Source: a virus. From it: a stretch of DNA of 42,103 nt. Made by a program: the position numbers and the translations under genes. This document shows positions 1-42,103 of this stretch, in pieces. The DNA is taken from IMG/VR virus record IMGVR_UViG_3300017963_000416, positions 1 through 42,103 of that record, one strand, 5' to 3'. Each line of letters starts with the position of its first letter. The stretch's first letter is position 1. The notes under the pieces are model-generated. The model saw only the letters and a program-made list of their open reading frames with translations. It was not told where the DNA came from and searched no databases.

Positions 1-116
1 ATCGCCTGGCGCATCGCCAGCATGGCGGCCGCCTTCCCCTGCGCGATCCCCTTGGTCACCGCGTTGGCGGTGTCCTTGAGCACCTTCGTGTCGACGTAGA
101 ACAGGCCACGGGGCAT
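1..116 (-). CDS. Small structural protein after head-completion gene, 5'-part only (cut by window edge)
   Basis: Only the first 38 codons are inside the window. The frame starts at the ATG at 116-114 and reads MPRGLFYVDTKVLKDTANAV, followed by an Ala/Lys-rich stretch. An ATG two bases from the upstream stop (120-118) gives a less natural frame, so I prefer the inner one. It follows the two head-completion genes directly, where siphophages usually encode an HK97-gp10-like or other tail-completion protein. The N-terminus is compatible with that but does not prove it. Function is inferred from position only. Confidence 0.55.
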   Translation of the reverse strand, partial: MPRGLFYVDTKVLKDTANAVTKGIAQGKAAAMLAMRQA

Positions 117-119
117 TCA

Positions 120-500
120 TCACGGTTCCTGCATTTCGTTGACGAGCACCCGCTCGCGGTGCCGCACGAGCATCGCCCGCCTCATCTGCGTGCCCGTCCC
201 GATCTGCTTGTCCTCGGAGATCTCCCGGATCCGGTAGACCTTGTCGTCGTCCGTGTAGATCAGCCAGTCGGGCTGGATCTCCGGGTAGCCCTCGTCGATG
301 AAGAGCATCGTCCCGTCGATCACCGTCTCCTTCGAGTCGCGCGTGATGACGCGCCGAACCATGAACTCCAACTTGCACCGCAGGTAGAACGTGTGCTGGT
401 TGTGGCTATCCAGGACCTGGGCGTATGTGATCTCGTTGCGGCCCGTTCGGCTCGCGGGCTTCCGCAGCGTCACTTGGTCGACCAGCAGAGCGCCGTACAT
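120..500 (-). CDS. Putative head-closure / head-tail joining protein
   Basis: A 126-residue protein starting at the ATG at 500 (MYGALLVDQVTLRK). A longer in-frame extension exists upstream, but it runs through the end of the preceding gene and looks like its shadow. The first half is predicted beta-rich, with segments around VTLRKPASRTGRNE and YTDDDKVYRIREISED, as in small beta-barrel head-closure adaptors. It sits between a DnaT-like/head-tail connector homologue and a further small structural gene, the usual slot for a stopper protein. I see no diagnostic motif, so the role rests on size, fold impression and position. Confidence 0.6.
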   Translation of the reverse strand: MYGALLVDQVTLRKPASRTGRNEITYAQVLDSHNQHTFYLRCKLEFMVRRVITRDSKETVIDGTMLFIDEGYPEIQPDWLIYTDDDKVYRIREISEDKQIGTGTQMRRAMLVRHRERVLVNEMQEP

Positions 501-504
501 GAGT

Positions 505-1023
505 CTACCCGAAAGCGGATTCCGTGTCGCTGGTGCCGTCCGTCTCCCTGTTCGTCGCACCCAAAGGATAGTGCGAGGTCAGCAGCGTGTCCAGCTCGCG
601 GCGGGCCCCGCCCGGCAGCTCGCTCGTGTCCTCGCCCAGGCTCATCGACTGCCCGAGCGCGTTGGACGACGTGACGCCCTCTGCCTGGAGCTTCTTGATG
701 GGCACTCGGTCCTTCTCGAGGATGTAATTGCAGTACTCGCAGAGCGCCAGCTGGACGCGCCTGGGGATGACGCCCTCCTCGTCCGTGGCGCGCGGGAAGA
801 CCAGCGCCTGGTCCTCCACCTTCGGCGGCCCCCAGTTGCTCTCGAGGGAGGCAGGGTAGCCGTCGATCTTCCGCGTGCCCTGGAAGAGCAGGCGCGCCTT
901 CGCGTCGTTGTCGAGCGAGTCCCAGGCGTTGAGCTGCTCGAAGGCGCCCATCAGGTCGTTGGCGGCCTCGAGCGTCAGGTAGGAGTTGGAGCTGGTACCG
1001 GAGGGCGTGGCATCGAGCTGCAT
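505..1023 (-). CDS. Head-tail connector / DnaT-like adaptor protein
   Basis: A 172-residue protein immediately downstream of the major capsid gene. The N-terminal pattern SNSYLTLEAANDLMGAF, then W..LDNDAKARLLFQGTRKID, and later RRVQLALCEYCNYIL resembles phage head-tail connector proteins often labelled DnaT-like ssDNA-binding or gp6/Ad1-like adaptors. These are helical proteins that assemble on the portal ring after packaging. The start at 1023 is preceded by a GGGGA-type ribosome binding site. The C-terminal 25 residues are polar and probably disordered. Family assignment is from pattern recognition; exact family unverified. Confidence 0.65.
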   Translation of the reverse strand: MQLDATPSGTSSNSYLTLEAANDLMGAFEQLNAWDSLDNDAKARLLFQGTRKIDGYPASLESNWGPPKVEDQALVFPRATDEEGVIPRRVQLALCEYCNYILEKDRVPIKKLQAEGVTSSNALGQSMSLGEDTSELPGGARRELDTLLTSHYPLGATNRETDGTSDTESAFG

Positions 1024-1049
1024 CGGGATCCCCTTTCACAACCGACAAG

Positions 1050-1086
1050 GGTGAGGGCGGGAGGCTTTCACCCCACCGCCCTCACC
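1050..1086 (-). repeat. Hairpin downstream of the major capsid gene
   Basis: An 11-bp perfect inverted repeat (1050-1060 with 1076-1086, arms GGTGAGGGCGG/CCGCCCTCACC) around a 15-nt loop lies in the 97-nt gap between the capsid stop and the connector start. No U-tract follows on the minus strand, so it is not a classical intrinsic terminator. A partial terminator or an mRNA-stabilising structure after the highly expressed capsid gene is plausible. Confidence 0.55.
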
Positions 1087-1120
1087 CCGGCACGGAACGG
1101 ATACGTCGGCTGACGCGCTA

Positions 1121-2119
1121 CTACGCCAGGACCTTCATGACGTAGATCGCGTCGGGGATCTTGATCAGCGGCAGCCGCTTCTCGCCGTAGTACAGCCGGA
1201 TCCCGGCCGGGTTGTGCGTGACGTGGCTGTACTGGTACCGCCCGATGACCGTCCGGATGTTGCGGCGGTCGTCCGAGGGGACGTTGTCGCTGCCCACCCG
1301 GAACTCGCCCCACTCCTTGTCCGGGAGCGGGATGATGACGACCTTCGTCTTGTCCAGGAAGCGGGTGATCGAGCCGCCCTCAGGCTTGTAGGTCGCGTTG
1401 ATCTCGACCCACTTCAGCTTCTGGAAGCGGTCGATGACGCCCTCCTCCATCAGCTTCTGGCCGGCGGGCGTCGAGGACATGTACGCCTGGATCGCGTCGT
1501 TCTTGAGCATCTGCTCCGTGACCTCGCTGGAGCACAGCGCGATCGCGGCCTCGTAGCCCGAGTCCTCCGCGATCTTGGTCCGCGCCAGGCGGACGTCGCC
1601 GATGATGTCGGCGGCCGGGTTGTCCCACTTCGTGGTCTTGGTCACGTTGTGGCTGGCGTCCAGGCCGTAGTCGACCGAGTGGGAGATCCCGTCGATCGTC
1701 ATGTTCAGCGTCCCCTGCAGCGCGGACGCGATCATGTACTCGTCCTGCCGGTCGAGATGCCGGCGGTTGGCCTGCGTCTCGTCCCGGACCTGCTCGTTGG
1801 CCGCGTCGGCCTCCTGCATCGTTCCGGGCTTCCGGAGGTCCTGCAGGACCATCCCGTCGAGGTCGTTGAACTTGAAGGTGCGGGCCAGCACCGCCGACAT
1901 CTGGCGGATGGTCTGCATCTTCCGCTTGCCGGCGGGAGAGCGCAGGCCCTCGAAGGTGCCGATGTCGCGCACGGCCTTCTTCACGTCCCAGTTCGCCGTC
2001 TCGCCCTTGCGCTGAACGCGCTGCAGCACGTTCATCGACGTGAGCGGGAGGTTGGCCGGGTACTTGAACTCGTTGATCATCCCGATCAACACGTCCAGTT
2101 TCAGGATTTCGGGGTCCAC
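1121..2119 (-). CDS. Major capsid protein, lambda gpE-like family
   Basis: A 332-residue protein with the features of the phage major capsid protein E family. These are an N-terminal ILKLDVLIGMINEFKYP segment, a helical spine around residues 90-130 (DEYMIASALQGTL), and a C-terminal part with KVVIIPLP, SHVTHNPAGIRLYYG and IPDAIYVMKVL. Length fits the family (about 330-350). The start is a GTG at 2119 with GGAGA upstream; no ATG lies nearby. It would form the icosahedral shell together with the decoration protein encoded just upstream. The order protease-decoration-capsid-connector matches lambda-like head operons. Confidence 0.85.
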   Translation of the reverse strand: MDPEILKLDVLIGMINEFKYPANLPLTSMNVLQRVQRKGETANWDVKKAVRDIGTFEGLRSPAGKRKMQTIRQMSAVLARTFKFNDLDGMVLQDLRKPGTMQEADAANEQVRDETQANRRHLDRQDEYMIASALQGTLNMTIDGISHSVDYGLDASHNVTKTTKWDNPAADIIGDVRLARTKIAEDSGYEAAIALCSSEVTEQMLKNDAIQAYMSSTPAGQKLMEEGVIDRFQKLKWVEINATYKPEGGSITRFLDKTKVVIIPLPDKEWGEFRVGSDNVPSDDRRNIRTVIGRYQYSHVTHNPAGIRLYYGEKRLPLIKIPDAIYVMKVLA

Positions 2120-2199
2120 GGTTTCGTCTCCGACTTCTCCTTGTGTGTTTACGAACCGCCCTCACGCAGCCAGGCCGGGGGCGTGTTCGGCCCCGCTCG

Positions 2200-2655
2200 C
2201 TACGGCGCAGCGACGAACCAGACGCCGGCCATCTTGGCCTTGGCGGCCGCGATGCGGGCGGCGTTGGCGCCGCTCCACCAGGTCTGGTCCTCGTCCACCT
2301 CGCCGTGCGTGATGATCGAGGAGCCCTTATCCGCGTAGCTGGCCCCCGTCTTGTCGCGCATGTCGACCAGGTGGTACAGCACGCCGGCCTGCAGGATGTT
2401 CGCGTCGATCGGGGCGTCGGTGTGGTCCAGGGGGACGTACTTCCCCTGGTTGGCGCCGGCCGCCTCGACGCGGACGAGGACGAGGCCCGGGCGCAGCTTG
2501 TACGTCTCGCCCGTGTTGCCCACGTCCCGGCTCGCGTCGTCGATGATCACGCCCCGCTCGATCTTGTGGTCCGCGTTCTTCAAGAACGCGTAGCTCTTCT
2601 GGTCGGCCACCTGCGTCTGGCCGGGGAGAGCGTCGATCCCGACGTTCGGGTTCAT
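2200..2655 (-). CDS. Head decoration protein, lambda gpD-like
   Basis: A 151-residue protein with the decoration-protein signature: an early LRPGLVLVRVE strand, then GKYVPLDH, AGVLYHLVDMRD and ITHGEVDED. In lambda gpD and relatives, trimers sit on the capsid surface and stabilise it after expansion. The start at 2655 has GGAGGAC upstream. It lies between the protease/scaffold and the major capsid protein, exactly as in lambda-like head operons. The C-terminus (AARIAAAKAKMAGVWFV) is typical for the family. Confidence 0.8.
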   Translation of the reverse strand: MNPNVGIDALPGQTQVADQKSYAFLKNADHKIERGVIIDDASRDVGNTGETYKLRPGLVLVRVEAAGANQGKYVPLDHTDAPIDANILQAGVLYHLVDMRDKTGASYADKGSSIITHGEVDEDQTWWSGANAARIAAAKAKMAGVWFVAAP

Positions 2656-2724
2656 GACTGTCCTCCTTCATGGTGACTCAGAAACAGCCCGCAGCGTGTA
2701 TGTCAACGGGCTCCAGGCCCGGGA

Positions 2725-4299
2725 CTACTTCTTGCCGTCTTCGTCGCGGCCCTCGTGCTTTCGCGCCAGCTTCCGGCCCACCTCCTGCAGTCGCGACTCC
2801 TCCGTCTGGCCGCCGGTCCCGCCGGTGGCCAGCTGGAGATGCGTCCCGGTGAGGACGGGGAGGCCGTTGACGAACTCCCGGAGGATGCTGAGCGCGTCCT
2901 CGGTCGTCCGCTGCACCTCGGCGCCGTCCTTCGAGAGGGCGACGAACTCCGCCTTCTCGGCGATGGTGAAGAGCTTCGACAGCCTCTCCGCCTGGTCGGG
3001 CGGCACGCGGCCGTCGGCGACGGCCTTCTGCGCGTCGGCCTTCGCCTGCGCCAGCCGGTCCTTCGCGGCCTGGAGCGAGAGGCGGGCGAGCTCCTGCTTC
3101 ATCGCCGCCTTCTCCGGGTCGTCGCCCGGCTTCGGCTCGTGCGACGGCTTCTCCACCTTCACGACCTGGTCGCCCTCCAGCTTCAGCCCGTGCGTGGACA
3201 GGGCCACGCTCAGCTTCTGCTGGCGGTCCTTCTCCTGCTGATCCCGCTCCTCGAGCGCCTTCGTGCAGGCCTCCTGGAGCTTCTCCTCGCTGAGCCCGTC
3301 GGGCTTGATCCCGAGGGCCAGGGCCAACTTCTTCCAATCCATACCGGCTCCTTTCCCCGCGAGTTCCTCTTCGGGAACAAGCGGCATCAAACCCTGAACG
3401 GTTCCGTCGGCATTCTCGATTGTCGAGAGTTTGACGAACGGACCCTGTTCGGTAACAACAGGGACGGGCGTCGCGCAGACGTGCGTGATCACCTCGTCGT
3501 ACTCGTTGCCTTTGGGATCCTTGATCCCGAACTGGATGTACGCGCTGACGCGGTCGATGCGCCCGTCCGACAGGCGCTGCTTCACCGTCTCGCCGGCCGG
3601 CTTCACCACGCCGCCGAGCCGGCCCCCGTACTCGAAGAACGGCCCGGGCCACTTGCCCAGGTTGTCCATCGCCCGGAGCGAGTGGCCGTCCGGGAAGGTG
3701 ACGTCGTTCCCCGCCGCGATGAATCTGTTCGTGTTGCGGACGAGGCGCGAGAGGCGGCCCTTGTCGAACTCGACCTTCTCGCCCGTCGAAGGATGGACGT
3801 AGGTGCCGATGTGCAGGATGTCCTTCCCGAAGAGGTCGCCCTGCGGCTGGAAGCGTCCGCGGGTGCCGAGCGCCAGCTGCGACAGACCCGTCGTCTTCTT
3901 CCTGCCGATGACGGCCTGCACACCTGCATCGATGTCCATGGGCTTGAGCGACCCATCGATGAACTCGGTCGTCTCTTTTTGCTTCATCCGCATTGTGCTG
4001 CCGGCGTCCTCGACGTCGCCGATCTTGAAGCCGCGCTCGCGCGCCCACGCCTTCGCCTCGTCGGGCGCCTTGAACTTGTCCTTCGAGAAGACGAGCATCT
4101 GGACTTCGGAGGGGACGGCCTGCAGCGCCTCGGGCGGCAGGATCCCGAGCTGCACGGCCATCGCCTCCTGGCCGCGCTCCTTGAACATCAGGATCTGCTT
4201 CTCGCGCGCCTTGGCCTCTTCCTCGGTCTTGAACTCCCCGAGCTTCTTGGATCCGTCCTTCGAGTAGAGGACGTACTTGTCGCCTTCTTTCTTGATCAT
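2725..4299 (-). CDS. Prohead protease-scaffold fusion protein
   Basis: A 524-residue multi-domain protein. Residues 1-35 form a short beta module (KYVLYSKDGSKKLGEFKTEE) common at the N-terminus of phage head proteins. Residues 70-110 (FKAPDEAKAWARERGFKIGD) match a module found in phage head-maturation proteases such as XkdF-like proteins. Residues 155-300 resemble Mu gpI-type proteases: a DILHIGTYVHPSTG strand, EYGGRLGGVV, RIDRVSAYIQFG and the THVCATPVPVVTEQGPF segment. From about residue 330 on it is a charged, coiled-coil-rich region with repeated Lys/Glu/Ala, typical of a scaffold. It probably directs prohead assembly and then cleaves itself. Catalytic residues could not be assigned with certainty. 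Confidence 0.7.
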   Translation of the reverse strand: MIKKEGDKYVLYSKDGSKKLGEFKTEEEAKAREKQILMFKERGQEAMAVQLGILPPEALQAVPSEVQMLVFSKDKFKAPDEAKAWARERGFKIGDVEDAGSTMRMKQKETTEFIDGSLKPMDIDAGVQAVIGRKKTTGLSQLALGTRGRFQPQGDLFGKDILHIGTYVHPSTGEKVEFDKGRLSRLVRNTNRFIAAGNDVTFPDGHSLRAMDNLGKWPGPFFEYGGRLGGVVKPAGETVKQRLSDGRIDRVSAYIQFGIKDPKGNEYDEVITHVCATPVPVVTEQGPFVKLSTIENADGTVQGLMPLVPEEELAGKGAGMDWKKLALALGIKPDGLSEEKLQEACTKALEERDQQEKDRQQKLSVALSTHGLKLEGDQVVKVEKPSHEPKPGDDPEKAAMKQELARLSLQAAKDRLAQAKADAQKAVADGRVPPDQAERLSKLFTIAEKAEFVALSKDGAEVQRTTEDALSILREFVNGLPVLTGTHLQLATGGTGGQTEESRLQEVGRKLARKHEGRDEDGKK

Positions 4300-5402
4300 G
4301 CTACGTCTCCAAGTGCCCGCCGCTCCTGGGCGGTCATGCCTGCGAGGTTCTTTTTCACGTCCTGGAACGTCTTGTTCAGGAGCGTCCTCGGAATCTTCCC
4401 CGATTGCTCCTTCTGTTTCAACACCTCGTCACGCCCGTGGAACGGCACCACAAACGGGTTGACGTCATGGATACAATGGGGGTGGAAGGGTGGCCCGCCG
4501 TTCGGCGTCGAGGACAGCGGCGGGAAGCCCATCGGATCCTTCGAGAGCGGCCCGACGTAGAAGACCTTCCCGGCGTAGATCGCGCACTCGTCGATCTCCT
4601 TCTGCGGCGGCCTGGTCACCTTCACGTGGTAGACGCCGTTCTGGTTGAGCCGCGTGACGGTGGCTACGCGCGACATCTCCCGTAGCTGGGTGCGCGCCAC
4701 CAGGTTCGCGTAGCTCCGAACGGACATGGTCTTTTGCCCGACCCGGATCATCTCGCCCCTGGCGATCTTCTCGAATGACTCGAACATCTCGCCCCGGTAT
4801 CCGATCTCCATCAGCCGCTTCCTGACCTCTGGCGACGTCCTTCCCTTCAGGAAGATGCTGGCGATGTCGTCTGCCACCTGCTGGCCCGTGCGGCCGCGGA
4901 TGAGCCCGCCGACCGTCGCGTCCATGATCTTCTTATTCTGGTTGAGCGTCACCTGCGAGGCGCGGATTGCTGTGGATGTGATCCGGCGGATCTCGTTGGG
5001 CGCCACCTGCAGTGACTCCTGCATCGCCCGCGCGATCGCAGCAAGGCTGGTGTTGTTGATCGCTGTCCAGCTCGTGTTCACGTCTCCGAAGTCCGCGGCC
5101 TTGCCCGAGCCCACGTTCCGGAGCATCGTTCGAAGCTTGGCAGTGGCGTTCCGGTCGCCGATCACGAACGCCCTGGACGCGTTCCGCTTGATCCAGTTGC
5201 GCACGTACTCCTGGCGCCTTGTGTTCATGGTGGCGAGCAGCTCGTCGATGCGTCGCACCAGGGCCTGGGCCCGCGCCGCGCCGGGCCGCGACATCCCGTA
5301 GGCCATCTCCCGGACGATCGCCTCCACCGCGCGCTGGTAGTGGTCCTCCAGCGCCTTCAGCGTCGAGCGGTCGTTCAGGAACGCGTTCAGCTCGCGGGAC
5401 AT
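4296..5402 (-). CDS. Minor head protein, Mu gpF-like / phage minor capsid protein 2-like
   Basis: A 368-residue protein from the ATG at 5402 (MSRELNAF). The C-terminal core carries the family signature: VARTQLREMSRVATVTRLNQ, then DECAIYAGKVFYVG, FPPLSSTPNGGPPFHP and HCIHDVNPFVVPF. This is the Asp/Cys...His-Pro-His-Cys pattern of Mu F-like and minor-capsid-2 proteins. Such proteins bind the portal inside the head and are often needed for DNA ejection. A longer upstream in-frame extension exists but overlaps the preceding gene and is low quality. Its stop overlaps the start of the protease gene (ATGA), indicating translational coupling. Confidence 0.8.
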   Translation of the reverse strand: MSRELNAFLNDRSTLKALEDHYQRAVEAIVREMAYGMSRPGAARAQALVRRIDELLATMNTRRQEYVRNWIKRNASRAFVIGDRNATAKLRTMLRNVGSGKAADFGDVNTSWTAINNTSLAAIARAMQESLQVAPNEIRRITSTAIRASQVTLNQNKKIMDATVGGLIRGRTGQQVADDIASIFLKGRTSPEVRKRLMEIGYRGEMFESFEKIARGEMIRVGQKTMSVRSYANLVARTQLREMSRVATVTRLNQNGVYHVKVTRPPQKEIDECAIYAGKVFYVGPLSKDPMGFPPLSSTPNGGPPFHPHCIHDVNPFVVPFHGRDEVLKQKEQSGKIPRTLLNKTFQDVKKNLAGMTAQERRALGDVA

Positions 5403-5404
5403 CG

Positions 5405-6133
5405 TTACCTCGGAGTCGCGAAGGTCCGCTTGTAGTAGACGTAGTCCATCCGCGTATAGCGAGACGTCGCGCCGAGCTGCTTCTCGATCGCGTACGCGTA
5501 GCCCGTGCTGACGGTCGCCGGAATGTTCGTCGTGATCGTCGCGACCAGCGTGCCATTGATATAAAAGCGGACGGTGCCCGTCCCGGCGTCCTTCTCGATG
5601 CGGAAGCGAGCGTACGTGCCGACGATGGAAGCGATGGTCACGCCCGTGTCCTCGATCGTCGCGGTCGTGCTGCGGCAGACAGCCAGGATGTTCGTTGCGT
5701 TCGTGCCCCGCTCGATCGCGAAGTAGACGCCGTCGTTGCCCCACACGCTCGTCTGCGGATCGGTGAAGCCGAACACCCAGTCGTAGTCGTTCGTCCCATC
5801 GGGCGCGGCCTCGACCAGTAGGAGTCCCTCCAGCACGATCGCGTCGGCGCCCTTGTACCAGCCCGGCTGCATCTTGAAGGACACGTCGCCGTTCGCCGGC
5901 ACCGTGATCTGCGCGTATCCGGGGTTGTCGTCGGAGCCCTCGCCGATGCTCCGCGTCCCGGTGTTCGCCGCGCCCGTTCTCCAGACACGTTCTGAAGCGA
6001 TGAAGCCCGACGAGAGGACCTCGCCGAAGCTGAAGTCGTCGCGGTGGATGATCTCCTCGTTCTGCGGCTTCGAAAAGTCGCCCTCGTACGCGCCAGCGCC
6101 GACGCCCTGGATCGGTGCGCCACCGGGTTGCAT
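5405..6133 (-). CDS. Lectin-like jelly-roll protein, copy B
   Basis: A 242-residue beta-rich protein with a concanavalin-like (LamG/jelly-roll) look. Strands around VFGFTDPQTSVWGNDGVYFA and the segment ARFRIEKDAGTGTVRFYING, then VATITTNIPATVSTGYAYAI, match the usual end of such domains. The protein encoded at 6523-7431 has the equivalent YSFEIVKKSGEVKFYIDG and KATIDTNLP segments, so the two are paralogues. The start at 6133 has GAGGA upstream. Position between portal and minor head protein suggests a capsid-surface decoration or adhesin; the function is inferred. Confidence 0.7.
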   Translation of the reverse strand: MQPGGAPIQGVGAGAYEGDFSKPQNEEIIHRDDFSFGEVLSSGFIASERVWRTGAANTGTRSIGEGSDDNPGYAQITVPANGDVSFKMQPGWYKGADAIVLEGLLLVEAAPDGTNDYDWVFGFTDPQTSVWGNDGVYFAIERGTNATNILAVCRSTTATIEDTGVTIASIVGTYARFRIEKDAGTGTVRFYINGTLVATITTNIPATVSTGYAYAIEKQLGATSRYTRMDYVYYKRTFATPR

Positions 6134-6170
6134 TGTTCAGTCCTCGATTGTGTGCGTCGCTTCCCGGTCC

Positions 6171-6488
6171 CTACGTCTGCTGGCCGGTCGCGTAGAAGTC
6201 GATTACGTTGCAGCTCGCGCTGTAGCGGATGCTGTACGTTCGGCCCGGAACGGCCATGAAGAAGTACTCGTACATCGCATCCGCGACGAGATCCGCACCT
6301 TCCTTCGCGTACATGTCCTGGCCGCTTCCTTCTGTGATGTGGACGTACAGTTTCCCCGCCGCGTCGAAACAGCCCGTAACGCGGACTTGCAGCGGGGCGG
6401 GCACGGTGAACGTCGCGCCGCCCAGGTCGGTGTCGGCTGTGTATGCCGAGCCCGGCGTAGCCAGCTTCAGGTACTCGTGTGACCTCAT
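6171..6488 (-). CDS. Small hypothetical structural protein between lectin-like paralogues
   Basis: A 105-residue protein (MRSHEYLKLATPGSAYTADT) with a good AAAGGAG ribosome binding site. It is predicted mostly beta, with strands such as FTVPAPLQVRVTGCF, KLYVHITEG and MYEYFFMAVPGRTYSIRYS. No family was recognised. It lies between two lectin-like paralogues in the head operon, so it may be a small surface or base domain that works with them. Confidence 0.6.
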   Translation of the reverse strand: MRSHEYLKLATPGSAYTADTDLGGATFTVPAPLQVRVTGCFDAAGKLYVHITEGSGQDMYAKEGADLVADAMYEYFFMAVPGRTYSIRYSASCNVIDFYATGQQT

Positions 6489-6522
6489 GGCGTTCTCCTT
6501 TGCTCAGGCCGCGCTGCGTACG

Positions 6523-7431
6523 CTAGGGCGTACGATCAGTGTTCACCGTCATCTCCGCATAGTCCGTTCTCAGGGACCGGGAATTCGACCCGCTGATCTT
6601 GCGGATCCCGATGCACGGGTACTGCCTGTCGCCGACTTGCGGAAGGTTCGTGTCGATCGTCGCCTTCAGGACGCCGTCGATGTAGAACTTCACTTCGCCG
6701 CTCTTCTTGACGATCTCGAAGCTGTAGTAGGTGTTCTGGACGATGGTGATGTCCGTCACGATGTAGGTGTTCCCCGCACCAGCGCGACGTACGCACGCGA
6801 CGAAGCGCACGCTGTTGTCGAGGCTGTATCCGAATCCGATGCCGACAACATCGTGCGAACCAGACGACAGATCGCCGCCCGGCGTGCTCATAACTCCCCA
6901 AAAGCCTTGCCAGTCATCCGTCACATCAGGCACGGCCGCATTCAGCTTGGCCCTAAATTTCATTGACCAGTCGTCCGCCCCCTCCAAGCTGCACCCCTTG
7001 CTGATGTAGGCATTGGCTGCCACGCCCGATGCTGACAAACCGAGTAGGCCGATCAAATCCGATTGCCAGCCCGAATACTCCACGAGTGCGCCTGTCCCGC
7101 TTGCGCCGTAGTCCCACAAGGTCTCGGAATGGAAGAGGCTGTTTCCGCTGTCCACGAAGGCGTGCGAGAAATCGTCGCGAAGATAGAGCTGGTCCTCAAT
7201 CGCGATCGCACCCGACGGCGGGTTCGCCTTCAGCCATCGGCCGGGCAGGCTGGCGTGGGTGTCGGTGGGCTTCAGCACCGCGTCTCCGTCATCGACCGCG
7301 CTGGACGATGCGTCGAAGCGGAGAATGTCGTTCGTGTCCTCGCGCACCGCGACCTGTTTGTCTTTCGGCTTGTAGATCGCGCGGATCCCGTCCGCGTCCG
7401 CGCCGAGCCGCCACTGTCTGGGGTCGCTCAT
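6523..7431 (-). CDS. Lectin-like jelly-roll protein, copy A, with N-terminal attachment region
   Basis: A 302-residue protein. The first 80 residues (RQWRLGADADGIRAIYKPKD, then VLKPTDTHASLPGRWL) resemble the N-terminal virion-attachment segments of phage fibres, with a small beta repeat. From about residue 90 a jelly-roll/LamG-like domain follows: FSHAFVDSGNSLFHSETLWD, DWSMKFRAKLNA, DVVGIGFGYSLDNSVRFVAC and YYSFEIVKKSGEVKFYIDG. It is paralogous to the protein at 5405-6133 but has the extra N-terminal part. A strong AAAGGAG site precedes the start at 7431. A carbohydrate-binding head fibre or decoration is the likeliest role. Confidence 0.7.
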   Translation of the reverse strand: MSDPRQWRLGADADGIRAIYKPKDKQVAVREDTNDILRFDASSSAVDDGDAVLKPTDTHASLPGRWLKANPPSGAIAIEDQLYLRDDFSHAFVDSGNSLFHSETLWDYGASGTGALVEYSGWQSDLIGLLGLSASGVAANAYISKGCSLEGADDWSMKFRAKLNAAVPDVTDDWQGFWGVMSTPGGDLSSGSHDVVGIGFGYSLDNSVRFVACVRRAGAGNTYIVTDITIVQNTYYSFEIVKKSGEVKFYIDGVLKATIDTNLPQVGDRQYPCIGIRKISGSNSRSLRTDYAEMTVNTDRTP

Positions 7432-7629
7432 GGTCTTCTCCTTTCGTGCTGCCGCGTGCGCTCCCCCCGGACCATAGCCTCCGAGGGGCCAGCTCGCGGC
7501 ATGTGCGAGCCAGTTGTACGCCTGCCTGCCTTACGCGCGTTCAGGCCGCAGGTCCACCGGCCCGGGGTGCCCACCCGGGCCGGCTCGACGTGCGGCATTA
7601 GGCACATCGACTTCCAGGGGGAGGAAGGT
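7432..7629 (-). other. 198-bp intergenic stretch with a perfect hairpin
   Basis: No convincing gene. A perfect 10-bp inverted repeat (arms CCGGCCCGGG/CCCGGGCCGG at 7557-7566 and 7574-7583, 7-nt loop) lies downstream of the paralogue gene ending at 7630. On the minus strand it is not followed by a U-run. It may weaken transcription or protect the upstream mRNA. A possible in-frame Arg-rich ORF through the gap looks like chance translation of GC-rich DNA. Confidence 0.5.
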
Positions 7630-8274
7630 CTACTTGATCGCCAGCCAGTCCACCGTGTCGGTCGCGGCCAGGTTCGTGCCGCCGTCCGCGTCGATGACGA
7701 TGGCATCGTTGACCACGGTGACCAGGTCCGTGATCGCCTTGATCAGGCCGGTCGCGCTCTTGGCCTGCACCTGCACCATGCGCGGCTCGTCGAACGGCAG
7801 CTGGATGACGACGGCGCCGCCGGCCACGTCCAGGGCGCTGACGGTGCGCTTCCCGCTGGCGACCTCCTGGACCGTGTCGTTCACGCCGCCCAGAAGGGTC
7901 GCGGCGCTGACGATGTTCGACGCGTGGGCCATCGTGGTGGTCAGCGCGACGTTGCACTCTGCGCTCTGCCGCGTGCCCTTCAGCCGCGCCACCGCCGTGT
8001 CGATCGTGTCGATGTACGCCTCGACCAGCTGCAGGCTGTTGTCGTCCTGCGGGAAGTTGGCGTTGACCGCGTCGACCAGGTTCTCGATGTCCTCGGCTGC
8101 GTCCGCGCCGATGGTCACCGCGATCGCGCCCGCAGAGACGGACGCGTTGTCGTCCCACTCGAACGTCCGGTTGCCGATGACGATCTGCTCGCCGTCGGCG
8201 AGGTCGCCGTGGCTCCCGACTCGGATGGCTCCCTGCGCGATCCCGCCCCTCGTGTGCAGCGGATGTGAAGGCAT
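7630..8274 (-). CDS. Structural paralogue 2 of a tandem pair (beta-rich phage protein)
   Basis: A 214-residue protein homologous to the one encoded directly before it (8315-8938). Shared blocks are DGEQIVIGNRTFEWDD with ADAMLITIGDKTYEWES, then AVTIGADAAEDIENLVDAVN with EVTIGGDAATSALNLRNAIN, then VALTTTM and TVSALDVAGG. The IG..TYEW...IG.DAA...L..AIN pattern recurs in phage structural and fibre-base proteins. The start at 8274 has AAAGGAGGG. Location after the portal suggests a capsid-associated protein; the exact role is unknown. Confidence 0.65.
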   Translation of the reverse strand: MPSHPLHTRGGIAQGAIRVGSHGDLADGEQIVIGNRTFEWDDNASVSAGAIAVTIGADAAEDIENLVDAVNANFPQDDNSLQLVEAYIDTIDTAVARLKGTRQSAECNVALTTTMAHASNIVSAATLLGGVNDTVQEVASGKRTVSALDVAGGAVVIQLPFDEPRMVQVQAKSATGLIKAITDLVTVVNDAIVIDADGGTNLAATDTVDWLAIK

Positions 8275-8314
8275 GCTCAGTCCCTCCTTTCAAGGGTTCC
8301 GGTTGCGGGACGCG

Positions 8315-8938
8315 CTAGCTCCAGACGTCCCAGTGGATGACATCCCCCGCGACGGGGTCCGTCCCGCCGTTGAAGTCGACCTGCAAGTACTCGCCGTCGA
8401 TCGTGACCAGCGAGTCGATGAACCGCTGCGCCCCGGCCGACGTCCTGCACTGCGCTTGGAAGACGTCGGGCGACAGCAGGCCCGTGTGGATCCGGATGTT
8501 GCCGGCCGCCACGTCGAGCGCGGTGACCGTGTGCTTGCCGCGGCCGTGCGAGATGTTGCTCTCGTTCTCGCCGCCGGTCATCACCGCGCCGCTGATGATG
8601 TTGGCGCCCGTCATGGTCGTGGTCAGCGCCACGCCGCCGTCCGGGTAACCGTTGGCGTCCGCCTCGAGACGGACGGTGGCGCTGTCGATCGGGTCGATGG
8701 CAGCCGTGACCGGCGTCGTCGGCTTGTTGGAGTTGATGGCGTTGCGGAGGTTGAGCGCCGACGTGGCCGCGTCGCCCCCGATGGTGACCTCCACGTTGCC
8801 GGGGGTCACGCCGCCCGCGCTCTCCCACTCGTAGGTCTTGTCGCCGATCGTGATGAGCATCGCGTCGGCCAGGGCACCGTTGTTGCCGATCTGGACGGCC
8901 CCGATCAGCCTGCCGCCGTTGAAGAGGATCCTGCCCAT
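8315..8938 (-). CDS. Structural paralogue 1 of a tandem pair (beta-rich phage protein)
   Basis: A 207-residue protein starting at 8938 with an AAGGAG site, four bases or fewer from the portal gene. It carries the IGDKTYEWES...VTIGGDAATSALNLRNAIN module and the VRLEADANGYPDGGVALTTT segment, all repeated in the next gene. The tandem arrangement points to a gene duplication followed by divergence. It probably forms part of the virion; no enzymatic motif is visible. Confidence 0.65.
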   Translation of the reverse strand: MGRILFNGGRLIGAVQIGNNGALADAMLITIGDKTYEWESAGGVTPGNVEVTIGGDAATSALNLRNAINSNKPTTPVTAAIDPIDSATVRLEADANGYPDGGVALTTTMTGANIISGAVMTGGENESNISHGRGKHTVTALDVAAGNIRIHTGLLSPDVFQAQCRTSAGAQRFIDSLVTIDGEYLQVDFNGGTDPVAGDVIHWDVWS

Positions 8939-8941
8939 GCC

Positions 8942-10447
8942 TCACTCCTTGAAAGGTTGTCCTTCCTCACCGCCCTCGTCGCTGCCCGGAAGCTGGCCGC
9001 CCTCCAGCAGTGCGGCCTCATCGTCGGGCGTTGGCTGCAGCTCGTTGTCGCCGAAGACGCCGGCATTGGGCTCCGGCTCGGGCTCGACGGTCCCGGCCAT
9101 CTCCTTGAGCTCGTCGGCCGACTTCTTCGGGATCTCCAGCTCGTCGAGGATCCCGTCGCTGTCGATCACGTCCGCCAGCTTCACCTGCTTCCCGCCCAGC
9201 TGCATGGCCTCGGCCTGGAGCAGGTTGGCGAGCAGCTCCTTGAGCATGTCGCGCTGCGAGGCCGAGAGGCCCGCGATCTTCAGGCGCGTGTTGCTGCTGT
9301 CGACGGCAGCCTGGCCGTAGTTGAAGCGCACGATGTCGTCGACCACCTGGGGATTGCAGACCTCGTCGACCCACTCGTTGAGGATCATCTCCAGCGAGCC
9401 GGCGAGCGTCTCGGCATGGACGACGGCCTCCGCCTTCGCCCCGACGGTGCCCGTGGTGCCGGCGCGGTCGGTGATCCACAGCGCCCGGGCGATCTGCACG
9501 TCCAGGGCGTCCAGCCTGGCCTGCAGCATGTCGCCCCGCTTGTCGTCCATCAGGAACTGCGCGTCCCACAAGTAGTCGCCCTTCCGGTTGCGGAGGTTGG
9601 GCAGCATCATCAGGCCGCCCGACCGAAGCGCGAGGTACTGGTCGGTCATGAACTGGAAGCCGCACGTATCCTTGCCGCCCTTCTTCACCGTCGGCGCCGG
9701 CCGCCCCATCATGGGCGGGTCGGCTTTGCGCTCGTAGTAGCGGTTCGCGTAAAGGCTGGTCACCGCCTTCCACCACCAGGGCTCGTAGCACTGGTTGAGG
9801 ATCGGGTACCCGGTCAGCTCGCCCCACACGTCCTGACGCCGGAAGGACCAGAGCGCGGCGTTGGCCTTGCCGACCTTGACGTTCTGCCCGTCGCTGCGCG
9901 TCTGCTCGATGCCCGCCCACTCGTCCTTCTGCTCGTCGATCAGGAAGGTGATGGTCTCGTGCGGGATCGCGCGGAACTTCTCGATGATCCACGCCATCGG
10001 GTGGCCCGTCTTGATGGGGTCGCCTATGCGCTGGTCGCGCCGCTCCGTCTCCACGCTCTTCGCCTTCCAGACCTTCTCGATGACCTGGTTGCCGAAGGGG
10101 ACGGCCAGCGTGCCGGCCAGCGCGAGCTGGCGATAGGTGGGACGCAGGACGTGCTCGACGAACGCGGCGATCTCCGGGTCGCGGCTCTCGACCGACCACT
10201 TCATGTTGATGACAGGCGCGCGCAGGATCGCCAGCGCGAATGCGACCTGGGGATCGTCGCGCATCAGCTTCCGCGTCTGGTGCGTGACGAGACGGGGATT
10301 GAAGACGCCGAGCTGCTCGTACCGCTCGCCGTACTCCGTGGCGCATGCGGGCAGCTGCGACAGCTGACGCCCCTCCATCGGGGCTTCGTTCTGGACGGGT
10401 TGAGGCTCGTCGGCTGCGAGCCTCTGTGGACGCCGGCGACGCGCCAC
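8942..10447 (-). CDS. Portal protein, Mu gp29-like (DUF935)
   Basis: A 501-residue protein matching the DUF935/Mu gp29 portal family. It has an N-terminal DDPQVAFALAILRAPVINMKW segment, then SVESRDPEIAAFVEHVL, FGNQVIEKVW and CYEPWWWKAVTSLYANRYYE. It continues with LDALDVQIARALWITDRA and a long Glu/Pro-rich, probably disordered C-terminus. Portals form the dodecameric ring through which DNA enters and leaves the head. The start is a GTG at 10447, overlapping by one base the TAG stop of the large terminase. Placement next to the terminase and minor head protein agrees. Confidence 0.85.
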   Translation of the reverse strand: MARRRRPQRLAADEPQPVQNEAPMEGRQLSQLPACATEYGERYEQLGVFNPRLVTHQTRKLMRDDPQVAFALAILRAPVINMKWSVESRDPEIAAFVEHVLRPTYRQLALAGTLAVPFGNQVIEKVWKAKSVETERRDQRIGDPIKTGHPMAWIIEKFRAIPHETITFLIDEQKDEWAGIEQTRSDGQNVKVGKANAALWSFRRQDVWGELTGYPILNQCYEPWWWKAVTSLYANRYYERKADPPMMGRPAPTVKKGGKDTCGFQFMTDQYLALRSGGLMMLPNLRNRKGDYLWDAQFLMDDKRGDMLQARLDALDVQIARALWITDRAGTTGTVGAKAEAVVHAETLAGSLEMILNEWVDEVCNPQVVDDIVRFNYGQAAVDSSNTRLKIAGLSASQRDMLKELLANLLQAEAMQLGGKQVKLADVIDSDGILDELEIPKKSADELKEMAGTVEPEPEPNAGVFGDNELQPTPDDEAALLEGGQLPGSDEGGEEGQPFKE

Positions 10448-12108
10448 TAGAACATCCTCCCGGGGTGAACGTCTCTGCTAAAGATTCTATGACCGCTCTC
10501 GATCAATTTGTCAACACTGAAATCGGGAATTCCTTCGTCCATCGCTTCCGGATCCTTCCGCACCTGCCACGCGATCGCCCACGCGAAGATGGAATCGTCG
10601 AGGCATCCCTCTGCCGCCATGTACTTCTCCTCGTCCCGGCTGAGCTTGAACGACAAGCACTCCTGGAGCAGCACCATGTCGCGCACGGGCATCTCGCGGT
10701 TCTGGATCGCCTTGCGAAGGTCGCCGAGCATCAGCGGCCGCGTGCGTCCGTCCGTCCTCCACCCCGGCTCGTCCGACTTCTTTCCCGTGGCGTAGTTCCC
10801 GTGGCAGTAGAGCTCCGGGTAGTCGACCGTGTTGATCAGCGTGTTGAGGACGGAGTGGCCGTGGTTGTTCTGCTCGACGCCGACCATCGCATCGTTGTAG
10901 TGCTTGCCGATCTGCGCGATCAGCTCGCCGAAGACCTCGGGCTTCCAGCGGCCGCGGAGCACGGCAACCTGCTCGCACGTCTCACAGTCCAGGACGGCCG
11001 CCACCGACTCGTGGCCGACGGGGCTGCCGCCGGCAGGGTCTGCACCGATCACGTAGTTCCTGCCCGGTACCGGCCGCGCGTAGATGACGAGCTCGCCGCC
11101 CGTGTTCGCGCGGTGCCCTGGGATCTTGCGGACCTCGATGGGGCCCGCCGCGCCCTCGCTGATCAGCTTCTTGATGATGTCGACGTCGAAGTACCCCTGG
11201 CCGAGCGTGAGGAACGCCGTCTCGAAGTCCTCCAAGTACTCCTGAGGGAACAGCACCGAGTCGCCGCCCACGTACATGTCCACGTGCTTCTGCCGGCGCC
11301 AGGCGATCTGCTCGGGCGTCAGCCCGTGCTTCGCCACCAGGTCCTTCTCCTCCTCGGTGTAGTTCTTCATCAGCGTCTCGCGCTGGTCGCGCGTGAGCGC
11401 CATCACGTAGCTCGGGTCGTGGAACCAGGGGATCAGGATCAGGTTCCACGGGCCCTGGCCCTTGCGCGCGTCGTCGCAGAGCTGGTGGAAGAGGTTGCCC
11501 ACGCCGTTCGCGGTGGACTCGAGCGTGACGCTGCCATGCGAGGCAGCCTCGGTGAGACCGGCCAGCAGCCCGCGCTGCGCTTCCAGGTCACCAGGTGAGA
11601 AGGCGACCTCGGACCAGTGGACGCGGTCGAGCGTCTGGCTGCGGGAGGGTGCGCGGCTGCCGGCCGTAGCGATCGAGAAGAGGGAGTTGGTGCGCGCGAA
11701 ATTCAGGTCGCGCTTCGAGTGCGGGGCCAGGCGGCGCGGCTTCATGCCCGGCTGGTTCTTCTCGTAGAAGAGGTTGGCGATCCGGAAGATCTTCTCCGTG
11801 TGCGGGATGTCGTGGGCCAGCGTCACGACCTCCCGGTTCTTCCGCGCCGACGTCCAGTAGAAGTTCAGGCCCTGCTCGAGCGTGGTCACGCCCATACGCC
11901 TGGCCTTGAGCACCAGGTTGCGGGGGGCCTGCCGCGGCCGCCGCTCGAGCGCCGCCCGCTTCTGGCTGAGGATCTGGTTCTGGACGTGGTTGAGACGGAA
12001 GGGGATGACCTGGGACTCGACGTCGCGGATGTGCAGGAAGGTGGGGATGTAGACGCGGGGATCGCGGAACGCCGGAAGGAGCTCGTCGATCTTCTTCTGG
12101 CTGATCAA
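10447..12108 (-). CDS. terL: Terminase large subunit
   Basis: A 553-residue packaging motor. It has a deviant Walker A at residues 67-76 (LKARRMGVTT, Lys at the beginning as in the KARQLGFST group). A Walker B-like segment ends at SE 166-167 (LDRVHWSEVAF) and a coupling motif ESTANG lies at 197-202. The RNase H-like nuclease has candidate metal ligands D357 (VIGADPAGG), E412 (MVGVEQNNHG) and D504/D505 (DDSIFAWAIA). Residue numbers are counted by eye. The start is a TTG at 12108 that overlaps the small-terminase stop (TTGA). It pumps and cuts DNA at the portal. Confidence 0.92.
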   Translation of the reverse strand: MISQKKIDELLPAFRDPRVYIPTFLHIRDVESQVIPFRLNHVQNQILSQKRAALERRPRQAPRNLVLKARRMGVTTLEQGLNFYWTSARKNREVVTLAHDIPHTEKIFRIANLFYEKNQPGMKPRRLAPHSKRDLNFARTNSLFSIATAGSRAPSRSQTLDRVHWSEVAFSPGDLEAQRGLLAGLTEAASHGSVTLESTANGVGNLFHQLCDDARKGQGPWNLILIPWFHDPSYVMALTRDQRETLMKNYTEEEKDLVAKHGLTPEQIAWRRQKHVDMYVGGDSVLFPQEYLEDFETAFLTLGQGYFDVDIIKKLISEGAAGPIEVRKIPGHRANTGGELVIYARPVPGRNYVIGADPAGGSPVGHESVAAVLDCETCEQVAVLRGRWKPEVFGELIAQIGKHYNDAMVGVEQNNHGHSVLNTLINTVDYPELYCHGNYATGKKSDEPGWRTDGRTRPLMLGDLRKAIQNREMPVRDMVLLQECLSFKLSRDEEKYMAAEGCLDDSIFAWAIAWQVRKDPEAMDEGIPDFSVDKLIESGHRIFSRDVHPGRMF

Positions 12109-12569
12109 GGGAGCAGCTCCCCCTTGTCGTGGGCGTCGAGGAAGTCCTTGGGCTTCTGGTGCTCCACGACCTTGGACTTCACGTGCTTGGCGCCGCTGCC
12201 GTTCTTCCCGTTCTTTCCGTTCTTGCCGTTGCGCTTGCCCTTCACGTGCAGCGTGATGTCGATCTCCTTCATGCGGGCCAGGGCCCGCTCGAGCAGCTCC
12301 TCGTACGACCCGCCCTCAGGACCGCCTAGCTCGATGGGCTCGAGGCGGTCCCACATCACCCGGAGCACGTGCGCGTTGCCCTTCAGGACCTGGACGATGA
12401 TGGCATCGACGATGTGCTGGGCCACCGTCTTCTTGCTGCCCTCCCGCTTCTTGTCCAGGGCCTCGCGCAGCAGCGACGTCAGCGAGCGACCAGGTGGGCG
12501 CCCCTTCGGGTTGCCCGACTGGCCAGGCTTGAACGGTCGCAGGTTGGCGAGGCTCTTTTCCGACGGCAT
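12105..12569 (-). CDS. Putative small terminase subunit (DUF5681-like)
   Basis: A 154-residue protein starting at 12569. The N-terminal FKPGQSGNPKGRPPGRSLTS motif is the hallmark of the DUF5681 family, which is regularly found directly before terL and is taken to be a small terminase or DNA-binding packaging protein. A helical centre is followed by a basic tail with three GKN repeats (about residue 115) and many Lys residues. Its stop overlaps terL by 4 bases, and its ATG overlaps the methyltransferase stop (TGATG). I infer the role from motif and position. Confidence 0.75.
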   Translation of the reverse strand: MPSEKSLANLRPFKPGQSGNPKGRPPGRSLTSLLREALDKKREGSKKTVAQHIVDAIIVQVLKGNAHVLRVMWDRLEPIELGGPEGGSYEELLERALARMKEIDITLHVKGKRNGKNGKNGKNGSGAKHVKSKVVEHQKPKDFLDAHDKGELLP

Positions 12570-13927
12570 CAGATCACCACGCCCTTCCGCTTGAGGTTGA
12601 CGGCCTTCTTGTCCGTCTGGCGCTGCCAGCGGTCGACGATCACGTCGCAGTAGGCGGGGTCGAGCTCGAGCAGGAACCCGCGCCGGCCGAGCTGCTCGCA
12701 CGCCATCAGCGTGGAGCCCGAGCCGCCGAAGAGGTCCAGCACGTTCTCGTTGGGTCTGGACGAGTACTCGATCGCGCGGCGTGCCAGCTCGACGGGCTTC
12801 TCCGTCAGGTGGACCATCTTGTTCGGGTTGACCTTCTTGACCGTCCAGACGTCCGGGATGTTATGGGGGCCGTAGAACTTATGGGGTCCGCCCGCACGCC
12901 AGCCATAGAAGCACCACTCGTGGTTGCCCATGAAGTCCTTGCGGGTCAGCACGGGGTGCTCCTTCACCCACACGATCCCCTGGGAGAAGTACAGCTCCGT
13001 CCCGTTGAACGCCGCGGCGTAGTTGAAGAAGTTGGAGTAGCCACCCCAGATATAGAACGCGCGGCCTGGAGCGAGCGCGTGCGAGAGCTGAAGGAACCAG
13101 TTGTGAAGCTTCTCCGCGAACTCCCGGTCAGAGATGAAGTCGTTCTCGAGGGGGCGGTCCTTGGCACGCATCTGCTTGTGCGTGGCCTTCGCCTTTCCGG
13201 GGTGCCGCGCCAGGTCGAGCTGCTGGTGGTGTAGAGCTGCTCGGCGCTTCTTGTCCGGTGTGTATGAGGACACGCCTGCCGATATGGCGTTGTTCGATCG
13301 AGGCTCCACCCGGACGTTGTAGGGCGGATCCGTGTTGACCAGGTGGATCACCGCCCCCTCGAGCAGCACGAGTAGGTCGTGCGCGCTCGAGGCATCCCCG
13401 CAGATGAGACGGTGCGACCCCATCTGCCAGACGTCCCCCCGCTTGGTCGCGGCCTTCTTCGGGGGCCTGGGGGCCGGCGCTTCCTCGTGGACCTCGTTGC
13501 CGTTGCCGAGCGTCCGAATGATGGTGTTGATCTCCTTCTCCGTGAAGGCCAGCGTCGACTCGATGTCCACGCCCTCGGCCGCCAGGGACTTCAGCGTGGC
13601 TTCGAGATCCCTGCCGTCCCATAGCGCCAGCTCGCCCGTGCGGTTGTCGGCGATCGCGTACGCCCGGGCGTCAGCCTTGCCCGAGCTCTCGAAGTAGGCG
13701 ACCGCCAGGCTCTTCCAGCCCAGCTTGCGCGCCGCTCTGAAAGTACCGTTGCCAGCGATGATGCGTCCGTCCCTCAGCGCCACGATAGGCTTCTGCTGAC
13801 CGAACGTCTTAAGCGACGTGGCGATCGCCTTCAGGTTCCGTTCGTTGTGCCGGCGCGCGTTCTTCTTGTCTTCGTGCAGACCAGCAATGGGACGCACGAG
13901 CTTCTGGAGGGACGTGCTGATCTTCAT
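12569..13927 (-). CDS. ParB-like domain fused to beta-class DNA methyltransferase
   Basis: A 452-residue protein starting at 13927 with AGAGG upstream. Residues about 15-80 form a ParB/Srx-like domain (IVALRDGRIIAGNGTFRAAR). The methyltransferase part has motif IV DPPYN (200-204) before motif I DLFGGSGST (398-406), the order of the beta class, plus TEKPVELARRAIEYSS. It probably methylates adenine-N6 or cytosine-N4 in a short site. In many phages this fusion sits directly upstream of the terminase genes, as here. It may protect the genome from host restriction or mark DNA. No cognate endonuclease gene is visible. Confidence 0.85.
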   Translation of the reverse strand: MKISTSLQKLVRPIAGLHEDKKNARRHNERNLKAIATSLKTFGQQKPIVALRDGRIIAGNGTFRAARKLGWKSLAVAYFESSGKADARAYAIADNRTGELALWDGRDLEATLKSLAAEGVDIESTLAFTEKEINTIIRTLGNGNEVHEEAPAPRPPKKAATKRGDVWQMGSHRLICGDASSAHDLLVLLEGAVIHLVNTDPPYNVRVEPRSNNAISAGVSSYTPDKKRRAALHHQQLDLARHPGKAKATHKQMRAKDRPLENDFISDREFAEKLHNWFLQLSHALAPGRAFYIWGGYSNFFNYAAAFNGTELYFSQGIVWVKEHPVLTRKDFMGNHEWCFYGWRAGGPHKFYGPHNIPDVWTVKKVNPNKMVHLTEKPVELARRAIEYSSRPNENVLDLFGGSGSTLMACEQLGRRGFLLELDPAYCDVIVDRWQRQTDKKAVNLKRKGVVI

Positions 13928-13965
13928 TGAAGGGCCTCTGTTTTCGCTGGGGTGTACTGTGGCCG

Positions 13966-14000
13966 AAAAAAAACGCCGGCAGGGGTGAGCTGCCGGCGTT
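13966..14000 (-). terminator. Intrinsic terminator between the early/replication operon and the packaging operon
   Basis: A perfect 11-bp stem (AACGCCGGCAG at 13972-13982 with CTGCCGGCGTT at 13990-14000, 7-nt loop) is followed on the minus strand by a run of eight T (the A8 at 13966-13973). This is a textbook rho-independent terminator for transcripts ending at the UDG-like gene. An ATG at 14006 with a GGGAGGG site just upstream opens a frame through the hairpin, so translation could interfere with termination. Confidence 0.85.
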
Positions 14001-14039
14001 GTGCATTCGAGCGTTCCCTCCCCGGTGCGGCGTCCGACT

Positions 14040-14525
14040 CTACTTGAGCATACACGCGCGAGCAATCGTGCGCAAGTAGTCGATCGCTATCAATCTTTTG
14101 CATTCATCGTCCCACCATCGATCCGTAGGAAGTGGGAGACGAACGATAACATTGATCGACTGTTTTCGTTTCCCCTTTATTGTTTCTCTCCATACACCGA
14201 AAGGCTTTTGTTTCGCATAGCCGAACGCCCTGGCCACGCGATCGCCCAGGAGGATGCTGATCCTGTTCTTCATCAGCGGTACCAGCTTCGCCGATTCTCG
14301 CTTCGCTACTTCCGCCGGCAGTAACAGCTTCCCGCTCCACTCCCCGCAGTAGTGGGGGAGCAGGTTCCGCGTGATGACGAGCTGGTTGTACTGCTTCCGG
14401 TTCAGCTTCATCGCCCCCGCCAGGAAGCCACCTATCTTCCCGACGTAGCCCAGCTCCGTCTTGTCCCGGCTGTTCGGTCCCTCGCCGATCACCAGGATCT
14501 TGACTATAGGTCCTTTCCGTTTCAC
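14040..14525 (-). CDS. Uracil-DNA glycosylase superfamily-like protein
   Basis: A 161-residue protein starting with GTG at 14525 (GTGA overlap with the RusA-like stop). The opening ILVIGEGPNSRDKTELGYVGKIGGF resembles the GE.PG..E...G.PFVG.AG motif of family 4/5 uracil-DNA glycosylases, and VITRNLLPHY fits the following N...R.P-type strand; LMKNRISILLGDRVARAFG resembles the later helix. Some usual catalytic positions are replaced, so activity on uracil is uncertain. It is the last gene before the intrinsic terminator and shares an operon with the Holliday junction resolvase. Confidence 0.55.
   Translation of the reverse strand: MKRKGPIVKILVIGEGPNSRDKTELGYVGKIGGFLAGAMKLNRKQYNQLVITRNLLPHYCGEWSGKLLLPAEVAKRESAKLVPLMKNRISILLGDRVARAFGYAKQKPFGVWRETIKGKRKQSINVIVRLPLPTDRWWDDECKRLIAIDYLRTIARACMLK
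14047..14075 (-). promoter_or_regulatory. Weak candidate promoter for the packaging/head operon
   Basis: On the minus strand TTGCGC (14075-14070) is followed after 17 bases by TATGCT (14052-14047). The -10 matches four and the -35 three of six consensus bases. It lies in the end of the UDG-like gene and upstream of the terminator, so transcripts would have to pass the hairpin. Offered only because a start for the next operon is otherwise not obvious. Confidence 0.22.
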
Positions 14526-15025
14526 TTGCCCCTCCTTCCAAACAGCTGTTCGTCACCCTCCTGCCTCTCCCATATCTCGAAGTGTACGCGCGGGTTGTCG
14601 CGGTCGACTTCGCGCCATATGTTCTTGTGCCAGAACGCCCTATCGTTCTTCACCACGCCCGCCTTCTGTAGTGCGTCGTAGAGCAGCTCTGCGTCCAGGT
14701 CCCGTCGCAAGTCCGCCTGGTGGACGACGACTATTGCCTCGAGCTTCCCATCAAGAGGCTTGTTTCTCATCCTCCATTCCGCGGCCGCCACGTACACCTT
14801 GTCCACGAACTCGTCCGCCCCCTTCTCCTTGATGACCCGGGTAAGCATTCCGTGCATGGTCTTCACCTGCACGATCCTCCGGGAGTTGGACTTGTTCGGG
14901 AGCACGCCGTGGATGTGCCCCTCCACCAGCATCCCGCGTGATGGGTGGTCGACCCAAGAGATCGTATCCCCTCGGATCGCGGCCAGCTTCGCGCGCAGCC
15001 TGGCTTGCTGGGATTTGAAGTTCAT
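14522..15025 (-). CDS. RusA-like Holliday junction resolvase, divergent active site
   Basis: A 167-residue protein from the ATG at 15025. The C-terminal half matches RusA: QADLRRDLDAELLYDALQKA, GVVKNDRAFWHK and PRVHFEIWE, the acidic D.D...D.L...G...D pattern. RusA resolves branched DNA so that it can be packaged. Compared with E. coli RusA, the spacing after D.D is about two residues shorter, the conserved Lys (K76) is missing, and the usual DD pair reads ND. The first 60 residues are extra and basic. The gene is coupled by 4-bp overlaps on both sides. Confidence 0.7.
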   Translation of the reverse strand: MNFKSQQARLRAKLAAIRGDTISWVDHPSRGMLVEGHIHGVLPNKSNSRRIVQVKTMHGMLTRVIKEKGADEFVDKVYVAAAEWRMRNKPLDGKLEAIVVVHQADLRRDLDAELLYDALQKAGVVKNDRAFWHKNIWREVDRDNPRVHFEIWERQEGDEQLFGRRGK

Positions 15026-15210
15026 CGCTCTATCCTGATGGAGGTTACGTGCATCCCGAGGTCGCGACATACCCTGTGATTGAACTCCAGTACTGCCTTC
15101 GCCAGAGGGTGGTCGAGCCCTTTGGCTTTCAGATCGTCCGCTACGGGCAATGGCACCTCTACCCATCCCCCATAGATCTGCGTCGATACCGACGGTTCTC
15201 TTGGTATCAT
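15022..15210 (-). CDS. Small hypothetical protein in the RusA operon
   Basis: A 62-residue protein starting at 15210 with a GGGGAGG site (MIPREPSVSTQIYGGWVEVP). It contains a short hydrophobic/beta region and a helix with HRVCRDLGMHV near the end. No family recognised. It overlaps the resolvase start by 4 bases and the upstream Cys-rich gene stop by 4 bases, so it is a real, coupled member of the operon. Confidence 0.6.
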   Translation of the reverse strand: MIPREPSVSTQIYGGWVEVPLPVADDLKAKGLDHPLAKAVLEFNHRVCRDLGMHVTSIRIER

Positions 15211-15383
15211 TTGTCCTCCCCTTCGCGGACATGTTCGACAGCCTTCTCCTTTTTCCTCCTCCTCCTTTTCCCCTTGTCCTTCATCCGTTCCTCGTGCTTG
15301 TACATCTCGCACTCGGTGCGCCAGCGGCACCGACGGCAAGCGTCCCGAAGACAGTCGGGGATGCTGGCATCGTCCAGGCTCAT
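15207..15383 (-). CDS. Small Cys-rich basic protein (putative zinc knuckle)
   Basis: About 58 residues from the ATG at 15383. Four cysteines are packed in CLRDACRRCRWRTEC (residues 11-25), followed by a strongly basic segment GKRRRKKEK. This pattern suggests a small metal-binding nucleic-acid protein. Its stop overlaps the next start (ATGA), and its start overlaps the stop of the preceding frame in the same way, which supports it as a gene. Confidence 0.6.
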   Translation of the reverse strand: MSLDDASIPDCLRDACRRCRWRTECEMYKHEERMKDKGKRRRRKKEKAVEHVREGEDK

Positions 15384-15533
15384 GCGTTCTTCTCCTCCTG
15401 AGCCTTCGCATTACACGCGCAGCAGATCGCCCGGCCATCTCCCGTGAGCTCGGCCAAATGGCACGGGACCCTCCGCCGTGTCTTTTATTGCTTCTTCCCA
15501 ATGAGCCCTTGTCAGTTCTAGATCGAAAGACAT
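15380..15533 (-). pseudogene. Small gene split over two frames (natural +1 frameshift, mutation or sequence error)
   Basis: From the ATG at 15533 (GGAAGGAAA site) the frame reads MSFDLELTRAHWEEAIKDTA and stops at 15411 after 40 codons. One base ahead, another frame without a good start reads CHLAELTGDGRAICCACNAK and ends with a TGA at 15380-15382 that overlaps the next ATG exactly as elsewhere in the operon. The joined product would be about 50 residues with a C-H..CC.AC metal-binding look. The shift would occur near GGT CCC G. Whether it is programmed, a decay or a sequencing error cannot be told here. Confidence 0.5.
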
Positions 15534-15557
15534 TTTCCTTCCCCTGAATGGATGTGA

Positions 15558-15660
15558 GGGGACGACGGCCGGCGGGTGCAATTGGCTCCGGGACCACCCC
15601 GGCGCCCCGTCTGCTACACCAGGCAGTGGGATCGGAACTTTATCTACCGGCCGTCTCCCC
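15558..15660 (-). ncRNA. Candidate structured RNA element in the 140-bp gap 15534-15673
   Basis: The gap has no good gene. It can fold as a three-way junction. The closing stem is 15565-15572 with 15647-15654 (ACGGCCGG/CCGGCCGT), extended by GGGG/CCCC (15558-15561 with 15657-15660). Hairpin 1 is GGC-CCGGG (84-92) with CCCGG-GCC (98-106) around ACCAC, numbered from 15500. Hairpin 2 is CTGC/GCAG at 15611-15614 and 15623-15626. It is not a tRNA: no T-arm with a 7-nt loop and no anticodon arm. In GC-rich DNA some pairing is expected by chance, so this is a candidate only. Confidence 0.35.
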
Positions 15661-15673
15661 CCACAGGGAGCCC

Positions 15674-15976
15674 TTACTCCTCCTTCTGCCTGGCGCTGTC
15701 GTCCTTCACCTTCGCCTTCACCTCGTCCTTCCCGCGCGTGACCTGGGCCTCGTATGGACCCCGCTTGTACTTCTTCAGGTTCCGGCCCTGCATGTAGTCG
15801 AGCAGCTTCTGCTTGAGCTCGACCTCCACCTTCAGGGCCTCCATGCGGGCGTCGCGCGCATCGACGTACGCCTCGATCATATCTTCCAGCTTCGCGTTCT
15901 TCTCCGGCTCCATGCCGGCGAAGTGCTGCTGCCGGGCCTTCACCTTGCCCGGGCCCTTCGCGTCCACGTTAGCCAT
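15674..15976 (-). CDS. Small coiled-coil phage protein, unknown function
   Basis: A 100-residue protein from the ATG at 15976 with AGGAGGAG upstream. A central helix (MIEAYVDARDARMEALKVEV, then ELKQKLLDYMQ) is followed by LKKYKRGPYEAQVTRGKDEV and a Lys-rich tail. Proteins of this build (helix that ends in LL..M, short beta piece, EKVKVK-like tail) are common in phage early regions, but I know no function. It overlaps the upstream gene by 8 bases. Confidence 0.6.
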   Translation of the reverse strand: MANVDAKGPGKVKARQQHFAGMEPEKNAKLEDMIEAYVDARDARMEALKVEVELKQKLLDYMQGRNLKKYKRGPYEAQVTRGKDEVKAKVKDDSARQKEE

Positions 15977-16208
15977 GCCGGCTCCTCCTGAATGCGGGGC
16001 ACCGCCCCTGGTTTCTGAGTGTTCCGCCGAGAGCGATGATTAGCTTGCGCCTCTGCTCGGCGTCCATGTTCACAGCGAACGAAGGTAGATCGTCCAGCGA
16101 TTCGCAGATGCCGAGGTTGACGCCCGTGTCTCCGTGTCTTCGACGCAGGAGGATGCTCTTCCCATCTGCGATCACGACCTCCTTTTCGCTGAAGGCTTCC
16201 TCCCCCAT
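15969..16208 (-). CDS. Small hypothetical protein
   Basis: A 79-residue protein starting at 16208 with AAAGGGGA (MGEEAFSEKEVVIADGKSIL). A beta-rich N-terminus is followed by a helix ALPSFAVNMDAEQRRKLIIA-like segment and a basic C-terminus. No recognised family. It lies directly between the glycosyltransferase-like gene and the coiled-coil gene, in the same operon. Confidence 0.5.
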   Translation of the reverse strand: MGEEAFSEKEVVIADGKSILLRRRHGDTGVNLGICESLDDLPSFAVNMDAEQRRKLIIALGGTLRNQGRCPAFRRSRHG

Positions 16209-16220
16209 CGTGTTCCCCTT

Positions 16221-16850
16221 TCACTTGACGATGATCTGGCCCGGGGGGACGAGCGTCCCCTTACCCGGGATCTGCATACGCTTCTCCTTCCTCCGGATCT
16301 TCGAGACGTGGTGATGCCAGCCGCGCAGGAGCGGGTATGGGTTCCAGACCCGCATACCGGCGTTGATCGCCTCGTTGGCCAGGCGCCCGTCGCTGGCGAT
16401 ATGGCCCAGCTCCCAGTCGCACGGGAACGGCTTGATGGGCGAGCGGAAGATCCACGCGTCCTGCATCCACTTGCAGAGGCCCGGGTTCCTCCGGATCCCG
16501 TGGCGCTCTGACCTGGTCAGGCAGATCAGCGTGTCGTTCCAGTCGAAGAGGTCCAGCATCGCCAGCGTATGGTCGAAGGAGATGTCGCTGTTGGACACGA
16601 TGAAGAGCTCGCCCGGCCTGGTGTTGGCGAAGGCGAAGTACTGCTTGAACGTCGTCCGCTTCCCGACGTGGTGGTACTTGAAACGCTGGTCGAACAGCCG
16701 GCAGCAGCTGTCCTCGATGAACAGGTGGATCTCGTCGAGCTGCCCGCACTGGGCGTTCTTCGCCAGGGCCTCCGCGTTCTCCTGCGCCCGCACGGGATGC
16801 GGATCCACGTACAGGCCCGTCATCAGGTTCTTCCGGTGTCGCATGGTCAT
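16221..16850 (-). CDS. Putative glycosyltransferase-like protein paired with sulfotransferase
   Basis: A 209-residue protein from the ATG at 16850, coupled to the sulfotransferase stop (ATGA). It resembles GT-A-fold glycosyltransferases: an opening GLYVDPHPVRAQENAEALAK, IHLFIEDSCCRLFDQRF, then GELFIVSNSDISFD (79-93) with a NSD.SFD element in the place of the DXD motif, and MQDAWIFRSPIKPFPCDWEL. Such enzymes transfer sugars from nucleotide donors and the acidic motif binds the metal. The pair suggests that a sugar is added and then sulfated, or that both act on one glycan. Acceptor unknown; family assignment by pattern. Confidence 0.6.
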   Translation of the reverse strand: MTMRHRKNLMTGLYVDPHPVRAQENAEALAKNAQCGQLDEIHLFIEDSCCRLFDQRFKYHHVGKRTTFKQYFAFANTRPGELFIVSNSDISFDHTLAMLDLFDWNDTLICLTRSERHGIRRNPGLCKWMQDAWIFRSPIKPFPCDWELGHIASDGRLANEAINAGMRVWNPYPLLRGWHHHVSKIRRKEKRMQIPGKGTLVPPGQIIVK

Positions 16851-17521
16851 GCCACCTTGTACCCCAGGTGCTCGTTGGCCTCGCGCGTCAGCTCCGTGAG
16901 GATCTGGCGCCCGGTGCAGTCCGCGTTCTGCTGCCACGCCCCGATCCCGCCGCCGGCCATGTGGTTCCCGTGGATGTGGCTCTCGCGGTCGTACTGGCCG
17001 AAGCCCTTGTACTGCTTGGCGATCTCCGCGTTCTTCTCCTTCGAGTGCGCGGCGACGATCGCCTCCTGGCGTCCCGTGCCCTCGAGCGAAGGCATCGGCA
17101 CAATAGCGGGATTGATGTGCGCCCAGATCTGCATCGGCCTGGTCGTGAACTCCTCGTATCGGAGCATCGCGAACGTCGCGTTCCCGTACGTCTTGCTGCG
17201 CTCGTCCTCGTACCGCCGCAGGGCCTCGTACGACGGCTTCACCTCGTGCAGCCAGATCCAGTTGATCTTCTTGTGCGGGATCGGCGTGCCGCCGCCGCGG
17301 ACCAGCCAGAGGGACAGGATGCAGTCGCGCAGGTCCCGGTATGTCATCACCACCGGCACGTTCTTCTTGTCCATGTATCCGTGCGTCTTGGCGACGCCCT
17401 CCGCGAAGAGGTCGCAGAGCACCTGGTAGATGAACGTGCTGCCCGACCTGGGGATCCCGAACGAGATTACCCTGAGGTCGTCCTTCGTCCCGCGCGGGTA
17501 GAAGCCGTTCTTCGCCAGCAT
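16847..17521 (-). CDS. Sulfotransferase (PAPS-dependent family)
   Basis: A 224-residue protein with a strong AAGGAGG site before the ATG at 17521. The PAPS 5'-phosphosulfate loop is seen at residues 21-31 (FGIPRSGSTFI), a KTH motif at 45-47, and the 3'-phosphate motif TYRDLRDCILSLW at 60-72. These are the three landmarks of sulfotransferases, which move sulfate from PAPS to a hydroxyl or amine of a carbohydrate or other acceptor. Length is slightly short for the family. Sulfotransferases are rare in phages; the next gene is glycosyltransferase-like and coupled to it. Confidence 0.75.
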   Translation of the reverse strand: MLAKNGFYPRGTKDDLRVISFGIPRSGSTFIYQVLCDLFAEGVAKTHGYMDKKNVPVVMTYRDLRDCILSLWLVRGGGTPIPHKKINWIWLHEVKPSYEALRRYEDERSKTYGNATFAMLRYEEFTTRPMQIWAHINPAIVPMPSLEGTGRQEAIVAAHSKEKNAEIAKQYKGFGQYDRESHIHGNHMAGGGIGAWQQNADCTGRQILTELTREANEHLGYKVA

Positions 17522-17539
17522 AGAACCTCCTTGAGAGAA

Positions 17540-17576
17540 AAGAAAAACGCCGGGCCCGTCACGAAGCCAGACGAGC
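17540..17576 (-). terminator. Possible weak terminator before the sulfotransferase gene
   Basis: Arms at 17554-17560 and 17570-17576 can pair over 7 bp with one G-T pair. A T-rich stretch TTTTTCTTTT follows on the minus strand after about 6 unpaired bases. The spacing is poor for an intrinsic terminator, so it may only lower read-through into the sulfotransferase-glycosyltransferase pair. Confidence 0.25.
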
Positions 17577-17596
17577 TCCCGAATATCTGCACCGTC

Positions 17597-17839
17597 TCAT
17601 TCCCTGCTTATCTTGATGACCTCGGCGAATCCCCATATAGCAACGCCGGCAGCGACGACGGCGACCGCGATGAGGATCCCGTCGCACACGGTCATCCCGA
17701 CCCGGAGATCCGGTTCCCCCTCCTCGCCGTCGAAGGACTCGGCGGGAACCGGGGGGAGGATGATGTCGGACTCCGCCTGGATCGGGAAGAGAGAGACGAC
17801 GGCGGCGAGAACAATCACAACGGGGCTGAACGCTTTCAT
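17597..17839 (-). CDS. Small exported membrane protein
   Basis: An 80-residue protein from the ATG at 17839 (MKAFSPVVIVLAAVVSLFPI). The N-terminus looks like a signal peptide or TM anchor with a possible cleavage site after FPIQA. An acidic middle (AESFDGEEGEPDL) leads to a second hydrophobic segment GILIAVAVVAAGVAIWGF at about 54-72 and a short Lys/Arg tail. It probably sits in the host membrane. In phages such early small membrane proteins often act in host takeover or exclusion, but this is only an inference. Confidence 0.6.
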   Translation of the reverse strand: MKAFSPVVIVLAAVVSLFPIQAESDIILPPVPAESFDGEEGEPDLRVGMTVCDGILIAVAVVAAGVAIWGFAEVIKISRE

Positions 17840-17880
17840 CGGGATTCCCTCAAATAGAGATTTAAGAAAATATGCTTTCC

Positions 17881-18093
17881 CTAAGAAGCCATGTAGTAGG
17901 TCGGGTGGAGCAGGTTCATCTTCCGCTCGTCGCACATCCGCTGCTGCTCCGTGCTCATCTTCTCGTAGAGACCGGTCAGCTTTTGCCCGCACACGGGACA
18001 GCCACAGGGCAGGTTGCTGACCTTCACCTGGCCCATCGAGCAGTAAAAGCAGCGCGCCCACTCCGGCTCCCGCGGCGTGCTTCCTGGGACCAT
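17881..18093 (-). CDS. Small zinc-ribbon-like protein
   Basis: A 70-residue protein starting at 18093 with AGGGAGA (MVPGSTPREPEWARCFYCSM). Two CxxC pairs, CFYC and CPVC (in LPCGCPVCGQKL), form a zinc-ribbon pattern. The helical C-terminus is KMSTEQQRMCDERKM. Function unknown; it is one of a large group of small Cys-rich proteins in this region. Confidence 0.6.
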   Translation of the reverse strand: MVPGSTPREPEWARCFYCSMGQVKVSNLPCGCPVCGQKLTGLYEKMSTEQQRMCDERKMNLLHPTYYMAS

Positions 18094-18348
18094 TGTTCGT
18101 TCTCCCTATATTCTGCGAAAGCCCGCCGGGAGGGATGGACTCCCGGTCGGGTACTCTCGCTAGTCACTGTGGCCTCTGGCCCGTGATCCCCTTCGGCAGA
18201 CGCTCCACGCCGCTGCGCCATCCACGCATTGTGTGTCCCCCGTACAGCGTCCATGAGATAGGGGGACGGCATAACCACGCCTAAAAGGGGTCGCCATTGG
18301 CCTTTCAATAGGGTTATCGCGTTTTCGCGCACTATGGTTAGAGTGCGC
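18094..18348 (-). other. 255-bp intergenic stretch with several hairpins
   Basis: I see no convincing gene. Structures: GCGCACT/AGTGCGC (18327-18333 with 18342-18348, 8-nt loop) directly after the stop at 18349; CGCG-TTTT-CGCG (18318-18329); and a GC hairpin CCCG.CGGGAG/CTCCCG..CGGG (about 18122-18151) just upstream of the next gene. None has a U-tract. Two small frames (45 and 21 codons, starts about 18290 and 18229) have weak sites and look accidental. Confidence 0.45.
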
Positions 18349-18519
18349 TCACCGCATCCCTGGAAGCAGATGATCCGGTAACGTGTGGATCGGGTTCGTC
18401 AGGTAGCGATCCCACAGAAATTGAAGATTGGCTTTCAACATTTGACGACATGAAGATTTGTCTAGCGCCCGGATTGCGTTTTCGAGCGCCACTACGTCTC
18501 TATCGCGCTTCCGTGCCAT
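18349..18519 (-). CDS. Small hypothetical protein
   Basis: A 56-residue protein with a very good AAGGAGG site before the ATG at 18519 (MARKRDRDVVALENAIRALD). Predicted helical and basic with one Cys (KSSCRQMLKANLQFLWDRYL). A longer frame starts at 18552 but would place the good site inside the gene. No family recognised. Confidence 0.6.
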   Translation of the reverse strand: MARKRDRDVVALENAIRALDKSSCRQMLKANLQFLWDRYLTNPIHTLPDHLLPGMR

Positions 18520-18535
18520 AACTTCCTCCTTCTGG

Positions 18536-18796
18536 TTATAGCTGCCGTTCATTCAACCGCTTCACTTCGGCTCTCAGCCGCAGGATCTCCGCGCGCAGGA
18601 TCGGGACGCAACTGCAATGATCGACGCGGAATCCGGGCGCTTGCGGACACGGCTCATCCCATCCGCCCTCTGCGAGCCTAAGGCATTCCAGATGGCCGTC
18701 GAGCTTTGCCTTCAGCTCGTCGCGTTCCTTTTCGAGCGTGGCGTAGCAAGAGAAGCAGGGCGTTAGCGTGCCGCTGCAGCTCGGGCATCCGTCCAT
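18536..18796 (-). CDS. Small Cys-rich coiled-coil protein
   Basis: An 86-residue protein from the ATG at 18796, with AGGAGG upstream. It opens with CPSCSGTLTPCFSCYATLEK, two CxxC motifs typical of a zinc finger, then a helix KERDELKAKLDG, further cysteines (CLRLAEGGWDEPC, DHCSC) and a terminal leucine-rich helix ILRLRAEVKRLNER. Probably metal-binding with a coiled-coil end. Function unknown. Confidence 0.6.
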   Translation of the reverse strand: MDGCPSCSGTLTPCFSCYATLEKERDELKAKLDGHLECLRLAEGGWDEPCPQAPGFRVDHCSCVPILRAEILRLRAEVKRLNERQL

Positions 18797-18805
18797 GTTC
18801 CCCTC

Positions 18806-18913
18806 CTATTTCCGCCTGAGGTTCCGCAGCACGAACCACGCGCAGATCCCGACCATCAGGATCTCGATGGTCAGGATCGCCAAGACTTCAAAGTAGGTCG
18901 TCAGGAATTCCAT
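18806..18913 (-). CDS. Tiny single-span membrane protein
   Basis: A 35-residue protein from the ATG at 18913, overlapping the upstream stop by one base (TGATG). The sequence MEFLTTYFEVLAILTIEILM continues into a hydrophobic stretch ending in CAWFVLRNLRRK, so one TM helix followed by a basic tail (inside-positive). The short length hides it from standard gene calls, yet the coupling with its neighbour supports it. A role in lysis or exclusion is possible but not shown. Confidence 0.55.
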   Translation of the reverse strand: MEFLTTYFEVLAILTIEILMVGICAWFVLRNLRRK

Positions 18914-19272
18914 CAGAGGATCCCCATCAGCTCCTGGTAGAACGGGTTGTGCTTCAGCGACCCGCCCCCCTTCGTGTGGTAGTCGTCGGCCTGCGATCGC
19001 AGCTTCGCCGCCGCCACCTTCAGCGCCGCCATCTGCGCTTGGAGCTGCGGCAGCTTCCGCCTGGCATCGGTGGACTCGCGCACGAACCTCTCGACCTCAT
19101 GGATGCGCACGCCGATCTTGTCCAACCTCCCCCGTTGCTCCTTTATGCAGTTCTCGTCGATCGCGGCGCGGCGCTCGTACTGCTTGAGCACCTGGTTGAA
19201 CCGCTTGACCAGCACGCCGATCGGCCGGTGCATCCGCTTCCGCCACGCCGCCGACTGCTGCTTCACGTTCAT
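18913..19272 (-). CDS. Coiled-coil protein, unknown function
   Basis: A 119-residue protein starting at 19272 with GGGGGAG. It is basic and almost fully helical, with a heptad-like middle (RLDKIGVRIHEVERFVREST, QLQAQMAALKVAAAKL). The C-terminus HNPFYQELMGIL is short and hydrophobic. No known family. It overlaps the tiny membrane protein gene by one base. Confidence 0.55.
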   Translation of the reverse strand: MNVKQQSAAWRKRMHRPIGVLVKRFNQVLKQYERRAAIDENCIKEQRGRLDKIGVRIHEVERFVRESTDARRKLPQLQAQMAALKVAAAKLRSQADDYHTKGGGSLKHNPFYQELMGIL

Positions 19273-19282
19273 CGTCTCCCCC

Positions 19283-19468
19283 TTATTTCAGGCCGTGACA
19301 TTCGCACTGGCAGTTGAAGGACGGACAGCGATCGCCGTGGATCCCGTGCTGGCAGTTGTAGGAGATCTTGCGGGCGAGCTTCCGGGGCTTCTGGTGGAGG
19401 GAGCGGATCACCTTTCGCCGGCTCCGCGGCCTGGTGCGCATCCACCTGCCCGGCTGCTTCTCCCGCAT
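19283..19468 (-). CDS. Small Arg/Cys-rich protein
   Basis: A 61-residue protein from the ATG at 19468, which overlaps the stop of the pyruvyltransferase-like gene by one base (TGATG). The first half is Arg/Lys-rich (RWMRTRPRSRRKVIRSLHQK), the second half Cys/His-rich (CQHGIHGDRCPSFNCQCECH). It probably binds metal and nucleic acid. Function unknown. Confidence 0.55.
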   Translation of the reverse strand: MREKQPGRWMRTRPRSRRKVIRSLHQKPRKLARKISYNCQHGIHGDRCPSFNCQCECHGLK

Positions 19469-20202
19469 CACGCCCTCCTCTCGACGCCGAGCGCGTCGAG
19501 CGCCTGCCTGAACGCGCGCCAGAGGTTGAGCTGCACGGTGTCCTGGTCCACCTGGTCGAGAATGTGGCCAGAGACGAAGGGCCGATCCGTGGCGCTGAGA
19601 TAGTCGTGGTACTTGAACTCCGGCTCGCTCGGCGCCTTGTGCAGCTCGCATTGCACGTTGTAAGACTCGGCGACGATCGCCGCGTGGAGGGAGCTGGTCA
19701 CAACCAGGTTGGCCTGCGCGATCGCATCCACGATCTCCAGGTTGAATCCCTTCCTGACGTCGAGGATCGCGGCGCGGGGCCACCGATTGATGAGGCTAGG
19801 CACCAGCTTCGAGTCGTGCATATGGGGGACGACCACGATAGAGTCCAGGAAGACCCGCTGCGGCCGGTGGAATCTGCCGATGAAGATTCCCGGATCTCCA
19901 AAGACACGCGGGCACGGGAGTCCGCGCTCCCGCATCTTCGCCCAGGTGAGTTTGCCGCGCACGGCCGTGATGACCAGAGGGCGCGTGACCGGCTCCGTCT
20001 GGTTCCAGGCGCCGGCTCCCCACACGACGTCGCCGGCCCTGGCGTGTGCCATGATGGACCCCTGCGCGACGAGCGCCGGGGCGTCAACCGTTCGACCGCT
20101 CTCCTTGAGCTGGACGCCTTCCGATGCGAGCAGATGCTCGATGAGCCACGGAGACATCTGGTCGCCGAAGTTGCTCACGATATCGTAGTAGCGCAGTCTC
20201 AT
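19468..20202 (-). CDS. Polysaccharide pyruvyltransferase-like (ExoV/CsaB family) protein
   Basis: A 244-residue protein from the ATG at 20202, coupled to the helicase-loader stop (ATGA) and preceded by GGAGG. It shows the family landmarks NFGDQMSPWLIEHLL (11-25), VVWGAGAW (59-66), AVRGKLTWAKM (80-90), GDPGIFIG (102-109), VVVPHMHD (123-130) and VTSSLHAAIVAESYNV (168-183). These enzymes add a pyruvate ketal from phosphoenolpyruvate to sugars of capsule or cell wall glycans. It is shorter than cellular members, as usual for ExoV-type proteins. Its place in a phage replication operon is unexpected. Confidence 0.7.
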   Translation of the reverse strand: MRLRYYDIVSNFGDQMSPWLIEHLLASEGVQLKESGRTVDAPALVAQGSIMAHARAGDVVWGAGAWNQTEPVTRPLVITAVRGKLTWAKMRERGLPCPRVFGDPGIFIGRFHRPQRVFLDSIVVVPHMHDSKLVPSLINRWPRAAILDVRKGFNLEIVDAIAQANLVVTSSLHAAIVAESYNVQCELHKAPSEPEFKYHDYLSATDRPFVSGHILDQVDQDTVQLNLWRAFRQALDALGVERRA

Positions 20203-20957
20203 CTCTTCCTCGCCTCCTTTCGTCGATCGCGCCCCTCGAGCTTCACCGTCTTGTACTCCAGGAAGCGCGACGCCAGGCGCGGATCCTGATCCTGGATCCG
20301 GGCGTAGGACAGGTTTGTGGTGACGAGCGTGTGCCGCCTCAGTTCTCCCCGCGCGTCGAGGATGTCGTATATGAGCGAGGCAGCCCGGTCGGTCGGGTTC
20401 TCCGCCCCCAGGTCGTTGATGACCAGGTAGGGTACCTCCTCGAGCCATCCTACCACGTCCAGCTCGCTTTCGCGCCGCTTCGAGAAGGACGCGTTGATCT
20501 CCAGGATCAGCCGCGGGGCCCGCGTCCACTTGATCCTCCGCACGTGCCTGGCGACCTCCCTGCAGACGGCGGCTGCCAGGTGCGTTTTGCCGATCCCCGG
20601 CGGCCCCGTGATGATGACATCGTCGGGGGCCCCGGCCCAGGCCGCGTCTCGCGTGGCCTTCGGGAAGTCTGCCAGCTTGGCCTCCCGGTACTTCGGCGGG
20701 ACCGCCTCCTCGAACCGGCGCAGGCGCATCAGATCCACGAACGCTCGATCGCACTCAGCCTTCCCGCACGTTCGCATCAGGCGCCGGCCTATTGAGTAGG
20801 CCACCTGCGAGGTCGTGCAGATGGGGCAGTTGATGCCCGAGCCCGTCGGCGCCCCGCTCGTCTTCGTCCGGTCGATCTTCAGGCCCATCGTCCGGAAGAT
20901 CTCCCCCAGGCTCTGCTCCGGGGTCCATGCTTTCTTCTGTTGGGAGTCCGGGGGCAT
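20199..20957 (-). CDS. DnaC/IstB-like AAA+ helicase loader
   Basis: A 252-residue protein. An N-terminal zinc-like region (CPICTTSQVAY, CGKAEC at about 44-69) is followed by the AAA+ core: Walker A GPPGIGKTH (118-126), Walker B YLVINDLG (177-184) and sensor-1 like LVTTN (about 216). In phages it replaces lambda P or host DnaC and places the replicative helicase at the origin. The start at 20957 (GAGGACATCGACA before ATG) lies inside the upstream initiator gene, whose frame stays open for another 203 bases. The two genes are read in different frames. Confidence 0.82.
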   Translation of the reverse strand: MPPDSQQKKAWTPEQSLGEIFRTMGLKIDRTKTSGAPTGSGINCPICTTSQVAYSIGRRLMRTCGKAECDRAFVDLMRLRRFEEAVPPKYREAKLADFPKATRDAAWAGAPDDVIITGPPGIGKTHLAAAVCREVARHVRRIKWTRAPRLILEINASFSKRRESELDVVGWLEEVPYLVINDLGAENPTDRAASLIYDILDARGELRRHTLVTTNLSYARIQDQDPRLASRFLEYKTVKLEGRDRRKEARKR

Positions 20958-21828
20958 TGTCGATGTCCTCGAATTTGCCGTCGTCCACTTCCGCGCCCCG
21001 GGCCACCGCCGGCCCGCAGGGCTTGTCCAACCACCGCCGCTCGTTCAACCAGGTGGCTGCGTACGGGATGAAGTAGATCTCGCTCTGCGATCGCGGGCGG
21101 AGCGGGCCCCGCTTCTGTTCGGCAAGGGACCGCAGGATGGTCTTCAAGAGCTCCGGGTTCTCCTGGCCGTGGAAGAGGCGCCGCCAGGCAATCCGGGCCC
21201 GATGCTCCGCCGTGTGCCTGGGGTACGCGGACCAGAAGGTATCGAATCCCGTGGGGTCCTGTTCGCCGTCCCATGCAGTGGCTGACTTTTGAGCCACCCT
21301 CCTGCGTGTACTCTTACTCTTCTTGTTAACTATAATTCTTGTTTGTGGTAACTTTTGAGCCACTCCGCGGCCCGTATCTGAGCCACTGGTGGTTGACTTT
21401 TGAGCCACGGGGGGTGGATCAGATTTGAGCCACCCGCCCTGGTTTTCGTAGTTCACGGCCGTCTGGTAGTAATCGAACTTGACGATCGTGAAGATCGAAT
21501 AGTTGTCCTTCTCGACTACCCGCATGAAGGGCACGCCGTCGTCTCCTACCAGCTTCAATCGGTCGATCGACTCTCGCAGCGAATTGCGGCTGACGTTTGC
21601 TACGGCCGCCAACCGCCTATGCGATGCGACGAACTGACCTCGATCGATCTGAATCCCGCACCATTCGCGGGGCTCGTGGTTTGCCAAAAGCATGCAGGTG
21701 ATGCCGACGATCCGATCGACGTGGTTCTGCTGCCAGAGGGATGAATTCAACATGCGGCGAGCAAGGTAGACGTACCCGCCCTCGATCTGTGGACCGTCAA
21801 GGTCGAGGAGGTCTTCCTGCTCAGGCAT
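20755..21828 (-). CDS. Replication initiator, lambda-O-like, with winged-helix domain
   Basis: A 357-residue frame starting at 21828 with GGGGGAGG upstream. The N-terminal half holds a helix-turn-helix/winged-helix domain (RRLAAVANVSRNSLRESIDR, about 71-90), as in phage O-type and DnaD-like initiators. A linker with VAQKS repeats follows (about 139-182), then FDTFWSAYPRH...RIAWRRLF...YAATWLNERRW, the C-terminal motif common in such proteins for loader binding. The last 68 codons overlap the helicase-loader gene and look like its shadow, so the functional end may be near 20950 or a stop may have been lost. The linker DNA carries the iteron-like repeats. Confidence 0.75.
   Translation of the reverse strand: MPEQEDLLDLDGPQIEGGYVYLARRMLNSSLWQQNHVDRIVGITCMLLANHEPREWCGIQIDRGQFVASHRRLAAVANVSRNSLRESIDRLKLVGDDGVPFMRVVEKDNYSIFTIVKFDYYQTAVNYENQGGWLKSDPPPVAQKSTTSGSDTGRGVAQKLPQTRIIVNKKSKSTRRRVAQKSATAWDGEQDPTGFDTFWSAYPRHTAEHRARIAWRRLFHGQENPELLKTILRSLAEQKRGPLRPRSQSEIYFIPYAATWLNERRWLDKPCGPAVARGAEVDDGKFEDIDNAPGLPTEESMDPGAEPGGDLPDDGPEDRPDEDERGADGLGHQLPHLHDLAGGLLNRPAPDANVREG
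21278..21433 (+). repeat. Iteron-like repeats, candidate replication origin inside the initiator gene
   Basis: Four copies of a 19-20 bp element with dyad ends GTGG...CCAC lie at 21278-21297, 21345-21363, 21389-21408 and 21414-21433. Read on the minus strand, the best copy is GTGGCTCAAAAGTCAACCAC. A half copy ending in GAGCCAC lies at 21375-21386. An AT-rich stretch (about 21308-21344) separates the first two. The copies occupy three different reading frames of the gene, so they are conserved as DNA. Lambda and relatives keep their origin inside the O gene in the same arrangement. Confidence 0.7.
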
Positions 21829-21965
21829 CTATCCTCCCCCGGCCCAGGGGGAATCCGCCCCGCTACTCACCGGTCGGCGTGACTCGCAGGGGAATTCCGC
21901 AAGACAGGCGTGCGGTTTTCACGGGGCGGTTCCCGGGCCTTGGATGCATGGTTGTTGGTCTCGCA

Positions 21966-21989
21966 GTTCCCCTGCGTACGCGGGGGAAC
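21966..21989. promoter_or_regulatory. 24-bp near-palindromic operator overlapping the -10 region
   Basis: The 24-bp sequence from 21966 to 21989 is self-complementary at 22 of 24 positions, centred on GTAC, with arms GTTCCCC and GGGGAAC. It overlaps the -10 element and the expected start site of the replication promoter. A dimeric repressor, perhaps the XRE protein of this phage, would block initiation by binding here. Confidence 0.55.
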
Positions 21990-22015
21990 GTACAGGGCGA
22001 TCGACGGCCTGTCAA
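21987..22015 (-). promoter_or_regulatory. Sigma70-type promoter of the replication operon
   Basis: On the minus strand a perfect -35 TTGACA (22015-22010) is followed after exactly 17 bases by TACGTT (21992-21987), which matches three of six -10 bases. It directs transcription into the initiator and loader genes. A weak -10 joined to a perfect -35 and an overlapping palindrome suggests regulated use. Confidence 0.55.
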
Positions 22016-22019
22016 TCCC

Positions 22020-22532
22020 CTATCTGCGCTTTTTCTTTCCCTTGCCCCGCGGCGCCGCCGGGGGCGGGGGTGCCTGGGGCTGGACCGGGACGCCGGGCAG
22101 GTCCACGTCCGGGTTCGCAGGATCGTCCGCCTCATGCCGTTGCTGCTCCTGGCGCTGCTCCATCCGCTGCTCGGGGGGCGCCGGCTCCTCCGTCGTCTCC
22201 CCGGGCTTCACCGTGGCCTTGATCTGTATGAAGCCGAAGGGCTTGCCGTCGTGGTCCTTCACGATGCACTTCAAGATCTCGATGCTCTCGACACGCCCCT
22301 CCTTGGCCGCGCGCCGGGCCCGCGGTGCGTGCTCGCGGGGGATGTAGCCGACGTGGAGCTGCTCGCCCCGGATCTCGGCGATCACCTTCACGGCGTTCGG
22401 GTCGTGCAAGTTGCCGTCCTCCGGCTGGAGGTACAACCGGACCTGGTCGTTGGCGTCGAGCGCGTTGCGCAGCTGGGTGACGTTCGCCAGCCGGAAGCTG
22501 CAGCCGGCGACCTTGATAAAGACCGTGCCCAT
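22020..22532 (-). CDS. HIRAN-domain protein
   Basis: A 170-residue protein from the ATG at 22532 with AGGAGA upstream. Residues 1-95 carry a HIRAN-type core: TVFIKVAGCSFR, VRLYLQPEDGNLHDPNAVKV, and QLHVGYIPREHAPRARRA (the DPNAV...GYIP signature). HIRAN domains recognise unusual DNA, such as 3' ends at stalled forks. The C-terminal 75 residues are Gln/Glu/Pro-rich and end in a basic GKGKKKRR tail, probably disordered. Nothing shows a nuclease or helicase fused to it. It is the last gene before the replication promoter. Confidence 0.7.
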   Translation of the reverse strand: MGTVFIKVAGCSFRLANVTQLRNALDANDQVRLYLQPEDGNLHDPNAVKVIAEIRGEQLHVGYIPREHAPRARRAAKEGRVESIEILKCIVKDHDGKPFGFIQIKATVKPGETTEEPAPPEQRMEQRQEQQRHEADDPANPDVDLPGVPVQPQAPPPPAAPRGKGKKKRR

Positions 22533-22563
22533 CGCGTCTCTCCTGAATGGTTTCCGAAAAAGG

Positions 22564-22788
22564 TTAGCACTCGCACTGGTCGCTAAGTGCCATGAATGCC
22601 GCGACAAAACTGCCCGGGGTCGGTTGCTTGTCGCGATCGTGAACATAGACGACGACTTGCCAGCCGTGCTTACGGAGGTCGTCCGCTTCCTTGTCGTTCA
22701 GGCCTTTCGGGTTCAACGAGACGACCTTGTGCTTCCGCTTCGCGTTCGCCCTGATCCGGGTCAGGGAACAGTGATTGCATTCGCCCAT
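22564..22788 (-). CDS. Small Cys-containing protein
   Basis: A 74-residue protein (MGECNHCSLTRIRANAKRKH) with a CxxC near the start and CEC at the very end. A middle beta-helix piece (DDLRKHGWQVVVYVHDRDKQ) could bind a ligand. No family known to me. It sits between a HTH protein and the HIRAN protein in the early operon. Confidence 0.5.
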   Translation of the reverse strand: MGECNHCSLTRIRANAKRKHKVVSLNPKGLNDKEADDLRKHGWQVVVYVHDRDKQPTPGSFVAAFMALSDQCEC

Positions 22789-22798
22789 CGTGTGTTCC

Positions 22799-23047
22799 TT
22801 ATGCAGCCTTGCCGATCAAAACATAACGATGTACCTGGCGGCCGTTGTCCGTCTTGCCCTCGTACGTCCGCTCGAACACGTAGCCGTTCTTTCGGAGCTC
22901 CGCGATCGCCGTGGAGGGGGAGACGATGTGGCAGACCTCGATGATCTCCCACGTCGTGATCCCGTCACGGCCCCTGATGTCCAGCTCCCGGAGCAGGTGT
23001 TGAAGGCGGGGAGAGCTTTCCACCTTCGCCGCGTGCATAGCTGGCAT
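22799..23047 (-). CDS. Small HTH DNA-binding protein
   Basis: An 82-residue protein from the ATG at 23047 (AGAGAGGGGGA upstream); a second ATG at 23038 is also possible. It has a helix-turn-helix pattern ITTWEIIEVCHIVSPSTAIA then ELRKNGYVFERTYEGK, like small phage winged-helix (HTH_39-type) proteins that end in a beta hairpin. It overlaps the end of the upstream gene by 83 bases. Probably a regulator of the early operon; target unknown. Confidence 0.6.
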   Translation of the reverse strand: MPAMHAAKVESSPRLQHLLRELDIRGRDGITTWEIIEVCHIVSPSTAIAELRKNGYVFERTYEGKTDNGRQVHRYVLIGKAA

Positions 23048-23357
23048 GGGGTCCCCCTCTCTTGATGTGCCGGAACGCCGTGGCGTTCGGGCAGTTGCTG
23101 AAGTGGCTGGTGCCGTCGGTGTTGTAGGGCGCCGGCCTCCCAGCCTTCGTCCGGATCCAGTAGACCTCCGCGTCGCATCCACGGCACCGCTTCTTGTCGC
23201 CGATCACCTTCAGGAGCGCCTCGACCTTCTTCTCTGCCGCCTGGCGCAGGTCGCGCTCGCGGATCAGGTCTTTCTCGAGCCGTGTGATTGTGTCATCGGC
23301 GACGTGAAATAGGTTCAGGTTCCTCCTTGCCGTTGCGTTTTCATCTCCCTCCATCAT
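22965..23357 (-). CDS. Zinc-binding protein with CxxC...C motif
   Basis: A 130-residue protein starting at 23357 or 23354, directly after a GGAGGG site. An N-terminal coiled coil (TITRLEKDLIRERDLRQAAE) is followed by CRGCDAEVYWIRTKAGRPAP and SHFSNCPNATAFR, a zinc-binding domain seen in many phages (C..C...W..T..G...P...SHF..CP). The last 35 residues overlap the next gene in another frame and may be chance extension. Function unknown. Confidence 0.6.
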   Translation of the reverse strand: MMEGDENATARRNLNLFHVADDTITRLEKDLIRERDLRQAAEKKVEALLKVIGDKKRCRGCDAEVYWIRTKAGRPAPYNTDGTSHFSNCPNATAFRHIKRGGPHASYARGEGGKLSPPSTPAPGAGHQGP

Positions 23358-23619
23358 CCCTCCTTTCGAGATCCCGAAGCGGGCAGAGCATCAGGTGCGC
23401 CTGCCGCGCTGGCTCGGGGAACTCATCCTTTTTTATGTCCATCGAGATCCACTTGCAGAGCATGCAGGTCGGGATATTCCTCCTGGCCTGCTCGAGCACG
23501 GCTGCCAGGCGCTCCTTCGACAGCCGTTTGTACTTCTCGAGGAGCGGCTCCGATCGATCGATGCCACCGCCCTCGTCTCCGTTCGGGTCGTGGATATCGC
23601 GACGGTTAGCCCCAGCCAT
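23341..23619 (-). CDS. Small hypothetical protein with CxxC motif
   Basis: A 92-residue protein from the ATG at 23619 (GGAGGAGCCG before it). A helical start (EPLLEKYKRLSKERLAAVLE) is followed by IPTCMLCKWISMDIKK and HLMLCPLRDLE, giving three cysteines of a possible metal site. It overlaps the upstream coiled-coil gene by 14 bases. No family recognised. Confidence 0.5.
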   Translation of the reverse strand: MAGANRRDIHDPNGDEGGGIDRSEPLLEKYKRLSKERLAAVLEQARRNIPTCMLCKWISMDIKKDEFPEPARQAHLMLCPLRDLERRDDGGR

Positions 23620-24346
23620 CGGCTCCTCCCGTCTCCGCGCTGACGTGCGGGGTCTTCTTCCCGACCGCCCGGACACCAGGCATTATGAACTTGTCCTTGT
23701 CGGCACGGGCCCTCCCGTTGAGCCACACCTGGTCAGGCTTCAGCGCCAGGAGCGGGACCTTGCCGTCGGCCACAGCCTTCACGAGCTTCTTGAAGTCGGT
23801 GACCTCGGCGCTCCAGTTCGTCTGGAAGGAGACGCCGCTGATCTTCTGCGGCTCCTCCCGAACGACGACGGGGGCGATAGGAAGCGGGGCGGCCTTGGCT
23901 TCCCGCAGCTGCTTCTTCGTGCCCTGCTTGGCAAGGAGCGCCAGCTCCTTCTTCCGCTGCTTCTCCGCCTCCGCCCGGGCGGCCGCCTCGGCCTTTGCCC
24001 TGGCCTCGGCCGCCTCCTGGTCCTTCCGCTGCCGGTACTCCAGGAGCTTCGGCCTGGCGATGTTCTCGGCCTGGTCGAGCGGGCCGGTGTGGACGGCCTT
24101 CTCGCCCTCGACCTCCTTGACGTGCGCCTTCGCCGACGCGACCAGCTTCTTCGCGTTGACGATCAGGTGGTCGAACGCGTCGTTGATCTTCTTCCGGATC
24201 CCGCCCTTCCAGCTTTTGATCACGTCCCAACCCGCGCGCTCCTGCTCGTCGGTCTCCACGACGAGCTGGTTGGCCCACGTCATCGCGCCGCTCGTCTCCT
24301 TCACGATCTCCTTCGTGTCGGGCACCTTCGCGGCTTCCGTCGTCAT
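23606..24346 (-). CDS. Coiled-coil phage protein of the recombination operon
   Basis: A 246-residue protein from the ATG at 24346 with AGGGAGGG upstream. Residues 20-140 are a long charged helix ending in an Ala/Glu/Lys-rich stretch. The C-terminal 75 residues hold the pattern ISGVSFQTNWSAEVTDFKKL then GKVPLLALKPDQVWLNGRAR and MPGVRAV. This pattern recurs in phage proteins next to single-strand annealing proteins, but I know no proven function. Its start overlaps the nuclease stop by 4 bases. Confidence 0.6.
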   Translation of the reverse strand: MTTEAAKVPDTKEIVKETSGAMTWANQLVVETDEQERAGWDVIKSWKGGIRKKINDAFDHLIVNAKKLVASAKAHVKEVEGEKAVHTGPLDQAENIARPKLLEYRQRKDQEAAEARAKAEAAARAEAEKQRKKELALLAKQGTKKQLREAKAAPLPIAPVVVREEPQKISGVSFQTNWSAEVTDFKKLVKAVADGKVPLLALKPDQVWLNGRARADKDKFIMPGVRAVGKKTPHVSAETGGADGWG

Positions 24347-24942
24347 ACTCCCTCCCTGGATAGGTTGCCGTGCAGCAGGTGGTACCTGTACACGGTCAGA
24401 CCGGCCATGAAATACGAGTAATCGTTCTGGTCGTTGTAGGGCAGCAGCCGGTGCTTCCCGTTCGCCTGCAGAAGCACGGCCAGGCGCTTCATCTTCCGGC
24501 GCATCAGCATCTCGTAGGCCGCGAGCTGAATGCCGGTAGACTTCGGGGCGCTGTTGGTCTTGATCTCGACGACGTACCAGGTCCGTCCGATCTGGCCGAC
24601 CCGGTCGGGCGTGCCGCCGTAGTGGAATTGCGGGTGCCAGGCCGGGTACTCGATCAGCGCCGGCTTGAACCCGGTCGCCATCTTGAACTCGATCCAGGCC
24701 GTGACGAATGGCACGTCCTGCTTCATCACCTGGTCCATCCGGAGGCTGAAGCGGTCGAACTGCTCCGTCAGCCGGTGGATCCGGGTGCCACGCTCGAGCG
24801 CGTTCTGCGTGACGAAGGACATGTCAGAGAAGCGGGAGACGGCCAGGATCTGCGTCACGCTCGGGATGACCATCCCGTTGGCGCGGTAGCTGTGTGACTC
24901 GTGGTCGTACTCGGCCTGCGACCTGAGCAGCTTCGTCTTCAT
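24343..24942 (-). CDS. PD-(D/E)XK nuclease, RecB/Cas4-like exonuclease
   Basis: A 199-residue protein. It has the nuclease core: a conserved helix (FVTQNALERGTRIHRLTEQF) with H, then GGTPDRVGQIG (Asp), WYVVEIKTN (E.K) and IQLAAYEMLMR (Q...Y motif), typical of PD-(D/E)XK/RecB-like exonucleases. It lies directly after the putative annealing protein and overlaps its stop (ATGA), so the two probably form a phage recombination pair like Exo-Beta. The acceptor DNA and polarity cannot be deduced. Confidence 0.75.
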   Translation of the reverse strand: MKTKLLRSQAEYDHESHSYRANGMVIPSVTQILAVSRFSDMSFVTQNALERGTRIHRLTEQFDRFSLRMDQVMKQDVPFVTAWIEFKMATGFKPALIEYPAWHPQFHYGGTPDRVGQIGRTWYVVEIKTNSAPKSTGIQLAAYEMLMRRKMKRLAVLLQANGKHRLLPYNDQNDYSYFMAGLTVYRYHLLHGNLSREGV

Positions 24943-26057
24943 TTACCGCCTCGCTTCACCCACGCGCAGACCTCGTCGTAGACGGCGCGGTCCAGCTTCA
25001 TCACGGAGACCACGCCATACTCCTGGCCGAGGTGGACGGTGAGCTGGTCAAAGGTGACCTTGTGCTTGTCGCAGAGGCGGACCAGGGCAGCGTAGTCGGC
25101 CTCGGCGATCGTGTTGCCCTGCTCGCCGGCCGGTGCCCCCTGCTGCTGCTCCTCCGGCTGCGTTCCGTTGCGGTGCGCCACGACCTCGTCCCAGGTCGTC
25201 GCGCCGTCGACGATCGCGTTGTAGATGTTCAGCAGGTCGTCCATCTCGTCGTCCGTCGCCGCGCTGGCCGGGTGGCCGATGAGGTCTTCGATCATCTTGG
25301 CCGTAACGCCCAGCGTGGAGAAGTCCAGGACCATGTTCTGCTTGGCGCTCTTCGGGTCTTTCCGGATCGTTCCCTTCTGCGTGGCCATGCACGCGTTCCA
25401 CGCCTCCTTCTTGATGTGCGAAGGGATGAGGCGGAGGCCCTGGGTCCGGATGGCCTTGGAGACGAGCGCGGCCTCCTTGGTATCCGTCTCCTCCTCCGTG
25501 GCGCGGACGATGTAGACCTCCTGGCCCTGCGAGTTGATCCGCCGCTTCAGCGTCTCGCGGTTCTTGTTGCTGCGCCGCTCGACGGTCTTGTGGACCGTGA
25601 CGTCCGTGTCGTAGGTGATGTTCGCCTCGTAGTCCGTGCCCGCCACGTTGACCACCCGCATCTTCTCGTCCTGGTAGAGCAGCTGCCGCCTGATACCGAC
25701 GTTCTTCCAGGAGAGCAGCATCTCCTCCGCGAAGCGGATGGTGAAGCCTTCGCCACGATCGTACTTCGTCAGGTCGTAGCAGGCCTCCTTGGCGAAGACC
25801 GGGTCGGCGCATCGATCGAGGATCCTGGTCCTCGCCTCGTCCTCATCGCGCGGGTTCCGCATCGCAAGGACGACCGCCGCCTCGAGCCGGGCCCGCGCGG
25901 CCGCGGACGACGCGCTCATCGCCATCTCACCGTGGTGCTGGATGATCTCGCCGGTCGCCTTGTCTTCGACCGTGCTGCCCCGCCCGGCCTGTGCCGGTTG
26001 GGGTGCGGCGGCCGCCGGCTTCTGCGGCCTCCGCGCAGGCTTTCTGTTCTGCGCCAT
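24939..26057 (-). CDS. Putative single-strand annealing / recombination protein
   Basis: A 372-residue protein from the ATG at 26057 (AAAGGACG site; another ATG at 26072 is in frame). After an Ala/Pro-rich linker the core reads MRNPRDEDEARTRILDRCAD, RGEGFTIRFAEEMLLSWKNV, NVAGTDYEANITYDTDVTVH then TVERR and ALVSKAIRTQGLRLIPSHIK. This SIRFAE...DLE.N...TKTVERR block is found in a group of phage recombination proteins. The coupled RecB-like nuclease supports a Beta/RecT-type role in annealing. No crystal-proven motif is visible, so the function is inferred. Confidence 0.6.
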   Translation of the reverse strand: MAQNRKPARRPQKPAAAAPQPAQAGRGSTVEDKATGEIIQHHGEMAMSASSAAARARLEAAVVLAMRNPRDEDEARTRILDRCADPVFAKEACYDLTKYDRGEGFTIRFAEEMLLSWKNVGIRRQLLYQDEKMRVVNVAGTDYEANITYDTDVTVHKTVERRSNKNRETLKRRINSQGQEVYIVRATEEETDTKEAALVSKAIRTQGLRLIPSHIKKEAWNACMATQKGTIRKDPKSAKQNMVLDFSTLGVTAKMIEDLIGHPASAATDDEMDDLLNIYNAIVDGATTWDEVVAHRNGTQPEEQQQGAPAGEQGNTIAEADYAALVRLCDKHKVTFDQLTVHLGQEYGVVSVMKLDRAVYDEVCAWVKRGGK

Positions 26058-26093
26058 CGCTCGTCCTTTCATCCGTGCCTTTCGATCCTGGGC

Positions 26094-26111
26094 AGTCCGC
26101 GCGCGCGGACT
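26094..26111. promoter_or_regulatory. Perfect 18-bp palindrome at the end of the XRE gene
   Basis: AGTCCGCGCGCGCGGACT at 26094-26111 is fully self-complementary. It overlaps the stop of the XRE regulator gene and lies about 40 bases upstream of the annealing-protein start. It could be an operator bound by the XRE protein or a transcript hairpin without a U-run. Confidence 0.5.
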
Positions 26112-26289
26112 ACCAGCCCAGGCTCTCCTTCAGGTTCCGCAACGCCTCGAGTGCAAGGGGCGAGATCTTCCCGCCTCGCTCCCACCTCGAGACGGTCAGT
26201 GCCGCGACCTTGATCTCCTGCGCCAGCTTGGCCTGGCTCCATCCCAGCTTCGTGCGCAGGGCCTTCACGTCGATCGTTTCGTCGGCCAC
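26110..26289 (-). CDS. XRE-family HTH regulator, small Cro-like protein
   Basis: A 59-residue protein with a GTG start at 26289 and a strong AAGGAGGGA site. The sequence has a complete XRE helix-turn-helix: VKALRTKLGWSQAKLAQEIK then VAALTVSRWERGGKISPLAL, ending in LEALRNLKESLGW. Such proteins bind palindromic operators and act as repressors or Cro. No partner repressor, integrase or divergent gene is seen. It may regulate the early and replication promoters, both of which have dyads. Confidence 0.8.
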   Translation of the reverse strand: MADETIDVKALRTKLGWSQAKLAQEIKVAALTVSRWERGGKISPLALEALRNLKESLGW

Positions 26290-26324
26290 GATTCCCTCCT
26301 TTCAGTGTGGGATTGGTGTCCAGC

Positions 26325-26651
26325 CTACCGCCAGCTCGTGCGCCGCTGTGGCTGCCGGGGCGTCTCCTGACTGGGGGCCGGCTGATCAGCCGGCGGTTGC
26401 GGCTCCATCTCCTGGCTGGCGTTCGCCCCGAACCAGGCAGCGGCCTCGGCGAGTCCCTCCGCCAGGCCCCGCGCCGCTTCAGCGTTGGCGAAGATGCGAA
26501 CGCGCGTGTACTGCCCTGTCGCGGCGTCCTTCTTGTTGTCGCAGATCGACAGGTACGGCCTGCCCTCCCGGCCCGGAAAGATGTCCAAGAAGTACACCTT
26601 GCCGCCGGCCTTCACCGTCGTCGTCCAGAGCGGCTGTGGTCGTTCTGCCAT
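26325..26651 (-). CDS. Pur-alpha-like (DUF3276-like) putative ssDNA-binding protein
   Basis: A 108-residue protein. Residues 10-75 (KVYFLDIFPGREGRPYLSIC, then TRVRIFANAEAARGLAEGLA) follow the pattern of the Pur-alpha/DUF3276 fold, with YF.D......YL.I.....K........I....-type strands and a final helix. These bind single-stranded DNA or RNA. The C-terminal 35 residues are Pro/Gln-rich, like an SSB tail. It lies in the recombination operon just before the XRE gene and may serve as an SSB-type protein. Assignment is by pattern only. Confidence 0.5.
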   Translation of the reverse strand: MAERPQPLWTTTVKAGGKVYFLDIFPGREGRPYLSICDNKKDAATGQYTRVRIFANAEAARGLAEGLAEAAAWFGANASQEMEPQPPADQPAPSQETPRQPQRRTSWR

Positions 26652-26680
26652 CGGGCTTCCCCTGAAAGGATCCTCCGGAA

Positions 26681-27106
26681 TTACTTTTTAAGCGTTTCCG
26701 CCACGCAGCGCAGGAAGTCAATTTCGCAGTCGATCGCCTTCAAACCCGTTTCGAGATCCTGATGCCCATAGAAGTCTGTTTCATCGGAGTATGCATCGTA
26801 GGGGGTGTTCTTGCAGAGCCTCTCACCTGTAATCTTGTAGATGGGGCAGCCGATGCAAGACGGATCCTCCCCTCGCATCCGTTCCTCGTAGCTCACGCGG
26901 ATGTAATATTTGTGGCAGAATCCGCAAGTCGTAGGACCTGCATCGAAGATCAGATCCTGATGCTTGATGCTGAATCGCTTCAGGTTCCGCCACTTTCTGA
27001 TCGAGATAGCGGCGGCATGGCGTTTGTTCTCTGCGCTCGGCCCGTGATAAACCAGCTCATCGCCACATTCGTCTCCAGCAGGATGCACTGCAAATATCCC
27101 CCTCAT
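26681..27106 (-). CDS. Cys-rich zinc-binding protein
   Basis: A 141-residue protein from the ATG at 27106 with GGAGG, coupled to the upstream stop (ATGA). An N-terminal beta part (MRGIFAVHPAGDECGDELVY) leads to TTCGFCHKYYIRVSYEERMR, EDPSCIGCPIYKITGERLCK and NTPYDAY. The CxxC...CxxCP...C pattern may hold a metal or Fe-S site. Similar proteins occur in phages without known function. Confidence 0.55.
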   Translation of the reverse strand: MRGIFAVHPAGDECGDELVYHGPSAENKRHAAAISIRKWRNLKRFSIKHQDLIFDAGPTTCGFCHKYYIRVSYEERMRGEDPSCIGCPIYKITGERLCKNTPYDAYSDETDFYGHQDLETGLKAIDCEIDFLRCVAETLKK

Positions 27107-27351
27107 GGGGCACCTCCCATCGCGGCGCGCATGCAGCCGCGCCACTCGAGGTAGTCCTTGAAGCACTGCTCGCTGCAGAGCGGGATTGGCATGCCGTCGT
27201 GCTCATCGATGATCACGATGTCCTGACCGCGAACAAAGCCCGTCCCGCAGCTCGGCGCCATGCAGTAGCCGGGCATCACGCCCTTCACGCCCGTCTGCTC
27301 CTGGTTCTCCGGGTGCGGCATCTTCGTCCGCACGATCGTCGGCTTCTCCAT
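27103..27351 (-). CDS. Small treble-clef / TRASH-like zinc protein
   Basis: An 82-residue protein from the ATG at 27351 with GGAGGGG upstream. The core GYCMAPSCGTGFVRGQDIVI...PLCSEQCFKDYLEW has C...C and CSEQCF, which resembles TRASH/MYM-type zinc fingers that bind metals. It follows the DUF932 gene after a strong hairpin. Function unknown. Confidence 0.6.
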   Translation of the reverse strand: MEKPTIVRTKMPHPENQEQTGVKGVMPGYCMAPSCGTGFVRGQDIVIIDEHDGMPIPLCSEQCFKDYLEWRGCMRAAMGGAP

Positions 27352-27373
27352 CTGGTGTTCCCCTCCGGAATGT

Positions 27374-27404
27374 GGAGGGGGGAGGCACAGCGCCTCCCCC
27401 CTCC
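27374..27404 (-). repeat. Very strong hairpin between DUF932 and the next gene
   Basis: A perfect 13-bp stem (GGAGGGGGGAGGC at 27374-27386 with its complement at 27392-27404) around a 5-base loop lies in the 74-bp gap. No U-tract follows on the minus strand, so termination is not expected to be efficient. It may cut expression downstream of DUF932 or stabilise its mRNA. Confidence 0.65.
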
Positions 27405-27425
27405 GTCCCTCAATCAGGCCCCGCG

Positions 27426-28502
27426 CTACGACGCGCAGGAGATGACCTGCCAGTCCCGTTTCGGCAGCTCGATGATCCGTCCGCCCATCCGCTCGAGCTC
27501 CACGCTCCGGTCGTAGTCCTCCGTGGTGTGCGCGATGCGGGTGACCGCGTTGGCCAGGCCCCAGGCGGAGAGGTCGCCGCCCTCGATCAGGTTCTTCAGG
27601 GCGCTGTCCCGCTCACCCTCCGTGAGGTACAGCTTCTTCGCGGTGACCTCGACGACCTTGTCCAGCTTCCCCTCGATCTTCATCCCGGCCTTCGTGCGGA
27701 TGTCGTCGAGGATCTTGTGGAAGCCCTTCGGCGAGAGGACCGCGTCGACCATGTCCCGGACCTTCAGGAAGAAGGCCTTGTCGTCCGCGCGGCGCGTGTC
27801 GTCCTTGAAGAACTCCCGGGCGTGCTCGCTGTCGCCGTTGCCCGCCCGCTTCCCGACGTGGTACCGCTTCATCCCGTGGTCGCCCATCACCGCCCCGTTG
27901 AGGCAGACCAGGCGGTAGATCAGCGGCTCGATCCGGAGCGAGCCGCAGCCGACCTCGCTGTTGGAAACGACCAGGCCCGCCTGGACCTCGTCGCCCTTTT
28001 TGATCTCGCCGGTCAGGCGCGGCATGACGGCCTGAATGTACAGGCGCCGCTCGGTGATCTGGCAGCTCTCGACCTCGACCCCCAGGTCGCGGATCCGCGG
28101 CAGCACGGCATCGCAGAGGTCCGCGTTGTCGAGCGGGCGGTAGCCGTTCGAGACGAAGGCGCGGACCTGGCCATCCAAGACCCGGATCATCCGGTTCTCG
28201 GGCTGCTCGGTGAACCAGTGGTTCACGTTCCGCTCCAGGAGCTGCGGCGCGTCCGTCCGCATCCGCTGGTAGTAGTCCTTCGGGATGCCAAGGCGGATCC
28301 CGATCTGCTCGTGCGCCAGGTCCCGCATTGCGAACCGCCCCGGCTTGCCGAGATCCAGATGGAATCCTCCGGTGAGGTTTTCTTGCGCGCTGGATGTCTG
28401 GGCCATCCTCATCTCTCGCGTATTGCCCACGAAGTCCCGCTTGCTCTCCTGCTGGCGGACGACCTCCTTGGCGAGATCGACGAGTGATATTCCACGTTGC
28501 AT
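27426..28502 (-). CDS. DUF932 phage/plasmid protein
   Basis: A 358-residue protein from the ATG at 28502 with AAAGGGGA. It shows the DUF932 pattern (MIRVLDGQVRAFVSNGYRPL, LVVSNSEVGCGSLRIEPLIY, RLVCLNGAVMGDHGMKRYHV). This family is very common in phages and plasmids and often lies near recombination genes, but no mechanism is agreed. Length is normal. It is the first large gene of the early operon and is flanked downstream by a strong hairpin, which may allow high early expression. Confidence 0.75.
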   Translation of the reverse strand: MQRGISLVDLAKEVVRQQESKRDFVGNTREMRMAQTSSAQENLTGGFHLDLGKPGRFAMRDLAHEQIGIRLGIPKDYYQRMRTDAPQLLERNVNHWFTEQPENRMIRVLDGQVRAFVSNGYRPLDNADLCDAVLPRIRDLGVEVESCQITERRLYIQAVMPRLTGEIKKGDEVQAGLVVSNSEVGCGSLRIEPLIYRLVCLNGAVMGDHGMKRYHVGKRAGNGDSEHAREFFKDDTRRADDKAFFLKVRDMVDAVLSPKGFHKILDDIRTKAGMKIEGKLDKVVEVTAKKLYLTEGERDSALKNLIEGGDLSAWGLANAVTRIAHTTEDYDRSVELERMGGRIIELPKRDWQVISCAS

Positions 28503-28562
28503 CGCTGTTCCCCTTTCAGTGGTTGACGTATCCTTTGAAACGATGCCCCCAGCACTACCCCA

Positions 28563-28787
28563 CTAGATCATTCCAGCCAGTCGAAGTGCGGACCAGACGG
28601 TCGTCGTTCGGCACGCCTCGCAGTACCCATGGTCGCTGTCTGGCTCTACATCCGTCGTGTAGCTGCATCCCACGTTCACGCAGATCCCTGGGCTGACTGA
28701 ATCGATGGTGGCTGCTGCGATCAGCTCCTCGACCGTCATCCCTTCTTCCTCTGCGAGCTTGTCGAGCTTCGCTTTTTTGTTATCCAT
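28563..28787 (-). CDS. Small zinc-finger phage protein
   Basis: A 74-residue protein from the ATG at 28787 with AAAGGAGG. The N-terminal helix (KKAKLDKLAEEEGMTVEELI) is followed by GICVNVGCSYTTDVEPDSDH then GYCEACRTTTVWSALRLAG. The C...C...EPD...G.CE.C pattern is a frequent small phage zinc domain. Function unknown. Confidence 0.65.
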   Translation of the reverse strand: MDNKKAKLDKLAEEEGMTVEELIAAATIDSVSPGICVNVGCSYTTDVEPDSDHGYCEACRTTTVWSALRLAGMI

Positions 28788-28825
28788 GTTCACCTCCTTT
28801 CTACCGGTAAGAGTGACAGGGAAGG

Positions 28826-29194
28826 TCACTTCGCCAGCCAGCGACGGGCGAGCTTGAACATCACCGCGATCTCCATCCAGCTCACGGAGCACTCGGAGAC
28901 CCACCGGCGCAGGAAGTCGTTGTGCGTCTCGTCGATCTGCCCGCGGAACTGATACGCGCGCCGGACGGTCTCGAACACTGCATACCGCGCCTCCCGCAGC
29001 GAATCCGGGTGCAGCGGGTTGTGCGACTCGAAGCTGATCTTTTCGGAAGCGTAGACCAGCATGTCGACAGGCGGGCGAGTAGTGTGCTCGGTTGCATTCT
29101 CGATCGCCACGTCCAGGATCGCCAGCGCCTCAGCCTTCACGCGCTTCTTCTGCTCGACCGCTTCCTGCAACATCTTCGGGATGTTCTCCGCCAC
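28826..29194 (-). CDS. Helical hypothetical protein
   Basis: A 122-residue protein with a GTG start at 29194 and the site GGAGGTAGCC. Nearly all helical: KMLQEAVEQKKRVKAEALAI, SLREARYAVFETVRRAYQFR and SWMEIAVMFKLARRWLAK. No known family or motif. It is the second gene of the early operon. Confidence 0.6.
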   Translation of the reverse strand: MAENIPKMLQEAVEQKKRVKAEALAILDVAIENATEHTTRPPVDMLVYASEKISFESHNPLHPDSLREARYAVFETVRRAYQFRGQIDETHNDFLRRWVSECSVSWMEIAVMFKLARRWLAK

Positions 29195-29196
29195 GG

Positions 29197-29367
29197 CTAC
29201 CTCCTTTCCAAAACCGCCCGCTTGTGCGCCGCCGTACCTGGATCCAGGCACGGGCCGCCAAGATGGGCTGAACCGATGTGATTGTCGCACGCCGGCCGCT
29301 TCACTCCGTCCAGGCCGCGCACCTTCTTGATCGCGACCCGCCCGCAATACAGGCACCGTCGACTCAT
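29197..29367 (-). CDS. Small zinc-finger protein, first gene of the early operon
   Basis: A 56-residue protein from the ATG at 29367 with AGGAGGAG. It opens with MSRRCLYCGRVAIKKVRGLD, then CDNHIG and PCLDPG, a CxxC...CxxH-like zinc site. A GC hairpin lies about 33 bases upstream of the start in the leader. Function unknown; as first gene of the early transcript it may act early in host takeover. Confidence 0.6.
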   Translation of the reverse strand: MSRRCLYCGRVAIKKVRGLDGVKRPACDNHIGSAHLGGPCLDPGTAAHKRAVLERR

Positions 29368-29840
29368 GGCGCTCCTCCTGAAATGGATCCGCCCCACTCG
29401 GCGCCCAGGGGTAATCCCTGGACGCCGCCCGGGAAGGATTTCTCCGGGTGTCCCTCGATCTCTGCGACGCCTGGCCGACCTGGGTGTGAGGTCTCGCGGG
29501 CTTCTTGTTCCCGCGGCAGAGCGGTGGGGTGCAGGCACGACGTGCTGGGGCGGGGTCGCGTTCGCGTGATCGTAGTAATCGGCTTGCCTGGTTGCGTTCG
29601 GTCGTCCGGTTCTTCTCACACAGCTTTCGCATGCTCGCGTGAGGTTCCCCGGCCCTACTTGCTACCCCCTGGGCCGCACCCGCGATCATAGAGCGGCGCT
29701 ACTGATCCGGCTCTCCCATGCGGCCTGCTCTGCGCCCGCCCCCGTGCGGGGGCCGCCCTTCAGAGCTGGCTTGCTGGGCCTTTCAGTCCGGTCCTGCCGC
29801 CCCTTCCGTCCGTGCCTGGTTTTCAATTCTGGCCTGACGG
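29368..29840 (-). other. Long untranslated leader of the early operon
   Basis: About 470 bases between the promoter and the first good start codon. I find no frame with a convincing site. Two hairpins are clear: GGCG.CCAGGG/CCCTGG.CGCC at 29400-29426 and GCCCCCG/CGGGGGC around 29735-29752. A leader this long could hold an antitermination or regulatory RNA. The upstream part (29884-30012) shows only short repeats such as AGGATCG near 29915 and 29938. Confidence 0.45.
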
Positions 29841-29869
29841 AATATAACGTCTGTATAGACACCTGTCAA
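29841..29869 (-). promoter_or_regulatory. Near-consensus early promoter
   Basis: On the minus strand TTGACA (29869-29864) is followed after 17 bases by TATATT (29846-29841), five of six -10 bases. This is the strongest promoter-like sequence in the window and faces the early operon. A dyad GTCTGTATAGAC (29849-29860) fills the spacer. Confidence 0.75.
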
Positions 29870-29883
29870 TATACATCTGTAAA
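29849..29883. promoter_or_regulatory. Two operator-like dyads at the early promoter
   Basis: GTCTGTATAGAC at 29849-29860 lies between -35 and -10. TATACATCTGTAAA at 29870-29883 lies just upstream of the -35 and is a dyad TNTACA..TGTANA. On the minus strand the two also share TACAGA(T/C)G...ATATT in direct orientation. A dimeric repressor could bind both and block polymerase. Confidence 0.45.
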
Positions 29884-30012
29884 GGTGGCTCCCGCGGGCT
29901 ACCAGGCCCCCGGCGAGGATCGCCCCAGGATGCCCTAGGATCGAATATGGCGCGTCCGGGAGGGGGGTACGGGAATCGCTCCGGGAGGGGGTCCCAGGGG
30001 CGCTCATATTGC

Positions 30013-30047
30013 AAATAAAAGGGCCGGGGGTTTCTGGCCCCCGGCCC
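30013..30047 (-). terminator. Intrinsic terminator of the tail operon
   Basis: A perfect 10-bp stem (GGGCCGGGGG at 30021-30030 with CCCCCGGCCC at 30038-30047, 7-base loop) is followed on the minus strand by TTTTATTT. It lies 26 bases after the lipoprotein stop and closes the tail module transcript. Confidence 0.85.
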
Positions 30048-30072
30048 CTGGTCGCCCGGCCTGGTCGGCCCG

Positions 30073-30678
30073 CTACGGATGCGGGTCGACCTTTTGTGCA
30101 ATCCGGTGCACCATTGCCACCGTCTTCGGTGACACGTCGCTCGCTTTGGCAATCGCCTTTTTGACTTCCTTCCCCTCGTCGGGATTGGCTCTCGTATAGT
30201 TTCGAACGCCAATCGCCATTGACTGCGCCGCCAAAAGGACTGGCCGCAGGAAGGGGAAGTAGGTCCCGGCGACACCGGCTGCGATCCCGAGTACAGGCTG
30301 CAATATGACCTGGTACCACGGGACGCCGGCTGCCTTCGCGTCGTCAAATGATTGCTTCGCATCCCTGAAACGGGCCACGGCGACCTTCACGTCCTCCGCG
30401 TTCTTCCTGATCAGATCGCGGAGCTGCGCGTAACGTGAGATCACAGCGGCCGGCAGACTCTCGCCGAGGTCGATCCTTTGCTTGATCGCCTCGTACTCGG
30501 CGACGTTCTGCTTCATCGTTTCGGCGATGGTCTCGACGGCGGCATGGGCTTCGTTGAAGTCCGCCTCCGCCTCGTCCACCTTCTCCTGCTGCTCGGGCGT
30601 CAGGGGTTGGCAGGCTGGCAGAGTCGCCACCGTCACACCGCAGACGACGAAGACGAGCCCGATGATCCATCGGCGCAT
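30073..30678 (-). CDS. Putative lipoprotein with hydrophobic C-terminal part
   Basis: A 201-residue protein from the ATG at 30678 with AAAGGAGGG. The N-terminus MRRWIIGLVFVVCGVTVATL plus LPAC at about 20-23 is a lipoprotein signal. A coiled-coil section (EQQEKVDEAEADFNEAHAAV) is followed by a hydrophobic section at about 120-155 (VILQPVLGIAAGVAGTYFPF). As last gene of the tail operon it might act in lysis (outer spanin-like), superinfection exclusion or anchoring. None of these is proven; the presence of both lipobox and inner hydrophobic part is unusual. Confidence 0.65.
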   Translation of the reverse strand: MRRWIIGLVFVVCGVTVATLPACQPLTPEQQEKVDEAEADFNEAHAAVETIAETMKQNVAEYEAIKQRIDLGESLPAAVISRYAQLRDLIRKNAEDVKVAVARFRDAKQSFDDAKAAGVPWYQVILQPVLGIAAGVAGTYFPFLRPVLLAAQSMAIGVRNYTRANPDEGKEVKKAIAKASDVSPKTVAMVHRIAQKVDPHP

Positions 30679-30836
30679 CGTCCCTCCTTTCCCGGCCCTG
30701 TCGGGCCGCCATGGGTTTCGCGCGCTTCGCAGTTCCTGCACAGCTGGAGAACATACCGCTTGGTGACGACGTTGTCACGCCTGACTTCGCAATCGACCGG
30801 ACTGGCTCCCGGGTTCCCGCAGTGGTCGCAGATCAT
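30633..30836 (-). CDS. Small zinc-ribbon protein
   Basis: A 67-residue protein from the ATG at 30836, overlapping the fibre-gene stop by one base (TGATG) and the lipoprotein gene by 46 bases. Sequence MICDHCGNPGASPVDCEVRR and LQLCRNCEARE contain two CxxC pairs of a zinc ribbon, and the end is Gly/Ser-rich. Function unknown; overlap in another frame may mean that only the first 50 residues matter. Confidence 0.55.
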   Translation of the reverse strand: MICDHCGNPGASPVDCEVRRDNVVTKRYVLQLCRNCEARETHGGPTGPGKEGRCADGSSGSSSSSAV

Positions 30837-32500
30837 CAGGGCTCCTCGAGCACGAGGCCGTCCGCGCCCGAACGGAACTTCGCCCGGATCTGCTTCTTGC
30901 CTCCGACGTCGATGACGTACAGCCGGGCATCCACGTTGCACGAAGGACGCGGCGGCGTTCCGGCGACGGGCTTGAGGTCCAGCAGGCAGGCTATGGACTG
31001 GTCGCACTCCTGGCCGCACGGATCTTCGCTGTCGCCGCTCTCGATCGCCTCGTCGGCGATCCCGATCGTCTCGTCGACCGCGGCGACCAGCTGCGTGACC
31101 TTCCGGTACCCGATCTCCTCCGTGACCGCGAGCTGGTCGTCGGCCGCCCGGAAGCGGACGAGGGCCCCGTGGACGTCTTCGGAGATCTGGACGGTCGCCG
31201 GCATGTCCCGATAGAATTGGGCGGCGCGGCCCACGAATTCGGAGACCTGGATGGTCTCGTCGATCGACTTGAGAAGGACGCCGGTGCCGGCCTTGTAGTA
31301 GCCGATCTCCTCGGCGATCGACACGGTGGACGATGCCTGGCGCGCGATCGCGAGGGCCCGGCCGACCTGCTCCTGGAGCGCGGCGGTGCTGTCGATCGCG
31401 CGGTTCATCTTCCGGGCAAATCCGACGTTCTCCTGGACGGCGACGTTTGATGCAACCTCCCGGGCGAGCGTCAGGACTCGGCCGACAAACTCGTTGATCT
31501 GGACCGTGCTCGAGGCTTCGTGTAGCAGCTGCTTCCAGTAGCCGACCTGCTCCGCGATCGCCTCCGTGTCGCTGACCTGCTTTGCGATCCCGAGGACCTT
31601 CCCGATCTCTTCGGTGATTGCGACCGTGGAGGCAACCTGTTTGAGAAGGCCGAGGACGTGGCTAACCGACTCGCCGATTGCGAGGGTGGAACTGATCGCC
31701 CTGTTGATCTTCAGTGCGCGGTCCGCGGCTTCGGCGATCCCGACCGTGGAGGCGGACTGTCGCGCCATCGTCAGCGCCCGGTTGATCTCTTCGCTGATGG
31801 CCTCCGCTTCGTTGACGCTATGCGCACGAGCCAGCGCGTGCCCGATGGCTTCGGTGATGGCCTCCGTCGAGGCGGCTTCGCGAGCGAGTGCGAGGGCACG
31901 GTCGGCGGTTTCTGAGATCCCGACGGTCGATGCCACCTGCCGGTTCTGGTCCATCCGCCGGCCGACGGCCTCGCTGATCGTCTCTGTGGACGCGACCTGC
32001 TTGTAGAGGTCTGCGCCGGCAGACCAAGGGGCGCTGACTTCCGTGTTCGCGTCGCCCGTCTGCATCGTGATCGCCTGCGACCCGTGCGCCTTTGCGTTGC
32101 GGAGTCGGTAGACCACGCGCAGCCGGTCGCCGCTGTTCCACGTCCCGAGGTTTACCGACGACAGATTGAACGTCTTCACGCCCGCCGTGCATTGCTGCTC
32201 GCTGGTAAACGAAGAGATGGATTGCTGGACGCCGCTGGAGTTCACGCGGGCAACGGCGATGGAGCAGTAGATGTCCGTATCGCCCGTCGTCACGTTGATC
32301 TTCACCGAGTAGTCGCCGGTCGTCCCGCCCGTCGAAGGGACGTTCGGCTCCGTGTACCCATAGGAATCCTCGGTGGAAGCCTGATCGATGGAGGGCGAGA
32401 TGCTGTTCGTCGCTTCGGTGGACGTCAGTAACTTCTTGTTGAAGTCCAGCCCGCCGCTGAGGTCCGAGTCCGTGTACGACATGTAATAAGATGTCGGCAT
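30836..32500 (-). CDS. Tail fibre-like protein with 20-residue tandem repeats
   Basis: A 554-residue protein. Residues 1-160 form a beta sandwich-like head (DYSVKINVTTGDTDIYCSIA, FNLSSVNLGTWNSGDRLRVV). From residue 168 to 407 there are twelve repeats in exact 20-residue register, for example QVASTVGISETADRALALAR, with conserved ST at 4-5, I at 8 and E at 10. A small insertion is followed by four more degenerate copies to about 489. The C-terminus has several Cys and a short basic beta piece. It is probably a repetitive, elongated fibre or adhesin on the tail tip. Confidence 0.65.
   Translation of the reverse strand: MPTSYYMSYTDSDLSGGLDFNKKLLTSTEATNSISPSIDQASTEDSYGYTEPNVPSTGGTTGDYSVKINVTTGDTDIYCSIAVARVNSSGVQQSISSFTSEQQCTAGVKTFNLSSVNLGTWNSGDRLRVVYRLRNAKAHGSQAITMQTGDANTEVSAPWSAGADLYKQVASTETISEAVGRRMDQNRQVASTVGISETADRALALAREAASTEAITEAIGHALARAHSVNEAEAISEEINRALTMARQSASTVGIAEAADRALKINRAISSTLAIGESVSHVLGLLKQVASTVAITEEIGKVLGIAKQVSDTEAIAEQVGYWKQLLHEASSTVQINEFVGRVLTLAREVASNVAVQENVGFARKMNRAIDSTAALQEQVGRALAIARQASSTVSIAEEIGYYKAGTGVLLKSIDETIQVSEFVGRAAQFYRDMPATVQISEDVHGALVRFRAADDQLAVTEEIGYRKVTQLVAAVDETIGIADEAIESGDSEDPCGQECDQSIACLLDLKPVAGTPPRPSCNVDARLYVIDVGGKKQIRAKFRSGADGLVLEEP
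31034..31999 (-). repeat. 60-bp tandem repeat array inside the fibre gene
   Basis: About sixteen imperfect 60-bp units encode the 20-residue repeats; the first twelve are in strict register and the rest follow a 9-base insertion. Unit sequences are diverged at DNA level but conserved at protein positions, so the array is an old, selected protein repeat and not a recent DNA expansion. Copy number may vary between relatives and change fibre length. Confidence 0.8.
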
Positions 32501-32503
32501 GGA

Positions 32504-32899
32504 TCACGGTCTCCAGCGGTCGTGCAGCGCCTCGTTCCGGATGATCTCGAAGTCTGCGTCGCAGATCAGCGAGCCCATCTTCACATGGTCGCTGTTGGGC
32601 AGGCAGTATTCGTCGAAGCACGTGGAGAGGTCCCGGCGCCCCTCCTCGTGACAGTATGCGACTACTTGCACGCCCTGCGCAGGCGCGTCCCACCAGGCGA
32701 CCTCGTCCGAAGACGCGGTGCTGCCGTCCGCATACCAGACCTTCCATCCGGTAACAGGCAGCATGGCGCCGAACGTTTCGCGGTTGTTCCTGACCTCGCC
32801 GTTCGGTCCGCTCGGGCCGGGAGCGATGGACGTCGTCGCCCGCTTGAGCGACGCGCCCACCTGCTCCCCGACGCCGAGCGGCTCGTTGATCGCTCCCAT
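32504..32899 (-). CDS. Tail-associated hypothetical protein
   Basis: A 131-residue protein. Its central part (VTGWKVWYADGSTASSDEVA, GVQVVAYCHEEGR, KMGSLICDADFEIIRNEALH) matches a pattern common in phage proteins between tail fibre genes (W..VY.DG...W...P..GVQ.V). It contains four cysteines but no enzyme motif. The start at 32899 has only a weak site. Probably a small structural or chaperone protein for the fibre. Confidence 0.55.
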   Translation of the reverse strand: MGAINEPLGVGEQVGASLKRATTSIAPGPSGPNGEVRNNRETFGAMLPVTGWKVWYADGSTASSDEVAWWDAPAQGVQVVAYCHEEGRRDLSTCFDEYCLPNSDHVKMGSLICDADFEIIRNEALHDRWRP

Positions 32900-32902
32900 C
32901 GA

Positions 32903-33463
32903 CTACGTCCCGTTGAAGGTGTGGTTGACGTAGACCTTGAGCGTGTCGCTGGACGTCTTCGCGAACTTCGCGGCGAAGTTGGCGATGCAGAGGCTCTTGG
33001 TGATCGAGCCGTCCGTCAGGTTGTCGGGCAGGTCGAGCGTGGCGATGTTCGCGTCGTTCGCCTGCGCGGTCGTGTACGAGCGCCGCCAGGTGACGACGTC
33101 CACGTCGACCGTGCCGGGGTTGTCGGTGTCGTCGTCGTTCGTCTTCGGGTACCCGCCGTCGATCGCCAGGACGGACGAGGCGATGGGCGTGCTACCCGTC
33201 GTCGTCTGCATCTTGACGTCCGACTTCGTGGGAGCGGACGGCGAGCCACCGTTGCTGCCCAGCCGCATCCCGGCCACCGTCCACGGCGACTCGCTCGCGC
33301 CCTTCTGGGCGTAGTACTGGTCGCCGTCGTCGGTCACGATGTTGTGCGTCCGGTAGACGCGCTTCTTTCCGGTCTTCACGTTGGTGAGGACCGCGCCGAC
33401 GTCGCCGACGATCCGCTCGGTCGCGCGGATCTCTTTCCCGACTTCCACCAATCTCTTACCCAT
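32903..33463 (-). CDS. Tail structural protein, putative fibre/base
   Basis: A 186-residue protein from the ATG at 33463 with AAGGAG. It reads MGKRLVEVGKEIRATERIVG, then VYRTHNIVTDDGDQYYAQKG, GMRLGSNGGSPS and VVTWRRSYTTAQAN. The beta-rich pattern with VTD.GD.YYA near the start resembles proteins encoded near phage tail tips. A longer frame reaches 33721 but overlaps the lectin gene in another frame. Exact role unknown. Confidence 0.6.
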   Translation of the reverse strand: MGKRLVEVGKEIRATERIVGDVGAVLTNVKTGKKRVYRTHNIVTDDGDQYYAQKGASESPWTVAGMRLGSNGGSPSAPTKSDVKMQTTTGSTPIASSVLAIDGGYPKTNDDDTDNPGTVDVDVVTWRRSYTTAQANDANIATLDLPDNLTDGSITKSLCIANFAAKFAKTSSDTLKVYVNHTFNGT

Positions 33464-33474
33464 CGTCGTGCTCC

Positions 33475-33975
33475 TTAATTCAGACCTACTGCGTGCCAGT
33501 TGATGTATGCATCGCCCGCAGCGGATGAGCGGCGGACGAGGAACCCAGCCGAATTGAGTGAGCTGATCGCGAGCGATTGGATCGAGCCCGTTTTCTCGAG
33601 CGTCACGGTGACCTGAGGCGTCGATCGGAACGTCAGGTTGAAGCTCACCGCGACCTCCGTCGTGCCGGCGGGAATCGATATCCGGCCTGAATCGATCTTG
33701 CTCCGTACGAGAGAAACCCACCGGCCCGGGGAGCTTTCGGCGATGACCGTCGGGCGGATAACGTTCAGCCCGTCATCCGCCTCGATGTTGTCGGAGAAGA
33801 ACGAGAAAATCGCTATGCCGAACACATCGACCACGCAAACGCTGTCGCCCTGCTTCGCCGCGATCGTCTTGCGCAGCTCGTGCCGGTGGCGCTCGGTCCC
33901 GCGCGAGAACGTCCCCCGGCCAGGCGCCGGCGACGGCGGGATCAATCCGACCCAGTTGGTCTGCTTGACCATCAC
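33475..33975 (-). CDS. Tail protein with C-terminal H-type lectin-like domain
   Basis: A 166-residue protein. After a beta part with VDVFGIAIFSFFSDNIEADD, the C-terminal 65 residues (TTEVAVSFNLTFRSTPQVTV, LNSAGFLVRRSSAAGDAYIN, WHAVG) match the H-type lectin pattern V.F...F...P.V.V.....N..GF....W.A.G. Such lectins bind sugars (GalNAc in snail lectin), so this may be a receptor-binding protein. Its start overlaps the stop of the coiled-coil/TM gene (ATGA). Confidence 0.65.
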   Translation of the reverse strand: MMVKQTNWVGLIPPSPAPGRGTFSRGTERHRHELRKTIAAKQGDSVCVVDVFGIAIFSFFSDNIEADDGLNVIRPTVIAESSPGRWVSLVRSKIDSGRISIPAGTTEVAVSFNLTFRSTPQVTVTLEKTGSIQSLAISSLNSAGFLVRRSSAAGDAYINWHAVGLN

Positions 33976-34322
33976 TGCCCCGAGTCAAGATACGCCTTCA
34001 AGAATGCCAGGAGACCGGTCACGATCGCGATGACCACCGCTATCCCCTTCGCGGAATTAATCCACCCATTCCGCGCATGGCAATCTTTTACGTGGGCAGC
34101 CGTGTCTTTGCAAGGCGCATCCTTCAGCTTGTTCAGGCCCGACTCCAGCCTCTGGATTTTCGTGTCCCGGTCCTTCTGGTCCTGCTCAATGTTGCCGAGC
34201 CTCCGCTTGATTTCCTCCTGACGTTCGTTCTGCAGTTGGTCGCGGTACTGCACGCGCTGATCGAACTGAGCCAGCCACGGCTTGATCGCACGGTCCACCG
34301 CTTTGTCCAGGTCTTCGCTCAT
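33972..34322 (-). CDS. Coiled-coil protein with C-terminal TM, holin-like (XhlA-type look)
   Basis: A 116-residue protein. Residues 1-70 are a charged coiled coil (QNERQEEIKRRLGNIEQDQK), then two Cys, and a TM helix at about 92-110 (GIAVVIAIVTGLLAFLKAYL) followed by a short polar end. This is the layout of XhlA-like or small tail-associated membrane proteins. It could take part in lysis or in anchoring the tail during infection. It lies between tail genes, not next to an endolysin, so a holin role remains uncertain. Confidence 0.55.
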   Translation of the reverse strand: MSEDLDKAVDRAIKPWLAQFDQRVQYRDQLQNERQEEIKRRLGNIEQDQKDRDTKIQRLESGLNKLKDAPCKDTAAHVKDCHARNGWINSAKGIAVVIAIVTGLLAFLKAYLDSGQ

Positions 34323-34332
34323 CGATCACCGG

Positions 34333-35370
34333 TTAGATCAGGACGACGCGGCTGTTGTTCCTGGGCAGCGGCAGCCCGAGCATGGGCCGCACGACGACGC
34401 CCCACAGGAGCCCGCGGGCCGAGACCACGCGCGACCCGATGTGCGTGCGCTTGAGGCTGAAGCGCCGGATGACCTTGCTGAAGCGGAGGTCGCCCACGAC
34501 CCCCGTGTTCACCTTCTTGTAATAGAAGTCGGGCACGTTGCCGGCGTCGATCTCGAAGACCGAGTCGTTCCAGACCAGGCCCTCGCTCTCGATGTTGAAC
34601 CGGACCTTCGTCTGGTCCGGGTCGAGCGGGTCCTGCGTCGGAGCGTAGAAGCCATCGGGCCCGCTCCGGGTGGCGTGGGCGAATACGGCGATGACTTCCA
34701 TCGCCCCGTCGAACTCCGCCTCGTTATACTCGGCGCTGCCGGGGATGTTGACCTCCGTGCGGCCGACGGTGTCGCCGACGAAGTCCGTGTCCGAGTCGTA
34801 GACCTGCAGCATCCGCGGGGCCCCGGCGATCGACTGGAGCGTCGGGTAGGCGTCCAGGATCGGGGTCTCCCGCTTGAAGTTCGTGAGCTGGAACCCGTCC
34901 CAGGTCATCGAGTAGGCGTAGACGACATTCAGCTGCGTCGTGTCCTCGTAGAACTGCGGCGTGCCATTGGTCGGGATCCCGATGTAGACGGTCTTCGGGA
35001 GGCCTGTGGTGATGGCCGCCGCGCTGAGGACCGCGTCGCCCGTCAGCGTCGCCCGCTTCTTCGTGCCGAAGTACGTGCCGAAGGCGACGGAGATATCCTG
35101 CTCGCCCAGGAGCGGATCCGCCACGGGGCGCCGGCCGATCGTGATGGATGCCCCCCCGGAGTAGGCTGCCAGGTCCAGGACGTAAGAGTGCGTCCCGACG
35201 ATCCCGTCCCGGTCCCACAGGTCGAGCACCAGCGCCTGGCCCTCGACACCGGCGGCGATGATCTCCTGCTCGAGGGCGTTGACGAACGACTCGATCGTGG
35301 CGAAGTTCTGATTGAACTTCTCCACGTAGTTCGTGTCGCTGGCGGCGAAGGTGTTCAGCGTGATCGGCAT
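34333..35370 (-). CDS. Tail/baseplate structural protein
   Basis: A 345-residue protein from the ATG at 35370 with AAAGGGAAA. The N-terminal helix (TNYVEKFNQNFATIESFVNA) resembles the attachment part of phage tail proteins; the rest is beta-rich with segments such as LLGEQDISVAFGTYFGTKKR and VYAYSMTWDGFQLTNFKRET. No enzyme motif. It probably forms part of the tail tip or distal baseplate. Confidence 0.6.
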   Translation of the reverse strand: MPITLNTFAASDTNYVEKFNQNFATIESFVNALEQEIIAAGVEGQALVLDLWDRDGIVGTHSYVLDLAAYSGGASITIGRRPVADPLLGEQDISVAFGTYFGTKKRATLTGDAVLSAAAITTGLPKTVYIGIPTNGTPQFYEDTTQLNVVYAYSMTWDGFQLTNFKRETPILDAYPTLQSIAGAPRMLQVYDSDTDFVGDTVGRTEVNIPGSAEYNEAEFDGAMEVIAVFAHATRSGPDGFYAPTQDPLDPDQTKVRFNIESEGLVWNDSVFEIDAGNVPDFYYKKVNTGVVGDLRFSKVIRRFSLKRTHIGSRVVSARGLLWGVVVRPMLGLPLPRNNSRVVLI

Positions 35371-35382
35371 TGCTTTCCCTTT

Positions 35383-36063
35383 CTAACTTTCGACGAGTTC
35401 CACGACATCGAGGATCGTGAACTGGAGCGCGGAGACGCCCCAATCCATCGCCAGCGGATCTCCCTTCGGCCCGAGCTTCGAGAGGATCACGCGCGTGTGC
35501 CTGGTCTTGACCTCCTGCTCCGCGTCGATCGCGAAGAGCTGCGGATCCGACGACCCGCCGATCACCTGGTGCCCGAAGGCATCCGTGGCCGTGATCTCCT
35601 GGAGCGGCTCCGTCGGGGTCGCCTGCAGCGGCGTCAAGGGCGTCGCCTGCAGCTCCTCAAGCTGGTAATCCAGATCCGCCACATGCCGGGCCCGGAGGTC
35701 GGCGTAGTTGTGCTTCACCAGGTGGTACGTCGGCTCAAAGACGCTGCCCGTCTCCGTCTGCGCTCCGCCTGGCAGGATCTTCGACCGGCCGACCACCGTC
35801 CACTTCCCCTGCTTCGACCGCTCGAGCGTGACGGGGTCCGCCAGGCCGGTCACGAGTTGCTTGGCGTACGGGGCGATCGGCACGTCCCGGAGGACGACCA
35901 CGTCCGGGCCCTCAGAGCTCCCCAGGCAGACGTCGACCATCCACTCCTTGTTGTTGTCGCCGTCGATGTCGGCGTACTTTGGGACGGACGCGGTCACCCC
36001 CGTCCGGTACATGCGATGTACCTGGAGCTCGCGGCGACCGAAGAGTGCGACGTTCCTGGCCAT
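35383..36063 (-). CDS. Tail structural protein
   Basis: A 226-residue protein starting at 36063 and overlapping the hub gene stop by one base (TGATG). It is beta-rich at the N-terminus (ALFGRRELQVHRMYRTGVTA) and has a Leu/Thr/Pro-rich linker with near repeats LQATPLTPLQATPTEPLQE around residues 138-157. No family recognised; position indicates a tail tip component. Confidence 0.55.
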   Translation of the reverse strand: MARNVALFGRRELQVHRMYRTGVTASVPKYADIDGDNNKEWMVDVCLGSSEGPDVVVLRDVPIAPYAKQLVTGLADPVTLERSKQGKWTVVGRSKILPGGAQTETGSVFEPTYHLVKHNYADLRARHVADLDYQLEELQATPLTPLQATPTEPLQEITATDAFGHQVIGGSSDPQLFAIDAEQEVKTRHTRVILSKLGPKGDPLAMDWGVSALQFTILDVVELVES

Positions 36064-37712
36064 CAGGCCACCCTTGAAACCGCGTCGATGTACCGCAGCG
36101 CGCCGTCCCGGATCTTCCAGCAGGTCAGCGTCATCGTCGGGTTCTGGTCCCGGCGCATCGTCTTGGAGACCGTGATCACATAGTATCGCGATCCGTCCGT
36201 CAGCTCCACGATGTCGTCGACCTCGATCAGCGCGTCGTCGAGGACCTCGAGCGTGAAGAGCTGATCCTTGAGGATCTCCCGGCGTAGCCGCTCCGCGGCG
36301 ATCTCGTCGAGCCGGTCCATCGAGTCGATGAAGTCGTTGCGGAACTCCAGCTCGCGGTACTCCGGCTGCTCGAGCGAGACCAGCTGGTGGCGGGCGACCA
36401 GCTCCTGGTAGACCATGTCGAAGGGGCGGCCGTGGATCTGGTACTCACCGCGCCCGATGAAGGACATCGACCAGAGCAGCGCCGCCATTGACGCCAGGTC
36501 CGCCAGCTGCAGGATGAGGCGGACCGTTCCGATCGACCCGCCCGTGATCCAGTTGAGGATGTCAGCGGCGATCCCGCCCTCGTGGTAGTAGTAGTCGATG
36601 ATGGCCACGACGATCTGCGTGGCCAGCCAGGACACGAAGATCAGGACGCGGATGTTGCGCAGGTACCGCGTGTCGATCTCGACCTCGCCGTGGAACTCGT
36701 CCGCCTCGTGCCACTCCGCCTCCGACCACCGGATCTTCTTCTTCGTGGCAAGCCACGTGTCCTGCGCCCGCTGCGCATGGTCCTCGCTGTAGTACTTGTC
36801 CTCCTTGTACTCGTCGTCGAAGTACCCGGTGACGACCGAGAACTCGGTGAGCAGCTTCGACTGCTGGATCGCCCGGGTCAGCACGCTCGAGAGGCCCTTG
36901 ACGACGACGGAGTTGTTGACCTCCACGTCGTTGGGCTCGGCGCGGAGCGACACCACGACCTCGTCGTCCCGCCAGATCCGCGCGGCGGGCTTGTCCAGGC
37001 CCACGTCGACGGCGACCAGGCGGCCGCGGGAGTCGAACTTCGGCTTCTTGCCGACGGGGAAGAGCAGCTCCCACAGTGACCGCAGGGCGTTGAGTTCGAC
37101 GATCTGGTTCGTCAGGTGGTTGGACTCGTACCCCTGGGAACCGAGCAGGATCTCGTTCTGGCCGAGGCCCATGTGGCGCTGCGCGATGTGGACTGCGATG
37201 TCGCCCAGGTCCGTCTCCTGCGGGAAGGCGATCGTCGTGATGTTCAGGTTCAGGAATCGCTCCTCGCGCCCGTGCGCGACGGCAGCCATCCCCTCGGACG
37301 AGGTCTCCCGTGTGCCCGGGTCGTCCGCCGGCCGCCCGCGGAACGTGCCGGTGAAGATCGGGGTCCAGTCCTTCTTCTTCACGCGCATGTCGCCCTGCAG
37401 CACGCGCACGATCACGCCGTCGTCGATCAGGCCGCGCCGGAGGTTGACGCCCGAGTTCGGGTGCCGCCGGAAGTTGAACGAGACGGTCGTGGTGCGCGGA
37501 TCGTCGCCGTTCTCGAACCCGATGTTCTCCGTGAAGCTCGCGGCCTCGACGAAGGGGGTGATGTCCAGGGGCGCGACGGTGACGGTGTCGGATGCCACCT
37601 GGTTGATCGTCGCCTGGTTCGGGTTCCAGATCAGGACCTGGTACCCGGGCCAGCGTCGGTCACTCCCGGCGATCTCGTTGAGGAGCGAACCAGCGAGGAT
37701 CTCGCGTGCCAT
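36063..37712 (-). CDS. Putative baseplate hub / tail tip protein with two hydrophobic segments
   Basis: A 549-residue protein. The front half is beta-rich (DITPFVEAASFTENIGFENG, GTFRGRPADDP, DIAVHIAQRHMGLGQNEILL) and resembles tail hub proteins that bridge tail tube and fibre. Residues about 354-376 (VLIFVSWLATQIVVAIIDYY) and 393-419 (around LQLADLASMAALLWSMSFIG) are hydrophobic enough to be TM helices, which is odd for a tail protein. The C-terminal part (DQLFTLEVLDDALIEVDDIV, YYVITVSKTMR) is again beta-rich. Function is by context. Confidence 0.6.
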   Translation of the reverse strand: MAREILAGSLLNEIAGSDRRWPGYQVLIWNPNQATINQVASDTVTVAPLDITPFVEAASFTENIGFENGDDPRTTTVSFNFRRHPNSGVNLRRGLIDDGVIVRVLQGDMRVKKKDWTPIFTGTFRGRPADDPGTRETSSEGMAAVAHGREERFLNLNITTIAFPQETDLGDIAVHIAQRHMGLGQNEILLGSQGYESNHLTNQIVELNALRSLWELLFPVGKKPKFDSRGRLVAVDVGLDKPAARIWRDDEVVVSLRAEPNDVEVNNSVVVKGLSSVLTRAIQQSKLLTEFSVVTGYFDDEYKEDKYYSEDHAQRAQDTWLATKKKIRWSEAEWHEADEFHGEVEIDTRYLRNIRVLIFVSWLATQIVVAIIDYYYHEGGIAADILNWITGGSIGTVRLILQLADLASMAALLWSMSFIGRGEYQIHGRPFDMVYQELVARHQLVSLEQPEYRELEFRNDFIDSMDRLDEIAAERLRREILKDQLFTLEVLDDALIEVDDIVELTDGSRYYVITVSKTMRRDQNPTMTLTCWKIRDGALRYIDAVSRVA

Positions 37713-37715
37713 CGG

Positions 37716-38399
37716 TCAGATCCTGTAAGCGGCCTCGAGCTCGGCGGGGAAGAACCACGGCTTCCGCGCCTTCTTATACAGGTGCACCAGGTTAAAGCGC
37801 CAGGTGTTATTTCCGTGGCGCATGTAGACGAAGTCGCCCTGGTTCTCCACGACCGCCAGCTCCATCCCCGACTTCAGCGCCCGGTGCATGAAGTACAGGC
37901 CCTCGCCCGCGTACCGCCGGCCGAAGTCGACGCCGGGCTGCAGCGCCTGGCGATCGAAGACGAGGGATGCGTCGTGGAACCAGTAGCGGTTATTGTTCCG
38001 CGACCTCCACCACTCGCCGCTCTTCATGTCGAACGCCCACGAGTCGGGGAAGGCCGTGACCTGGGCGCGGCCCAGCGCGATCGGCTCCATCTGCCGGAAG
38101 AGGCGGCGGGGGCCGTACCAGTCGTCGTCGTCGAACTTCGCGCAGTAGCGGCCGGCGGCCACCTCGAGCGCGGCGTTGAACTTCGGCCCGATGCCGGGGC
38201 CGCCCTGGATCACCCGGATGTCCTTCCGGCCCTTGTACTCCGCCGGCAGGTCCACCGTCTCGTCCGGGTTGGCGACGAAGATCATCTCCTTGTGCTTCCA
38301 GAGCTGGGAGTCGTAGACCTTCAGCAGGCGCGGGATGAACCGCGCGCGCGGGCGGTGCGTCGGCGTGATGCAGGTCACGGTCCACTTGTCGCTGAGCAT
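37716..38399 (-). CDS. Family-2-like glycosyltransferase inside the tail operon
   Basis: A 227-residue protein from the ATG at 38399, overlapping the upstream tail-gene stop by one base. It opens with VTCITPTHRPRARFIPRLLK, the typical GT-A start, followed by EMIFVANPDETVDLP, GGPGIGPKFNAALEVAAGRY and the acidic KFDDDDWYGP motif at 88-97, which binds metal and the nucleotide sugar. It ends in an FNLVHLYKKARKPWFFPAE segment. Position among tail genes suggests that it glycosylates a virion protein, as described for some actinobacteriophages; this is inferred. Confidence 0.75.
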   Translation of the reverse strand: MLSDKWTVTCITPTHRPRARFIPRLLKVYDSQLWKHKEMIFVANPDETVDLPAEYKGRKDIRVIQGGPGIGPKFNAALEVAAGRYCAKFDDDDWYGPRRLFRQMEPIALGRAQVTAFPDSWAFDMKSGEWWRSRNNNRYWFHDASLVFDRQALQPGVDFGRRYAGEGLYFMHRALKSGMELAVVENQGDFVYMRHGNNTWRFNLVHLYKKARKPWFFPAELEAAYRI

Positions 38400-39880
38400 C
38401 AGTAGTACCCGTATGCGTACCACTCGTAGCCGTAGTAGCCGTAATAGTAGGACGGCGAAGGAGGCGGCCACTCGCCCGGGCCGCCGACGCAGCCCGCGGG
38501 CCCGCAGCATCCCGCGCCGCCGCCCTGCTCGCCGGTCGGGTAGGAACAGATCAGACGCATGCGCGGCCCCATCACCGCGACGGCCTCGGAGAGCAGGTCG
38601 CCGTCCTTCAGCTGGACGGTGTATGCCGCGATGTTCTCCGCACGCTCGGCCGAGACTGAAAGCGCGATCGCGTAGATCTTCGGCGACTGGTAGGGCGCGC
38701 CGGGGTTCGGCACGTCGCCGGCCAGCGTCATCGGGATGTACTCGGTGCTTGTGTAGAACTGGAGGCCACCGCCCGAGAGCTTCTTGTCATCCTGGACGAC
38801 CTTCCACCGCTGCACCAGAAGCTTCGGGTCGCCGCCGACCATCGCGCCCTTGATCGCGATGATCAGAAGGTCCTGCTCGAGCGGGACGCCCTCCGTGCCC
38901 GGGACGGTCGGCACGCCCGGTTCGCTGGGGACGCTCGGCGTGTTCGCCGGATTGTCGGACCCCTGCTTCAGGAGGTTGTCGATGCAGGGCAGCACCGTCG
39001 GCGGCACGCACGTCACGACCTCCTGGACGACCCGGATCAGGATGGGCACGTCCACGAAGTAGGGCGAGTCCTTCCGCGAGCGGAAGCGGACGGTGATCTC
39101 CTTGAGCCCGACCGTGTTCTCGACCTCGATGAGATGCTGGTCCTTGATCTCGTTCTGCGTGACGGGATTGACCTCGGTGCCCACGCCCTCGGTGCCGGGG
39201 TCGGTGTCGAAGAACGAGACGAAGGCGGCGCCCCCGTACGCCTTCGAGAAGCCCGGGTCGAGGTACGGATTCTTCGCATTGTGCAGCACCTGGAACTCGT
39301 CGTTCCAGGAGACGAAGAAGTCGATCGTCAGCTGCAGCCAGTCCTGCGTCGAGTCGACGATGGGCGCGACGATTTCCACGGGCTGGAGCGTGGCCGGATC
39401 CAGGCAGGGCTTCCCGTCGACGGCGACGACGTCGGCGTCGTAGTCCTTCGCCCAGAACTCCTTGTCGAAGGAGCCGTACTTCGACCGGACGCGCATGAAG
39501 TTCCGCTTAGCTCCGGTGGCCGGCGTGCCGGCGACCGTGCGGCCAGAGCCGATCATCTGGTTGAGCGCCCACGCCCCCACACCGATCGACGACGCCTGGT
39601 CCTTCAGGTTCTGCCCGAAGTCCGCGGGGTCCTGGTAGAAGTAGATCTCGTAGAGGCGGTCGCTGGCGGCCAGGTAGATCTGGAACTGCGCGCCCAGGCC
39701 CTTCAGGATAGGGTTGCGGGGATTCGACCCGCCCCTGTTCATCGTGACGATGACCTTGTCGAGCGTCTGGTTGGCGTTCTCGACAGGCGAGAAGAGTGCG
39801 GGGTTGGGACCGAGAATCGCCGGGTCGGTCGCCCGCGTGAGTCGCCTGTAATCCGGCTGCGTGACTTCTGCGATGCGCAT
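38399..39880 (-). CDS. Large tail protein with Tyr/Gly-rich C-terminus
   Basis: A 493-residue protein. The body is beta-rich (QIYLAASDRLYEIYFYQDPA, WLQLTIDFFVSWNDEFQVLH, LKEITVRFRSRKDSPYFVDV). A Pro/Thr-rich linker (NTPSVPSEPGVPTVPGTEGV) separates a second domain with KLLVQRWKVVQDDKK. The last 45 residues are low-complexity: Gly/Cys-rich, then Pro/Ser, and finally YYYGYYGYEWYAYGYY. The start at 39880 has a weak site. Probably a tail tip component; the Tyr-rich end is unusual and may be an acceptor or adhesive. Confidence 0.6.
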   Translation of the reverse strand: MRIAEVTQPDYRRLTRATDPAILGPNPALFSPVENANQTLDKVIVTMNRGGSNPRNPILKGLGAQFQIYLAASDRLYEIYFYQDPADFGQNLKDQASSIGVGAWALNQMIGSGRTVAGTPATGAKRNFMRVRSKYGSFDKEFWAKDYDADVVAVDGKPCLDPATLQPVEIVAPIVDSTQDWLQLTIDFFVSWNDEFQVLHNAKNPYLDPGFSKAYGGAAFVSFFDTDPGTEGVGTEVNPVTQNEIKDQHLIEVENTVGLKEITVRFRSRKDSPYFVDVPILIRVVQEVVTCVPPTVLPCIDNLLKQGSDNPANTPSVPSEPGVPTVPGTEGVPLEQDLLIIAIKGAMVGGDPKLLVQRWKVVQDDKKLSGGGLQFYTSTEYIPMTLAGDVPNPGAPYQSPKIYAIALSVSAERAENIAAYTVQLKDGDLLSEAVAVMGPRMRLICSYPTGEQGGGAGCCGPAGCVGGPGEWPPPSPSYYYGYYGYEWYAYGYY

Positions 39881-39884
39881 AGGC

Positions 39885-40475
39885 TCAGTAGCCGATGGCC
39901 ACGGCGACGCCCGAGGGGTTCTGGACCTCGCGGACGAGCTTGAACGTGACCGACAGCTGCTCCCTCATGAAGTAGGGCCGCTCGTCGCCGAGCTCCTCGA
40001 TGACGAAGCCCTCGGCCGGGCCGCACGTGACGTCGAGGATGTCGATGCTGTACGACTTCGGGCTCGCGTCCTTCGGCTGCCAGCCGATGTACTGCCCGGG
40101 CTGCAGCGGCGTGTCCCAGTACTTCTTGAACTGGTGGAACATCTCCGTGAGCGTCGACAGGTCGTTGGCGAACCAGGTCTCGGTGATCCGGATGTCCGGA
40201 TCGTACTCCGGGAACTTCGCCACGGCGTTCGATCCGAGGGTCTTCACGCTCGTCGACGGGATCCGCGCCAGGACGTCGTAGCCGAAGTTCGTGGTGCGGT
40301 CCGGGAGGTGCTGGTAGACGATCGGAGCCAGGAAGGGGTGGCGCATGCGGCGGCCACCGCCGCGCTTCGGGAAGAGGCGCAGGTCCTTCTTGCTGGTGAC
40401 CCGGAACCACGGCTGCATCGGGTCGAAGAAGCCGTCGATGTAGCCGGCCATCAGGCCTTGCGTAGCGAAGTCCAT
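39885..40475 (-). CDS. Tail structural protein
   Basis: A 196-residue protein from the ATG at 40475 with GGGAGG. The sequence MDFATQGLMAGYIDGFFDPM, YDVLARIPSTSVKTLGSNA and SYSIDILDVTCGPAEGFVIE shows no enzyme motif. It sits between two other tail genes after the tape measure, where distal tail proteins are usual. Its last residues VQNPSGVAVAIGY are beta-like. Confidence 0.55.
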   Translation of the reverse strand: MDFATQGLMAGYIDGFFDPMQPWFRVTSKKDLRLFPKRGGGRRMRHPFLAPIVYQHLPDRTTNFGYDVLARIPSTSVKTLGSNAVAKFPEYDPDIRITETWFANDLSTLTEMFHQFKKYWDTPLQPGQYIGWQPKDASPKSYSIDILDVTCGPAEGFVIEELGDERPYFMREQLSVTFKLVREVQNPSGVAVAIGY

Positions 40476-40485
40476 GCCGACCTCC

Positions 40486-41310
40486 CTAGCCGATGCCCGG
40501 CGTCGCTGCCTTGTCCGTCAGCACCATCTCCAGGTAGGTCCGGTCGTTCCGCCCGACGTTGACGGACTGCGTGACATCCACTCGCGCGATCTCACCGGTC
40601 TCGAGCGGGTCGTCCGTGTCCGGGGTCGCGTTCGAGGCGTTCGTCTCCGAGTCGAAGATCCGCATGCGGTACGTCATCATATACCCCTCGTTGGCGAAGG
40701 CGATCTTGTCCTGCACCTTGTTCTCGCCGAGGTACCCGAGGGTGAGCTGCCCGCGGTAGAGCAGCTCCTTAATGTCGTCGCCGAGGTTCTCGATGTCCCA
40801 CACCTCCCATGCGCCGTCAACCGTCTCGGCGCCGGCCAGCGTCCCATCCCATGCCAGCTCGACCGTGTCGACCGCGGAGAGCCGCACGGTCGCACCGCGC
40901 CGGATCGTCGGCTTGGCGGTGATGACCTCCCAGTTCAAGTCGATCGTCTCGGTGGCCGCCAGGGCCGCGAACTCGAGGCGCAGCGTGGTGGCGTCGAGAA
41001 GCCGGGCCCGGACGCCCCGGATGTTTGGGTTCGTCGGCCGGTAGTCCTCGTGGTTGATGTTCACGTGCGAGGCGGCCACGTCCCCCACGTCCGTGATCGT
41101 GATGTCGACCGGCGACGTGTCCGCGTTGGTCAGCTGGCGCTGGCCGCGCTGGACGGCGTGGAGCGCCTGCAGCCGCTGCTCCTTGATGGACGACGTGACG
41201 AAGGAGCTGCCCAGCTTCACGGGCGTCGCCAGGGTCGCGGTCTTCGGGCCGGCGCCATCGGCGGCCGTCGCCTGGATCACGCCGCGCTGAGCGAGTGCGA
41301 AGGTGGACAT
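40486..41310 (-). CDS. Tail structural protein downstream of tape measure
   Basis: A 274-residue protein from the ATG at 41310 with a strong AAAGGAGG. The N-terminal helix (SIKEQRLQALHAVQRGQRQL) is followed by a beta domain with ITITDVGDVAASHVNINHED, NIRGVRARLLDATTLRLEFA and VELAWDGTLAGAETVDGAWE, then MMTYRMRIFDSETNASNATP. The position just after the tape measure fits a distal tail protein. No motif defines it further. Confidence 0.55.
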   Translation of the reverse strand: MSTFALAQRGVIQATAADGAGPKTATLATPVKLGSSFVTSSIKEQRLQALHAVQRGQRQLTNADTSPVDITITDVGDVAASHVNINHEDYRPTNPNIRGVRARLLDATTLRLEFAALAATETIDLNWEVITAKPTIRRGATVRLSAVDTVELAWDGTLAGAETVDGAWEVWDIENLGDDIKELLYRGQLTLGYLGENKVQDKIAFANEGYMMTYRMRIFDSETNASNATPDTDDPLETGEIARVDVTQSVNVGRNDRTYLEMVLTDKAATPGIG

Positions 41311-41321
41311 TGTCGCCTCCT

Positions 41322-42103
41322 TTAATCGGTTGCGGTGGTGCCGGCGAATGCCGCTCCGCCGGCCGCGCTCCCGCCGCCCGTGTTCCGCACGAGCTGCTGG
41401 CCGATCAGGATCAGTGCGTCGAGCCGCTGAACGACCGGCCTGAACGATCGGGACAAGTTATCACCGACGGCGGAGATTGCAACCGTCGTCGGGCCTGCGA
41501 CCACGCCGCGCACGGCCTGCGTGGAGGTCACACCATCGACGTCGCCGTAGGTCTGCGTGGTCTTCCCGCGGCCGCGGCCGGAGAGGAAGAAGCCGGCCAC
41601 GCCCACGATCGCGGAGGCCAGCTTCCCGAACTGCTCGCCGGCGGCGCCGACGACGTTGGTGAGCGTCTCCGTCAGCGTCGTCTCGAGGTCCGCGGCGAAG
41701 CTGCCGACCATGTCGCCGAACGCCTTCTCGCCGAAGTCGGCCAGGGCCTGCAGCGGCTCCTTGCTCTGCATGAACGCGTCCTGCAGACCGGACGCCACGG
41801 AGTGGGCGAAGGGGGCAGAGAACCGCTGCTGGAAGTCCGCCTTCTTCGCGGCGTCGATCAGCGGCTGGAAGTCCACCTTCTCGAAGGAGACGTCCTGGCC
41901 GGTCAGCTCCTTGAGCCGCGCCGCCATCTTGTCCAGCTCGGCGTTCATCGCCTCCTGCGACTTCAGCGCCTTGTCCTCGTTGCTCAGGCGCCGCATCGAC
42001 AGGTCCAGCGCCTCGGCCTGCGTCGCGATCGCGGACTTCGACGCGGCGATGCGCCCGTCGATCGCCTTGCGCAGCTTCTCCTCTTCCAGCCGCTGGTCGA
42101 TCA
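41322..42103 (-). CDS. Tape-measure-like protein, C-terminal part (cut by window edge)
   Basis: The frame is open to the right edge, so at least 260 C-terminal residues are visible. The first part is a charged helix (IDQRLEEEKLRKAIDGRIAA, RRLSNEDKALKSQEAMNAEL), followed by SFAADLETTLTETLTNVVGA, a hydrophobic patch AIVGVAGFFLSG and a Gly/Ala-rich end. This coiled-coil, then hydrophobic, then Gly-rich build is typical of tape measure proteins, which set tail length and help DNA cross the membrane. It has to start outside the window. Confidence 0.65.
   Translation of the reverse strand, partial: IDQRLEEEKLRKAIDGRIAASKSAIATQAEALDLSMRRLSNEDKALKSQEAMNAELDKMAARLKELTGQDVSFEKVDFQPLIDAAKKADFQQRFSAPFAHSVASGLQDAFMQSKEPLQALADFGEKAFGDMVGSFAADLETTLTETLTNVVGAAGEQFGKLASAIVGVAGFFLSGRGRGKTTQTYGDVDGVTSTQAVRGVVAGPTTVAISAVGDNLSRSFRPVVQRLDALILIGQQLVRNTGGGSAAGGAAFAGTTATD

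Follow-up and report, generated by a model that had tools for sequence, protein, structure and literature searches.

Replication origins that lie inside the gene of an initiator are an arrangement already known from phages such as lambda and SPP1. In the Bacillus phage SPP1, gp38 binds the direct repeats of oriL within gene 38, beside an AT-rich DNA unwinding element (DUE) (PMC6316719), and in plasmid pSK41 the N-terminal winged helix of Rep binds Rep boxes inside rep, with the central linker of the protein being encoded by the ori itself (PMC5703833). In phage lambda, whose ori served as our positive control, gene O (38686-39585) has four O-binding iterons marked in its sequence record, at 39034, 39054, 39078 and 39101. 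Their O offsets of 348, 368, 392 and 415 place them in frames 0, 2, 2 and 1 at spacings of 20, 24 and 23, in agreement with the statement in a preliminary description of the locus studied here that lambda-type phages keep iterons within O.

The DNA analysed (the window) is a 42,103-base IMG/VR virus record, a linear metagenomic contig from an uncultured phage with an AT content of 35% and nearly all genes in the same direction. Judged by sequence and by analogy, it is best read as carrying an intragenic origin of the lambda/SPP1 type. It is, to our minds, highly likely that the theta replication origin of this phage sits within its own initiator gene, in the part that encodes the linker, where a repeat cluster, an AT-rich neighbour, constraint at the DNA level and an adjacent loader gene come together.

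The gene in question (20755-21828, minus strand) encodes a 357-aa protein identified as an initiator (replisome organizer) through PHROGs matches, an AlphaFold2 model and viral Foldseek matches. It matches phrog_270 (replication initiation, 4e-14, spanning residues 138-282) and phrog_2514 (DnaD-like, 5e-13). The winged-helix DNA-binding domain that had been proposed for it is modelled confidently at residues about 15-122 (pLDDT mostly 85-97; coding positions 21463-21786, minus strand), with a helix-strand pattern that ends in a two-stranded hairpin (102-115). There follow a predicted disordered linker (residues about 126-190, encoded by 21259-21453, minus strand) with pLDDT mostly below 50 at residues 130-168 and 179-188, and a C-terminal domain (residues about 190-270, FDTFWSAYP...WLNERRW, encoded by 21019-21261, minus strand) with pLDDT mostly 78-92, dipping to 55 near residues 241-250. 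At 0.41 the overall pTM is low, which is normal where a flexible linker joins two domains. In Foldseek, many of the top viral structures carry the annotation replisome organizer. A fold search of the PDB gave weak winged-helix matches only, among them 4pql, 4pt7 and 5kbj, which are described as initiator or Rep-DNA complex and at E about 0.1 are not significant. By profile match and by its order of winged helix, linker and C-terminal domain, the protein fits the phage replisome organizer class. Hence, the earlier label of an O-like initiator stands as regards the initiator (phrog_270/phrog_2514) yet not as regards the lambda O family (PF04492/phrog_277), which is absent from the Pfam and PHROGs matches up to E=1. 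For lambda O itself, the match to phrog_277 is at 1e-152 and that to phrog_2514 comes mainly from its C-terminal part (residues 96-297); on sequence grounds, the window protein and O are not closely homologous. Nor does it match Pfam RepA_N up to E=1, a difference from RepA_N plasmids such as pSK41, which it otherwise resembles in having a winged helix for boxes in mid-rep, an ori-encoded linker and a C-terminal recruitment domain (PMC5703833).

The next gene downstream adjoins that of the initiator and codes for a DnaC/IstB-like AAA+ helicase loader of 252 aa (20199-20957, minus strand; phrog_50, 3e-34; PF01695, 1e-13), in agreement with the DnaC-like neighbour described before; its N-terminus carries a CxxC...C...C stretch. 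The two ORFs share 203 bp (20755-20957) in different frames, and the initiator end that falls inside this overlap is predicted to be disordered. The overlap may be genuine, a run-on ORF or the result of a frameshift. Directly upstream of the initiator lies a gene for a HIRAN-domain protein (22020-22646).

Within the initiator gene, the decamer GTGGCTCARA has five exact matches, which are the only ones in the 42 kb record and are confined to 146 bp (21288-21433, minus strand), at 21424-21433, 21399-21408, 21377-21386, 21354-21363 and 21288-21297. All five fall in the coding region of the predicted disordered linker, between the two folded domains. A pattern search of the record recovered the four GTGG-N11/12-CCAC elements and the one half copy that had been noticed at first reading, the former at 21278-21297, 21345-21363, 21389-21408 and 21414-21433. 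The half copy exists but had been placed at 21375; it is GTGGCTCAGA at 21377-21386 on the minus strand. In gene order, and all on the minus strand, iteron 1 (21414-21433, GTGGCTCAAATCTGATCCAC) is in frame 2 and reads WLKS, iteron 2 (21389-21408, GTGGCTCAAAAGTCAACCAC) is in frame 0 and reads VAQK, iteron 3 (21367-21386, GTGGCTCAGATACGGGCCGC) has a degenerate right arm, is in frame 1 and reads SGSDT, iteron 4 (21345-21363, GTGGCTCAAAAGTTACCAC) is again in frame 0 as VAQK and so is iteron 5 (21278-21297, GTGGCTCAAAAGTCAGCCAC), which has perfect 6-bp inverted arms and lies 66 bp past iteron 4. The offsets of the copy starts from the ATG (395, 420, 442, 465 and 531; frames 2, 0, 1, 0 and 0) bear out the three VAQK copies and the two in other frames that had been described. 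Successive copies are spaced by 25, 22, 23 and 66 bp.

Over lengths of 30-50 bp, the record is at its most AT-rich between copies four and five. The stretch of about 37 bases that had been noted between the first two copies by coordinate is real, with 76% AT at 21320-21356, and ranks first in the record at window sizes of 37, 40, 45 and 50 bp and joint first at 30 bp. Taken over 50 bp, the candidate DNA unwinding element (21307-21356) has 72% AT, again rank 1, and is purine-rich on the gene strand. Cumulative GC skew, which had been suggested as a check, shows no turn at the repeat site and is uninformative there, nearly all genes pointing one way.

Side by side with lambda ori, the likeness extends to iterons that occupy all three frames of the initiator gene (at intervals of about 20-24 bp in lambda and of 25, 22 and 23 bp in the window), inverted arms around a CTCAAAA core, an A-rich tract that follows immediately on the 3' side in the direction of the gene, and a loader gene directly downstream of the initiator. 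The arms differ, however, being GTGG/CCAC in the window and TCCC/GGGA in lambda, and the window, unlike lambda, has a fifth iteron beyond the AT tract. Its initiator matched no Pfam family of lambda O either, and its loader is a DnaC/IstB-like AAA+ protein and not annotated as P. The seven-base core common to both may be convergence. SPP1 oriL (gp38, gp39, gp40), compared by its description, shares the intragenic direct repeats, the AT-rich DUE and a separate loader (PMC6316719), but SPP1 has a second origin, oriR.

The cluster is beyond chance. GTGGCTCARA, seen five times, is expected 0.13 times in simulated sequence of the record's composition, and the cluster is the only one of its kind in the record: no other 9-mer reaches at least three copies per 170 bp anywhere in the 42 kb, and of 60 first-order Markov simulations 58 gave no such cluster, two gave one of three copies and none gave four copies. 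The loose GTGG-N-CCAC pattern by itself, with five matches against 1.7 expected across the record, is weak evidence; the strong signal is the common GTGGCTCAAA half. Repeat statistics that tolerate mismatches are weaker for the window (p 0.02-0.08).

Could the repeats simply reflect the protein? A repeated VAQK peptide, or coding sequence recently duplicated in tandem, the DNA itself playing no role, would account for the three of five copies that are in frame and read VAQK. Two copies lie in other frames, though, and the spacers vary in sequence and in length, not all being multiples of three. Permuting synonymous codons within the gene reached the observed counts of exact 8- to 11-mers in 0 of 300 trials each, so these counts exceed what protein-preserving codon shuffles produce. 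Moreover, re-encoding with the codon usage of the phage would retain GTGGCTCA with probabilities of 0.10, 0.015, 0.0007, 0.015 and 0.015 per site; for the 8-bp core to survive at all five together, the probability is about 2e-10, this being the product of the five per-site values under the assumption that codons are independent. Retention is low because GCT (4% of Ala codons), CAA (8% of Gln), TCA (6% of Ser) and AGT (2.5% of Ser) are rare in the phage, and such rare codons are used precisely at the repeats, at four of the five sites. Between them, codon shuffles and recoding agree with the earlier claim that protein-level selection alone is insufficient: the repeats are constrained at the DNA level, independently of the peptide, and an origin of the pattern in the protein or in duplication is extremely improbable.

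Carried over from the lambda, SPP1 and pSK41 systems, a mechanism for the window phage may be envisaged in which the initiator, probably as a dimer, would use its winged helix to bind the 20-bp iterons with their inverted arms, and several bound initiators would bend and wrap the DNA so that the AT-rich tract beside them melts. The DnaC-like product of the next gene could then load host DnaB helicase at the melted tract, with the C-terminal domain of the initiator as the likely contact for loading. The linker would accept whatever peptide the iterons spell, and such tolerance would explain why copies can occur in all three frames. By this analogy, we infer that binding, melting, loading and initiation take place at the window site. 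The proposal of an origin within the initiator gene was supported by every informative sequence test that we ran, the comparison with lambda ori included. A point against it is that the spacings (25, 22, 23 and 66 bp) do not fit the helical period exactly, in addition to the mismatch-tolerant statistics and the missing skew turn given above.

Autoregulation by initiators is common in plasmids and clusters of binding sites can serve regulation, so one may ask whether the initiator binds inside its own gene as an operator that represses or paces transcription, with replication starting elsewhere. Yet the sites are about 400-550 bp into the gene, far from any start, they adjoin the most AT-rich tract of the record in a layout that matches lambda ori, and the record has no second clustered repeat that could act as origin. 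We therefore regard an operator as unlikely. The intragenic origin, in turn, names a likely replication start and the protein acting there for this phage.

Distant homologues offer a wider view of the linker. An alignment search gave 80 viral loci, from which 88 initiators (not all of them independent) were scored and 70 non-redundant genes were used for periodicity. Of the 88 initiators, 32 have more exact 9-mer repeats spread over two or more frames than codon shuffles give (p<=0.01); among other ORFs from these loci the figure is 3 of 320. The same statistic is positive for lambda O, with 9-mers as well as with 12-mers allowing two mismatches, but gave no multi-frame repeat signal for rep of TP901-1; therefore, the method misses some initiator genes. 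Even so, protein-preserving codon shuffles combined with frame scatter make phage origins findable from sequence alone, with about a third of distant homologues passing as compared with about 1% of other ORFs at the same loci. Past the winged helix, self-similarity in the 70 genes peaks at lags of 11, 22-23, 33-35, 44-46 and 56 (z of 53 for lag 11 against 40 shuffles), and it is due to this period of 11 bp that the frame rotates from copy to copy. Some 80-120 bp beyond the winged helix, the AT content goes up by about 13 points.

These homologues also bear on whether the window sites belong to another DNA-binding protein, be it a host factor or a ParB-like partition protein. The record does encode a candidate, the product of 12569-14065, in which a ParB-like N-terminal part is fused to a DNA methyltransferase part. 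However, repeats inside the linker of an initiator are what one sees with initiator binding sites, and the homologues carry repeat words of their own, distinct from those of the window, at the corresponding position, which makes a foreign binder very unlikely and again favours sites for the initiator itself. Relatives among the phrog_2514/phrog_270 organizers (for instance those of Vibrio phage 1.135.O and of locus L021) share a homologous winged helix and have repeats in the same linker, C-terminal domain homology being seen for some only. They differ from the window, with its 20-bp inverted-arm units about 22-25 bp apart, in that their units are phased 11-bp repeats of other sequence and are accompanied by copies in the codons of the wing.

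In these relatives (L021-L100), the wing copies lie in helical phase with the linker array, about 40-80 bp ahead of the point where the winged helix ends. Linker words of a given phage match its own wing-coding stretch 211 times against 50 expected from the wings of other phages, the largest of 5000 permutations being 103. Codon shuffles give an expectation of 66 and a largest value of 88 in 60 trials. At least one wing copy occurs in 50 of 70 phages, and between -80 and -41 from the winged-helix end the matches amount to 50-89 per 1000 positions, compared with about 0-13 elsewhere outside the array, including zero at -40 to -21. Lags from wing to array show a period near 11.5 bp, and projected onto a single model, that of the window protein, the copy positions would map to the wing hairpin at residues about 98-110. 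In the window itself, we found no wing copy matching at least 7 of 10 bases at gene positions 200-395. We lean slightly towards the view that in the wider family each phage repeats a private 11-bp iteron in its wing codons, in phase with the linker, and that wing and iteron change together; on that reading, held with the same narrow preference, the DNA that encodes the reading head would be the very sequence read by it. Alternatively, the wing copies may stem from concerted spread of a repeat from wing into linker instead of having a binding role. If functional, they would tie the specificity of the initiator to the sequence of the origin within a single stretch of DNA, helping to explain how private specificities are kept and why replicons move as single cassettes. 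The wing copies, which the window lacks, may be the most novel part of our analysis, and the open papers that we searched (key reviews lay outside that search) contained no description of them.

Neither a search of viral contigs with the exact iteron pattern nor one with the initiator, the loader and one neighbouring gene as queries identified a close relative of the initiator, and a search of GTDB genomes with the initiator gave none either. For most large proteins tested in the window genome, family matches are absent. The terminase as query returned two contigs (L103, L104) that are 99.7-99.9% identical to the window; they cover positions 536-18673 only, with the initiator outside, and, coming from other samples, they indicate at the sequence level that the phage recurs. 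A neighbouring gene led to six further contigs at 40-49% identity, in which neither a detectable homologue of the window initiator nor the GTGGCTCAAA array was seen and of which L105 only has a match to the loader. L105 carries an array of 18-bp tandem repeats (GGTATCCGGCGCGGCCCA) at 20365-20487. Elsewhere, Pseudomonas phage Pacha_bin_1 (L013) has four copies of AACGGGGTGCA in a gene annotated as primosomal protein I (967-1806), three of them 22 bp apart and in three frames. In L109 (5467-5545; also in L110), three CCGCTTGAGGGTCCG repeats, at distances of 34 and 23 bp, occupy different frames of another, unrelated-looking 393-aa gene next to an AT-rich stretch, and by sequence this is another candidate intragenic origin. 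Finally, Dulem virus 31 (L012, PP511318.1) is labelled Microviridae, yet has 35.8 kb and a replisome organizer gene, so its taxonomy line looks wrong.
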